Positions 1 through 37,984 of a DNA stretch of 37,984 nt are shown in pieces. Each line of letters begins with the position of its first letter. Within the stretch, counting starts at the first letter, position 1. Source of the stretch: a virus. The notes under the pieces are model-generated. The model was given only the letters and a program-made list of their open reading frames with translations, searched no databases and was not told the origin of the DNA. A program made the position numbers and the translations under genes. The DNA is taken from positions 1 to 37,984 of the IMG/VR virus record IMGVR_UViG_3300005663_000022. One strand, written 5' to 3'.

Positions 1-77
1 CTGTTCCTCCACGATAGACGAGTAGTGTGCTCGGCCCTTTAATGAGAGGTACATACTTTGGTTCGTACAGCAGGTCA
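1..77. repeat. Terminal direct repeat, left copy
   Basis: The first 77 bases are identical to the last 77 (37908-37984). The two ends therefore overlap and the molecule closes into a circle of 37,907 bp. The repeat lies inside a coding frame that continues without a break across the junction. This fits an assembler overlap from a circular or terminally redundant genome rather than a biological repeat. Confidence 0.95.
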
Positions 78-628
78 AGCCTTCCCCAAAGGGCGTTAGC
101 AGGAGTTCCGTTCAAATCCCCAACGACTATAGCACGGGCCAGTTCCATATCTACAGTAGGTGCAGTAGATATATTGGTGCTGTGTGTTATCTCGGCATCA
201 CATACACTACCTTGAGCTAGTCCAGTTGCCAGATTTCGTGGGGTTACGGATGTCGCTGCGGCTACGGTTATCTTTGTGCCAACGTGTACACCGAATAGTA
301 TCTCTGACTCATCCGCATCTGTGGCAAGTAGTGGTGTGAGCCCCTGCCCGTGAATTCTAAAGGGTAGAATTGTAGTATTATTAGGAACACCGAGGGTGAA
401 GTTGGGTCTGTCTATATCAATGACAGCTGCAACTCCACCACCTACAGCTGGGGTAGAGAAAGCCCCCTCAAATGCCGCATATCCCAAACCTTCAAGGATA
501 AGACATTGTATCCAGGCTGCCGTAGTAAGGGTGCCATCTCGGAGACCCTTAACATAGCGTTCAACCGATTCACTTACCCTTGAAACATCTGATGTCTGTT
601 GTGCCTTAATTCTGAGTTCTGCATCCAT
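1..628 (-). CDS. Virion structural protein, 5' part of an origin-crossing gene
   Basis: This is an open frame of 229 codons once the circle is closed: it starts at 628, runs to base 1, and continues from 37907 to a TAG at 37846. I do not recognise the family. It starts MDAELRIKAQQ; the first ~50 residues look helical (SVERYVKGLRDGTL) and the rest is Gly/Thr/Val-rich, beta-type and without charged runs, as in phage surface proteins. The start is chosen because GGGGAGG lies just upstream and the ATG overlaps the preceding stop as TAATG. It sits between the adhesin group and the 263-aa fibre-like gene, so a tail or head surface role is inferred. Gene callers working on the linear contig would miss or truncate it. 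Confidence 0.8.
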   Translation of the reverse strand, partial: MDAELRIKAQQTSDVSRVSESVERYVKGLRDGTLTTAAWIQCLILEGLGYAAFEGAFSTPAVGGGVAAVIDIDRPNFTLGVPNNTTILPFRIHGQGLTPLLATDADESEILFGVHVGTKITVAAATSVTPRNLATGLAQGSVCDAEITHSTNISTAPTVDMELARAIVVGDLNGTPANALWGRLDLLYEPKYVPLIKGPSTLLVYRGGT

Positions 629-741
629 TATGTAACCTCCCCTTTTATTTGTTCACCTGTTATCTTTGACAAGAGTTTCTCTGTGAGAAGCAGCTCTATC
701 AATAGCAACCTTAGTAAATCATTCCTCGTTATGTCGGCCAT
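628..741 (-). CDS. Small helical protein (37 aa)
   Basis: A 37-codon frame begins MADITRNDLLRLLLIEL and is rich in Leu and charged residues, which suggests a single amphipathic helix. No family is recognised. The start overlaps the end of the 81-aa gene by 13 nt, and the stop shares one base with the ATG of the next gene (TAATG), as at other junctions of this operon. The Shine-Dalgarno (GGGGAT) is weak, so translation probably depends on coupling to the upstream gene. Confidence 0.5.
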   Translation of the reverse strand: MADITRNDLLRLLLIELLLTEKLLSKITGEQIKGEVT

Positions 742-974
742 ATTATATCCCCATAATCAATCTCTTCATCAGTTATTATGGAGAGATGTAGATTTATTCT
801 TCTTAGGGTAGCGACCGCTAGTTCTATTAAGTCTCTCTCGGTGATGTCGGGGCCTAGTTGCTCCTGGACAAACGCATCCAAATCAACGTGACTTACTATG
901 TGCTTATGCGTCTTCCCTTTTCCTAAGTCCCTGTACCCAGGTCTCATTACATTCGGTGGTCTGTTTTTATCCAT
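729..974 (-). CDS. Hypothetical protein (81 aa) in tail region
   Basis: This is an unrecognised 81-aa soluble protein. It starts MDKNRPPNVMRPGYRDL, and a mixed alpha-type part follows (FVQEQLGPDITERDLIELAV). Its ATG overlaps the stop of the BNR adhesin gene as TAATG, so it is translationally coupled to it. Position between adhesin and other surface proteins suggests a virion or assembly role, but nothing in the sequence proves it. Confidence 0.65.
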   Translation of the reverse strand: MDKNRPPNVMRPGYRDLGKGKTHKHIVSHVDLDAFVQEQLGPDITERDLIELAVATLRRINLHLSIITDEEIDYGDIIWPT

Positions 975-2464
975 TACACACTCGGTAAAGGTATATCGGG
1001 TAAGTCGGGTCCTTTCGGTCCGCCAGGTTGAGGTCTTTCAGGAGGATGAGGTACTTTGGGGCCTCCAGGGTCAGGTCGTCCTGGCCCACCAGGGCCTGGC
1101 CCAGGTTTTGGTTCCACCTCATCTTCGGGGATGTCCATCTCAGGAAATCGTGGGAAGGGCAGTTCTGCTCCCCCAAAGAAATCTCTCAGTCCTTCCTTAG
1201 TCTGTAACCCTGGCCAGAATAAGGGTGGACGAAGTTCAACCCTTCCACCAGAGGAAAAGTCTCCGCTTAATCCACCACCTAAAATACATTCTAATCTAAA
1301 ATGACCAGGCCAATACCTATGTATAAGACCTGTTATTCTGGTTGTAGCTGCCGTTGGAAAAACAGAAAGAGACCCAAACAAAACCTTACTTCCCTCATCC
1401 TCCCAGATTGCATATGCATTATTCGGAACATTAGTCCTGATAGTTGACACTGTAGGGTGTCTTGCCCAAAGAAGCGAAGTATAACTATTGGCAACTCCTT
1501 CGTTTATAAGCATAGCGTCTGACCATACTGTTGTTCTCCTTCTGAGGTACGTATAAGTAGGACTACCAGAAGTATAAATCATATATATAATATCACTCTT
1601 AGTGAGGGCTATTGACAAGAAATCGGGGCTGATGGTTACATCATTGGTTATGTTCTCCTGTGTCTGCCAGGAGGTTGTTCTCTTCCGATAAAAAGCATCA
1701 GTGCCTACCCAAACTACGTGAACATCATCGCTGGAATCTAGGGCTATAGCTGAGTCAGTCTGACTATCGGCAACATCGGTAATAGCTTCTTGGGTTTGCC
1801 AGCTAGTTGTCCGTTTCCTGTATTGTATGTTATTTATAGTAGTATTAACTCCCCATCCCTTGCCATACCAAACTACGTGAACATCATCGCTGGAATCTAG
1901 GGCTATCGATGCCCCCTTCTGGTCAGAAGATTCATTTGCAATAGTTTCCACAGTACCCCAACTACCGCTAGTCCGCTTTCTATAGTTAATACTAAACTCC
2001 CCCGTATTTGGACTCCATCCTTGGCCATCCCAAACTACGTGAACATCATCAGCACTATCTATGGCCAAGGATGCTCTGTTCTGTCCTGGATTTATGACAT
2101 CCTTGAGGGCTATTTCTTCCTCACTGCCCCAACTGCCGCTTGTTCTTTTCATATACAATAATGAACGACTGTTAGGGAATGCACCTCTACCTGATGCAGT
2201 ATAGGCAATGTGAATATCGTCATCGGAATCTATGGCTATGATTGGAAAGAAATGGTGGTCTGTGTCAGTGTCTGTAACTTGTGTTTCAGTCCAAGTCTGT
2301 CCATCATCATCACTGTAGGCGCAATAGACTTGTTGGTAAGTATAGCCACTAGGCTTCTTGGAATATGTTGCCCATAACCTACCGCCACTTTCCAGAGCCA
2401 ATCGTCTACCAACGACGTCCAATGCAGGTGTGTCAGTTATACTTGCTATAGTATAACTTGGCAT
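974..2464 (-). CDS. BNR/Asp-box repeat adhesin (sialidase-like propeller), Pro-rich C-terminus
   Basis: This 496-aa protein has a canonical Asp-box, SDDDGQTW, at about residues 51-58. Repeats of the form IDSxDDVHVVWxGxGW follow at roughly 50-residue spacing and alternate with YRKRTTSWxxQE strands. This is the layout of BNR beta-propellers found in sialidases and in phage receptor-binding proteins. No catalytic sialidase triad can be assigned, so glycan binding is more likely than hydrolysis. The last ~60 residues are a Pro/Gly-rich tail (PKPGPGPGGPGRPDPGG). Two repeat units are identical over 39 bp at DNA level. The ATG shares a base with the stop of the upstream gene (TAATG). The role is inferred as host-surface recognition at the tail. 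Confidence 0.8.
   Translation of the reverse strand: MPSYTIASITDTPALDVVGRRLALESGGRLWATYSKKPSGYTYQQVYCAYSDDDGQTWTETQVTDTDTDHHFFPIIAIDSDDDIHIAYTASGRGAFPNSRSLLYMKRTSGSWGSEEEIALKDVINPGQNRASLAIDSADDVHVVWDGQGWSPNTGEFSINYRKRTSGSWGTVETIANESSDQKGASIALDSSDDVHVVWYGKGWGVNTTINNIQYRKRTTSWQTQEAITDVADSQTDSAIALDSSDDVHVVWVGTDAFYRKRTTSWQTQENITNDVTISPDFLSIALTKSDIIYMIYTSGSPTYTYLRRRTTVWSDAMLINEGVANSYTSLLWARHPTVSTIRTNVPNNAYAIWEDEGSKVLFGSLSVFPTAATTRITGLIHRYWPGHFRLECILGGGLSGDFSSGGRVELRPPLFWPGLQTKEGLRDFFGGAELPFPRFPEMDIPEDEVEPKPGPGPGGPGRPDPGGPKVPHPPERPQPGGPKGPDLPDIPLPSV
1709..1747. repeat. 39-bp repeat within adhesin gene, copy 1
   Basis: An identical 39-base block is found at 1868-1906, exactly 159 bp (53 codons) away and in the same reading frame. 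It encodes the strand IALDSSDDVHVVW. A third, diverged copy begins near 2030. The pattern indicates recent duplication or conversion of propeller blades. Confidence 0.85.
1868..1906. repeat. 39-bp repeat within adhesin gene, copy 2
   Basis: Second perfect copy of the block at 1709-1747, in frame. Sequence between the copies has diverged, so this short segment is the conserved core of each blade. Confidence 0.85.
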
Positions 2465-3531
2465 TAAGTTCCTCTACTGTTCGTAATCAAAATCCTGTCG
2501 TACAGTTCTAATCTACAATCGTGGGGGATGACTAAGCGTCCTGCTGTTTGTTGTGCTTTGTACCTAAGTAAGATAGCGTCAGCTAGATTTTGTAGTTCAC
2601 CTTGACTTCTTAGTCCCCCCGCCTGCTGGATTTCTGTTACCCGTTGTTCGTTAGTACCGACATCCTCAGCTTCCGCTGTAATTATGTTATCCCAGTCTCC
2701 AGTGTCGGGGTTTTGATTTCCATAAACGATTATATGGTTGGGTACAAGAACGGATTTCTTCTCATCATATACATAAAACTGGAATGCTTGGTCGCTGTAG
2801 TATTGTAGAATAACATCGCCGTACTTTGTCTCTTCTTCTGAAGCACTCACCAGAGGGTATCTTACTCTGAAGATAAGGCCAGCTTCAGCCCTGAGATAAG
2901 ACTTTGTGTGATTCATTAAGCGTTCAACAATCAGACCAGCGTATTCAAAGACAGTCTTGTTTATCTCAAACTCAGGTACAGTCGTGTCTATAATGCCGTC
3001 ATCGTGTTGTCCAAGAGCACGCAGTTCATACCCAAGTTCATCCTCTATAATGAATTCAAGGATTTTATAATAGGTAAGACCCTCAAATTTGTAAGTAAAG
3101 TCGGGTGCATCGCCCACACTTTTGATTATCTTCCGCATCATCCGCCTCCACACACCCTCTAAAGTTAAAACAACGATTAAAGTCCCGGGTTCGGAGATGT
3201 ACTGTTGGTGTTCCACCCATAAACGTGCTGTCGCTGACGTTTCTAATCCTGACCCGCCGTGGTCGGTAGTATCAAATCCATATCCTATATCAACATAATA
3301 CCCTCTTAAATCGGGGATTGATAAATCTTCATTCCTTAGAACGATAATAGCGAAGTCGTCTGATGGAAGCTCCCAGTGTTCTATGTATTTTAATCTATTA
3401 GTGGAAGCAGTAGTTAAACTGTAGTCGTGTGTTGTTAATTCATCCTTGCTAGTAAAAATCAATTCAATGGCTGGAGTACCAAAGGATGCTTCTTGGGCTG
3501 CTTTTAATTCGGGGGTAATAACCCTAGTCAT
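2464..3531 (-). CDS. Tail hub / baseplate-like protein
   Basis: This 355-aa protein has the shape of phage tail hub proteins related to late control gene D / gp27. The N-terminal half is beta-rich (residues ~20-130, IELIFTSKDE...YVDIGYGF). A middle segment resembles the hub's helical insert (KTVFEYAGLIVERLMNHTKS). A C-terminal domain follows (LVPNHIIVYGNQNPD...LADAILLRYKAQQTAGRLVIP...LYDRILI), which in these proteins ends in a polar strand specifying position or orientation. It starts with ATG inside the stop of a 34-aa membrane peptide (ATGA) and ends in a TAATG overlap with the adhesin. Homology was judged by eye, so 'hub' is an informed inference. Confidence 0.6.
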   Translation of the reverse strand: MTRVITPELKAAQEASFGTPAIELIFTSKDELTTHDYSLTTASTNRLKYIEHWELPSDDFAIIVLRNEDLSIPDLRGYYVDIGYGFDTTDHGGSGLETSATARLWVEHQQYISEPGTLIVVLTLEGVWRRMMRKIIKSVGDAPDFTYKFEGLTYYKILEFIIEDELGYELRALGQHDDGIIDTTVPEFEINKTVFEYAGLIVERLMNHTKSYLRAEAGLIFRVRYPLVSASEEETKYGDVILQYYSDQAFQFYVYDEKKSVLVPNHIIVYGNQNPDTGDWDNIITAEAEDVGTNEQRVTEIQQAGGLRSQGELQNLADAILLRYKAQQTAGRLVIPHDCRLELYDRILITNSRGT

Positions 3532-3632
3532 TGCAACTCCAATCTAATATGAAGGGCAATAGTAAATACTAGCCACATTACTACGCCACCAATAATTCCA
3601 TAAAGTATGATTTTAATCTCTAGAATACCCAT
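3528..3632 (-). CDS. Single-pass membrane micropeptide (34 aa)
   Basis: The frame starts MGILEIKIILYGIIGGVV, has a hydrophobic stretch from about residue 6 to 28, and ends in a short charged tail (HIRLELQ). One transmembrane helix is expected. It overlaps the end of the 505-aa gene by 20 nt and the next gene's ATG by 4 nt (ATGA), the coupling style used throughout this operon. It has no recognised family. A holin-like or virion-membrane role is possible but unproven. Confidence 0.6.
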   Translation of the reverse strand: MGILEIKIILYGIIGGVVMWLVFTIALHIRLELQ

Positions 3633-5130
3633 ATGTCTTCTGCTTGGGCGAGGACATTCTCCTGAGAGTCTGAAGAGTAGCTTCTAGTTTCCTGTTTGCC
3701 CAGTTCTGTAGATGAGTAAGTTGTAAAGTGGAGGTTCTTAAACGAGCCATAGCCTCATTTATATAGCTAGTACCTTCACTTATATAACCATTTGCAGCCT
3801 GAAGTTCACGGGCGGCTAGATTACTGTAAGCAAGTCCTGTACTGTGCGGTACAAGATAACCCCTTGCCAGATTAATCTCTGCACGAGAGTTACTAAGCCG
3901 AGCCATTGCGGAATTGATGCGTTTACCTACGGGGTTATCGCCAATAGTAACTGTATTAATTAGACTCGTAGCGGCATCTAGGTCGGTCTCGGAGTCATCA
4001 ATCATCTGGTTGGCTAGGTCAAGCTCGGTAATAGCAGCAGCACGTTTGTCTGTTATCTCACCTGCTCCGCTTGTTATGTGTGCGACTGCGTTTGTTAATC
4101 TAGCGCCCACTTTATCAAGCTCGGTATTCGTTGTATCTAAAATCGTACGAACATTATCTTGTGTTGTTCTCGTATCCCCCACCCAATTGAGGGCAACCTT
4201 TGCTGCGGTATAATCTGGTAGTACAGATTCAAGCTCTTTATCCAAACTAGAGGCGTAAAAAGTAACGACAGAATTATCGGCTGCTACGCCTTTTAGGGGT
4301 GGGTCAAAGAAGATGTCAGCCTCACTTGAACCAATCGTAGCATCATCTGTTATTCTGTATACCCCATCAACGCCAGCTATTGTGAACAGCATATCCCTGG
4401 GCATTGTGCCCGTACCAAGGGCGTCCACGTGTACCATCCAGGAGTCTTTGGCATACCCAGCAACTAAATCTATCGCACCTGCCAAATCGGTCTGTGTTTT
4501 CTCTACATAATGATTCTTATTACAGTACAGATAAACAGGTCTGAACCAATAATATGTTCCCGTATCCGCTCCGCCATCGTTTGTCTTTACGACCTCAGCT
4601 AGTACTAAGTTGGTGTCGTCCGTTATGGAAGCCACTCTGTACCACGCTGTAAGCGATGTAGGGGAGATATAATAGCCAACCTGTAGCTCTGTACTAAAAG
4701 CCGTACCCGAACCCGTCACTGCTGTACTATTAGCTGTGAAAGTAACCGTACCCGTAAGGACTTGATTTTCTGTACCCGTTGTTAAGAGAATATCCTTTTG
4801 TTGAATGGTGGCGGATGGTTTAGCACGGATATCCATTATAAGCATTTGGTGGTTTTCTTCAAAACTTCTGAAAGCACGGGGGTCTCGGTCTATAGGGTAC
4901 TCCACCTCGTCTATGTCTATTAAATTATCTATTGTACTTAAACTAAGCTCACGTGAACCATCTCTGGCGAAAAGGGTCTGCCGTATCTCCCAGGGTTTAT
5001 AAAAGGATACGGTTTTTAGGTCATCCTGAAGCTGAGATGAAATGGATGCAGCCGTAAAGATAGCATTACTTCCGTCCTCTAGTATTTCCTCTACACGGTC
5101 GGTCAATTCCGCATCTGTTAAAGCTGCCAT
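3613..5130 (-). CDS. Tail/stalk structural protein with C-terminal helical region (505 aa)
   Basis: The protein has three visible parts. Residues ~1-110 are mixed, with an FExNHQ-type segment. Residues ~118-180 carry the common phage beta module GTVTFTANSTAVTGSGTAF...GYYI...YRVASITDDTNLVL, seen in many tail and fibre proteins. After ~300 the protein becomes a long helical region with regularly repeated polar and Asn/Ala-rich heptads (LDTTNTELDKVGARLTNAV, INSAMARLSNSRAEINLARG), suggesting an extended coiled stalk. It starts at ATG 5130 with TAATG coupling to the DUF3008-like gene. The role is probably a tail or stalk component; the exact position in the virion is unknown. Confidence 0.7.
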   Translation of the reverse strand: MAALTDAELTDRVEEILEDGSNAIFTAASISSQLQDDLKTVSFYKPWEIRQTLFARDGSRELSLSTIDNLIDIDEVEYPIDRDPRAFRSFEENHQMLIMDIRAKPSATIQQKDILLTTGTENQVLTGTVTFTANSTAVTGSGTAFSTELQVGYYISPTSLTAWYRVASITDDTNLVLAEVVKTNDGGADTGTYYWFRPVYLYCNKNHYVEKTQTDLAGAIDLVAGYAKDSWMVHVDALGTGTMPRDMLFTIAGVDGVYRITDDATIGSSEADIFFDPPLKGVAADNSVVTFYASSLDKELESVLPDYTAAKVALNWVGDTRTTQDNVRTILDTTNTELDKVGARLTNAVAHITSGAGEITDKRAAAITELDLANQMIDDSETDLDAATSLINTVTIGDNPVGKRINSAMARLSNSRAEINLARGYLVPHSTGLAYSNLAARELQAANGYISEGTSYINEAMARLRTSTLQLTHLQNWANRKLEATLQTLRRMSSPKQKTYGYSRD

Positions 5131-5294
5131 TATTTCCTCACCTTGCTCTCACAGAATTCCCTTAAAGTCTCTTCACTCATAGTTTCAGCCATCTTAGCTC
5201 CCTCTTTACTAAAACTCTTATCTGTCTTCCCCAACTTTATACTGAGTGCTATACAAGCAAGTCGTCTCTGTTGCTCCGAAACGGCTGGGGACAT
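5130..5294 (-). CDS. Small DUF3008-like virion-associated protein (54 aa)
   Basis: This 54-aa basic protein starts MSPAVSEQQRRLACIAL and continues through an internal KMAETMSEETLREFCESK. That matches the layout of the small DUF3008-type phage proteins: a PAVSxxQQR start, a short linker, then MSxExLRxFxxxK near the end. Function of that family is unknown; it is often encoded among phage structural genes. A strong AGGAGG lies 5-6 nt before the ATG and is formed partly by the stop codon of the 12-aa peptide before it. It is too short for ordinary ORF filters. Confidence 0.7.
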   Translation of the reverse strand: MSPAVSEQQRRLACIALSIKLGKTDKSFSKEGAKMAETMSEETLREFCESKVRK

Positions 5295-5303
5295 ATCAAC
5301 CTC

Positions 5304-5342
5304 CTATTTCTTCTTTTTCTTCCCCTTATGTTTATGTGGCAT
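5304..5342 (-). CDS. Lysine-rich 12-aa micropeptide MPHKHKGKKKKK
   Basis: A 12-codon frame lies between the fibre gene and the DUF3008-like gene. A perfect AGGAGG sits 6 nt upstream of its ATG, formed by the codons at the end of the fibre gene. Its stop codon in turn forms part of the next AGGAGG. Very basic short peptides of this MPxKxGKKKK type are recurrent in phage structural operons as far as I recall. It may be a nucleic-acid-binding peptide or simply a translation-coupling leader. The strong, well-spaced Shine-Dalgarno is the main argument that it is translated. Confidence 0.5.
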   Translation of the reverse strand: MPHKHKGKKKKK

Positions 5343-6539
5343 TTAATTCCTCCTGTATGGCATAGCGTGGAAACTACCGTCCTCGTTTATTCGGTCTATT
5401 ACGAGTGCTACTTTGTCTCCAAGCTCAAATTTATTTCCATCAGGGTCAACCCTTTCTTCTTTGGGCATTGAGAGACCAGCCGTAGCGTCTACATAGTGCC
5501 AGCCATTGTTGGCTCTCCAATAAAGTCTGCCGTTTGCCTGAGTGACCTCAAGTGCCATCGCCCCATCCATATCTAAATCAATGTCCGAGTCGGCGGGAGC
5601 AGCATCATAGATGGGTAGGTAGATTGCTTTGGGTGTCATCATCGCTAATTTATGGCAAGCGACCATAACACCGCTTGTGACAGCACCTGTACACCAGTTC
5701 CTATCTAGGTCAACGCTGAATTCGTCTACTACCGCATCCACAAAGTACCATCCAGCCGTAGCGTTTGTTCCTGCGGTAACTCTTACAATGTCTCCGATAA
5801 CAGCATTGGTAAATGTGCCAGCAGTAGCAGTGGTTAATCTTATCGCAGCGGCTACAGATGTTGCGTTTGATACTCCTGCGTATTTGCCTGAGTTCTCTAT
5901 CGTTATAAGATGGGGCTGGACAACTTCATCAAAGAGACCAAGGTTAGCGTTTTGTAAATTGGTGTGCTCACCAAACACCCAAGCAGGGACATTGTTACCT
6001 GAGTCTTTGCTCTCGTCAATATAGAATAGCATTACTTTAGCGTCTGCATCGGCAGTTTCGTACAGTATTCCAGCGTCAATTGAAGCAGCACCAAACTGTG
6101 GCCCCATATCATTATTATACTGCACAACGCCACCACCCGACATAAGTATATTCCCAAAAGACGTGATATTATCATTGAAATATGATAACCCCAAGACCTC
6201 AAAGTCTTCAGTGACTAGGAGACAATCTTCCAAGTTGGAAGGCGTCCCCCACCTTACAAAGGTGCCAGCATCACCTATGCGGAGATAATCACCTACTATG
6301 CCAAGTAGGTCAGTCGTCGTACCATCATTCTCAATCTTGAGACCATCAATGGTTACACCTGCACCAGAAGTCTCTTCGTTGATAGTGTCTGCTTTTAGCT
6401 CATCAATATAGGCTACACCATCTATATACAAATCTTTCCACTGTACAGATGAAGAACCGAGGTCATCTGTATCATCTGCTGTAGGTAAAAAAGTTCCACT
6501 TGAACTACTAGGGAGTCCTGGTTTCCAATTCTTAATCAT
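5343..6539 (-). CDS. Tail fibre / surface protein (398 aa)
   Basis: The N-terminus (TADDTDDLGSSSVQWKDLYI...YIDELKADTI) is the D-LG-xxxxWxxLY motif that opens many phage fibre shafts. It is followed by repeated beta segments (VTIDGLKIENDG, YLRIGDAGTFVRWG). The centre (residues ~200-290) has a second beta module, ITIENSGKYAGVSNAT...VIGDIVRVTAGTNATAGWYFVDAV. The C-terminus carries LYWRANNGWHYVDATAG, typical of fibre or capsid-spike ends. The start at 6539 has AGAGG upstream. It is probably the main fibre or spike shaft. No chaperone domain is visible. Confidence 0.7.
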   Translation of the reverse strand: MIKNWKPGLPSSSSGTFLPTADDTDDLGSSSVQWKDLYIDGVAYIDELKADTINEETSGAGVTIDGLKIENDGTTTDLLGIVGDYLRIGDAGTFVRWGTPSNLEDCLLVTEDFEVLGLSYFNDNITSFGNILMSGGGVVQYNNDMGPQFGAASIDAGILYETADADAKVMLFYIDESKDSGNNVPAWVFGEHTNLQNANLGLFDEVVQPHLITIENSGKYAGVSNATSVAAAIRLTTATAGTFTNAVIGDIVRVTAGTNATAGWYFVDAVVDEFSVDLDRNWCTGAVTSGVMVACHKLAMMTPKAIYLPIYDAAPADSDIDLDMDGAMALEVTQANGRLYWRANNGWHYVDATAGLSMPKEERVDPDGNKFELGDKVALVIDRINEDGSFHAMPYRRN

Positions 6540-6541
6540 CT

Positions 6542-6826
6542 CTACCTCTTGTAGTAGATGACTTCCAATTTTGCTGTCCCACCGTCATCTATACATCTAA
6601 ACTTAGACATAGCCTTAGTCCCCCATATCTCAGTGGTACCGTCCTTTAACAACCTCACTCCCAATGAGGATGTAGGGGTAGTTCCATCTTCAGAAAATCT
6701 TATATTCCCATCAACTGCTTGAATGAAGGCATATATAAGATTTGCTACTAGTTTACTTGATGTGAATCCAATCGACGAACTCACATCCGATATAGTTTCC
6801 CTATCGCTTACTTCGTAAATAGCCAT
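6542..6826 (-). CDS. Small beta-rich virion protein (94 aa)
   Basis: The protein reads MAIYEVSDRETISDVS and ends WGTKAMSKFRCIDDGG...LEVIYYKR. A helical segment (KLVANLIYAFIQAV) lies in the middle and strands follow; the GTTP/GTTEIWG turns resemble small head or fibre-base proteins. Two in-frame ATGs exist. The second (6826) is chosen because AGGAGG lies 7 nt before it, whereas the first ATG abuts the Shine-Dalgarno. It follows the stop of the 114-aa gene by 2 nt. It precedes the fibre gene by 2 nt. Confidence 0.7.
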   Translation of the reverse strand: MAIYEVSDRETISDVSSSIGFTSSKLVANLIYAFIQAVDGNIRFSEDGTTPTSSLGVRLLKDGTTEIWGTKAMSKFRCIDDGGTAKLEVIYYKR

Positions 6827-6828
6827 CG

Positions 6829-7173
6829 TCATACCTCCTTGGCTTTTTTATCTTCCATTTCAGGAAAGAACTTCTCCATCAAAGAGTAGAAATCATTGCT
6901 GAGTTGTTCCGCCTTGTCCATACTTTCAAGGGTCTTCTTAATTACATTATAAACAGCTTCAGGGATTTCTATTTCCCTGTCGGGGATAGGGTTCCATCTT
7001 AAGCTCTTTTTATCACCAGTCCCCTCCTCCCTGAGATTAAGTTTCTTCTCTTCAGAATTGGTTGGTGAAAGTTCCTCCCTGAATACCCTGATTTTCTTTA
7101 GCGTGAGGAAATTAGTCTTCACGCCACCGAGGAGTTGCTGTAATAGCATCCTCTCCTTTATTGATAATTCCAT
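6829..7173 (-). CDS. Hypothetical phage protein, helical (114 aa)
   Basis: The protein is helical and charged. Its pattern, ERMLLQQLLGG..NFLTLKKIRVFREEL at residues ~7-34 and DREIEIPEAVYNVIKKTLE..DKAEQLSNDFYSLMEKF in the second half, recurs among small phage proteins of unknown function. No transmembrane or zinc motif is present. It starts at ATG 7173, downstream of AGGAGG by an unusually long gap; a competing ATG at ~7183 in another frame would give only a 23-aa peptide. Its position between zinc-ribbon genes and a small virion gene suggests an assembly factor, without direct evidence. Confidence 0.65.
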   Translation of the reverse strand: MELSIKERMLLQQLLGGVKTNFLTLKKIRVFREELSPTNSEEKKLNLREEGTGDKKSLRWNPIPDREIEIPEAVYNVIKKTLESMDKAEQLSNDFYSLMEKFFPEMEDKKAKEV

Positions 7174-7191
7174 AAGTAGTCATACCTCCTC

Positions 7192-7443
7192 TTACGAATT
7201 ATAGATTTCCTGTTTATGTTCTTTGTATTCTTCCTTACCCATATATTTTGTCTTGAACCCTTCTCCATCCCCAGCTACATTCCCGCTTACTGGGAACGGA
7301 TTGTGGGAGATGATAGCAAATGTAGATGGAATTAACCTAGCTTCGCTATGACAAAGAAAACATAGTGAATGGTTCCTATCCTTAAAAGGCTTTAGCTCCT
7401 CGTATTTATGCCCACACTCACACAGGTAATCATACAGTGGCAT
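7192..7443 (-). CDS. FmdB-like zinc ribbon protein, copy 2
   Basis: The protein starts MPLYDYLCECGHKYEEL and carries a second cysteine pair (CFLCHS). This is the N-terminal zinc-ribbon pattern MPLYxYxCxxCG of the FmdB/putative regulatory family. The MPLYDY methionine is chosen over a longer in-frame start at 7479 because the family always begins there. It overlaps the preceding, related gene by 14 nt. The C-terminal half (GEGFKTKYMGKEEYKEHKQE) is not part of the ribbon and is charged. It probably binds zinc; its function in a phage late operon is unknown. Confidence 0.75.
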   Translation of the reverse strand: MPLYDYLCECGHKYEELKPFKDRNHSLCFLCHSEARLIPSTFAIISHNPFPVSGNVAGDGEGFKTKYMGKEEYKEHKQEIYNS

Positions 7444-7756
7444 TGCTTCTCTGCTTTCTAGGATAGTAAACATTTCCACTTCTGGATATTAGTGGCTTCG
7501 GTACTCCGTGATGTTCTATCGGCTTAGTGTCCTGCCAATCGGGCATACTCCTTAGCACCTGTTTTTCGTGGGTGATATTACCGCTAGAGTCCACTACTCT
7601 GAAGGGTTCTGCCATCCTGATATGTGAACTGGATATTATTCTGCCAGCACTAGTGCCACATTTGGAGCAAGCCGCAGGTGCGTTGTATTCTGACATTAGC
7701 CTGAGCCTCTCAAATACCTCGTTGCATTTAGGGCATATATACTCGTATAGAGGCAC
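7430..7756 (-). CDS. FmdB-like zinc ribbon protein, copy 1
   Basis: The protein opens MPLYEYICPKCNEVFERL and has a second knuckle, CSKCGTSAG, a complete FmdB-type four-cysteine zinc ribbon. The remaining ~70 residues carry no recognised domain (FRVVDSSGNITHEKQVL). The start codon is GTG overlapping the upstream stop as TAGTG, with GGAGG 7 nt before it. It is followed by a second member of the same family, so this is a tandem duplication or paired acquisition. It lies between head-decoration and tail genes; the role is unknown, possibly assembly or transcript regulation. Confidence 0.78.
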   Translation of the reverse strand: MPLYEYICPKCNEVFERLRLMSEYNAPAACSKCGTSAGRIISSSHIRMAEPFRVVDSSGNITHEKQVLRSMPDWQDTKPIEHHGVPKPLISRSGNVYYPRKQRSNATV

Positions 7757-7974
7757 TAGGGAGCCTCCACTTCATAGAGTACGCCACCCTTAAACTTAAG
7801 AACAGTGCCCCCAGAAAGAGTTACCTCACTGTCTATACCTATTTCGCCATTTATATCAAGAATGGTAAACTCGCCCTTATTGGCTTCACTGGTTCCTGGG
7901 ATAACGAAATTATTGCCATCAAGATAACTTACCAGTTTCTCCAAATCTGCCCCATTTACTCTCGCACCAGCCAT
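7756..7974 (-). CDS. Hypothetical small head-region protein (72 aa)
   Basis: This 72-aa protein starts MAGARVNGADLEKLVSYLDG. Residues 25-70 are beta-type with Gly turns (FTILDINGEIGIDSEVTLSGG). No family is recognised. GGGGAG lies 6 nt before the ATG and is partly complementary to a nearby C-run (see the hairpin at 7984-8013). It is TAGTG-coupled to the zinc ribbon gene. Position after the decoration gene suggests a head or head-tail joining role. Confidence 0.6.
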   Translation of the reverse strand: MAGARVNGADLEKLVSYLDGNNFVIPGTSEANKGEFTILDINGEIGIDSEVTLSGGTVLKFKGGVLYEVEAP

Positions 7975-7983
7975 CTAATTCTC

Positions 7984-8013
7984 CCCAGGGGGGAGCGGGC
8001 AACTGCTCCCCCC
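7984..8013 (-). promoter_or_regulatory. GC-rich hairpin before the 72-aa gene; possible expression switch
   Basis: A perfect 9-bp stem (GGGGGGAGC with GCTCCCCCC, bases 7988-7996 and 8005-8013, 8-base loop) lies between the decoration gene and the 72-aa gene. On the transcribed strand no U-run follows, so it is a poor intrinsic terminator. The same C-run can instead pair with GGGGAG, the Shine-Dalgarno of the 72-aa gene (6 bp, 3-base loop). The two pairings are mutually exclusive. This suggests transcript stabilisation or translational tuning; inference only. Confidence 0.5.
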
Positions 8014-8026
8014 ATTCGGTTTCTCC

Positions 8027-8920
8027 TTACTGAAGGATGTTAAGCCATACTGTGGGAGCAATCGTGATGTTAGCTGGAGTACCAGCAGGCCCGCCTATAT
8101 CAGTTGAGGCATAGACATGGCCGATACACTGTAGGCTGGTTCCTTCAATACCATTACAGGTAGCATCGCCAGTAGCCCCGCCCTCTGACACCTGAGCCAC
8201 ACCAGCAATAGCATAGCAAGGCACAGAGTTAGCATCACTGCCCTCAAAGGTTGCAATCATAGATATCATATTATGAGGGCCTGCTGTTTGCACCCAGAGG
8301 TAGTTACTCACAACAACTGTGTTGATATACACACCAACAGCCATGTTGTAGTTGGCAGTTGCAGGAGTCCTAATTTCTGCATAGGGATGCTCGCAAAGAA
8401 CACAGTCATCTGCGGTAGTGAGGTCAAGAACATTATCCCCGTCAAGAGTGAAGGTAACATTGTCGCTGCCATCAGCTACAGTGTTAGAGATGATTTGCCG
8501 AGAACTATACCTACCAACAGTTGTAAGACCTCCAGTACCCATCTTGATACCAAGGAAGCCACCCGCATACTGGTTCACAGTTATACCTGCCTTAGTGATT
8601 ATTACTGTGTTTTCACCAGCCCCACCGCTGACAACTAGGTTGGAGAGGTCTACGAGCTCGGCAGTAGATTCTGGGCAGTATCCAGCACCAACTACTGTAG
8701 CACCTGAACTCAGCTTGGTATAGGCAAAGGTTCTTATACCGTATCGGTATATACTACTCGTAGGGTACAGTTGGGTTGTGCCTATAGCGTAGACATCGGG
8801 TATGGTTAAATTACCCCACGTTGTAGTATTGCCCGCCTCCCAAGGTGGCATATAGATTGTTCCGCCATTTACAACTCTTAAATCGTGATTGATGTTTTGA
8901 ACTTCCGTAGAAGTTGCCAT
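8027..8920 (-). CDS. Putative head decoration / minor capsid protein (297 aa)
   Basis: This 297-aa protein is encoded directly after the major capsid gene. It is Gly/Thr/Val-rich and nearly all beta. Residues ~46-62 (YPTSSIYRYGIRTFAYTKL) resemble the GxxxxxDGRxFRYA segment shared by a class of phage head proteins that sit beside the capsid gene. The later part has alternating strands (FLGIKMGTGGLTTVGRY, FTLDGDNVLDLTTADDC). AGGAG precedes the ATG. It is probably a capsid surface or cement protein, based on gene order and composition; family assignment is tentative. Confidence 0.6.
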   Translation of the reverse strand: MATSTEVQNINHDLRVVNGGTIYMPPWEAGNTTTWGNLTIPDVYAIGTTQLYPTSSIYRYGIRTFAYTKLSSGATVVGAGYCPESTAELVDLSNLVVSGGAGENTVIITKAGITVNQYAGGFLGIKMGTGGLTTVGRYSSRQIISNTVADGSDNVTFTLDGDNVLDLTTADDCVLCEHPYAEIRTPATANYNMAVGVYINTVVVSNYLWVQTAGPHNMISMIATFEGSDANSVPCYAIAGVAQVSEGGATGDATCNGIEGTSLQCIGHVYASTDIGGPAGTPANITIAPTVWLNILQ

Positions 8921-9004
8921 TTGTTTCTCCTAAATTATATTGGGTGTTTTGTTTAGGCACACCCGTTAGAAGCCTTTTATTACTGATTAAGGCTCAGCTT
9001 AAAC

Positions 9005-10030
9005 CTACCCCACGATTGTACCGTCTTCATCAATGCTGTGGATACGACCCAATGCCCTTGTACTACCCAACGCACAGGTGGCATAGGCTGTTAGCCTGAT
9101 GCCCCCAGCATCGTAGTCTTCCAGGTCTGGTATTTCCTTCATCTTGAAGAAAGGTGTTCCGCCGGTTGTACCACCAACTACTAGAGAAAGCCCACCATCC
9201 ACAATCGGTCCGAAGCGGATACCGTAGATGCTGGACATACCACTATCGTTCCCCGAATCTTTCCCACCTGTGTTGTCGTTCTCTTGAAGCAGGTAGTCAG
9301 AAATAACGATAGGAATACCATCAAAGAAGTCCACCATCTTACCAAACTGGTCAGGGGTATGGGTACTAGTGGCTATTACATTGGCACTGGAAAGTACGAT
9401 GCCCTTTTCAAAGGCCACCGCAGCCAACGTATCTCGCATAGTTCTAGTCATCAGTAGGATGCTAGCTCTTGGCCTCACTGCGTTCACGAGTCGCCTTAGT
9501 TCCCTGAAAGTCACTGGTGATGTTGACCCACCCATATCCTTAGACTGTAGATTAGTAGCCGAAGTGAAATCATCGCCATCGGCTATACTGATGAGTTTGT
9601 CAAGACCGTCAAACTCGATAGACGCTTCGGTGGAACCCGAACCATAGACTAGTGTATCCTCTATAGTCCGCATCACACCCTTGATTAGACTCTTCATAAT
9701 CTCAGTCCTGTAGTCGTTGGGGTCCTGGTAGGTCTGCATTACGAATTCATCGAGTATATCCTGACGTATTGCCCTCTTCAGCCAGACCTCTTTCTGGGTA
9801 AGGGTTACATCAGCCTTCCAAGGTATCTGCTGGTGTATATCATACCAAGCCGCTGAGGGAAGGACGTTTTCCCTGTTATAGATGAGTGACCTGCTGTTAA
9901 GCTGAACAATAGGCATCACCGGTAGGAGTTGCCCCACCTCAATAACTTCCTCAATAACACCAGCAATCATCTCTGAGATGACAAGTTTTCGTAGTTCAGA
10001 TAAACTACTGAAATTGCCTACTATTGCCAT
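9005..10030 (-). CDS. Major capsid protein (HK97-fold type)
   Basis: This 341-aa protein shows the HK97-like order. There is an N-terminal helix (LSELRKLVISEMIAGVIEEV), then an E-loop-like segment with WYDIHQQIPW. A spine helix region follows (DEFVMQTYQDPNDYRTEIMKSLIKGVMRTIEDTLVYG). The A-domain is SPVTFRELRRLVNAVRPRASILLMTRTMRDTL, then GKMVDFFDGIPIVISDYLL. The C-terminal strands are GGLSLVVGGTT..FFKMKEIPDLEDYDAGGIRL. There is no N-terminal delta domain; a separate scaffold gene lies immediately upstream. AGGAGG precedes the ATG by 5 nt. Identification rests on motif order and the portal-scaffold-capsid context. Confidence 0.85.
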   Translation of the reverse strand: MAIVGNFSSLSELRKLVISEMIAGVIEEVIEVGQLLPVMPIVQLNSRSLIYNRENVLPSAAWYDIHQQIPWKADVTLTQKEVWLKRAIRQDILDEFVMQTYQDPNDYRTEIMKSLIKGVMRTIEDTLVYGSGSTEASIEFDGLDKLISIADGDDFTSATNLQSKDMGGSTSPVTFRELRRLVNAVRPRASILLMTRTMRDTLAAVAFEKGIVLSSANVIATSTHTPDQFGKMVDFFDGIPIVISDYLLQENDNTGGKDSGNDSGMSSIYGIRFGPIVDGGLSLVVGGTTGGTPFFKMKEIPDLEDYDAGGIRLTAYATCALGSTRALGRIHSIDEDGTIVG

Positions 10031-10039
10031 ATCTTCCTC

Positions 10040-10711
10040 CTATTTTGTTGGGTGTAGTTCCTCAAAACCTGCCTTAATCTTAGCACCGCTAGATTCAGGC
10101 ATTTGAGTACCCCCAGTCGTCTTACCAGAATCAGGAGTAAAAGGCTTCTTTGTTGATGCACCCTTAGCAATCTCTTCTAGTTGTTTAAGGTCTGAGACCC
10201 CCAGGCTCTTCAACCACGCAGGGTCAACCTCGTGCTTCTTCGCTATCGCCCAGATGTCTGTTTCTAGCCTCGTAGCCCTAGTTGCTTCAATCTCGGTTTG
10301 ATGTTGAGTCTTATCGGCTTCGTGCTGTACTTTCTGAGCCTCAAACTCTCTCTGCTTAATATTGAATTCAACCTGTGAGGTACGGAGCTTTTGTCTCTGC
10401 TGGATAATAGTGAGTTGTGCAGGGTCGTCCTTTGCCGATTCTAGTTCCGCTATATCCCTAGCCTGTTGCCTTTCAATGTCTCTAGCTTCGGAATCCTTGA
10501 TAGCCTGCTCTCTTGTATCAAGTACAGTCTTACGGCTTTCAAAGTCCTTAGCCGTCCGACCCGCAGTTGATAGGGCATCGCTTACGGCCTTGTCCCTGTC
10601 TTCCTTGGTAAAAGTTTCGGGTGTTGAAGTACTCCCCTTCTCACTCGTAGAAGAGTCCCCAGTTTGGGAAGAGTCCTGTCCAGTGGTCTTGGTTTCGTCC
10701 TTGGTTACCAT
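10040..10711 (-). CDS. Capsid scaffolding protein
   Basis: This 223-aa protein lies directly upstream of the capsid gene. The first ~35 residues are low-complexity Ser/Thr/Glu (TTGQDSSQTGDSSTSEKG). Residues ~40-150 form a continuous, highly charged coiled coil with Gln repeats (RQKLRTSQVEFNIKQREFEA). The C-terminus has a helical capsid-binding type segment (AIAKKHEVDPAWLKSLG) and ends basic. No protease domain is visible, so maturation proteolysis would need another factor. Architecture and location match phage scaffolds. Confidence 0.85.
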   Translation of the reverse strand: MVTKDETKTTGQDSSQTGDSSTSEKGSTSTPETFTKEDRDKAVSDALSTAGRTAKDFESRKTVLDTREQAIKDSEARDIERQQARDIAELESAKDDPAQLTIIQQRQKLRTSQVEFNIKQREFEAQKVQHEADKTQHQTEIEATRATRLETDIWAIAKKHEVDPAWLKSLGVSDLKQLEEIAKGASTKKPFTPDSGKTTGGTQMPESSGAKIKAGFEELHPTK

Positions 10712-10743
10712 TGCTACCTCCTATTTTTTTATTAAAGATTTAC

Positions 10744-13700
10744 TCATCTGAATTTAGCTGCTAATGGCCTTGCAATGGGTTTTTCAAATACATCTCTTCG
10801 GGGGCTGGGTGTTAAGTCTCTCGGCTTCCATCCCAGTATGTCAAGCGCCGCTCTATAAAACTCTGTATGTTCTCTAAGGAATGCTTTTCTGTCCTCGTTG
10901 TCTGTAAGCATATAGTATTCAACATAGTCCTCAATAAGATGTTCGGGGAAGTTGTTTTGATGAGCATCCCTTCGCCTTCTTGCCTTTGCGTACTCAGGGA
11001 AGAACAACAAAGCCAGCTTCCTTAGCCGTGTAGTTTCGGCTGTGTCCTTTCCTTGAAGGGCGTCATACCAGTCATCCCACTCACCCCATTGTGCGTTGAT
11101 ACGGAGTACCCCTTCGTTCCAACCCTTGCCGTCATCCGTAAGTAATCCCTGGTCTAGCGCCCACTTAAAAGACTCAGGATGGTCAATCAGCCAGACCTTA
11201 ACTTCTGAACTACCAGCGGTGAACTTATCAACAAGCCGTCCTCGTTCAACCCACTCCTCAATTATGTCATCGGAAGCGAGATGTTCAATAGCCTCTATCC
11301 TTCTTATATCGTCTACCCATTCAGGATTATCTAATCTAAGCCGCTCTCTAGCATCTTCTCTTTCTTCTTTTTCCTCTACGTAATTAGGTGAGTCCTTATC
11401 ACTGTAACTATCAAAAAGGTCAAACAAAGCCCTGTTCTTAACCTTTAATTCAAGCGAAGCTATTAGCGTATCAATTGGTTCCAGCCCTCTCCACTCCGAA
11501 TAGGCAGGGTCTTTAGCTAAAAGAAGTTGGGTCTCCCAGCTGTTCCAGCCAAATATCGGCCCCATCTCAAGATACTCAAAGTGTGTTTCAAGTGATGCTC
11601 TAGGTGGGAGGGTAAGTTCTGGTATCGCTCCATCAGGAATATCCAACTCATCTACCAAAGTTATAAACTGGTCATAGGCTTCAACGCTTAATATATCAGC
11701 CTGCCCCCAGAGTGCTAACTGAGCGTCCTCGTTTATGTTTTCTCTCAGCCACTCGTCACGAAGGTTCACTAGAAGTCCAGGGTGTTCTTCCAAGAAAAGT
11801 TCTTTGTCTTCAGTAAGGGTAAAATCTTTTAAGAGTTCATACTGGCGCCTAGTAATGTTACCCAAATATGCCTGTCTATTATCTGGGTCTCTATCGTACG
11901 CCTCAAGTTTATCGGGGTCTATATCTTCACGTTCTTGCCAATGAAGAATCCAAAGGTCAAGTTGTGCCAACCCCCCTGGCTCGTCAACCAATTTATATAA
12001 AGGTCTATCAACAAGGAACTTCCAGACTGCTTCTGCCAGTTCCTTCTGAGCCCACGCCACAGCAAGCGGAGAATAGCCGTTTGCCTCTGTTATATCCTCT
12101 ACATCCTTTAGAATTTGGCTAAATGCCGAATTGAGGTTACCCATATCGTAAATCTCAGGCGGTTCAAGAGAGAAAGGCAACTGCTCGCCCATCGGTGTTG
12201 CCAAAAGTTCCTCTTCAACGGTGACCTTTTCCTGTGGTGACGGTGGTTCGTCCTTCCCCGCCAGTAAAGCCTTTTGTAATTGTTCTACTAGATTTCGGTC
12301 TACTTCGTGAGTACCACCACGCATCTCATATTCATCATCAATCATCTCTCTTATCTTGCGTAAAGCGAAGACATCTACATCTTTCATATCCGTTATGGCA
12401 TCAAGTGCCTGAACTAGATTTTTATAGAATGGGATAGTTATATCGGCAGCCCCAGTTATAATGCTCGGTAGCTGCCCCAAGGCCGTCCTGTCTCCCTGAA
12501 TCGCTTGGGTTATAAGATACATTACATTTGAAAGGTCTTCTGTGACCCCAATTATCAAACCACCAGGAGTCCAAGTTAATATGTTGAGGGGATTATACGG
12601 GTTATGGGACTTGCCAGTAATCTCCTTGTAAGCTTCTCCCATAAGAAAACCAGCCACAATAATACCAACGATTATTTGAGCAGCCAGTATCTTCTCTCTA
12701 ATAGGAATGTTAGGGTCTCTTAGCTTAGAACCTTGAAGTATTATCCTCTCCCCCCAACTTCTAGTAAAGACGAGGATATTACCCAATGTTTTACCTGTTG
12801 CTCCCTGCTCTGCAGGTGCTCTCTGCGCTCTGTCGTAAAGGAAATGTACGTTATTGACTAACTGTTGCGCATTATAGAGTGCAAACGCCTCCATCCCGCT
12901 GACTGAACTTAGACCCTCTACGCCATAGTCCACCTCATCCATAGCCAATAATTCAAGAGCTTCTGCTTGTTGCCTAGGTTCAAAGTCAATCAAACCCGAG
13001 TTCTTCATAAGTTTCTTTACATCGCCGTCTAATTCATAATCAGACAAAGCTCGGTCTATCCTGTTCATCCTGACAAAAAACGCCTCAGCTCTGTTTGATT
13101 TGTCAGACCAAGGGTAGAGGCTGGTTTTGTGAGCCAACGTCGTAAGTCTATCAAAGCCTACAAAGGGCTTCTGTGAGTACAAAAGATAATCTTGTTCTAT
13201 ACCTTTCTCTTGTGAGATAAATACCTCAAACCACTGCTTCCTCTGTTTGCTCATAAACCTGTTACGAGGGTCAATGAAACGGCCAGCGTGGTAATCAGGA
13301 TTAAATGCAAAGTTCTGGAACTTATTTCTCAGAACGAGGTCTGGTCTCCAGAACACAGCAGAGGCAACCTGTGCGTACAATCTTTCTATCATATGATTTA
13401 TAAAACCACCATCCTCACGATAGCCCTTCATCTCATTCATATTGCGGCTCAGGACACGTGAGGTCTGCCTCTGTGTCTCAGGACTAAGTTTAGGTGCGTG
13501 TTCTGTGTACAACCTGTCAAATGCCCTAATTAAGGGGGAAAGGTCTCTAAGCCCCATTATCTGCTTTGCATAACTACGGTATCTTTGTAGTATTGTTCTC
13601 TCTTCACCAGTATACTCCGTTCCACTCCGTGTCTTTATGTGACCTTTGGAGAACGTGGTAGGCCTAGCGGGGTATAAATGCAGCCCTGGTTTTACTATTG

Positions 13701-16700
13701 AGCGTGGGTCGTAACCAGTTTTAATAACGCCCCAATCCTGTGTATCCAAGAATTTCCTCAAACCCTCAGCCCCACTTCCCTCATAAATATCAACCGCACG
13801 TCTTAAGGCTGCTTTGGGTGCATCGGGAATATCATTTGAGATTAAAGTTACATCGCCACTATGCCCTGCATAAGCCTCGGTGAACCTTGCATATCGGACA
13901 TCATTGCGGAATTCAAATAACTGGCGTTCCAGTTCTTGGGCTAGTTTAATCTCCTCTTCAGTGATATTTTCAGGTGACTTGATTTTAGCCATCTTCTGTT
14001 TAGCTGCGATATAATCTTCTATCCTCTTCAGGGCAACTTCATCTTTAGCGATAGATTCAAACTGGGGGGTAGAAGCCTCCAGCTTATTAACGAGTATCTT
14101 CTGCCTCTGCCTTATGGCAAGGTGTTCCTGATTTATCTTCTGCCAGACATCATAAATGGGAGCCTTAAGTTGCTTCTGTAAGTTCAGGACATAATACCGC
14201 ATAGAGCGCAGTTCATTGCCACGCCTCACTCTGATAGGCTCTCCGTTAAATGTAACCTCTGTTATCTCACTCCTCGTATTTAATCTATCCCTCTCTGTTT
14301 TAATGTCAGGAAACTTATCAAGGGATTCCTCCACTTTGATATTCCAAGTATTCAAGACCGCTTCATCATTTATCCCACGTATAAGCGCCTTGCCTTCACT
14401 TTCAGTGATGAATCTATTGGCATTAACATATCTATCCGCTTGGAGTCCCAGCGTAATTATCAACCTATTGAAGGACTCTTCCGTTAGCTGTTTGTTGGAG
14501 ATAAGGGTTTCCTTCAGTGCAGCAATCTTCTTCTCTGTCTTTAGGGTAACAATGGTTTTGCCCCTAATTCTCTTGGGACGAGCTATCCTAACCTTTTCCA
14601 GTATCGTTACGAGGTGCTCCTGTTTAATAAATCTTAGTTGCCGACGACCAGCGACAGAACTGTAAATTTCTTGAAGTGTCTTCTGAGTCAGACCTTTTAT
14701 TTTTGCCCAAGCCATAATCGTTGAACGGAGTACCGTGGCATCTGGTAGGTCTGGTTTCTGCCTAAAAGTCTCAAGGGTATTCTTGGAAAACTTTAATTCT
14801 CTCTCAAGTCCATCAAGTACTTCCCTTCCTAGCCTAGCCTCTTCGCCCTTCAGACCTTTAATTGCTACCTGGAAAGCATCTATCTCGGTTTCTATTTCAG
14901 TCGTTAGTGTTTCAAGGTCTTTAATTATACTCGACCTCGTGGTTTCCGCTTGCTTCTCAGCAGTCTTTACATCTTCATTGAGCGAAGCCCTTTCGTTGTA
15001 CAATGTCTGAAGCCTAGCATCCATCTCACCTAATCTATTAAGGTCTACCATTAAATCTTCGACAGTCTCATAACCAAACTCAGTGACCACGCTATCTAAG
15101 GCATCCGTCCAAATGACATGCTTCTTATCTCTTGTCAAACTTGTAGGTGGGACTTCTGATTTCCCTGTGAAATCTTTATACTCCTTGATGGTTAAATCAC
15201 TGGGCTGGTCTTTCCTACGTTGCATCCTCTTCCAGACGGGTAGCAACCTCTGGAGATTACTGTTCCTTATCGTATCCTCGTGACCTTCTATCTCAGCAGC
15301 CACTTCGTCTGCCCTTTGGGTAAGGCGTTCTACTTCAGAGATTTTAATTTCTGTTTCGGTAACCTCGGCAATCTGCTCCTTTGTCGGGGGTTTGGGTATT
15401 TTAGGCTTAATGTCTTTGATTTGTGGAGCTTCAGTCCGCATCTTATCAAAGGTCTGCTTCTGCGCCAGGGCTTCAGCCGTAGTTTTAGGTTTCAATGCCC
15501 GCTCAAGGTCATCTATTTTGGAAACTTCTATAACATCATCAATAACCTTTTTGCCGTCCGCAGTATCAGTTACCTTGTTAAGTGCTTCCTCAGTGGCCTG
15601 TTCTTCAGTCAATCCTCTCGCAAGAGCCGCTTGCTTGTCGGTATCAAATTGTGTTCTTAAATCAGGAGTCAAGTTCCCTATCACTTTCTCTTGAAAGTTC
15701 TGGTATATAACACCGCCAGTACCGAAACTAGCACCCATCATCGTAGCCAAAGTAATAACTAACTTCATCTCATCATCTAAAACAAATTCCCGCCCTAAAG
15801 CCCTCCGGGTCCAGTACTCCTGAGCCAACTCTTGGCCATCTTCCAATATAATTATAGAGATTATCTTGCCCGCAGGATTACGAACTACCTTAATAAAACC
15901 TCTGAGAATAGCACCTCTAAGAACCCTTCCCCCAGGTGCGAAGATAGCAGCAAGTTCAGCAAAGTTTGTCGCACCAAGAAGGATTAGATTATTCCTGAAC
16001 ACTTCATCCGCAACTTGTTTCGCTCCAGCCACATCGCCAGGGTGTTCCACAAGCCAGGCATCGTAAACGCCACCAGCTTCAAGGGCACCCTCAAAAGCAG
16101 CGCCTACTCCACCACCTGCCAATGAAGCAAGAATGTAGCTAGCAAAACTTCCTATAACTGGGGCGGCAAGTCCTTTCGTGGCTGCAAAAGCAAGTATTGT
16201 AACCCCCATTAAAGCTAAGGTAGTGGGTATCTGCTCTATCAAACCCGTATAAATATCATCCCAGTTGAATTGAGTAGGTTCAAGGTCGGCTGTCTTCATC
16301 GCTAAATGTTCGGCAGATACGGCTTGCAATTGGTCAGCTATCCCTTCGTTCCCAAAAAACCTAGCCCCCGAACCTACTGCGGAGAGAATATTGCCATACC
16401 CTACTTCCCACTTGCGTGCCCAATCGGGAGCGGCTTTAACAGCTTTGACATAATTTTCATACTCTTCCTGTGCCCAGTCTTCATTTTGATTTTCAGGGGT
16501 TATCTTCTTTTCCCACGGCCATAAGTTAAAGTTCCGCCCTTCAGCCCAGTTATCTATCGGTAAGATTAAAGCCTCACCGAATACCCCCCTCATCTGGTTC
16601 TCTGTTATTTCGGGGTGTACAATGTTGAGCAACTTCTCGGTATTATCATTCCTCCCAGCTTGTAAAAGGGCAGTATAGAAGCCGTCCTTCGTTTCTGAGA

Positions 16701-17430
16701 AATCAAACTGGGCGATAACAGCCCTAAATTCTTCAGGCCATATCCTTTGGGCAAGCTCCCTAGCTTCCTCGGGTAGTTGACCTAGAACTATTTTTATATC
16801 TCCATCTGTTATACCAGGGAAAGTCTCCTGTATTTCCAATACGACCTTAGAAAACTCCCCAGGGATAAGTATCCTTTCTTGCCATTCTATGAATAAAGTC
16901 TCAAGTTCGCTGATTACTTGTTCTTCAGGGGTTAGTTGAGCTTGTAACGCAACCAGTTCCTTTTCGGCTATTATCCTTTCGGGAGTAGGCATTGGGCCAG
17001 CTAGTTGTTCAAGTAACTGTTCTATTGTCCTACCGCTAGGGGCGGTAGGAACCGTTGGAACAATTTCTGGAAACTCAACTGGTATAGCGGCGAGTTGCTC
17101 TTGCGCTTCAATCTGAGCCTGTGTTATCCAAACACCTTCAGGGGTGACGAAGACTTCCTCAAAGCTAACCTCTTCCCCTTCGGGTGAAATCAAAGTCTGG
17201 ATAAAACCATCTTCGGATGGCGCAAGTTTAAGCTGCCACCCTTCCTCTATCGTAAGGCCAAGTTCGGCAGCTTCCAAAGGGTCAAAGAAGGTAATCTCCT
17301 GTATATCAAGAACACCAAGCGTTTCTTCCCGCCTTTTCCTGCTCAGACCACTAACAACCTCACCAACGAGTTTAGCTGTTATCGCACCGGGTTCTTCGGG
17401 TTGTCTGCTTGGGCCTAAGTCAATTACCAC
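10744..17430 (-). CDS. Giant virion-associated protein (2228 aa), putative internal/ejection protein
   Basis: This gene takes up nearly a fifth of the genome and lies between portal and scaffold. The start is GTG (TAGTG overlap with the 52-aa gene). Residues ~400-450 are hydrophobic and Gly/Ala-rich (LALMGVTILAFAATKGL...ASLAGGGVGAAF), with another likely membrane helix at ~1582-1600 (QIIVGIIVAGFLMG). Residues ~810-880 and other stretches are coiled coil. The middle (~1370-1480) has a helical DNA/membrane-protein-like region (FQNFAFNPDYHAGRF...RNRIDRALSDYEL), and the C-terminal ~500 residues are charged helices. Size, glycine-rich hydrophobic patches and helical repeats resemble large internal virion or polyvalent proteins injected with DNA. 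I found no lysozyme, ADP-ribosyltransferase or MuF motif by eye. A tape-measure role is less likely because of its position next to the portal. Confidence 0.7.
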   Translation of the reverse strand: MVIDLGPSRQPEEPGAITAKLVGEVVSGLSRKRREETLGVLDIQEITFFDPLEAAELGLTIEEGWQLKLAPSEDGFIQTLISPEGEEVSFEEVFVTPEGVWITQAQIEAQEQLAAIPVEFPEIVPTVPTAPSGRTIEQLLEQLAGPMPTPERIIAEKELVALQAQLTPEEQVISELETLFIEWQERILIPGEFSKVVLEIQETFPGITDGDIKIVLGQLPEEARELAQRIWPEEFRAVIAQFDFSETKDGFYTALLQAGRNDNTEKLLNIVHPEITENQMRGVFGEALILPIDNWAEGRNFNLWPWEKKITPENQNEDWAQEEYENYVKAVKAAPDWARKWEVGYGNILSAVGSGARFFGNEGIADQLQAVSAEHLAMKTADLEPTQFNWDDIYTGLIEQIPTTLALMGVTILAFAATKGLAAPVIGSFASYILASLAGGGVGAAFEGALEAGGVYDAWLVEHPGDVAGAKQVADEVFRNNLILLGATNFAELAAIFAPGGRVLRGAILRGFIKVVRNPAGKIISIIILEDGQELAQEYWTRRALGREFVLDDEMKLVITLATMMGASFGTGGVIYQNFQEKVIGNLTPDLRTQFDTDKQAALARGLTEEQATEEALNKVTDTADGKKVIDDVIEVSKIDDLERALKPKTTAEALAQKQTFDKMRTEAPQIKDIKPKIPKPPTKEQIAEVTETEIKISEVERLTQRADEVAAEIEGHEDTIRNSNLQRLLPVWKRMQRRKDQPSDLTIKEYKDFTGKSEVPPTSLTRDKKHVIWTDALDSVVTEFGYETVEDLMVDLNRLGEMDARLQTLYNERASLNEDVKTAEKQAETTRSSIIKDLETLTTEIETEIDAFQVAIKGLKGEEARLGREVLDGLERELKFSKNTLETFRQKPDLPDATVLRSTIMAWAKIKGLTQKTLQEIYSSVAGRRQLRFIKQEHLVTILEKVRIARPKRIRGKTIVTLKTEKKIAALKETLISNKQLTEESFNRLIITLGLQADRYVNANRFITESEGKALIRGINDEAVLNTWNIKVEESLDKFPDIKTERDRLNTRSEITEVTFNGEPIRVRRGNELRSMRYYVLNLQKQLKAPIYDVWQKINQEHLAIRQRQKILVNKLEASTPQFESIAKDEVALKRIEDYIAAKQKMAKIKSPENITEEEIKLAQELERQLFEFRNDVRYARFTEAYAGHSGDVTLISNDIPDAPKAALRRAVDIYEGSGAEGLRKFLDTQDWGVIKTGYDPRSIVKPGLHLYPARPTTFSKGHIKTRSGTEYTGEERTILQRYRSYAKQIMGLRDLSPLIRAFDRLYTEHAPKLSPETQRQTSRVLSRNMNEMKGYREDGGFINHMIERLYAQVASAVFWRPDLVLRNKFQNFAFNPDYHAGRFIDPRNRFMSKQRKQWFEVFISQEKGIEQDYLLYSQKPFVGFDRLTTLAHKTSLYPWSDKSNRAEAFFVRMNRIDRALSDYELDGDVKKLMKNSGLIDFEPRQQAEALELLAMDEVDYGVEGLSSVSGMEAFALYNAQQLVNNVHFLYDRAQRAPAEQGATGKTLGNILVFTRSWGERIILQGSKLRDPNIPIREKILAAQIIVGIIVAGFLMGEAYKEITGKSHNPYNPLNILTWTPGGLIIGVTEDLSNVMYLITQAIQGDRTALGQLPSIITGAADITIPFYKNLVQALDAITDMKDVDVFALRKIREMIDDEYEMRGGTHEVDRNLVEQLQKALLAGKDEPPSPQEKVTVEEELLATPMGEQLPFSLEPPEIYDMGNLNSAFSQILKDVEDITEANGYSPLAVAWAQKELAEAVWKFLVDRPLYKLVDEPGGLAQLDLWILHWQEREDIDPDKLEAYDRDPDNRQAYLGNITRRQYELLKDFTLTEDKELFLEEHPGLLVNLRDEWLRENINEDAQLALWGQADILSVEAYDQFITLVDELDIPDGAIPELTLPPRASLETHFEYLEMGPIFGWNSWETQLLLAKDPAYSEWRGLEPIDTLIASLELKVKNRALFDLFDSYSDKDSPNYVEEKEEREDARERLRLDNPEWVDDIRRIEAIEHLASDDIIEEWVERGRLVDKFTAGSSEVKVWLIDHPESFKWALDQGLLTDDGKGWNEGVLRINAQWGEWDDWYDALQGKDTAETTRLRKLALLFFPEYAKARRRRDAHQNNFPEHLIEDYVEYYMLTDNEDRKAFLREHTEFYRAALDILGWKPRDLTPSPRRDVFEKPIARPLAAKFR

Positions 17431-17588
17431 TATTTCTCCACCCGTTTATTCAAAACTTGTTTATTCCTTGCCCTGGCTCTTTCTACGAGAGTTCTAAGAG
17501 CGTCTGGTCTGGCACCATTAGTTGATTTCACAGGCTCCATAGCAGCCGATATTCGCTTGTTAAATGCTTCTTGAGTTAGTTTTTCCAC
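17430..17588 (-). CDS. Small basic helical protein between portal and giant gene (52 aa)
   Basis: A 52-codon frame starts with GTG (VEKLTQEAFNKRISAAM as written) and ends RARARNKQVLNKRVEK. It is highly charged, basic and helical, with no recognised family. Both ends use TAGTG overlaps: its GTG overlaps the portal stop and its TAG overlaps the giant gene's GTG. GAGG lies upstream. Composition suggests a nucleic-acid or protein binding accessory of the portal-giant module; function unknown. Confidence 0.65.
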   Translation of the reverse strand: MEKLTQEAFNKRISAAMEPVKSTNGARPDALRTLVERARARNKQVLNKRVEK

Positions 17589-19273
17589 TATTCTTTTTCC
17601 TCTTCCAATTCTTCTGGTCGTTGCGTAGCATTACCACGTCCACCACCACCTCCACCAAATAGCGGAATGAGCTGTTTTGCCTCAGCGGGTTCTGGCGATT
17701 TTGGCTCTTCAGTTTTAGGCTGAACAACAGGTTGTGGTCTCAAGAGGCTTTCTATTTTCCTCAAGATTAACTTGGCCTTCATATCAGCCCTATCCCCACC
17801 TTTGGCAGATTGGGCGATAAGACTAGAACCCTGCTCGTATAAAGCTATTACAGGGTCCATCCTCTCCGCCTGCTCTGCCCGTATCTTCATCTTCTCACCG
17901 TCTGGGTCGGGCAACTTGAGGATTTCCCTGCGCTTGTAATCCTCGGATACAAGACCACCCATTGAATTTGCTATAGCCGCATCCGAAGCCTGCTCCTCCT
18001 TGGAAACACTTGAATAACGGTACTTAATTACATACTCACCTTTTAATTTTGAGGGGTCGTGCTTCCTTCGGTGTCCTTCGGCACCCAGTTCTAGAGTCTT
18101 ATTTATTTCAAGGTACTGCTCTATAATCATTCTTGAGCGCTGCTGGTAAAGGAGGGCAAGCGCCCATAAACGTGAGAGGAGAAGTTCCCCCTTACTACCC
18201 GCTAGAAGTGCTAATGAAACAGCTGGCAAGGGGAATGTTACAGAACCAAAATCCTGTATTGAGAAGGAGGCCATCTGTTCCCGCCTGTCAATCATATTCA
18301 TAAAAACACGGGTAAAGTTCTTTAAGTCAGGTTTGGGGATTAGAGTGTAGGCATTTTGCTGGTCAACCTGCATAACTCTTCCCGCTTTGCCTGGGTAGTT
18401 TTTACCAGGTTTAGCTGTCCTGCCTTCTTCAGTGACCTCCTGGTAGGGTGGCTTTAGAAGGTCGTAGTTCATCGTTTTCAACAGCGTAGCTATCCAGTTA
18501 ATCTCTGGGTACAGGTCACGAAGCAAGGAAAAGATACTCTCACCCTGCCTTTTCTTCGTATCACGGTGTTTTAAAGCAGACCCCGATGGAGGCATCTGGA
18601 TAACAAAAGGGGGTTTCCCGTAAGGATTATCCTGTTCGTTTGCCAATTGTTTGTTTACATAAATTATTTCTTTTTCGTTTGTCCAGATACCGGTAATTAT
18701 GTTATTCTCTTCCTGTAGGCTCTGAGATTTAACATCGTACTGCTCAAGAACCATTGATTTATCCCTGAACATCTTATAGGCCACCCAATTTTCTTTTACG
18801 CCTATTTCATAAACGAGATATCTAGTATCAAGGGGTCTTACGTCAGGGATATAGATACCGTTCTCTTCACGTGTTAGTATCTGGTCGGCAATAGGGCCGT
18901 TGATACACACGCCTTCAGAATGTGTAGAAAACTCTGGCCATTCACCTTCCTCGTTTAACTTGGCATCAACCTCATACTCCGTATCATCAAGGAAGTTCTC
19001 TACGGCGGTAGTTTCCTCATCCGACATCTCCTTCCTGCCAGCTTCTACCATTGTCTGACGTTTAACCCCAGCAAGTTTGGCGATAGCCTTGGCAGCGAAT
19101 AGAGCACCATCTGGTAATGTAACGTTGGATACATCCTTCTGCTCTCTCTGACCGTCAAGAGTCATCATTACAAAAGGAGATGAATAGAGAATATCCCTAT
19201 CCTTATCCATACGGTCAAATAAAGGCTTGAAAACCTTTTCTTTCTCTTGAACCTTATCCAGCCAATCAGCCAT
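17588..19273 (-). CDS. Portal protein
   Basis: This 561-aa protein follows terminase and precedes the giant, scaffold and capsid genes. Residues ~60-130 hold the wing-like helical region; the middle has DVRPLDTRYLVYEI and DLYPEINWIATLLKTMNYD..KPPYQEV. Residues ~330-430 hold the conserved helical stem region (MIDRREQMASFSIQDFG...LLSRLWALALLYQQRSRMIIEQYLEI), and a disordered Gly-rich tail (GGGGGGRGN) ends the protein. The ATG at 19273 shares a base with the terminase stop (TGATG). It forms the dodecameric DNA gate at the capsid vertex and the docking site for the terminase. Confidence 0.8.
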   Translation of the reverse strand: MADWLDKVQEKEKVFKPLFDRMDKDRDILYSSPFVMMTLDGQREQKDVSNVTLPDGALFAAKAIAKLAGVKRQTMVEAGRKEMSDEETTAVENFLDDTEYEVDAKLNEEGEWPEFSTHSEGVCINGPIADQILTREENGIYIPDVRPLDTRYLVYEIGVKENWVAYKMFRDKSMVLEQYDVKSQSLQEENNIITGIWTNEKEIIYVNKQLANEQDNPYGKPPFVIQMPPSGSALKHRDTKKRQGESIFSLLRDLYPEINWIATLLKTMNYDLLKPPYQEVTEEGRTAKPGKNYPGKAGRVMQVDQQNAYTLIPKPDLKNFTRVFMNMIDRREQMASFSIQDFGSVTFPLPAVSLALLAGSKGELLLSRLWALALLYQQRSRMIIEQYLEINKTLELGAEGHRRKHDPSKLKGEYVIKYRYSSVSKEEQASDAAIANSMGGLVSEDYKRREILKLPDPDGEKMKIRAEQAERMDPVIALYEQGSSLIAQSAKGGDRADMKAKLILRKIESLLRPQPVVQPKTEEPKSPEPAEAKQLIPLFGGGGGGRGNATQRPEELEEEKE

Positions 19274-20709
19274 CAATAATAGTCCTTCGTCTGCGGAGGC
19301 CCGCCCTTATGATTAGCAGCACGGGCAAACAGCATCATCAATGTATCCGCCCTGTCAGGAGACTTTGAACCCCTTGCCCTAGCCTCTTCCTTAGATTCAA
19401 TAAAATATCTTCCCTTCCCGTCATATCTAAAACGGATGTCCAGAAGTTGAGCCTTTAATATATCGTCTTTTGGTATATCAATCGTGCCTTCCTCAAATTT
19501 CCTGTTTAATTTCCAGTACTCCTCAGCACGAGCATTTCCGAAAACAACTTTATCAATAGCGTTTGCACCTGAGTAAAAACGAACAAGAGACTCCCCATCC
19601 TCTTCTACAATATCGGCAACATCATCTCCAAGAGCGACCGCATCTATAACGGTTATGTACGGCTTCTGGAGTCGCATCTCACGGATTATCCTTCCCGCCG
19701 ACTCAGGGGCCTTTGAATGAGACCAAGGTTTCATTGAAAATACTTTATTCCCTATGCGTGTACCAAAAACCGAGAAATCTTCACCGTATCTCGCTACATC
19801 TACGGCACTTACTTTCGTATCCCCAACGGGTAAATCTCGCTCCATCGCTGCTTCTACATCACTTAATCTGAATAGATTATTAACCCCCGCTTCGGGGAAA
19901 TCTCCGAGGACGTACACTTGAAACAGGGAACTCCCCTCACCCCACTCTGAGAAGCGTTCAGCCACCCACTGGGGGTCTATAAGAGACGGATAGGGCAATT
20001 CCCCTACCTTGTCTTTCCACGCCCCTGTACGGATGTCCTCAATTAAAATATTAAATTCTGTAAAATTTGGGGTGTCAAAAGCCGATATGTGAAACTTTTT
20101 GTACAAAGGGGAGTTAAATGCATCCCTGAAACTCCCAGTAGGACGTGTCGGGTTGCCGATTAAAAGTAATCTCGTAAATCCTCCACTTAAAGGGTTCTCA
20201 ATGGCGGCATAGACTTCTTCACTTAATCCTGAGGCTTCATCTGCGATTACAAGAATGTGAGGAGAATGAAGACCCTGAAACCGCTCTGGTTCATCGGTTG
20301 ATAGTCCTATAGCGAAGTGGTCTTTAGCAAGATTAAGTCCTACTTGTTTAGGAGACCCGTCTAATTTAATGGTAGCACTTCCGTGTGCCGTCGCTATCTC
20401 TCTCCATAAAATAGACTCTACTTGCCTAAATGTAGGGGCAGTAGTAATAACAATTGAAGGACGGTAATTAAAAAGAAAACACAATGCAATACGAGCAGCG
20501 TCAAAAGACTTCCCACTATTACTACAACTTCTCACAGCAGTGCGTGGGTTCTTCATTACAGATTCAGCTATCTGAGCTTGAAGAGGGTGTAGCAGGCAAT
20601 TGAATATTTCTTGTATCCATAAGGTGGGCTTACCTCTTCCAGCCGACCTTAATAATAATGCCTGCCCCTCTGTCACCTCGGGAACTGCTGGTGCTTCTAG
20701 GGGCCTCAA
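19273..20709 (-). CDS. terL: Terminase large subunit (DNA packaging ATPase/nuclease)
   Basis: The N-terminal ATPase has a Walker A variant, SCSNSGKS, at residues 61-68 and Walker B ILVIADEAS at ~152-160, followed by LLIGNPTRPTGSF (coupling motif region). The C-terminal RNase H-type nuclease shows acidic centres in SAVDVARYGEDFSVFG, TVIDAVALGDDVAD and SPDRADTLMMLFA. It cuts concatemers and drives DNA into the prohead through the portal. The start is TTG overlapping the upstream zinc-ribbon stop (TTGA); length 478 aa is normal for the family. It is TGATG-coupled to the portal gene. Confidence 0.93.
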   Translation of the reverse strand: MRPLEAPAVPEVTEGQALLLRSAGRGKPTLWIQEIFNCLLHPLQAQIAESVMKNPRTAVRSCSNSGKSFDAARIALCFLFNYRPSIVITTAPTFRQVESILWREIATAHGSATIKLDGSPKQVGLNLAKDHFAIGLSTDEPERFQGLHSPHILVIADEASGLSEEVYAAIENPLSGGFTRLLLIGNPTRPTGSFRDAFNSPLYKKFHISAFDTPNFTEFNILIEDIRTGAWKDKVGELPYPSLIDPQWVAERFSEWGEGSSLFQVYVLGDFPEAGVNNLFRLSDVEAAMERDLPVGDTKVSAVDVARYGEDFSVFGTRIGNKVFSMKPWSHSKAPESAGRIIREMRLQKPYITVIDAVALGDDVADIVEEDGESLVRFYSGANAIDKVVFGNARAEEYWKLNRKFEEGTIDIPKDDILKAQLLDIRFRYDGKGRYFIESKEEARARGSKSPDRADTLMMLFARAANHKGGPPQTKDYY

Positions 20710-20870
20710 GGTGTACCTACCCTAGTGTTCCAGTAGGTTTTCTTCAACCTAGAGTAGTCCTTAACCTTACCGCCCTTGGCGTCTCTAAGAAGACACATAT
20801 CACATACCGCCCTACCATCTACCCTTCTGTGTGTCTTAACCTTCCTGCATCTAACACAAAGTAATAACAT
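20706..20870 (-). CDS. Small zinc-ribbon protein upstream of terminase (54 aa)
   Basis: A 54-aa frame holds two CxxC knuckles (LCVRCRK and VCDMCLLRD) separated by 13 residues, then a basic tail (KGGKVKDYSRLKKTYW). It is a minimal four-cysteine zinc ribbon. AAGGTGAG lies just before the ATG. Its TGA overlaps the TTG of terminase large subunit, so the two are coupled. A packaging accessory role is inferred from position only. Confidence 0.65.
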   Translation of the reverse strand: MLLLCVRCRKVKTHRRVDGRAVCDMCLLRDAKGGKVKDYSRLKKTYWNTRVGTP

Positions 20871-20884
20871 ACTCACCTTACATA

Positions 20885-20903
20885 TAGGTTGGATTCCAAC
20901 CTA
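20885..20903. repeat. Perfect 8-bp hairpin at the end of the 63-aa gene
   Basis: The arms TAGGTTGG and CCAACCTA are separated by three bases and are fully complementary. The hairpin includes the TAG stop of the 63-aa gene on the minus strand and stands just ahead of the zinc-ribbon Shine-Dalgarno. No U-run follows, so it is unlikely to be a full terminator. It may mark a processing or pausing site. Confidence 0.5.
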
Positions 20904-21092
20904 GTAGATAACACGCCCGTCAGCGTCTAACTCTGGGATAGTAACGATAACCTCACGCTTACCCCTCAGTACCCGAACGGTATCACCCGGTCTATGCAAC
21001 GAGGGGTTATATAGTGGTACAGGTTGCACTTTTGTCTTGTGCAACCTGAGCTGTTCCATCCGTTCCCTGTTTCTCTTCTTGCTTAATGGCAT
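20901..21092 (-). CDS. Hypothetical small phage protein (63 aa)
   Basis: The protein starts MPLSKKRNRERMEQLRLHKTK and ends IPELDADGRVIY. A basic N-terminal helix followed by a linker and a DADGxxIY end is a recurring design of small phage proteins encoded beside terminase genes. The ATG at 21092 is preferred over an upstream TTG because GAGGGGG lies 4-5 nt before it. It overlaps the terminase-small-like gene by 86 nt in another frame. The basic segment suggests RNA/DNA binding, but no function is known. Confidence 0.65.
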   Translation of the reverse strand: MPLSKKRNRERMEQLRLHKTKVQPVPLYNPSLHRPGDTVRVLRGKREVIVTIPELDADGRVIY

Positions 21093-21423
21093 ATTCCCCC
21101 TCAATAACCTTGTTCTCTAGCTGAGCTTGCTCTGCCTTCTCAGCTAGGGCAATGATAGCCAGGTAACTGTTGATAGGGGAGTCTACCTCTATCTTCTGCC
21201 TTGCCTTGCCGAGGTGCTGCTCAACTACAAACTCTGCTACCTTCCACCGGGTAAAGTCTATCCTCATTTTTGTTTGGAGTATCTTTAGAATGTACTGTGC
21301 GCCTAGCGGACCAGCCGCATTAATGGTATGCTGCACGCCCGCCCGAACATCGCTATGTTTCTTTCGCCCACGAGTTTCCTTTTTAGCTACAACAAGAAGT
21401 TCATTTAGTGCTACTTCTCCCAA
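21007..21423 (-). CDS. Putative terminase small subunit / DNA-recognition protein
   Basis: This 138-aa protein is the first gene of the late operon. It has a basic GRKKHSDVR region, a helical core (AAGPLGAQYILKILQTKMRIDFTRWKVAEFVVEQHLGKARQ) and an acidic C-terminus. The AEFVVEQHLGKARQ segment is like the helix preceding the tail of some small terminase subunits. A canonical helix-turn-helix is not obvious. The start codon is TTG with AGAGAGG 6 nt upstream. Assignment rests mostly on its position before terL. Confidence 0.5.
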   Translation of the reverse strand: MGEVALNELLVVAKKETRGRKKHSDVRAGVQHTINAAGPLGAQYILKILQTKMRIDFTRWKVAEFVVEQHLGKARQKIEVDSPINSYLAIIALAEKAEQAQLENKVIEGEYAIKQEEKQGTDGTAQVAQDKSATCTTI

Positions 21424-21767
21424 GGCTAACCTCTCTTCTTTATAAAGTTATCTTTCCCGCATATATGTGCATTTATTCGTACGCCTTCTTCCTCACAAGC
21501 CCAACATATCTCGCATAAGCTGATATTCAGGTACGGCCAGAGGCCGATGATATGATAGGTAGTTGTAATTGATTGCTTAACGCTGACACATTATGATAGT
21601 TCCATACTCGTTATTTATACTGGCTCGGTGTGCCCCCAGTTGTTACTCAAATGGTTGTATATTGTTCACTGGGCATCACCCCCTTAAACGCCTAACACTG
21701 TTTTACTTTACAATAACTGAGGCTCTGAGAACGATGTACAGCGATTTATCCGGGCAATCAATAGTAA
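21424..21767. other. Intergenic control region ahead of the late operon
   Basis: No confident gene is seen in this stretch. It holds a short GC hairpin, CGGCC-AGA-GGCCG (21534-21546); an imperfect inverted repeat TGCCC(CC)AGT/ACTGGGCA (21631-21675); and one inverted copy of TTAGGCGT (21688-21695). A minus-strand frame ending in a four-cysteine segment (LCEICWACEEEGVRINAHICG) stops 2 nt before the terminase-small start but has no ATG, GTG or TTG. Promoters for the late genes probably lie here; no hexamer pair is convincing. Confidence 0.5.
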
Positions 21768-21876
21768 GCTGGGGCTAGGGATTTGCACCCTAGATGGCTC
21801 GTACTAGCAAGCCTCCTCTTTTGGATTATGTTTGTCTAGCAACAACGCAGCGTCTACCTATTCCGCCACACCCAGC
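21768..21876 (-). tRNA. tRNA-like sequence, Leu-type D-arm, oversized (109 nt)
   Basis: Read on the minus strand the segment begins GCTGGGT and ends CCCAGC, giving a six-pair acceptor-like stem. It contains GGCGGAATAGGTAGACGC, the typical D-arm of tRNA-Leu, and a T-arm, TAGGG-TGCAAAT-CCCTA, with a 7-base loop. A stem GGCTTG/CGAGCC could be the class II variable arm. No standard anticodon stem forms, and the total length exceeds normal class II tRNAs by ~20 nt. It has no encoded CCA. It could be a degenerate tRNA, one with an insertion in the anticodon arm, or a tRNA-mimicking RNA. Confidence 0.5.
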
Positions 21877-21919
21877 TATTAAGATACTTTCAGCCCGAAC
21901 TGGCATACCTCTATCATTC

Positions 21920-22423
21920 CTAAATCATATCTTGATTGAGCTGTAGTCCTCTAAAACCTGGCCAATCAATCAGTGGTCTCTTATTCTTACTCTTATTACA
22001 GGTTGAACAGGCGGGAATTATGTTGGACTTAATATCTTCTCCGCCCTGGCTAAGTGCAACAATATGCTCAACTGTTAATTGCTTTGCTTTTTTACCGCAA
22101 TAAGCACAACGGTACCCGTACTCAGCCTTCTTATCTACCCATTCCTTTTTACTTAAACAGTAATGCCCTCTAAAGTGACCGGGTAATACGCCCTCTGCTT
22201 TTAAGGCTCTGCTAACCTTAACCTTTGAGATACCCAATCCGCTTACCAACTCATTGGTGTGATAGCCTATTCTATAGAGGTCGGCAATAGCTCCCTGTCT
22301 ATCCTTTAGTCGCTTAGAATTGGTGGCAGTCTCCCACAGCCTAGCTGTCTTGGTAGCCGCTATTTCCTGGCGGAAATTATGCTCCCGAAGGATATTTGGG
22401 TATCTAAGCAGACCTCTCCCCAT
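21920..22423 (-). CDS. HNH homing-type endonuclease with N-terminal HTH
   Basis: The C-terminal ~65 residues form a standard HNH module: CAYCG (106-110), LTVEHIVALSQGGED (117-131) with the catalytic His-120, SNIIPACSTCNKSKNKR (133-149) with the second zinc pair. Residues ~45-78 look like a helix-turn-helix (AIADLYRIGYHTNELVSGLG), which would bind DNA. It is likely a free-standing nuclease cutting at a specific site in related phage DNA. It is alone on the minus strand between the late operon and the divergent rightward operon. Its promoter is so close to the ATG that the message is nearly leaderless. Confidence 0.85.
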   Translation of the reverse strand: MGRGLLRYPNILREHNFRQEIAATKTARLWETATNSKRLKDRQGAIADLYRIGYHTNELVSGLGISKVKVSRALKAEGVLPGHFRGHYCLSKKEWVDKKAEYGYRCAYCGKKAKQLTVEHIVALSQGGEDIKSNIIPACSTCNKSKNKRPLIDWPGFRGLQLNQDMI

Positions 22424-22431
22424 ATTTGTCT

Positions 22432-22461
22432 ATAATAAACTAAAGCTAATCTCTTTGTCAA
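22432..22461 (-). promoter_or_regulatory. Sigma70-type promoter for the HNH gene
   Basis: On the minus strand TTGACA (22456-22461) is followed after 18 nt by TATTAT (22432-22437). The expected transcription start is within 1-3 nt of the ATG at 22423, so the transcript has almost no leader. Confidence 0.65.
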
Positions 22462-22495
22462 GCGGAACTCACCTATTTCATAACAAGCCTATATC

Positions 22496-22503
22496 TTAGG
22501 CGT
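22496..22503 (+). promoter_or_regulatory. TTAGGCGT motif, copy outside a promoter
   Basis: One of three TTAGGCGT octamers seen in control DNA (others at 22582-22589 and, inverted, 21688-21695). Here it is the 3' arm of a small GCCTA/TAGGC hairpin (22487-22501). It may be an operator half or a repeated regulator site; inference. Confidence 0.4.
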
Positions 22504-22568
22504 AAATTTATAAAAAGACGAACCCGTATCCCCCAAAGGTCAGGGGTCTAACCAGGACTAAATACCTA

Positions 22569-22597
22569 TTGACTACTGCTTTTAGGCGTGGGATAAT
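22569..22597 (+). promoter_or_regulatory. Strong sigma70-type promoter of the rightward operon
   Basis: TTGACT (22569-22574) and GATAAT (22592-22597) are separated by exactly 17 nt. The start site would be near 22604, about 20 nt before the first ATG, with AAAGGAGGG between. A TTAGGCGT motif (22582-22589) sits in the spacer, where a bound repressor would block polymerase. Confidence 0.75.
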
Positions 22598-22624
22598 TAA
22601 GACATCAAATAAAGGAGGGATACG

Positions 22625-23089
22625 ATGGGCAAACTAGCAACATACCAAGCCTACGCCGACAGATGTGCTGCCAAGCTAGAAGTTACTGATAAGGTTACAC
22701 TCCGCTGGGCTGGTGGGCTTGGCTGTAGAATAGGTAAATATACTTATGCTCATTGCCATATTGCTGAGTTCGTAAACCCTCGTAGCAAGTTTCCACGGGG
22801 AAATATCTGTCTAAGCCGTAGTTACTTCGCCAAGTCCTCGGTAAAACATTGGCATCATTGTATAGCCCACGAGGTAGCGCATCTAGCTGTAAAATCAGCA
22901 CATAGAACACCTACTTTTGACAGGCGCCTAGTAGCACTAGGAGTCGCCAATTATAGTGAACGCCTTAACGCCCGGTCAGCAAAGAAAGGACATCATCATA
23001 TCTGGATGTCAGGCGGGGATAGGCAAGGACGGTTTAGTGAATGTCGTGTTTGTCGCAAGGTAATACATAATAAAGGTAGTATTAAATAA
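22625..23089 (+). CDS. SprT-like zinc metalloprotease
   Basis: This 154-aa protein carries HEVAH (82-86), a classic HExxH zinc-protease motif, with a third ligand candidate His-93 in AVKSAHRTPTFDRRLVALG, the layout of SprT/YgjP-type domains. The C-terminus has a histidine cluster and a CRVCRK knuckle (GHHHIW...CRVCRKVI), as in SprT-family zinc ribbons. It is the first gene of the rightward operon, with AGGAGGG 5 nt before the ATG, so it should be highly expressed early. The substrate is unknown; SprT-family proteins act on DNA-bound or DNA-crosslinked proteins, and a role in removing host DNA-protein obstacles is possible. Confidence 0.75.
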   Translation: MGKLATYQAYADRCAAKLEVTDKVTLRWAGGLGCRIGKYTYAHCHIAEFVNPRSKFPRGNICLSRSYFAKSSVKHWHHCIAHEVAHLAVKSAHRTPTFDRRLVALGVANYSERLNARSAKKGHHHIWMSGGDRQGRFSECRVCRKVIHNKGSIK

Positions 23090-23104
23090 GGAAGGAGGTA
23101 GGAA

Positions 23105-23257
23105 ATGCTAGGTTACTTTTGCAAAACTTGCCAAATGTACTTCAGGCTCATTGAGTTACTGGCGGGTAAGCGGTGTCCAGAATGTAAGGAGCAAACCAAG
23201 CCACATCTTATACTTGCTGGACAAGTTATGGGAGCTACTAAGGCAGAAACCGCCTGA
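23105..23257 (+). CDS. Small zinc ribbon protein (50 aa)
   Basis: A 50-aa frame starts MLGYFCKTCQMYFRLIEL with a second pair CPECKEQ, a CxxC-x14-CxxC ribbon. The rest (TKPHLILAGQVMGATKAET) is not characterised. GGAGGTAGGAA precedes the ATG. It fills the gap between the protease gene and the next frame, and its downstream neighbour begins 13 nt after its stop. Confidence 0.65.
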   Translation: MLGYFCKTCQMYFRLIELLAGKRCPECKEQTKPHLILAGQVMGATKAETA

Positions 23258-23270
23258 AAGGGGGAATAAA

Positions 23271-23459
23271 ATGGGAAGAGAATTAACTCCAACTGAAAAG
23301 GCCATTGAACGCCTTATTGAATTAGGCTATGAAATGAATGCCAAGATAACGGACATTGGCGGTAGCGATTTTATCTGGATATTCAAGCGGCCAGACGGAA
23401 CAATCTTTGTAGCGTGTAAAACAAAAACACTATTGAAGGAAATATCTATTATTCAGTAA
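23271..23459 (+). CDS. Hypothetical protein (62 aa)
   Basis: The protein starts MGRELTPTEKAIERLIELGYEM. A helix is followed by a beta part (FIWIFKRPDGTIFVACK) and a short helix. No family is recognised. The ATG is chosen because GGGGGAAT lies just before it; a longer frame from 23151 would overlap the zinc-ribbon gene and lacks a ribosome binding site. Confidence 0.65.
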   Translation: MGRELTPTEKAIERLIELGYEMNAKITDIGGSDFIWIFKRPDGTIFVACKTKTLLKEISIIQ

Positions 23460-23492
23460 TCAGGCCATCAAATAATAAGGAGGACAAGGATA

Positions 23493-23726
23493 ATGACCAG
23501 CACTGCACAGCAAGGGATTTTAGACGCCCTGAATGATGGTTGGAAATTAAGTAAGCACTACGGCGTTAATACCTTCTGCTGGATTGAGAAAGATGGAGAA
23601 ACACAAACTGTTAGTCTTGCCACTTTAAGAGCACTGCAAGGAAAGAAACTAATTGAGATAAAGGGGAATGACAACTTTATAACAACCTATAGAATAAGGA
23701 GGAAGGTGTATAATGGAAATTACTAA
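23493..23726 (+). CDS. Hypothetical protein (77 aa)
   Basis: The protein starts MTSTAQQGILDALNDGWKLS and has a compact alpha-beta composition (GVNTFCWIEKDGETQTVSLAT). It ends basic (RRKVYNGNY). AAGGAGGACAAGG lies upstream of the ATG. It overlaps the next gene by 14 nt. Function unknown; it may bind DNA, given its size and operon position. Confidence 0.6.
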   Translation: MTSTAQQGILDALNDGWKLSKHYGVNTFCWIEKDGETQTVSLATLRALQGKKLIEIKGNDNFITTYRIRRKVYNGNY

Positions 23727-23994
23727 AGGGAAATGGATAGCAAAGCGGGAGCATAATTCCTATAATATCTACGGCGATGACAAGTTACTGTTCCTATCTT
23801 ACCAGCATACACGCACTACTTGGGCCGAAATGGAGGCCAACGCCCACCTTGTAGTTGCTGGACCGAGGATGGCAGAATTACTAAAGCAATTAGCGGATTG
23901 GGATGCCGGCACATTCGGCAAGGACAGCAACATAAAGATAATAGACATATCCAAAGAAGCTAGTAAAATAATCGCTGAACTGGAGGGTAAATAG
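23713..23994 (+). CDS. Ead/Ea22-like hypothetical protein (93 aa)
   Basis: The segment ANAHLVVAGPRMAELLKQL (residues ~43-61) is the hallmark of a family of small phage early proteins in which NAxLIAAAPxxLEAL recurs; its function is not established. The N-terminus is beta-like (GKWIAKREHNSYNIYGDDKLLFL). AAGGAGG precedes the ATG and overlaps the end of the preceding gene. It is part of the rightward early operon. Confidence 0.65.
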   Translation: MEITKGKWIAKREHNSYNIYGDDKLLFLSYQHTRTTWAEMEANAHLVVAGPRMAELLKQLADWDAGTFGKDSNIKIIDISKEASKIIAELEGK

Positions 23995-23995
23995 A

Positions 23996-24190
23996 ATGGG
24001 TATAGGTATGGCATCAGCACCTATGGGAAGACAGCATATTCCAGTTGGTCGGATTAAAGGGACTGGTATTAGACTCAAGGTAGTTGATAGAAAAACTGGC
24101 AAGCAAGTCAACTATGGCGTTCAGTTTAATAACACTACTTCTGAAATTGAGGCATTGCCCGATTTAATAGTAACAATGGAGCAGAAATGA
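23996..24190 (+). CDS. Hypothetical protein (64 aa)
   Basis: The protein starts MGIGMASAPMGRQHIPVGR; the remainder is beta-type (RLKVVDRKTGKQVNYGVQF). It begins 2 nt after the preceding stop and overlaps the next gene as ATGA. No family is recognised. Confidence 0.55.
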   Translation: MGIGMASAPMGRQHIPVGRIKGTGIRLKVVDRKTGKQVNYGVQFNNTTSEIEALPDLIVTMEQK

Positions 24191-24249
24191 AAATAGATAA
24201 CTGGATGTATTACCGATTAATCCAAGAGCTTAGAAAGAGGGGGTGGTAA
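24187..24249 (+). CDS. Micropeptide (20 aa)
   Basis: MKIDNWMYYRLIQELRKRGW is an amphipathic basic peptide. Its ATG lies in the stop of the previous gene (ATGA) and its end carries the GAGGGGGTGG Shine-Dalgarno of the next gene. It may be a real small protein or a coupling leader. Confidence 0.4.
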   Translation: MKIDNWMYYRLIQELRKRGW

Positions 24250-24250
24250 G

Positions 24251-24493
24251 ATGGAAGTAAAGATTGTTGAGAAAACCAAAGTACTATCAAAGGGGAATGA
24301 ACATTGGTTAGAGATAAGGGATAAGTTTAACCAACTAATTGATGGGCTGATGTTGGAAATAACTGGCTTATCCCCAAAGGAAGCAAATGCTCTTAGACAA
24401 TACTCATATCGTGTAGCTAAAGTAAGAGCATTCACTAGAAAAAGACAAGGAGATACAATACTATATCTATACAAAAAGGAACTTGAGCAATGA
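24251..24493 (+). CDS. Hypothetical DNA-binding-type small protein (80 aa)
   Basis: This is an 80-aa protein with helices HWLEIRDKFNQLIDGL and LSPKEANALRQYSYRVAKVRA and a basic end (FTRKRQGDTILYLYKKE). Helix-turn-helix type binding is possible but no clear motif is seen. GAGGGGGTGGTAAG precedes the ATG. Overlaps the next peptide as ATGA. Confidence 0.6.
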   Translation: MEVKIVEKTKVLSKGNEHWLEIRDKFNQLIDGLMLEITGLSPKEANALRQYSYRVAKVRAFTRKRQGDTILYLYKKELEQ

Positions 24494-24561
24494 CAACCCT
24501 TCTAATCTTTATACTATTTGTTCTTATAATAAAGGCTGGCTTGAGCCAGTATGAGGTGTGA
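24490..24561 (+). CDS. Transmembrane micropeptide (23 aa)
   Basis: The frame reads MTTLLIFILFVLIIK followed by AGLSQYEV. It is almost wholly hydrophobic for 14 residues and then polar, as for a single short membrane helix. It is ATGA-coupled to the previous gene. Translation is plausible but not proved. Confidence 0.45.
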   Translation: MTTLLIFILFVLIIKAGLSQYEV

Positions 24562-24565
24562 TGTA

Positions 24566-24670
24566 ATGAAGTATAAAATAAGACTAACTGGCAAGGCATT
24601 CAATGTATTTTTGAAACTCAAGTTGATAGCTAAAGCCAATCCTAATCTTACAATAGGAGAGATGAAATGA
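24566..24670 (+). CDS. Small basic protein (34 aa)
   Basis: MKYKIRLTGKAFNVFLKLK is followed by LIAKANPNLTIGEMK. It is a basic beta-hairpin-plus-helix type peptide. Its stop overlaps the next ATG (ATGA) and contains the GGAGAG site used by the next gene. No family is recognised. Confidence 0.5.
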   Translation: MKYKIRLTGKAFNVFLKLKLIAKANPNLTIGEMK

Positions 24671-24867
24671 GGCTCATAGCAATTCTACTGGTAATATGGA
24701 TTATGATGCTCGCTACTGCCTTTACTGCTTACACTTGTTGGAGGCAAGCCCTGGGTGATGGTAGGTTTATGTGGACTGAAACTAACCAGCTTATCATCTG
24801 GAGTGAGGCTATTATATTCACTGCTGTTATACCAGTTGGGCTATGGCTAGTAGTTAAGAGGTTATAA
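24667..24867 (+). CDS. Two-helix membrane protein (66 aa)
   Basis: Hydrophobic segments at ~3-24 (LIAILLVIWIMMLATAFTAY) and ~42-62 (LIIWSEAIIFTAVIPVGLWL) suggest two transmembrane helices with a short polar loop containing DGRFMWTE. It ends in KRL. Early expression with small membrane proteins can serve superinfection exclusion or envelope remodelling; that is an inference. TAATG overlap with the next gene. Confidence 0.65.
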   Translation: MRLIAILLVIWIMMLATAFTAYTCWRQALGDGRFMWTETNQLIIWSEAIIFTAVIPVGLWLVVKRL

Positions 24868-25043
24868 TGATAGAACAAGCAATTAAGATGCTACAGAACT
24901 CTACTATATGCCCTAACTTTAGAGGACTACCAGGGGACGATGAGAATGTCTGGGAAGTATTAGCTCCCTATTGGACTTGTTGTGATTATGAAGAAGGGTG
25001 TTATTATAGAGACCACTGTCCTGCAATTCCAAAAGGAGAATAA
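24867..25043 (+). CDS. Small Cys-rich protein (58 aa)
   Basis: The protein has cysteines in ICPNFRG, WTCCDYEEGCYYRDHC and is otherwise acidic. The C-CC-C-C spacing suggests a zinc or iron-sulphur site. Its ATG overlaps the preceding stop (TAATG); the GGAG before the next gene lies at its end. Function unknown. Confidence 0.6.
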   Translation: MIEQAIKMLQNSTICPNFRGLPGDDENVWEVLAPYWTCCDYEEGCYYRDHCPAIPKGE

Positions 25044-25044
25044 A

Positions 25045-25203
25045 ATGGATAGATGCCCAGAGATGGTAAGTAAGGTATGTGGAGATGAGAGTCAGGATTA
25101 CTGCAGGTTAAACGATATGCGGATATGCGAGCTAGTAACCAAAGACAAGTGTGAGACGTGGGAAGATATTAAAAAGGTAGGAAACCATAGGAAAGACCAG
25201 TAA
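25045..25203 (+). CDS. Small Cys-rich protein (52 aa)
   Basis: MDRCPEMVSKVCGDESQDYC is followed by LNDMRICELVTKDKCETWED; five cysteines occur in 40 residues. The start is the ATG after AAAAGGAGAATAAA, not the upstream in-frame ATG. A frame just after it (KELYIDCDKFQGCSRLV ... ending at TAA 25296-25305) is also Cys-rich but lacks a normal start, so the gene may once have been longer or a frameshift may join them. Last gene of the rightward operon. Confidence 0.6.
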   Translation: MDRCPEMVSKVCGDESQDYCRLNDMRICELVTKDKCETWEDIKKVGNHRKDQ

Positions 25204-25239
25204 AGAGCTGTACATTGATTGTGATAAGTTTCAGGGCTG

Positions 25240-25315
25240 CTCTAGGTTAGTTCCACCCATATATCCCGAGGTGTGCGGATGTGAGTATAAGCTGCCGATG
25301 TCATAAAACCTAGAG
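25240..25315. repeat. 9-bp inverted repeat between convergent operons
   Basis: CTCTAGGTT (25240-25248) and AACCTAGAG (25307-25315) are exact inverse complements 58 nt apart. The repeat lies in the 130-bp gap between the rightward operon and the leftward early operon. It could form a long hairpin and help stop both transcripts, but no U-run is present on either side. Confidence 0.45.
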
Positions 25316-25336
25316 TGTTCTTCTGTATAGTTCGCT

Positions 25337-25813
25337 TCATACTACCCCCTTATAACTCTGTCCCCTATGGAACTGTCCCTTCTTATCTGTCCAGTCATTC
25401 CACCTTCTGTGTTCACCTGTAATGTACTTTAATGCTTTGGTGATTCGTCTGTCCAAGTCTTCCTGAGTTAGATTGAATTCACTACACAACTCACTATCTT
25501 CTGTGCCATTATAGCGGGCTTCTAATAGTAGACCATCATTACCTGTTTTACTCAAGCGTACATCCATCTCAGCCGCTATGATAGCGGGTCTAACAAAACT
25601 CCCCTCTTTTCTTATTACTCTTTTAGGAGAACCAGTGTAGCCACTAACTTTATGCTCGGGTGGCCAGCGTCCTTCCCTAAGTTCATTAAGATGCTCTAGC
25701 AGCCACTTCACCTGCGCAAGCGTAAAGTATATTGAGCCGTAACTCCACCAAGACGGTGGCTTTTCCTTCGGGTTGGGTTGCTCTTGTTCTTTGGGTTGTT
25801 CTATTTCCGCCAT
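25337..25813 (-). CDS. Putative phage late regulator / ArpU-like protein (158 aa)
   Basis: The last gene of the leftward early operon. The N-terminus is Pro/Glu-rich and disordered (EQPNPKEKPP), followed by a helical region LAQVKWLLEHLNELREG. The C-terminal half, DGLLLEARYNGTEDSELC..LTQEDLDRRITKALKYI, resembles the sigma-region-4-like end of ArpU/late transcription regulators, where a DxRxxxALxY helix binds DNA. Terminal position in the early operon fits a switch to late genes. This is a motif-level inference; it could also be a DNA-binding protein of another kind. Confidence 0.45.
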   Translation of the reverse strand: MAEIEQPKEQEQPNPKEKPPSWWSYGSIYFTLAQVKWLLEHLNELREGRWPPEHKVSGYTGSPKRVIRKEGSFVRPAIIAAEMDVRLSKTGNDGLLLEARYNGTEDSELCSEFNLTQEDLDRRITKALKYITGEHRRWNDWTDKKGQFHRGQSYKGVV

Positions 25814-26022
25814 GGATAAATCCCCTTCCTCCTCTGTTTCGCTGTGCTTCGCCTGTTACGGCTGAAAATCATCTCTAACTCCTCTTCTCCTAAGCTTTCA
25901 TACTTCAGCATTTTAACATCGTGAGTTAGCCCACAGTCGCAACAAGTAAGCCTAATACTGAAAGGGGCTTGATTGAGTTTTACTTTTACTACTTCGTCAT
26001 CATCTAATATCTTATATTTCAC
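25801..26022 (-). CDS. Small CxxC protein (73 aa)
   Basis: The protein starts with GTG (overlap GTGA with the preceding stop). It contains LTCCDCGLTHDVKML, a Cys-Cys-x-Cys-Gly knuckle that could bind zinc with the nearby histidine, and a basic end (RNRRSTAKQRRKGIYPW). Similar LCDCGLxHDV peptides occur in phage early regions as far as I recall. Overlaps the next gene by 13 nt. Confidence 0.6.
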   Translation of the reverse strand: MKYKILDDDEVVKVKLNQAPFSIRLTCCDCGLTHDVKMLKYESLGEEELEMIFSRNRRSTAKQRRKGIYPWRK

Positions 26023-26201
26023 AGCTCTATCTCACTCTCTACTTCGTTGCCCCACAACATAGCAATTTTATAATACTGCCGAATCGTGCCTGCTTTGAAA
26101 CCTATCTTTTGGAGTGCTCTCACTGTCTCTCGGCAATTATATCCACCATTTATTCTTCGTTTAACAAAGTTCATTAAATCTCGCTTTTCTTCGTTTGTCA
26201 T
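26019..26201 (-). CDS. Small helix-turn-helix-like protein (60 aa)
   Basis: The 60-aa protein has MTNEEKRDLMNFVKRRINGG then CRETVRALQKIGFKAGTIRQYYKIA, a spacing that fits a short helix-turn-helix. It would bind DNA or act in transcription control. It is coupled to its neighbours by ATGA (upstream) and GTGA (downstream) overlaps. Confidence 0.6.
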   Translation of the reverse strand: MTNEEKRDLMNFVKRRINGGYNCRETVRALQKIGFKAGTIRQYYKIAMLWGNEVESEIEL

Positions 26202-26254
26202 ACTAATCCCCTCTCCAAGTCAGCATATATTATTTGGTATTTCTTCATTTCCAT
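26198..26254 (-). CDS. Possible leader peptide (18 aa)
   Basis: MEMKKYQIIYADLERGLV begins 2 nt after the Cys/HTH gene stop with GGAGGG-type sequence upstream and ends in an ATGA overlap with the 60-aa gene. It may be a real micropeptide or only a coupling leader. Confidence 0.35.
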   Translation of the reverse strand: MEMKKYQIIYADLERGLV

Positions 26255-26256
26255 CG

Positions 26257-26529
26257 TTATCCTTCCCTCCTGAGTGCTCTTTGTATAGTCCTGATGCCTA
26301 CCCTGTATAGAGCCGCCAATTCCTCGGGTAACTTCCCTTCTTTGCGTAGCTTTCTTATCTCCTCATCACGCTCATCTTTAGTAAAACGCCGCCTAGCCCC
26401 AGGCTTATCATAGATACAGCGCATAAACGGACAATGGAGGCAGTTAGACTGATGGCCAATCTGTTCAGTTGCAAACGCACAGCCGCTATCTTCCCTTGAA
26501 TATGCTTGGGAGTCTTTCATCTCCATCAT
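26257..26529 (-). CDS. Cys-rich protein with C-terminal helix-turn-helix (90 aa)
   Basis: Residues ~17-38 hold CAFATEQIGHQSNCLHCPFMRC, four cysteines that could hold a zinc or an iron-sulphur cluster. The C-terminal ~35 residues (DEEIRKLRKEGKLPEELAALY, then RVGIRTIQRAL) form a helix-turn-helix. This combination suggests a sensor-type or packaging-type DNA-binding regulator of the phage. The start overlaps the preceding stop (ATGA); no clear Shine-Dalgarno is visible, so coupling is likely. Confidence 0.65.
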   Translation of the reverse strand: MMEMKDSQAYSREDSGCAFATEQIGHQSNCLHCPFMRCIYDKPGARRRFTKDERDEEIRKLRKEGKLPEELAALYRVGIRTIQRALRREG

Positions 26530-26696
26530 AGTTCTATAGTCTCATAGCCTTTTAGTTGCCTAGCTCTACACCTCTTGAAAACACAACGAGGTTTATAAAC
26601 CAAGCCATAGCCACAAAGATTATTTCCCTTCTTATGAATTGAATCAGTTATCCGCCACTGGCAAATGTGAGCAAATCGCAACCAGTATTCCTGCAT
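26526..26696 (-). CDS. Small Cys-containing protein (56 aa)
   Basis: The frame continues upstream to 26804, but that part overlaps the zinc-ribbon gene in another frame. Its internal ATG at 26696, just after that gene's stop, is therefore taken. It contains HICQWRITDSIHKKGNNLCG and KPRCVFKRC, a four-Cys pattern. No family is recognised, and the exact start is uncertain. Confidence 0.5.
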   Translation of the reverse strand: MQEYWLRFAHICQWRITDSIHKKGNNLCGYGLVYKPRCVFKRCRARQLKGYETIEL

Positions 26697-26712
26697 AGCT
26701 CTATACCACTCT

Positions 26713-26928
26713 CTACTTCGCTGCCCCACACCAAGGGCAATATAGCCATCCATCACCAAAGGGTCTGTCCTTGCATTGACGACAGAAGCTATGAGTTTTG
26801 GCATAGCAGTCTCGGCATTGTAACCCTCCTAAGTGGGGATGAGTCAAAGCGTTCTGATTATCAGACCAACATTCATCACTTTTCTTACAATCTAATGCCT
26901 TACCACAGGAACTACAATGGTACCTCAT
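26713..26928 (-). CDS. Zinc-ribbon protein (71 aa; longer start at 26952 possible)
   Basis: MRYHCSSCGKALDC opens a ribbon; CRDCYA, FCRQC and YCPWCGAAK give three further CxxC knuckles, so two zinc sites are likely. The ATG at 26928 has GGAG 7 nt upstream; an in-frame ATG 24 nt earlier (MAKVRRDN) also has AGGAG 6 nt upstream, so the start is unsettled. Probably a zinc-dependent binding protein. It overlaps or abuts its neighbours. Confidence 0.65.
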   Translation of the reverse strand: MRYHCSSCGKALDCKKSDECWSDNQNALTHPHLGGLQCRDCYAKTHSFCRQCKDRPFGDGWLYCPWCGAAK

Positions 26929-26939
26929 ATTATCTCTCC

Positions 26940-27128
26940 TTACCTTCGCCATTTACTACTCCTAGGATTGACCCGCTCTACCATTATCCGAGCTACATCC
27001 CCTTTCAGTTCTCTATACACATTTACCTTTCTAAAATTAGATACGGGTGGTCGCCATCCAGCAGGAGCTAACATCCTTAGTTTCACCTGTATATCGGGTT
27101 TGAGCATTTCCCAGAGTAAAGTTTCCAT
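26940..27128 (-). CDS. Hypothetical basic protein (62 aa)
   Basis: METLLWEMLKPDIQVKLRML is followed by a Trp/Pro turn and a basic, Arg-rich end (ARIMVERVNPRSSKWRR). The ATG at 27128 overlaps the preceding stop (TAATG); an in-frame GTG 6 nt upstream is less likely. No family recognised; a nucleic-acid-binding role is possible. Confidence 0.55.
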   Translation of the reverse strand: METLLWEMLKPDIQVKLRMLAPAGWRPPVSNFRKVNVYRELKGDVARIMVERVNPRSSKWRR

Positions 27129-27328
27129 TACCACAAGGGTTCTGACCTTTTAGGGTGTAACCCCGCCTTATCAAGCACGAATTCACAAATAACAAGGTGC
27201 TTGGCACAAAACAGAAACGGCATCTCAGCTTCATCAGGCACTTCACCATCAAGACACCAGTAGCATTCTGTCGGTTCTACCTCTTCGGCAACTATATTAT
27301 ATCCATCATCTTCGTAAAGTCTATACAT
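27128..27328 (-). CDS. Small CxxC/CxxH protein (66 aa)
   Basis: The protein has CYWCLDGEV and FCAKHLVICEF, a CxxC plus CxxH arrangement that would bind zinc. It overlaps the end of the frameshifted HNH gene by 8 nt, which shows that the HNH reading frame was once complete to that point. No family is recognised. Confidence 0.6.
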   Translation of the reverse strand: MYRLYEDDGYNIVAEEVEPTECYWCLDGEVPDEAEMPFLFCAKHLVICEFVLDKAGLHPKRSEPLW

Positions 27329-27607
27329 TCGTTTGTGCTATCCAGAGTTTATAGCCTATACTGTCTTTGGGTCTCTTTTCTGGACATTTCTCCCAAGCTG
27401 TATGGCAATCGTTACATTCTGTAATACAATTTTCAAAGCTAGTTTTCCCGCCTCGGCTGAGTGATATAATATGAGATAGGCTAATGGGTGGATTACTGAC
27501 CAACGCCCACAAGTCATACAATTCATAGCATATTTACTTATCAACTCCCGCTTTATGAAGTGCCGTAGCTGTAGTTCTACTTCCTGTTTCTTACTAACAC
27601 GCTTCAT
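27321..27607 (-). pseudogene. HNH endonuclease broken by a frameshift
   Basis: Two adjacent frames make one HNH protein. The upstream frame (start 27607, ATGA-coupled to the nuclease gene) gives MKRVSKKQEVELQLRHF...NCMTCGRW. The downstream frame gives VSNPPISLSHIISLSRGG, SFENCITECNDCHTAWEKC and ends QTNV at 27321. Together they restore CxxC, LSHIISLSRGG (the HNH core), ENCxxEC and CH, in the right order over ~98 residues. The switch is near 27500, where one G in TGGTCAG would repair the frame. It is a recent frameshift, a sequencing error or less likely programmed slippage. Confidence 0.75.
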
Positions 27608-27912
27608 TCAAGTATCCCTACTATCTTATCAAAATCCGAAGGGCGCCAAACATACGCTTCAACCATAGAATCTCTAAGGTCATACAACCATTCCCATTGC
27701 TCCTCGCTTAATTGACCCTTCTCAGACTTTAGTTCAATGAATAAGACCCTAGCTTCCTTCACAGCAACATAATCAGGAAATCCCTTATCGCCACTTAAAG
27801 CCGTTACCCAGCCATCCTTTGTTCTGGCAGGGCGGAAGTGAGACCAACGCCAGCCATAGAGTCTTAACAAATCCTCTACCTGGCTACTGAAATCCCTCTC
27901 AGTTATTTTCAC
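27604..27912 (-). CDS. VRR-NUC domain nuclease
   Basis: This 102-aa protein is a single VRR-NUC (PD-(D/E)XK) module. Catalytic positions are visible: Glu-5 (ITERDF), Asp-47 in GFPDYVA, Glu-60/Lys-62 in LFIELKS and Gln-72 in SEEQWEWL. These nucleases act on structured or branched DNA, so it may resolve replication intermediates or degrade host DNA. The start is GTG with a weak ribosome site. The gene follows the ATPase gene in the replication module. Confidence 0.85.
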   Translation of the reverse strand: MKITERDFSSQVEDLLRLYGWRWSHFRPARTKDGWVTALSGDKGFPDYVAVKEARVLFIELKSEKGQLSEEQWEWLYDLRDSMVEAYVWRPSDFDKIVGILE

Positions 27913-27940
27913 TCAATCAAACGCCTCAACTATATTAAAC

Positions 27941-28810
27941 TCACAGCGACATATCCCCCATCTCAACTATCTCTTTGACATCGTAGAACTTAGCGCCTTT
28001 ATAAATACTGTATTTTATCTTTAGGTTATATGGGTCAACATTAGTTATTTTCGGGACTTTTATCTTCTCAAAGCCAAGCGTGTCTTTGTCCATCCAAATA
28101 TATAAAGACGGTTCAAAGGCGGTAGCAGCACCACCAAAAGCTAATTTTCTCTCCCCTGGGGGTTTCTGCATAGCAACAACGGCTATCCCCTTATTGAGCT
28201 TATTGAATATCTCAAAGAGTTTATCGCCCACGGCATAGGACTTCTCCATATCAACCCTTAGATAATCTATGACGCTTAAATTGTCAGGGTTAATCACATC
28301 GGCAAAGTTCTGCGTCTTCCGGTAGGTCTTGAAGGGAGGCGGTTTAGGCATATTCTCATTTATAATATTAAACTTCCCTCTCATCATCTCTGCCCCCTCG
28401 CTAACATAGAAATCTAGCCTATCTTCCCACATTCCTAAGTTGTCATTGACTATGTTTATGCAAAGAGCAGTCTTCCCAGCGTTATATTTCCCCGCTATAA
28501 TTATAAGTGAGGGAAGGGGTATATAGCAGAACCTACCTATCCCTAGGGGGAGGACGATATTATCCCCAATAACCCCATCGCCATCCCACCAACACAGTTC
28601 CTCTAAGGATTTATCTAGCGGTCTCCACCAACCATCCTTGCCATCAACGGAGCAAGCTATCCCCTTCCCAGCCGCCCTCTTCATCATATTCCGTAGTTGT
28701 GGGTATAAACGAGGACTGACTGCCCCATCCATTACCTTAGTATAGTGAAACTTGCCAGTCGCCTTGTTCGCTATCCAATCCTCTAGCTCGGCCTGTGTTA
28801 GTTCAGGCAC
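27941..28810 (-). CDS. RecA-fold replicative helicase-like ATPase (289 aa)
   Basis: The N-terminal ~70 residues look like a winged-helix-type domain (AELEDWIANKATGKFHYTKV). The ATPase core has Walker A IIAGKYNAGKTAL at ~104-116 and Walker B LSVIDYLRV near 178-186 with D182; IAVVAMQKPPG gives a sensor-like strand. The domain is short for a DnaB helicase and fits the RepA/RecA-like group of small phage helicases. GTG 28810 (VPEL...) is preferred to TTG 28822 because GGGAGG precedes it. The gene lies directly after the primase zinc-finger gene and the iterons, so it likely loads or unwinds at the origin. Confidence 0.75.
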   Translation of the reverse strand: MPELTQAELEDWIANKATGKFHYTKVMDGAVSPRLYPQLRNMMKRAAGKGIACSVDGKDGWWRPLDKSLEELCWWDGDGVIGDNIVLPLGIGRFCYIPLPSLIIIAGKYNAGKTALCINIVNDNLGMWEDRLDFYVSEGAEMMRGKFNIINENMPKPPPFKTYRKTQNFADVINPDNLSVIDYLRVDMEKSYAVGDKLFEIFNKLNKGIAVVAMQKPPGERKLAFGGAATAFEPSLYIWMDKDTLGFEKIKVPKITNVDPYNLKIKYSIYKGAKFYDVKEIVEMGDMSL

Positions 28811-28823
28811 AAAACCTCCCAAA

Positions 28824-28890
28824 GTGTAACGCAGTGTTACGGGCGTAACGGTGTAACAGAATGTAACGCAAGTGTAACGCTAGTGTTACG
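28824..28890. repeat. Iteron-like GTAAC/GTTAC array, candidate replication origin
   Basis: Seven copies of GTAAC or its complement GTTAC occur at 28826, 28836, 28845, 28853, 28863, 28874 and 28885. Start-to-start distances of 10, 9, 8, 10, 11 and 11 bases place the copies about one helical turn apart. Longer units (GTGTAACGC, AGTGTTACG) are repeated. The array fills the intergenic space between the primase-like and helicase-like genes. An origin or an autoregulatory operator is inferred. Confidence 0.6.
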
Positions 28891-28893
28891 TGC

Positions 28894-29439
28894 CTAGCCA
28901 GTCGTGGTTTCAACACTATCATAGTAATCCCCATTAGCCTTAGTACTGTACCTATATATAGTACTGTACCTATTCTTTAGAAAAGCTATTGCCTGGCCTG
29001 GCGTGAGGCATTCCATCTCTATTATAAACTTAACGACATCACCACCCTTACCACAGGAGAAGCAGTGGAATAGTTGTTTCTCTGGATTGACTTCAAAATT
29101 ACTTCCGAAGCGTGAGTCGTGGAGCGGGCACTTACCCATCAATTCGTTACTTCCCTTGAGTTCCGTATAGTAACTTACTACCTCTATAATATCAAAGTCC
29201 TCTCTGGCTGCGGTTGTTTGTTGGTTGGTTGCGTCACGGGGGTTAGCCCAACGCAGGATTTCATCATCTAACTTGCGGACTTTAATGGCTTCCTTAACTA
29301 TGTCGTTATACCAGTACCAGAACCTTTCATCAAAATCTGTCTCGGCGTAGACCCAGTTTGGCATTATCTTGAGTTCGTGCCTTAGTTCTTTTAGGCTAAA
29401 TCTCTCAGCAAGCCTACAGGCATCACTAAAATTATCCAT
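28894..29439 (-). CDS. DNA primase zinc-finger protein (CHC2 type, no TOPRIM)
   Basis: Residues ~100-140 carry the CHC2 primase zinc finger: GKCPLHDSRFGSNFEV (C104, H107) and LFHCFSCGKGGDVVKFI (C126, C129). The upstream ~90 residues are helical with many charged residues. A TOPRIM catalytic domain (as in DnaG) is absent, so primer synthesis would need a host or another partner; the RecA-like ATPase follows. AGAAGGAGGTAACA lies before the ATG. It probably recognises template sites or recruits host DnaG. Confidence 0.8.
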   Translation of the reverse strand: MDNFSDACRLAERFSLKELRHELKIMPNWVYAETDFDERFWYWYNDIVKEAIKVRKLDDEILRWANPRDATNQQTTAAREDFDIIEVVSYYTELKGSNELMGKCPLHDSRFGSNFEVNPEKQLFHCFSCGKGGDVVKFIIEMECLTPGQAIAFLKNRYSTIYRYSTKANGDYYDSVETTTG

Positions 29440-29441
29440 TG

Positions 29442-29600
29442 TTACCTCCTTCTAACAATTATGAGCACTAAAGTTATTAGTACTGTAAGATAGCCAGCTA
29501 GTTGATTTAGTGTCCAATCCTGCTTGACTATACCAAGCATTGCTAATAGCCCGAGGACTATTATCCCATACAGTATCACTTCTACGATTAAATTCCTCAT
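29442..29600 (-). CDS. Two-helix membrane protein, holin-like (52 aa)
   Basis: The frame has a hydrophobic helix (IVEVILYGIIVLGLLAMLGIV, ~5-25), a short loop KQDWTLNQ, and a second helix (LAGYLTVLITLVLIIV, ~34-49) ending in RRR. That topology is shared by small holins and by membrane accessory proteins; no holin family is assignable. AGAAGGATAAG precedes the ATG, and its stop forms part of the next Shine-Dalgarno. Sits in the replication module, which argues against a lysis role. Confidence 0.6.
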   Translation of the reverse strand: MRNLIVEVILYGIIVLGLLAMLGIVKQDWTLNQLAGYLTVLITLVLIIVRRR

Positions 29601-29618
29601 TTCTTATCCTTCTAATAA

Positions 29619-29969
29619 TTAACCACTATCTATTAGCTTTTCTATTGCTTTACAGAGGGCTAGTGCTTCCCTTTCACCCTTTCCGTGATATAATTTCGTA
29701 AAGCATTTAATCTCACACTCAAATGATATTGCGGTATAATCAAAAGATATGCTATCTGGGTATGCCTTCGGCACCAGCCACTTAAAGCAGGCATCTAGGG
29801 ATTGGGTGAAGTCTGGCAGTTCTACGTGTGTATTACTGTCGTCTGGGTAATCATAGTGGCATATACTGTGAGGATGTCCTTTCCCATATTCTGTTGGTTC
29901 AGCATAGCAATCCTTACACTTCACTTCAGTAAACCCTGCCCACCCTGCCAACTTCTTGTTTAGTTCCAT
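29619..29969 (-). CDS. Phage ABA-sandwich-like protein (116 aa)
   Basis: The methionine at 29969 (MELNKKLAGWAGFTEV) is used because ATGGAGGTTGAT lies just before it; the longer frame to 30077 overlaps a 54-aa gene. The motif LPDFTQSLDACFKWLVPKAYPD (~55-76) is characteristic of the phage ABA sandwich family: small beta-alpha proteins found in many early regions, of unknown function. Cysteines KCKDCYAEP near the start may bind zinc. Function unknown. Confidence 0.65.
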   Translation of the reverse strand: MELNKKLAGWAGFTEVKCKDCYAEPTEYGKGHPHSICHYDYPDDSNTHVELPDFTQSLDACFKWLVPKAYPDSISFDYTAISFECEIKCFTKLYHGKGEREALALCKAIEKLIDSG

Positions 29970-30001
29970 ATCAACCTCCATACCACTCAGGTAAAATCCC
30001 T

Positions 30002-30166
30002 TTACTTCAATCCCTTTGCCGCACACCAACCACTTTTTCGTTGAAACACTCTTACTCGCCAACCCTGCTTCCTCCATCCCATAGCAAGTTCTTTGGCTTC
30101 GTTTTTACTATAGCAATCTTTCACAAGTAGCCAATTTAATCCAGTTATCTGGTATTTCTTATTCAT
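30002..30166 (-). CDS. Small basic protein (54 aa)
   Basis: MNKKYQITGLNWLLVKDCYS begins a basic alpha-beta protein ending RVRVFQRKSGWCAAKGLK. It overlaps the lipoprotein gene by 8 nt and its ATG is followed by no strong ribosome site, so coupling is likely. No family is recognised. Confidence 0.55.
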   Translation of the reverse strand: MNKKYQITGLNWLLVKDCYSKNEAKELAMGWRKQGWRVRVFQRKSGWCAAKGLK

Positions 30167-30953
30167 AATAATCTGGCATCACTCCCTCATACAACCAGGT
30201 CAAGATAATATTATACCCTGTGAAGTCATTCTCCCTCATCAGGTCGTAGCCTAACTGGAAGTCCTCGGGCTCATTGAACTGCCAGCTACCTGGCCCCATA
30301 TAGAACAGAGTTACTAGGTTGCCCCACCCGTTAGGGCTACGGAGATAGGCCGACTGAGAGAAAGAGTCAATATAGATGTCGGACCAGATAAATATTCCTT
30401 CCTCGGCTAACAGTTCGTAGTTCAAGTTATCCCTTACCCCGTCCCCATCATACACCCCGAACTTCACATCCTCCTCCCGGAAGATGCCATTCAGGGCAAG
30501 TAGATAGGTCGTGATGTCGCTTGGTGCTGGGTAATGCATCACCCCGACAACCACGATGAAGTAGTCTATCTCTTTGGCAATGGCTCGGTAAGCATCTAGG
30601 CGGTATTCCCATTTCCTATAGTAGCGGTAGACACCATCAGGCTCATATCCCATTCTGGTAGATTCGTTGTAGTCTATCACCCAGATAGTCTTGGCGTGAG
30701 CCTTCTTCTTAACCCACTTGATTTCGTCCAGTAAGGGTTGGACAGTCGCTCCCTGGTTGGTGATTATTGAGTGTAAATCAGTTCCGATGGCGATGTCTCT
30801 TATTCCAGTCTCAAGGACTCTAGCGTGTATTAACTCTATATCAAAGCCCTCGTCTATCTTGTAGGAGTAGACATCTTTGAAGGTGCGGTTATACCCCAGG
30901 ACGGGAGCACAACTGACTAATAAAAGTGTTAGTAAGATTAGTATGGTTTTCAT
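30159..30953 (-). CDS. Secreted lipoprotein, TIM-barrel glycosidase-like
   Basis: Residues 1-15 are a signal peptide (MKTILILLTLLLVSC) with a lipobox LVSC, so a diacylated Cys-15 is expected. The mature part alternates strands and helices in a barrel-like rhythm: IAIGTDLHSI, AKTIWVIDYNES, YFIVVVGVMHYPAP, DVKFGVYDGDG, IFIWSDIYIDS, FYMGPGSW, YNIILTWLYEG. Acidic and aromatic ends of strands fit a glycoside-hydrolase-type fold, but catalytic residues are unassigned. A phage lipoprotein of this size could alter the host envelope or block superinfection. The gene lies in the early operon with TAATG coupling. Confidence 0.7.
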   Translation of the reverse strand: MKTILILLTLLLVSCAPVLGYNRTFKDVYSYKIDEGFDIELIHARVLETGIRDIAIGTDLHSIITNQGATVQPLLDEIKWVKKKAHAKTIWVIDYNESTRMGYEPDGVYRYYRKWEYRLDAYRAIAKEIDYFIVVVGVMHYPAPSDITTYLLALNGIFREEDVKFGVYDGDGVRDNLNYELLAEEGIFIWSDIYIDSFSQSAYLRSPNGWGNLVTLFYMGPGSWQFNEPEDFQLGYDLMRENDFTGYNIILTWLYEGVMPDYYE

Positions 30954-31144
30954 TAAAGTATTTTACGCCTCCTCATATCACGGTATGTGCTATCTAACTC
31001 CTTACGCCAAACAGCATTTTCAGTATGATAAAGACAAGTTCCCTTAGCTCCGTGAGCTATACGACAAACCTTTCGTGACAATAAGTCTTCCTCGTTTTCT
31101 ACCAGACATTCAATAACTATCAGAGCCTTTTGCTGTAAGTCCAT
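30953..31144 (-). CDS. Hypothetical protein (63 aa)
   Basis: MDLQQKALIVIECLVENEED is followed by RKVCRIAHGAKGTCLYHTEN and a very basic end (RDMRRRKIL). Two cysteines and a His could bind metal. GGGAGGAGATAG precedes the ATG. No family is recognised. Confidence 0.6.
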   Translation of the reverse strand: MDLQQKALIVIECLVENEEDLLSRKVCRIAHGAKGTCLYHTENAVWRKELDSTYRDMRRRKIL

Positions 31145-31170
31145 CTATCTCCTCCCTGCTATGATAGTTT

Positions 31171-31272
31171 TCATTTTATGTCCCACCAGAACCCACACTT
31201 AGGGCACCTCGCAGTGGGCTTATCAGAGCAAAGGAATACCTCGCCACAACTGGGGCACTTCATCTTTACCAT
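31171..31272 (-). CDS. Zinc-ribbon micropeptide (33 aa)
   Basis: MVKMKCPSCGEVFLC is followed by ARCPKCGFWWDIK: a complete CxxCG...CxxCG ribbon in 33 residues. It starts directly after the stop of the 74-aa gene, with AGGAGGATAGGTAG upstream. Its stop overlaps a 9-aa frame. Very likely a stand-alone zinc ribbon. Confidence 0.65.
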   Translation of the reverse strand: MVKMKCPSCGEVFLCSDKPTARCPKCGFWWDIK

Positions 31273-31497
31273 CTACCTATCCTCCTTTTTACTTGGGCAG
31301 TCGGGGTGCTTGTTGGTTAAATCTAATTTTTCAATTAACAATCTAAGGACTACCTCAATATCATAAGTAACAATAGCAAGGCTAACCCAACCTAGTGTCA
31401 ACTGAAAAGCAAAATCGGTTCTAGGGTCGGCTCTAAAATGGAAACCAGCCCATTTCCCGAAACATAAGTAAATCGTTAACCCCTTGCCTACTTTCAT
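31273..31497 (-). CDS. Hypothetical protein (74 aa)
   Basis: The protein starts MKVGKGLTIYLCFGKWAGFH. The middle LTLGWVSLAIVTYDIEVVLRL is hydrophobic and may be a membrane or buried helix. It ends polar (KHPDCPSKKEDR). AAAGGAGTAAGG precedes the ATG. No family is recognised. Confidence 0.6.
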   Translation of the reverse strand: MKVGKGLTIYLCFGKWAGFHFRADPRTDFAFQLTLGWVSLAIVTYDIEVVLRLLIEKLDLTNKHPDCPSKKEDR

Positions 31498-31514
31498 TCC
31501 TTACTCCTTTGGCT

Positions 31515-31823
31515 TCACTCAGCCAGCTTCCTTTTTATACTTCGGCAAATGGAACAACTGCCATCATCATTTAGCGTTTCGGCAAAGTCACAAAGATATT
31601 GTTGTACCTCTAAAATATGACCCCTTTCCTCCTTACTCATCTTCACTATAGAGGGGTCGGCTAGGATGGCTTGGAGTACCTCTTCGGCAGCACCCTTATG
31701 TCTCTGCGTTGGATGCTCAGATTGACAAGATTGGTCAAGGAACCATATAATTCTGGCTATCTTCTCTACCAGTTTATCCTGCCCCAGCGGGCTTGATACT
31801 TGCCCCCTATTCTTATTTGTCAT
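31515..31823 (-). CDS. Hypothetical protein (102 aa)
   Basis: This helical 102-aa protein starts MTNKNRGQVSSPLGQDKLV and has HPTQRHKGAAEEVLQAIL and a CSICRSIKRK end with a CxxC. GAAGGAGGTAGACA lies before the ATG, and the gene overlaps the end of its neighbour by 11 nt. No family is recognised. Confidence 0.6.
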   Translation of the reverse strand: MTNKNRGQVSSPLGQDKLVEKIARIIWFLDQSCQSEHPTQRHKGAAEEVLQAILADPSIVKMSKEERGHILEVQQYLCDFAETLNDDGSCSICRSIKRKLAE

Positions 31824-32037
31824 TGTCTACCTCCTTCTTTAAGTCCTCCAACAGGTATCCGATATGTGCCCAAGTGCAACAACCATTTAGCTCATCGTAT
31901 ACCTGCAAAAGTGTGTTCTTCTGCTCTCTACGGGCGGTAAGTCTATGCTGGTCTAGGGCACAGGTAGAATACCCTGCTTTTCTTTGTTCTAAAGTTATCT
32001 CTTTATTGCTTATAATCTTGAACTTTATTGGCTTCAA
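31813..32037 (-). CDS. Hypothetical protein (74 aa), TTG start
   Basis: The downstream sequence (KAGYSTCALDQHRLTARREQ, NTLLQVYDELNGCCTWAH) looks like a real protein, but the only start is TTG at 32037, directly after AGGAGG and without a normal gap. The upstream part may instead continue in another frame. Start uncertain. Cysteines are present; no family is recognised. Confidence 0.5.
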   Translation of the reverse strand: MKPIKFKIISNKEITLEQRKAGYSTCALDQHRLTARREQKNTLLQVYDELNGCCTWAHIGYLLEDLKKEVDNDK

Positions 32038-32094
32038 CCTCCTTCCAGCAAGGCCAAGTATCTATTGCTGGGTAGGCTTCCTTGAGGATTTTAA

Positions 32095-32259
32095 TTATCC
32101 TCTCCCTCTCCTTTCCCTCTCCTTTTCTACGTAGTAGTGTTTAGTAAGGACTAAGATTTGGTCAATTATAACACAATCGCTTTGTCTCTTAACCCTTGCG
32201 TGTGGGAATAATAGCTTGAATATCTGCTCTCTTATCGGTGTCTTATCCTGTTCTGCCAT
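32095..32259 (-). CDS. Hypothetical protein (54 aa), possibly frameshifted
   Basis: MAEQDKTPIREQIFKLLFPH continues to YYVEKERERRGRG and stops at 32095. In the -1 frame the same region opens into RIIKILKEAYPAIDT, WPCWKEVEANKVQDY, ending at 32003, which reads as natural protein but has no start. The switch falls in a purine repeat (GAGAGGGAAAGGAGAGGG), where one lost or gained base, or ribosomal slippage, would join the parts into one ~85-aa product. The ATG overlaps the preceding stop (TAATG). Confidence 0.55.
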   Translation of the reverse strand: MAEQDKTPIREQIFKLLFPHARVKRQSDCVIIDQILVLTKHYYVEKERERRGRG

Positions 32260-32510
32260 TACTTAACTCCATATTTCTGCCGTAAGGCTTGCCATTCTTT
32301 ATCTGTTAAAAGAATATGTTTTGGGTTTTGGAATAGACCTTTATCCTCTATCTCCCTAAATATCTCCTTTACCACCTTCTTGTGTTCCTTCTCGTAGGAG
32401 TCTAGCTGGGCTTGAGCTACTTCTATAGGATACTCAAGCGATATAGTTCCCATATCCCCAAAGTGCTTTTGTCCTATTATAGCTATTTTCTCTTCACTTA
32501 TTTTCTTCAT
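32259..32510 (-). CDS. Hypothetical helical protein (83 aa)
   Basis: MKKISEEKIAIIGQKHFGDM begins a mostly helical protein (YPIEVAQAQLDSYEKEHKKV) with an end LLTDKEWQALRQKYG. GAGGAGGCAAT precedes the ATG. Its stop shares a base with the next ATG. No family is recognised. Confidence 0.6.
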   Translation of the reverse strand: MKKISEEKIAIIGQKHFGDMGTISLEYPIEVAQAQLDSYEKEHKKVVKEIFREIEDKGLFQNPKHILLTDKEWQALRQKYGVK

Positions 32511-32707
32511 ATTGCCTCCTCAAATAACTCCTGGTATTTCTCTTTGGGTATTACAAATATAAAACCATCCCATTTGTCTGAAGTTTTTGTTGCCATTATA
32601 TTACCATTGGATACAAAGCCAACTTGATATTGTTTAATTTTATCAAGGATTTCTTTTCTAGTCTGCTCTATTAACAGCCTGCGAGTTAATTCATCAGATG
32701 CCGTCAT
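32507..32707 (-). CDS. Hypothetical protein (66 aa)
   Basis: MTASDELTRRLLIEQTRKEI is a helix, then IKQYQVGFVSNGNIM and FIFVIPKEKYQELFEEA. AAAGGGAGGA lies just before the ATG, immediately downstream of the GC-rich insert. It may be controlled by that insert. No family is recognised. Confidence 0.6.
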   Translation of the reverse strand: MTASDELTRRLLIEQTRKEILDKIKQYQVGFVSNGNIMATKTSDKWDGFIFVIPKEKYQELFEEAI

Positions 32708-32708
32708 T

Positions 32709-32941
32709 CCTCCCTTTGGGCTAGGCTGGGGCTGGAGAACTATTTAATTCGCCGTGCTAAGGGGCGCTTCCATAGGTAATCCGAACCCCCAGCCATCACC
32801 CATATTGCCAGCCTACACGCATACTCTCTATGCACCTACCCACCCAAGAGTTCCAGTGTTCTCTGCCATTGCCGTACGGTTAGCAGCACCTTCACCTGTA
32901 CCGTCCTATTATGGTCGGCTCAACTCCTCGGCTGGCTATTG
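32709..32941. other. GC-rich gene-free insert, candidate structured RNA
   Basis: About 230 bp with no convincing gene interrupt an otherwise overlapping operon, and the base composition is visibly more GC-rich than the flanks. It folds well: TAGGCTGG (32722-32729) pairs with CCAGCCTA (32808-32815), and immediately inside, GGCTGG (32730-32735) pairs with CCAGCC (32789-32794). A second small stem is GCATA/TATGC at 32818-32834. The + strand frame here is probably a shadow. It may be a noncoding RNA or a cis-acting leader of the 66-aa gene. Confidence 0.5.
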
Positions 32942-33238
32942 TTAATCCCCTATGTCAAGGTACTTGCTAAACCGCTTGGCATATTCACCAATCTCATTAA
33001 CCTTAATAACTCCAGCTACAGCTAAGTCTTTACTGTACGACAGGGCGAAGGCTCGGTTTTTACCATCCCCTACACTTACTGGTGGGGTTTCCTTCCCTCC
33101 TGTCTTATTAACTTCATCTGGTCTATTACACCAACCAACTGTTTCCTCGCCCTCTTTTATCGGATGGGCGTAACCTCTCATTTTGCCTGTCTTAAAGAAC
33201 GCTGTATTGTGTTCATCGCAATAATTGGGATTACCCAT
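32942..33238 (-). CDS. Hypothetical protein (98 aa)
   Basis: MGNPNYCDEHNTAFFKTGK begins with a Cys/His pair (CDEH), a GWCNRPDE turn and a flexible Gly/Thr segment; the C-terminal half is helical (VIKVNEIGEYAKRFSKYL). GAGGAGGTTGAGGA precedes the ATG and overlaps the preceding gene. Possible zinc binding through its N-terminal Cys/His residues; no family recognised. Confidence 0.6.
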   Translation of the reverse strand: MGNPNYCDEHNTAFFKTGKMRGYAHPIKEGEETVGWCNRPDEVNKTGGKETPPVSVGDGKNRAFALSYSKDLAVAGVIKVNEIGEYAKRFSKYLDIGD

Positions 33239-33389
33239 TCCTCAACCTCCTCATTATCCCTAGAAATCTACACTTGTTACCCTTCTCTACCTCAGCTAAA
33301 GTTAAATGCCCAAACTCTTTAGCTAGTCTCTTGAGTGAACCGAATATTTGCTTACTTGTGCCGCATCCTCTGACTATCATCTTGTTCAT
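33231..33389 (-). CDS. Small protein, putative DNA-binding (52 aa)
   Basis: MNKMIVRGCGTSKQIFGSLK continues as a basic helical protein with FGHLTLAEVEKGNKC and IMRRLRNG at the end. The ATG overlaps the preceding stop (TAATG) with AAGGAGTAAG upstream. No family is recognised. Confidence 0.6.
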   Translation of the reverse strand: MNKMIVRGCGTSKQIFGSLKRLAKEFGHLTLAEVEKGNKCRFLGIMRRLRNG

Positions 33390-33571
33390 TACTTACTCCT
33401 TGTAAAATCATCGCACAGGCAATCACATAAGCAAGCTGCACTATAATCTGTGGATAGGTTTCTGTAAGCTCCCCAATCGTGTTCTTCAAAAGTATGCCAA
33501 CACTGGCATACATCAAGCATCTCGGGTTTTGGCTGAAAATACCTTAAAACCTTAGATAATCTATATAGCAT
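33389..33571 (-). CDS. Cys-rich small protein (60 aa)
   Basis: MLYRLSKVLRYFQPKPEMLD is followed by VCQCWHTFEEHDW and AACLCDCLCDDF: seven cysteines and two histidines in the C-terminal 45 residues. Metal binding is likely. GGAGGAGAAATA precedes the ATG, provided by the 19-aa frame upstream. Confidence 0.6.
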   Translation of the reverse strand: MLYRLSKVLRYFQPKPEMLDVCQCWHTFEEHDWGAYRNLSTDYSAACLCDCLCDDFTRSK

Positions 33572-33630
33572 TATTTCTCCTCCAAGCCCTCCAGCATTCT
33601 ATCTGCACTATCCCGTCTTGCTAAAATCAT
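33571..33630 (-). CDS. Micropeptide (19 aa)
   Basis: MILARRDSADRMLEGLEEK is a small charged helix. Its ATG overlaps the stop of the 162-aa gene (ATGA) and its own stop overlaps the next ATG (TAATG). It may exist mainly to couple translation. Confidence 0.4.
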   Translation of the reverse strand: MILARRDSADRMLEGLEEK

Positions 33631-34115
33631 TTCTTCTCCAAGCTAAAGTCTCTTGGTAGTCCGTGTTGAATGTTCCATCTACCTGAGCAAGCGACCATAT
33701 CATCACAGTAGGGAAATCTTACATCTCCCTGTCCGCCGATATAGACATTGTGGAAGTGGACATCAGATGTAGCACCACAGCTCCGGCATTTAAGATTATA
33801 TCTGTTTAGAATTTCGGTAGCCTTTTTCTCTACATCAGCTTGAGTTTTTATATCAGATGAGATAACTATATCATTATAAAGGACACCATTAATCCAGTCT
33901 AAGTAAATCTGGCAGTCGGAGCATATCCCTTCCTGGCAGAACTTTAACTGAATATAGCACCACTGACCCTTGTGGTTCTCTGGGAATGGAGGAGGAGCCG
34001 GCAGCGGTGGCTTTACTAAGTCAATAATAATCTCAGCTACTTTCTCTGCATCCATATCATCGTAGTTGCCGTGAAATTCCTCCAATTGGTTGACGATATT
34101 TTTAATTAGGTTCAT
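33627..34115 (-). CDS. Hypothetical Cys-rich protein (162 aa)
   Basis: The N-terminal ~35 residues are helical (IKNIVNQLEEFHGNYDDMDA), then a Pro-rich linker PPLPAPPPFPE. The C-terminal ~120 residues hold CQEGICSDC, KCRSCGATSDVHFH and CDDMVACSG, enough ligands for two zinc sites. The start overlaps the preceding stop (ATGA). No family is recognised; a zinc-binding modulator of host or phage nucleic acids is possible. Confidence 0.6.
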   Translation of the reverse strand: MNLIKNIVNQLEEFHGNYDDMDAEKVAEIIIDLVKPPLPAPPPFPENHKGQWCYIQLKFCQEGICSDCQIYLDWINGVLYNDIVISSDIKTQADVEKKATEILNRYNLKCRSCGATSDVHFHNVYIGGQGDVRFPYCDDMVACSGRWNIQHGLPRDFSLEKK

Positions 34116-34360
34116 AGCTCCGTCCCATCCAAGTTGACTACTTTATAATAAGTAATTTCCCCGCCAGTAAAGTCTTTGGTTGTGGATTTATTAAGGAAGA
34201 CGCCCTTATCATTCATAACAACTGTCTTTTCCCTAACTGCCAACCTAACTACACCCTTTGATTTCAGGTAGGCGAAGATTTCTTCAGTTTGATATGTATG
34301 CCAAGAACTCCCTACAGCCTTTCTCATAAGTTTTTCTATCCCCTCTTCAATATCTGTCAT
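34112..34360 (-). CDS. Hypothetical protein (82 aa)
   Basis: MTDIEEGIEKLMRKAVGSSW is helical, then FAYLKSKGVVRLAVREKTVV and a beta part (GGEITYYKVVNLDG). ATGA overlaps at both ends. No family is recognised. Confidence 0.6.
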   Translation of the reverse strand: MTDIEEGIEKLMRKAVGSSWHTYQTEEIFAYLKSKGVVRLAVREKTVVMNDKGVFLNKSTTKDFTGGEITYYKVVNLDGTEL

Positions 34361-34479
34361 TTAATCATCCTCTTGTCCATTGGTACATCAGCATCGTCTA
34401 AGTATTTAGCAGCATTTATAATATATTGGTCACTAGGTTTGTTTTGTTTTTTAAGTTCTTCTTCCATTTCCTTCTTCAT
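34357..34479 (-). CDS. Small acidic-basic protein (40 aa)
   Basis: MKKEMEEELKKQNKPSDQYI runs to INAAKYLDDADVP. It overlaps the HicB-like gene by 29 nt and shares its stop with the next start (ATGA). A second methionine four residues later could be the real start (34467), since GAAGGAAATG suggests a weak ribosome site. No family is recognised. Confidence 0.5.
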   Translation of the reverse strand: MKKEMEEELKKQNKPSDQYIINAAKYLDDADVPMDKRMIK

Positions 34480-34645
34480 TTAGATACTCTTTTCTTGCCT
34501 CTAGCCAATCAGCGGTAGCTTCTTCTTCAGTTAAGCCCTGACCCATACAGCCGTGTAAATCCAAGTCATAAACAACAAAGCAAGGATTACCTTCAGTAGT
34601 TTCATCGGGAACTACCATCCAAGATAATATAGACTCTATCTTCAT
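34451..34645 (-). CDS. HicB-like antitoxin-type protein (64 aa)
   Basis: Residues ~10-55 (MVVPDETTEGNPCFVVYDLD, then LHGCMGQGLTEEEATADW, LEARKEYL) have the HicB core: a ferredoxin-like strand-helix pattern ending in the GxTxEEA helix region. HicB normally pairs with HicA, but no HicA-like gene lies next to it. It may be a solitary HicB used as a regulator or antitoxin to a host toxin. It is coupled to the gene before it by ATGA. Confidence 0.6.
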   Translation of the reverse strand: MKIESILSWMVVPDETTEGNPCFVVYDLDLHGCMGQGLTEEEATADWLEARKEYLNEEGNGRRT

Positions 34646-34917
34646 ATGAGGGACTCCACTGCTACATACCCAGCTTTAAGTAGTAGCTTTCTATAGCACT
34701 CCACCTCATAGTCAAATCGTGAGTGAGCAGTATGCTTGGGCTTTGGAGGCTCCACCTTGATACAGGCACCCTTAGAGTGGAGTCCAAGCATCAAATCCTG
34801 CACTACAGATGCGCCGCCATATAAAGGATGCCAATTACCAGATATACCTGCATTGGGATTCCAATTTGCCAAAACCGCATCTATCAGTTCTCCTATCTCT
34901 TGCTGCTTAGTTTTCAT
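34642..34917 (-). CDS. Hypothetical protein (91 aa)
   Basis: MKTKQQEIGELIDAVLANWN leads to a Trp/Gly-rich loop (GNWHPLYGG) and a helical end (YEVECYRKLLLKAGYVAVE). It overlaps its neighbours by 11 and 4 nt. No family is recognised. Confidence 0.6.
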   Translation of the reverse strand: MKTKQQEIGELIDAVLANWNPNAGISGNWHPLYGGASVVQDLMLGLHSKGACIKVEPPKPKHTAHSRFDYEVECYRKLLLKAGYVAVESLI

Positions 34918-35233
34918 TTCTCTGCCCTAATATTGCTTCCTCAAGGACTGACTGATTGTTGATTTTATAGAAATTCTCTTTAACGGGCTGCTCTATATTC
35001 CCTATACTCGGTATTATTAGTATCGTCCCATCTGGCTGCTCTTCCTTATCTAACTGATAGCCCATATCCCAGCTACTTACAGTATAATCTTTACCTCTGC
35101 TCTCTATTTTACCCCAACGCTGAACACTCTTAAATTCGGTCTCAATATGACCGCAACAAGGGCAGGTTATATCTTTAGTTTTAAGTGCTTTGTATGATAC
35201 TGTATCCCCGATTTCGTATTTATATCTGCTCAT
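34907..35233 (-). CDS. Hypothetical zinc-binding-type protein (108 aa)
   Basis: MSRYKYEIGDTVSYKALKTK is followed by a CPCCGH knuckle (ITCPCCGHIETEF) and a beta-rich middle (YTVSSWDMGYQLDKEEQPDG). The domain may be a small zinc-binding beta protein. GGAAGAATA precedes the ATG, and it overlaps the RHH gene by 14 nt. Confidence 0.6.
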   Translation of the reverse strand: MSRYKYEIGDTVSYKALKTKDITCPCCGHIETEFKSVQRWGKIESRGKDYTVSSWDMGYQLDKEEQPDGTILIIPSIGNIEQPVKENFYKINNQSVLEEAILGQRNEN

Positions 35234-35384
35234 TATTCTTCCTGTGCTTCCTTAATCCATTTTTTATTGCCCAGTTTAACCATTTGTTTAATGTAATACC
35301 TCGCCTTGATATACGAAAGTTGATTTCCTTTAGTGTATCATCGGGTATTCTTGCTGCTACTATTGTTGTGTTCTTTGATGGCAT
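35220..35384 (-). CDS. Ribbon-helix-helix repressor-type protein (54 aa)
   Basis: The frame is a classic ribbon-helix-helix: TTIVAARIPDDTLKEINFR (residues 6-24) is the strand plus first helix, then GITLNKWLNWAIKNGLRK is the second helix. Such proteins dimerise and bind inverted repeats near their own promoter. It is the first gene of the leftward operon, with AAAGAGGTAGGAT before the ATG. A likely operator lies directly upstream, so autoregulation and early-operon control are inferred. Confidence 0.75.
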   Translation of the reverse strand: MPSKNTTIVAARIPDDTLKEINFRISRRGITLNKWLNWAIKNGLRKHRKNNEQI

Positions 35385-35403
35385 ATCCTACCTCTTTTTA
35401 TAA

Positions 35404-35432
35404 ATAGTATACCCCAGGGTTTACCTTGTCAA
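35404..35432 (-). promoter_or_regulatory. Promoter of the leftward early operon
   Basis: On the minus strand TTGACA (35427-35432) is followed, at 17 nt, by TACTAT (35404-35409); at 15 nt the better hexamer TATACT (35406-35411) is also present. The start would be ~10-20 nt upstream of the RHH ATG. Confidence 0.65.
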
Positions 35433-35438
35433 GCGTTT

Positions 35439-35455
35439 GTTTGACATAATCAAAC
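35439..35455. promoter_or_regulatory. Operator-like inverted repeat between divergent genes
   Basis: GTTTGACATAATCAAAC is a perfect 6-bp inverted repeat with a 5-base spacer. It overlaps a TTGACA on the + strand and lies 6 nt from the -35 of the minus promoter. It is a plausible target of the adjacent ribbon-helix-helix protein. Confidence 0.55.
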
Positions 35456-35469
35456 TTTCTTTTCAAAAT
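35441..35469 (+). promoter_or_regulatory. Possible promoter for the rightward HNH gene
   Basis: TTGACA (35441-35446), 17 nt, CAAAAT (35464-35469). The start would be near 35476, ~25 nt before the ATG at 35502. A second TATACT at 35492-35497 is the mirror image of the minus-strand box but too close to the ATG to serve. The -35 overlaps the operator. Confidence 0.5.
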
Positions 35470-35501
35470 AGTTTAATCTTGACAGATATGGTATACTTGA
35501 G

Positions 35502-35990
35502 ATGGGAGTATTGACAATAATAGACAGAAACAAGGCAGGGGAATTTCGGTTAAAGGGTTGGAGTTATGAAGCCATAGGTAAGTTATATGGTGTAAGTAGA
35601 CAGAGAATACATCAAGTACTTACGGGTTATAAGTCAAAGAACTTTCAGGAATATAGAAAGGTATACCGCCGTTATTATAAGACAACCGAAAATGGAAAGC
35701 GTTTACACAGAGTAGCTGAAAAAAGATTGAGGCAAAGAGTTAAAAAGTTTGTGCTATCACATTATGGGAATGGGCAGTTAGCGTGTGTTTCTTGTAGTTT
35801 CCACGATATTAGGGCACTCACCATAGACCACATTGAAGGTGGTGGGAATAAGCACAAAGCAGAATTAAAAATGCAGCGTGGTGGCTCAAGATTTTATAAT
35901 TGGCTTATCAAAAACGATTACCCCCTTGGCTATCAAACACTATGTATGAACTGCCAACTGATTAAACGCTTTGAGAATAGTGAGTGGTAA
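35502..35990 (+). CDS. HNH endonuclease with N-terminal helix-turn-helix
   Basis: The N-terminal ~40 residues (AGEFRLKGWSYEAIGKLY, VSRQRIHQVLTG) are a helix-turn-helix with a clear SRQRIHQ recognition helix. The C-terminal zinc-HNH part has ACVSC (C95, C98), LTIDHIEGGG (D109, H110), KHKAEL (H118) and LCMNCQL (C148, C151). It is probably a free-standing nuclease that recognises a specific site. The start ATG has a weak ribosome site (GAG). It faces the early operon and is separated from it by the shared control region. Confidence 0.8.
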   Translation: MGVLTIIDRNKAGEFRLKGWSYEAIGKLYGVSRQRIHQVLTGYKSKNFQEYRKVYRRYYKTTENGKRLHRVAEKRLRQRVKKFVLSHYGNGQLACVSCSFHDIRALTIDHIEGGGNKHKAELKMQRGGSRFYNWLIKNDYPLGYQTLCMNCQLIKRFENSEW

Positions 35991-36010
35991 ATATTTCTTC
36001 AAAAAATAAA

Positions 36011-36050
36011 TACCCCCTCTCCTAAGCCGTTAAGCAAAGGAAAGGGGGTA
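36011..36050 (-). terminator. Intrinsic terminator of the late operon
   Basis: TACCCCCT (36011-36018) and AGGGGGTA (36043-36050) form an 8-bp stem, extended by CCT/AGG inside. On the minus strand the stem is followed by TTTATTTTTTG, a U-rich run. It lies after the last membrane-protein gene of the late operon, and faces the end of the rightward HNH gene, so it may serve both. On the + strand no U-run follows. Confidence 0.75.
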
Positions 36051-36114
36051 AGATAACCAATCCTATACATCTTCTATTACAATCCCTGTATATGGCTCTG
36101 AGGGCTTCTAAGAA

Positions 36115-36369
36115 CTATCCAAACCCTCCGAGGTGTAGCAATAGCCAGGTTATAAAACCAACCAAAGCAAGTCCACCGATTATCCAAGCCCACTTGTAAG
36201 CCTTTACCTTATAGATAACAAAAACGAAATAGCCTACTATCAACAGGGCAGGGAAAATTATCCAGACCAACGGCCACTTCTTTGCCATCCTTCTGAATTG
36301 AAATGTAAAGGGTTCTCTCCGCATTAAAAAGTCTCGCCAGAACCATTTGTAGACCTTAGCTATTATCAT
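36115..36369 (-). CDS. Two-helix membrane protein (84 aa), end of the late operon
   Basis: Residues ~33-54 (PLVWIIFPALLIVGYFVFVIY) and ~60-80 (WAWIIGGLALVGFITWLLLH) are two transmembrane segments after a basic, aromatic N-terminus (KVYKWFWRDFLMRREPFTF). It is ATGA-coupled to the 68-aa gene. As the last late gene it may be a holin or holin partner; no family is assignable. Confidence 0.65.
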   Translation of the reverse strand: MIIAKVYKWFWRDFLMRREPFTFQFRRMAKKWPLVWIIFPALLIVGYFVFVIYKVKAYKWAWIIGGLALVGFITWLLLHLGGFG

Positions 36370-36572
36370 TTAGGTTTCCTGCGTCTAAAATAGAACTGAA
36401 GAACAAGCGTCCACCCCATAATAGTGGCACCCTCTATCTGACCACTAAGGTTAAGAATATCAGTGGCATCAGCTATCCACATACCAGGAATAATTAGGAT
36501 TAGCAGGAATAACGCTATCAGGTCGTTGGTATCACTGACCCATCTTTTAAGCAGTTCCTTCAGTTCCTTCAC
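36366..36572 (-). CDS. Small membrane protein, holin-like (68 aa)
   Basis: The N-terminus is charged (MKELKELLKRWVSDTNDL), then IALFLLILIIPGMWIA is a strong membrane helix and MGWTLVLQFYFRRRKPK is a second, shorter one with a positive C-terminus. The WVSDTNxLIAL...GxWxL...WTLVxQFYFR pattern recurs in small phage membrane proteins beside holin-type genes. The start is GTG with AGGAGACTAAT upstream. Possible holin. Confidence 0.65.
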   Translation of the reverse strand: MKELKELLKRWVSDTNDLIALFLLILIIPGMWIADATDILNLSGQIEGATIMGWTLVLQFYFRRRKPK

Positions 36573-36581
36573 ATTAGTCTC

Positions 36582-36809
36582 CTATATTCCTAAAATTGAA
36601 CTGACTACATACCATATAACACCTGCGGCAACCACTGAAGCAAAGAACCACATTGGCTTCGTGAGTTTGTGGGTTAGATGATTAGTCAGCATACCGAAGA
36701 CAGCCATAATTAAAACATTCGGACTAACCTCCTTCCAGCTTTTCTTGCCATCAGCCAACTCATTCATTGCTTCTTTAGTCATCCGCTGGAAGAAATCATT
36801 TGATGCCAT
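36582..36809 (-). CDS. Small membrane protein (75 aa)
   Basis: The N-terminal ~30 residues are amphipathic and charged (MASNDFFQRMTKEAMNELAD). Hydrophobic stretches VLIMAVFGMLTNHL and MWFFASVVAAGVIWYVVSSIL follow, so one or two transmembrane helices. AGGAGTTAGAG precedes the ATG. It is the first of three adjacent membrane genes at the end of the late operon; a holin/spanin role is possible. Confidence 0.65.
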   Translation of the reverse strand: MASNDFFQRMTKEAMNELADGKKSWKEVSPNVLIMAVFGMLTNHLTHKLTKPMWFFASVVAAGVIWYVVSSILGI

Positions 36810-36811
36810 CT

Positions 36812-36955
36812 CTAACTCCTTTTACCTATATACCTAGCCCTTACGCTTGCTTCGGCTTTCACTTTACTGGTAGAACTACCAACAATCTTGCCAGTGGAAA
36901 TCTTGATAATCTTATAAGGCTTAGTCCCACCACGCTTGACAACTTTATAGGGCAT
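36812..36955 (-). CDS. Small basic virion-type protein (47 aa)
   Basis: MPYKVVKRGGTKPYKIIKIS is followed by GKIVGSSTSKVKAEASVRA. This pattern, MPxKVVKR...PWKIVK.STGKVVGxSxTKxKAxASVRAR, is one I have seen in phage late regions as a small basic protein near structural genes. AGGTGAGATA precedes the ATG, and the ATG overlaps the previous stop (TAATG). Function unknown; DNA binding or capsid association possible. Confidence 0.65.
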   Translation of the reverse strand: MPYKVVKRGGTKPYKIIKISTGKIVGSSTSKVKAEASVRARYIGKRS

Positions 36956-37035
36956 TATCTCACCTTGTAATCCACTTCTAAAAATTGACATCTAAGGCCG
37001 AGTTCCAGTAATGTAAGGCGGTCTTTTTTGGTCAT
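36955..37035 (-). CDS. Micropeptide (26 aa)
   Basis: MTKKDRLTLLELGLRCQFLE leads to VDYKVR. AGGAG lies 6 nt before the ATG and the stop overlaps the next ATG (TAATG). It fills a 90-bp gap otherwise without a gene. Function unknown. Confidence 0.5.
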   Translation of the reverse strand: MTKKDRLTLLELGLRCQFLEVDYKVR

Positions 37036-37044
37036 TTCTAACTC

Positions 37045-37836
37045 CTAAAGTTTCTCATACCACATAAAAAACCCAGCAGACACATTTCCACCACCACCAC
37101 TAGCTATAGCTCGTATCTCTATATCACTTTTTTCTTTTACTAACTCAGGGAAGTCAAACTTCTCCTCAAAGGCATTTTGAACTATATGCAGATTGCGCTT
37201 TACCTGGAATACCTCTCCAAAGGGGCGGATGTATAGTTCTATTTCAGTTGCCTTATTCAGAGTTGTACCTCCGTACCATCCTGTCATAAAGCCAGTGAAG
37301 CCAGCAGGAACAGTGAACATAGCCATAAGAGTCTGGTTCTTAAATGGCTCTATCGTAGCCCTTGTAGTATTTGTATCAGCATCCCTAATCGTTACTGTTC
37401 CTATATTCCAGCCAGTAGAGCCTGCTGTGCGAACGACAGCACGATATACTCTAAGGAAACTATTAGTAGAGGTGACAACTGAAGCCCCATTTAACGCAAT
37501 CCCTTCACCTATCTCGTTATAGTTAGCATCCAGTCCGAAGATGTCCATTGTGAGCGCTCCAGTATCAGTGCCCGCTCCACCATCCTCATCGTTAGAGCTT
37601 AATATCTCCAGCTGGTCAGCAGAGGTCATATAGGAATAGAGTGTGCTGTTACTCCATACAGTTTCAAGAGTACCAGCAACTGTGTCGTTATGCCCAAACT
37701 TATTTATACTGAAGTGGCCAGGAACATTCCCCTCTGCAATGTCAAAAGTGTAGAGCATAGAGGAAGTTCGCAGCTTCCTATCAATCTGTTTAAAAGGCAC
37801 ACCATCTTTATCTAGTAGTTTGAAACCTATAGGCAT
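37045..37836 (-). CDS. Virion surface / fibre-like protein (263 aa)
   Basis: This beta-rich 263-aa protein has FDIAEGNVPGHFSINKFGHN near the start and a central AVVRTAGSTGWNIGTVTIRD followed by IEPFKNQTLMAMFTVPAGFTG. Proteins of this design (GNVPGHxxxxKFGxN ... AxxTxxNQTLMAxYTVPAGKTxxL) are common phage head-fibre or surface proteins. AGAGGTAAGTA precedes the ATG, which follows the 229-aa gene by 9 nt. It is likely exposed on the virion. Confidence 0.7.
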   Translation of the reverse strand: MPIGFKLLDKDGVPFKQIDRKLRTSSMLYTFDIAEGNVPGHFSINKFGHNDTVAGTLETVWSNSTLYSYMTSADQLEILSSNDEDGGAGTDTGALTMDIFGLDANYNEIGEGIALNGASVVTSTNSFLRVYRAVVRTAGSTGWNIGTVTIRDADTNTTRATIEPFKNQTLMAMFTVPAGFTGFMTGWYGGTTLNKATEIELYIRPFGEVFQVKRNLHIVQNAFEEKFDFPELVKEKSDIEIRAIASGGGGNVSAGFFMWYEKL

Positions 37837-37845
37837 TACTTACCT

Positions 37846-37984
37846 CTAATTCAAAGCTGTGCTTGGGAGTTCAATCCAATAAACCTGGGTAAATCCAGTT
37901 GTGGCTACTGTTCCTCCACGATAGACGAGTAGTGTGCTCGGCCCTTTAATGAGAGGTACATACTTTGGTTCGTACAGCAGGTCA
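37846..37984 (-). CDS. Virion structural protein, 3' part of the origin-crossing gene
   Basis: This is the C-terminal end of the gene that starts at 628: the frame continues from base 1 to 37907 (codons in phase once the 77-bp overlap is removed) and ends GFTQVYWIELPSTALN with TAG at 37846-37848. Bases 37908-37984 repeat bases 1-77. See the entry at 1-628. Confidence 0.8.
   Translation of the reverse strand, partial: DLLYEPKYVPLIKGPSTLLVYRGGTVATTGFTQVYWIELPSTALN
37908..37984. repeat. Terminal direct repeat, right copy
   Basis: Exact copy of bases 1-77; redundant end of a circular assembly. Confidence 0.95.

Follow-up and report, generated by a model that had tools for sequence, protein, structure and literature searches.

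The analysed DNA, referred to here as the window, is the IMG/VR record IMGVR_UViG_3300005663_000022 (37,984 nucleotides), in which an exact direct repeat of 77 bp was identified at both ends, positions 1-77 being identical to positions 37908-37984. Because of this repeat the record is considered to be circularly complete, with about 37,907 bp; the source is an uncultured virus with a complete genome of ~38 kb. The late genes described here are all encoded on the minus strand. The gene for the large terminase subunit, TerL (19273-20709), was assigned by a match to phrog_2 (8e-30), and the best phage match of TerL is vir525 (38%), for which Methanosarcinales is the listed host. A putative portal gene (17588-19276, 562 amino acids) was assigned by its position after TerL, its size and synteny, and a putative scaffold gene (10040-10711, 223 amino acids) likewise by position, size and synteny; family searches gave no match for either. 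The major capsid protein (9005-10030) was identified by a match to phrog_212 (1e-33), and an alignment of the capsid protein against GTDB genomes revealed no provirus.

The putative portal and scaffold genes flank a giant open reading frame at 10744-17430 on the minus strand, which codes for 2228 amino acids, begins with a GTG start codon at 17430, has no internal stop and contains no cysteine codon. An earlier note on this DNA had given exact coordinates for the gene, leaving out the strand, and had placed it correctly between these two neighbours, both of which are putative assignments. Its estimate of nearly a fifth of the genome agrees with the 6687 of about 37,907 bp (17.6%) that were counted. 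The gene thus lies among the late genes of a portal-terminase virus, with TerL and capsid confirmed and the putative portal adjoining, and the order TerL, putative portal, giant, scaffold, capsid is kept in every related locus that shows the region. The closest relative, L026, codes for a giant of 2207 amino acids to which residues 828-2217 of the window protein can be aligned with 52% identity over 1,461 columns. Differences between the two genes at the three codon positions amount to 0.315/0.214/0.634, and therefore purifying selection acts on the protein. This pattern, together with the identity to the L026 homologue, shows that the open reading frame does not exist by chance.

The protein is almost entirely helical. 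Glycine and alanine make up 36% of residues 401-500, which bears out a Gly/Ala-rich patch as described before, and hydropathy revealed two hydrophobic peaks, at residues 406-426 and 1581-1601; the coiled coils described earlier fit the long helices predicted at residues 684-723 and 790-857. Searches with the whole protein against Pfam, PHROGs, NCBIfam and PDB sequences gave nothing significant. No relative was found by tblastn in sequenced phages, either for the window giant or for that of L004, and the back-translated giant had no match in IMG/VR and GTDB genomes. No domain of the window giant matches a known ejection, LPD or polyvalent family, and no catalytic domain was found in it by domain searches, as the earlier note had also reported. 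Structure prediction, which that note had proposed, was of little help. The AlphaFold models of residues 1-1040 and 1029-2228 have mean pLDDT values of 52 and 60 and are mostly of low confidence, with only the C-terminal repeats (mostly pLDDT 76-94) and part of residues 1077-1238 being well predicted. Foldseek comparison of the models with BFVD and PDB gave no significant match.

Giants of about 1,500-2,600 amino acids occupy the same gene slot in about 13 IMG/VR contigs, and comparison with these homologues established that the giant gene is a mosaic of exchangeable modules. The N-terminal region (residues 1-330; 16441-17430), with a small beta-containing domain at about residues 47-105, varies among the relatives. 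It is followed by a hydrophobic, Gly/Ala-rich module common to relatives, designated module B (residues 338-660; 15451-16419), which contains the first hydrophobic peak and was also identified in L004, L018, L020, L023 and L025 and more weakly in L017 and L024. The slot after module B (residues 660-828; 14947-15453) is predicted to be helical and holds no recognised domain, and a PDB search with these residues gave no match. The central body (residues 828-1745; 12196-14949) lies within the part that is 52% identical in L026 and contains the second hydrophobic peak (12628-12690); residues 1040-1736 have a 27% identical counterpart in L015, where it is a separate gene. At the C-terminus, a helical repeat module (residues 1861-2217; 10780-11850) is present in all 11 of the 11 loci with a portal of the window type and in neither of the two with another portal, whatever capsid they carry. 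For this repeat a strict regular expression was too narrow for use.

Parts of the gene are exchanged among the relatives in several ways. The L026 giant differs from the window giant in its front half, and the L026 capsid protein is unrelated to the window capsid. In L017, L024 and L026, the slot after module B is occupied by a ParB/Srx-fold (ParB/sulfiredoxin) domain with PDB matches to SbnI (3e-5) and ParB (4e-4) and a conserved DGxHR motif, and in L025 by a GNAT-like stretch (Pfam, 4e-5, under the curated cut-off). The giant of L012 shares the C-terminal module with the window giant at 1e-50 and matches LPD38 (PF18857) at 1e-45 to 2e-49; central bodies of this type are homologous to giants of Bacillus phage Page, Pelagibacter phage HTVC034P, and Vibrio and other phages. 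In the podovirus record MW202898, the LPD38-type giant gene comes after a gene annotated as internal virion protein B. Eight relatives have short, sub-threshold matches to the NCBIfam PLxRFG (tail-700) profile NF032893, around profile positions 295-390. Neither LPD38 nor NF032893 matched the window giant at E values up to 10. In all, the same slot accommodates at least three central bodies that are mutually unrelatable by profile comparison, plus exchangeable inserts. Profile-profile comparison of the window central body with the LPD38 and PLxRFG bodies was not significant. By eye, the order of motifs in the three bodies looks similar; homology is not claimed.

This make-up resembles that of the polyvalent proteins of the phage type described by Iyer et al. 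(2017, PMC5512222), to which the LPD38 giants of podophages, Bacillus Page gp20 among them, belong and which are likewise giant and modular and are encoded in the late block of a portal-terminase virus. Domain swapping is a further common feature, with LPD38, the ParB/Srx-fold domain or the GNAT-like stretch being borne by relatives in the same slot. In contrast, the window giant itself carries no recognised polyvalent domain, so that the search for such domains suggested by the earlier note succeeded only in the relatives. Its central body and C-terminal module have no match among sequenced phages, and module B and the C-terminal module of the relatives also gave no match to sequenced phages. 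The gene position differs as well, since the Page gene comes after the tail genes and the window gene lies between portal and scaffold.

Among short-tailed phages, T7 gp16 and its podophage counterparts are similar in being large, helical and cysteine-free proteins with two hydrophobic regions. Unlike for T7 gp16, no lytic transglycosylase domain was found in the window giant, there is no sequence similarity between the two and the gene position is different; smaller partners resembling gp14 and gp15 were not identified in the window genome. N4 virion RNA polymerase, gp50, is another giant without cysteine. A weak likeness of module B to the N-terminal part of this family (phrog_2206) comes from L018 (2e-5) and L025 (4e-4), and a control search with phrog_2206 also gave matches in three unrelated genomes. 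The window giant matches neither phrog_2206 nor an RNA polymerase domain, and the direct profile comparison of module B with N4 gp50 was not significant (1% probability), so that the link to N4 gp50 is a weak one, carried by the matches of these two relatives.

The absence of cysteine sets the giant apart from the other structural proteins of the window genome (0 in 2228 versus 16 in 3650 amino acids, Fisher 0.001). In T7, P22, SP6 and epsilon15, cysteine accounts for 6 of 8631 residues of the ejection proteins and for 90 of 12151 in other structural proteins. T7 gp15 and gp16 and the SP6 ejection proteins have none, and N4 gp50, gp51 and gp52 together have none in 4294 residues. Since the lambda tape measure gpH (0/853) and phage scaffolds are also free of cysteine, the trait is not specific to ejection proteins. 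A literature search for cysteine-free ejection proteins found no mention of the trait in the papers covered, which does not show that it is unreported.

It is distinctly unlikely that the giant is the tape measure of a virus with a long tail, in which the tail genes have diverged beyond recognition and the tape-measure gene has moved to an uncommon position in the gene order. Besides the precedent of gpH, such a role would fit the longest gene of the genome, a helical product with hydrophobic stretches, and tape measures are common among its non-significant Foldseek matches. No other open reading frame in the window exceeds 562 amino acids, so that, as noted before, a separate tape-measure gene is not visible, and no group of genes could be recognised as a tail cluster of whatever type. 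However, in all loci showing the region the gene is flanked by the portal gene on one side and by scaffold/capsid genes on the other and is never part of a tail cluster, and none of 18 giants had a match to a tape-measure family at 0.01, a homology that the earlier note had named as the evidence against its reading. A helix spans about 1.5 angstrom per residue, by which 2228 residues would give a tail about 330 nm long, which would be strange in a virus with a genome of 38 kb. The giants of the relatives, moreover, vary in length between about 1,680 and 2,570 amino acids and bear LPD38, ParB/Srx and GNAT-like domains. The earlier preference for an internal or ejected protein over a tail ruler is thus favoured by position, the missing tape-measure homology and the domains of the relatives; the absence of cysteine favours it too, with gpH weakening this last point.

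The giant is probably a polyvalent internal protein that works in the way the largest ejected proteins do in short-tailed phages, as exemplified by T7 gp16 and N4 gp50. We infer that it is located in the virion, is ejected and inserts into the host membrane. It would enter the procapsid near the portal, perhaps via the C-terminal helical repeats, as suggested by the finding that this module goes together with one family of portals rather than with the capsid family. Stored in the head, it would be threaded at least partly unfolded through portal and tail, before or with the DNA, which fits the lack of cysteine. Module B and the central body each contribute a hydrophobic segment, and these two segments may then enter the host membrane and help to form a path for the DNA; this step is proposed because a pair of membrane regions is present in T7 gp16 (PMC8954989) and the N-terminal domain of N4 gp50 inserts into nanodiscs (PMC12633501). 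In the relatives, the slot after module B may hold exchangeable effector cargo, namely the ParB/Srx-fold or GNAT-like domains, and here it holds nothing recognisable. The new activities considered earlier are suggested only by relatives, in which enzyme-like folds directly follow the membrane-like module; none was found in the window giant itself.

The same inserts, all at one place, could indicate that the protein resides in the head and is injected chiefly for what it does to the host, as an effector or anti-defence protein like P1 Dar or T4 Alt, with no role in the DNA path. MuF proteins occupy a similar gene slot between portal and scaffold, and the highly variable front half is as expected for arms-race genes. 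This is nevertheless rather unlikely, since the window giant has no enzyme domain, the MuF model was absent from the Pfam matches of every giant scanned, and the conserved long central body, including the second hydrophobic segment, and the C-terminal module point to a mechanical role. It is very improbable that the giant does not form part of the virion, or serves in assembly alone, say as an oversized scaffold or a helper in packaging that the finished particle lacks. The gene adjoins that of the scaffold, its product is helical and cysteine-free like phage scaffolds, and the C-terminal module tracks the portal family; yet the window and most relatives already have another gene that resembles a scaffold gene, and to our knowledge no assembly helper that is used once reaches 2,000 residues and combines membrane-like segments with enzyme-like inserts.

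For the ejection protein favoured here, a more tentative and rather doubtful extension is that the C-terminal repeats serve as a portal-docking handle that loads almost any giant body, whether window-type, PLxRFG-like or LPD38, into the head by a single conserved mode of attachment, with the ejected cargo being exchanged independently of the capsid. If the module docks to the portal, this would explain how giant proteins get loaded into heads. Because ejection proteins diverge fast, most of them carry a hypothetical annotation. Looking for proteins without cysteine might be an easy way to pick out others that travel through the tail; this calls for caution, because tape measures and scaffolds lack it too. 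With its swapped bodies and inserts and a C-terminal module that tracks the portal family across different capsids, this virus group represents a natural experiment.

The giant gene is a stop-free open reading frame on the minus strand (10744-17430), which starts with GTG at position 17430 and codes for 2228 residues; coordinates and length agree with the earlier note. Since 77 bases at the start of the 37,984-bp record are identical to 77 at its end, the genome is circularly complete with about 37.9 kb. The gene takes up 17.6% of it, which had been described as nearly a fifth, and the largest other open reading frame codes for 562 residues. Upstream of the giant, a putative portal (562 residues, 17588-19276) and TerL (19273-20709, phrog_2 match) are encoded, and downstream a putative scaffold and the capsid protein (9005-10030, phrog_212 match). 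The proposed location between portal and scaffold was seen, with both neighbours being putative and named from position, size and synteny, because neither has a family match. Between the capsid genes and putative fibre genes, two adjoining small genes (7192-7756) code for proteins of about 100 residues with four cysteines each, which may be read as zinc-ribbon-like; for at least one of them, most of the related loci carry a homologue in the corresponding position. A 264-residue protein with a lipoprotein-like signal (LLLVSC) is encoded at 30159-30953 and gave no match in a Pfam search.

For the giant, no significant match was obtained in Pfam, PHROGs, NCBIfam or the PDB, nor by tblastn against 50,697 phage records. 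The tests run did not place it among LPD38 (PF18857), PLxRFG (NF032893), MuF, virion RNA polymerase or tape-measure families. Two AlphaFold2 runs, together spanning the whole protein, gave mostly helical models of mostly low confidence (mean pLDDT 52 and 60), with values of mostly 76-94 in the C-terminal repeats (1861-2211); Foldseek searches with these models returned nothing significant. The best TerL match among sequenced phages was vir525 (38%), an archaeal virus from a methanogenic enrichment with the host written as Methanosarcinales, and the other matches were mostly bacterial phages. A provirus search in GTDB genomes with the capsid alignment found none.

Using the capsid protein and then the giant of locus L004 as queries, about 13 distinct related contigs were obtained from IMG/VR. 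In every locus that shows the region, the space between the portal position and scaffold/capsid is filled by a giant of roughly 1,500-2,600 residues. In L015 (1922-9425) it is divided into two genes (1496 and 1006 residues), and in L025 (6376-11128) its C-terminal part is a separate 373-residue frame, representing either true gene fission or sequence errors. A distant capsid relative, L005, contains an 839-residue terminase-like frame (650-3169) with, judged by eye only, an apparent intein-like insertion. L026, a contig of 45.4 kb, is the nearest relative, with a giant of 2207 residues that is 52% identical over residues 828-2217 and nearly unrelated in the front half. Differences at the three codon positions were 0.315, 0.214 and 0.634 (908 codons), and therefore selection acts on the protein.

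The window giant was divided into an N-terminal module (1-330), a hydrophobic module B (338-660), a slot (660-828), a central body (828-1745) and C-terminal repeats (1861-2217). The portal of L026 is 26% identical to that of the window, and its capsid protein (12879-13904) has no detectable similarity to the window protein. L004 presents the opposite pattern, with capsid proteins 83% and portals 32% identical and giants matching in two stretches only (27-30%); by sequence comparison, mosaicism around the giant gene is strong. Among the gathered relatives, homologues of the central body were identified in L026 and L015 only. L012 has a different body with LPD38 (1.1e-45) ahead of the same C-terminus (1e-50 to the window); giants with homology to this body occur in the Bacillus phages Page and Pony, in Pelagibacter phages and elsewhere, and in one podovirus record such a giant comes after a gene annotated as internal virion protein. 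The third type of body, found in L004, L018, L020 and others, gave short sub-threshold PLxRFG matches. Profile comparison found no connection among the body types.

Directly after module B, a domain common to L017, L024 and L026 has an invariant DGxHR motif. The PDB matches of the L024 copy were SbnI (3e-5), ParB CTPases (4e-4) and sulfiredoxin (7e-3), i.e., the ParB/Srx fold. The slot of L025 holds a GNAT-like stretch (4e-5, under the curated cut-off); in the window slot, helices are predicted, and the structure model and PDB search revealed no recognised domain. That the giant is purely an injected effector is unlikely. The C-terminal module, located by HMM, is present in all 11 loci with a window-type portal, including L026, whose capsid is unrelated. 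It is absent from L010 and L015, which have a related capsid protein and a different gene at the portal position (Fisher 0.013, uncorrected for shared ancestry and with only two negatives). This suggests that the module may deal with the portal.

The giant contains no cysteine in 2228 residues, versus 16 in the 3650 residues of the virus's remaining structural proteins (Fisher 0.001). In T7, P22, SP6 and epsilon15, ejection proteins contain 6 cysteines in 8631 residues and other structural proteins 90 in 12,151 (Fisher 6e-15), an approximately tenfold lower frequency in a small, hand-picked set; gp50, gp51 and gp52 of N4 have none in 4294. The exceptions are T7 gp14 and four epsilon15 proteins, with one or two cysteines each. 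Since the lambda tape measure (853 residues) and phage scaffolds are likewise cysteine-free, the absence of cysteine fits an ejected protein and is no proof of it. A displaced tape measure, which could share this trait, is improbable, with no tape-measure family match found, and a role as an assembly helper, cysteine-free like the scaffolds, is very improbable.

Two regions of T7 gp16 are membrane regions, and across the class, ejection proteins fall below 10% identity and exchange domains (PMC8954989); the N-terminal domain of N4 gp50 goes into nanodiscs (PMC12633501). The window giant fits known ejection proteins in where its gene lies and how large it is, in its helices and its two hydrophobic segments, and in evolving as a mosaic and lacking cysteine; it is therefore probably a polyvalent ejection protein. 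The earlier reading as internal or ejected rather than a tail ruler is favoured by these features, its place in the virion being presumed. The giant would work like polyvalent and ejection proteins: it would be present in the virion, be ejected and insert into the membrane, and it may dock to the portal.
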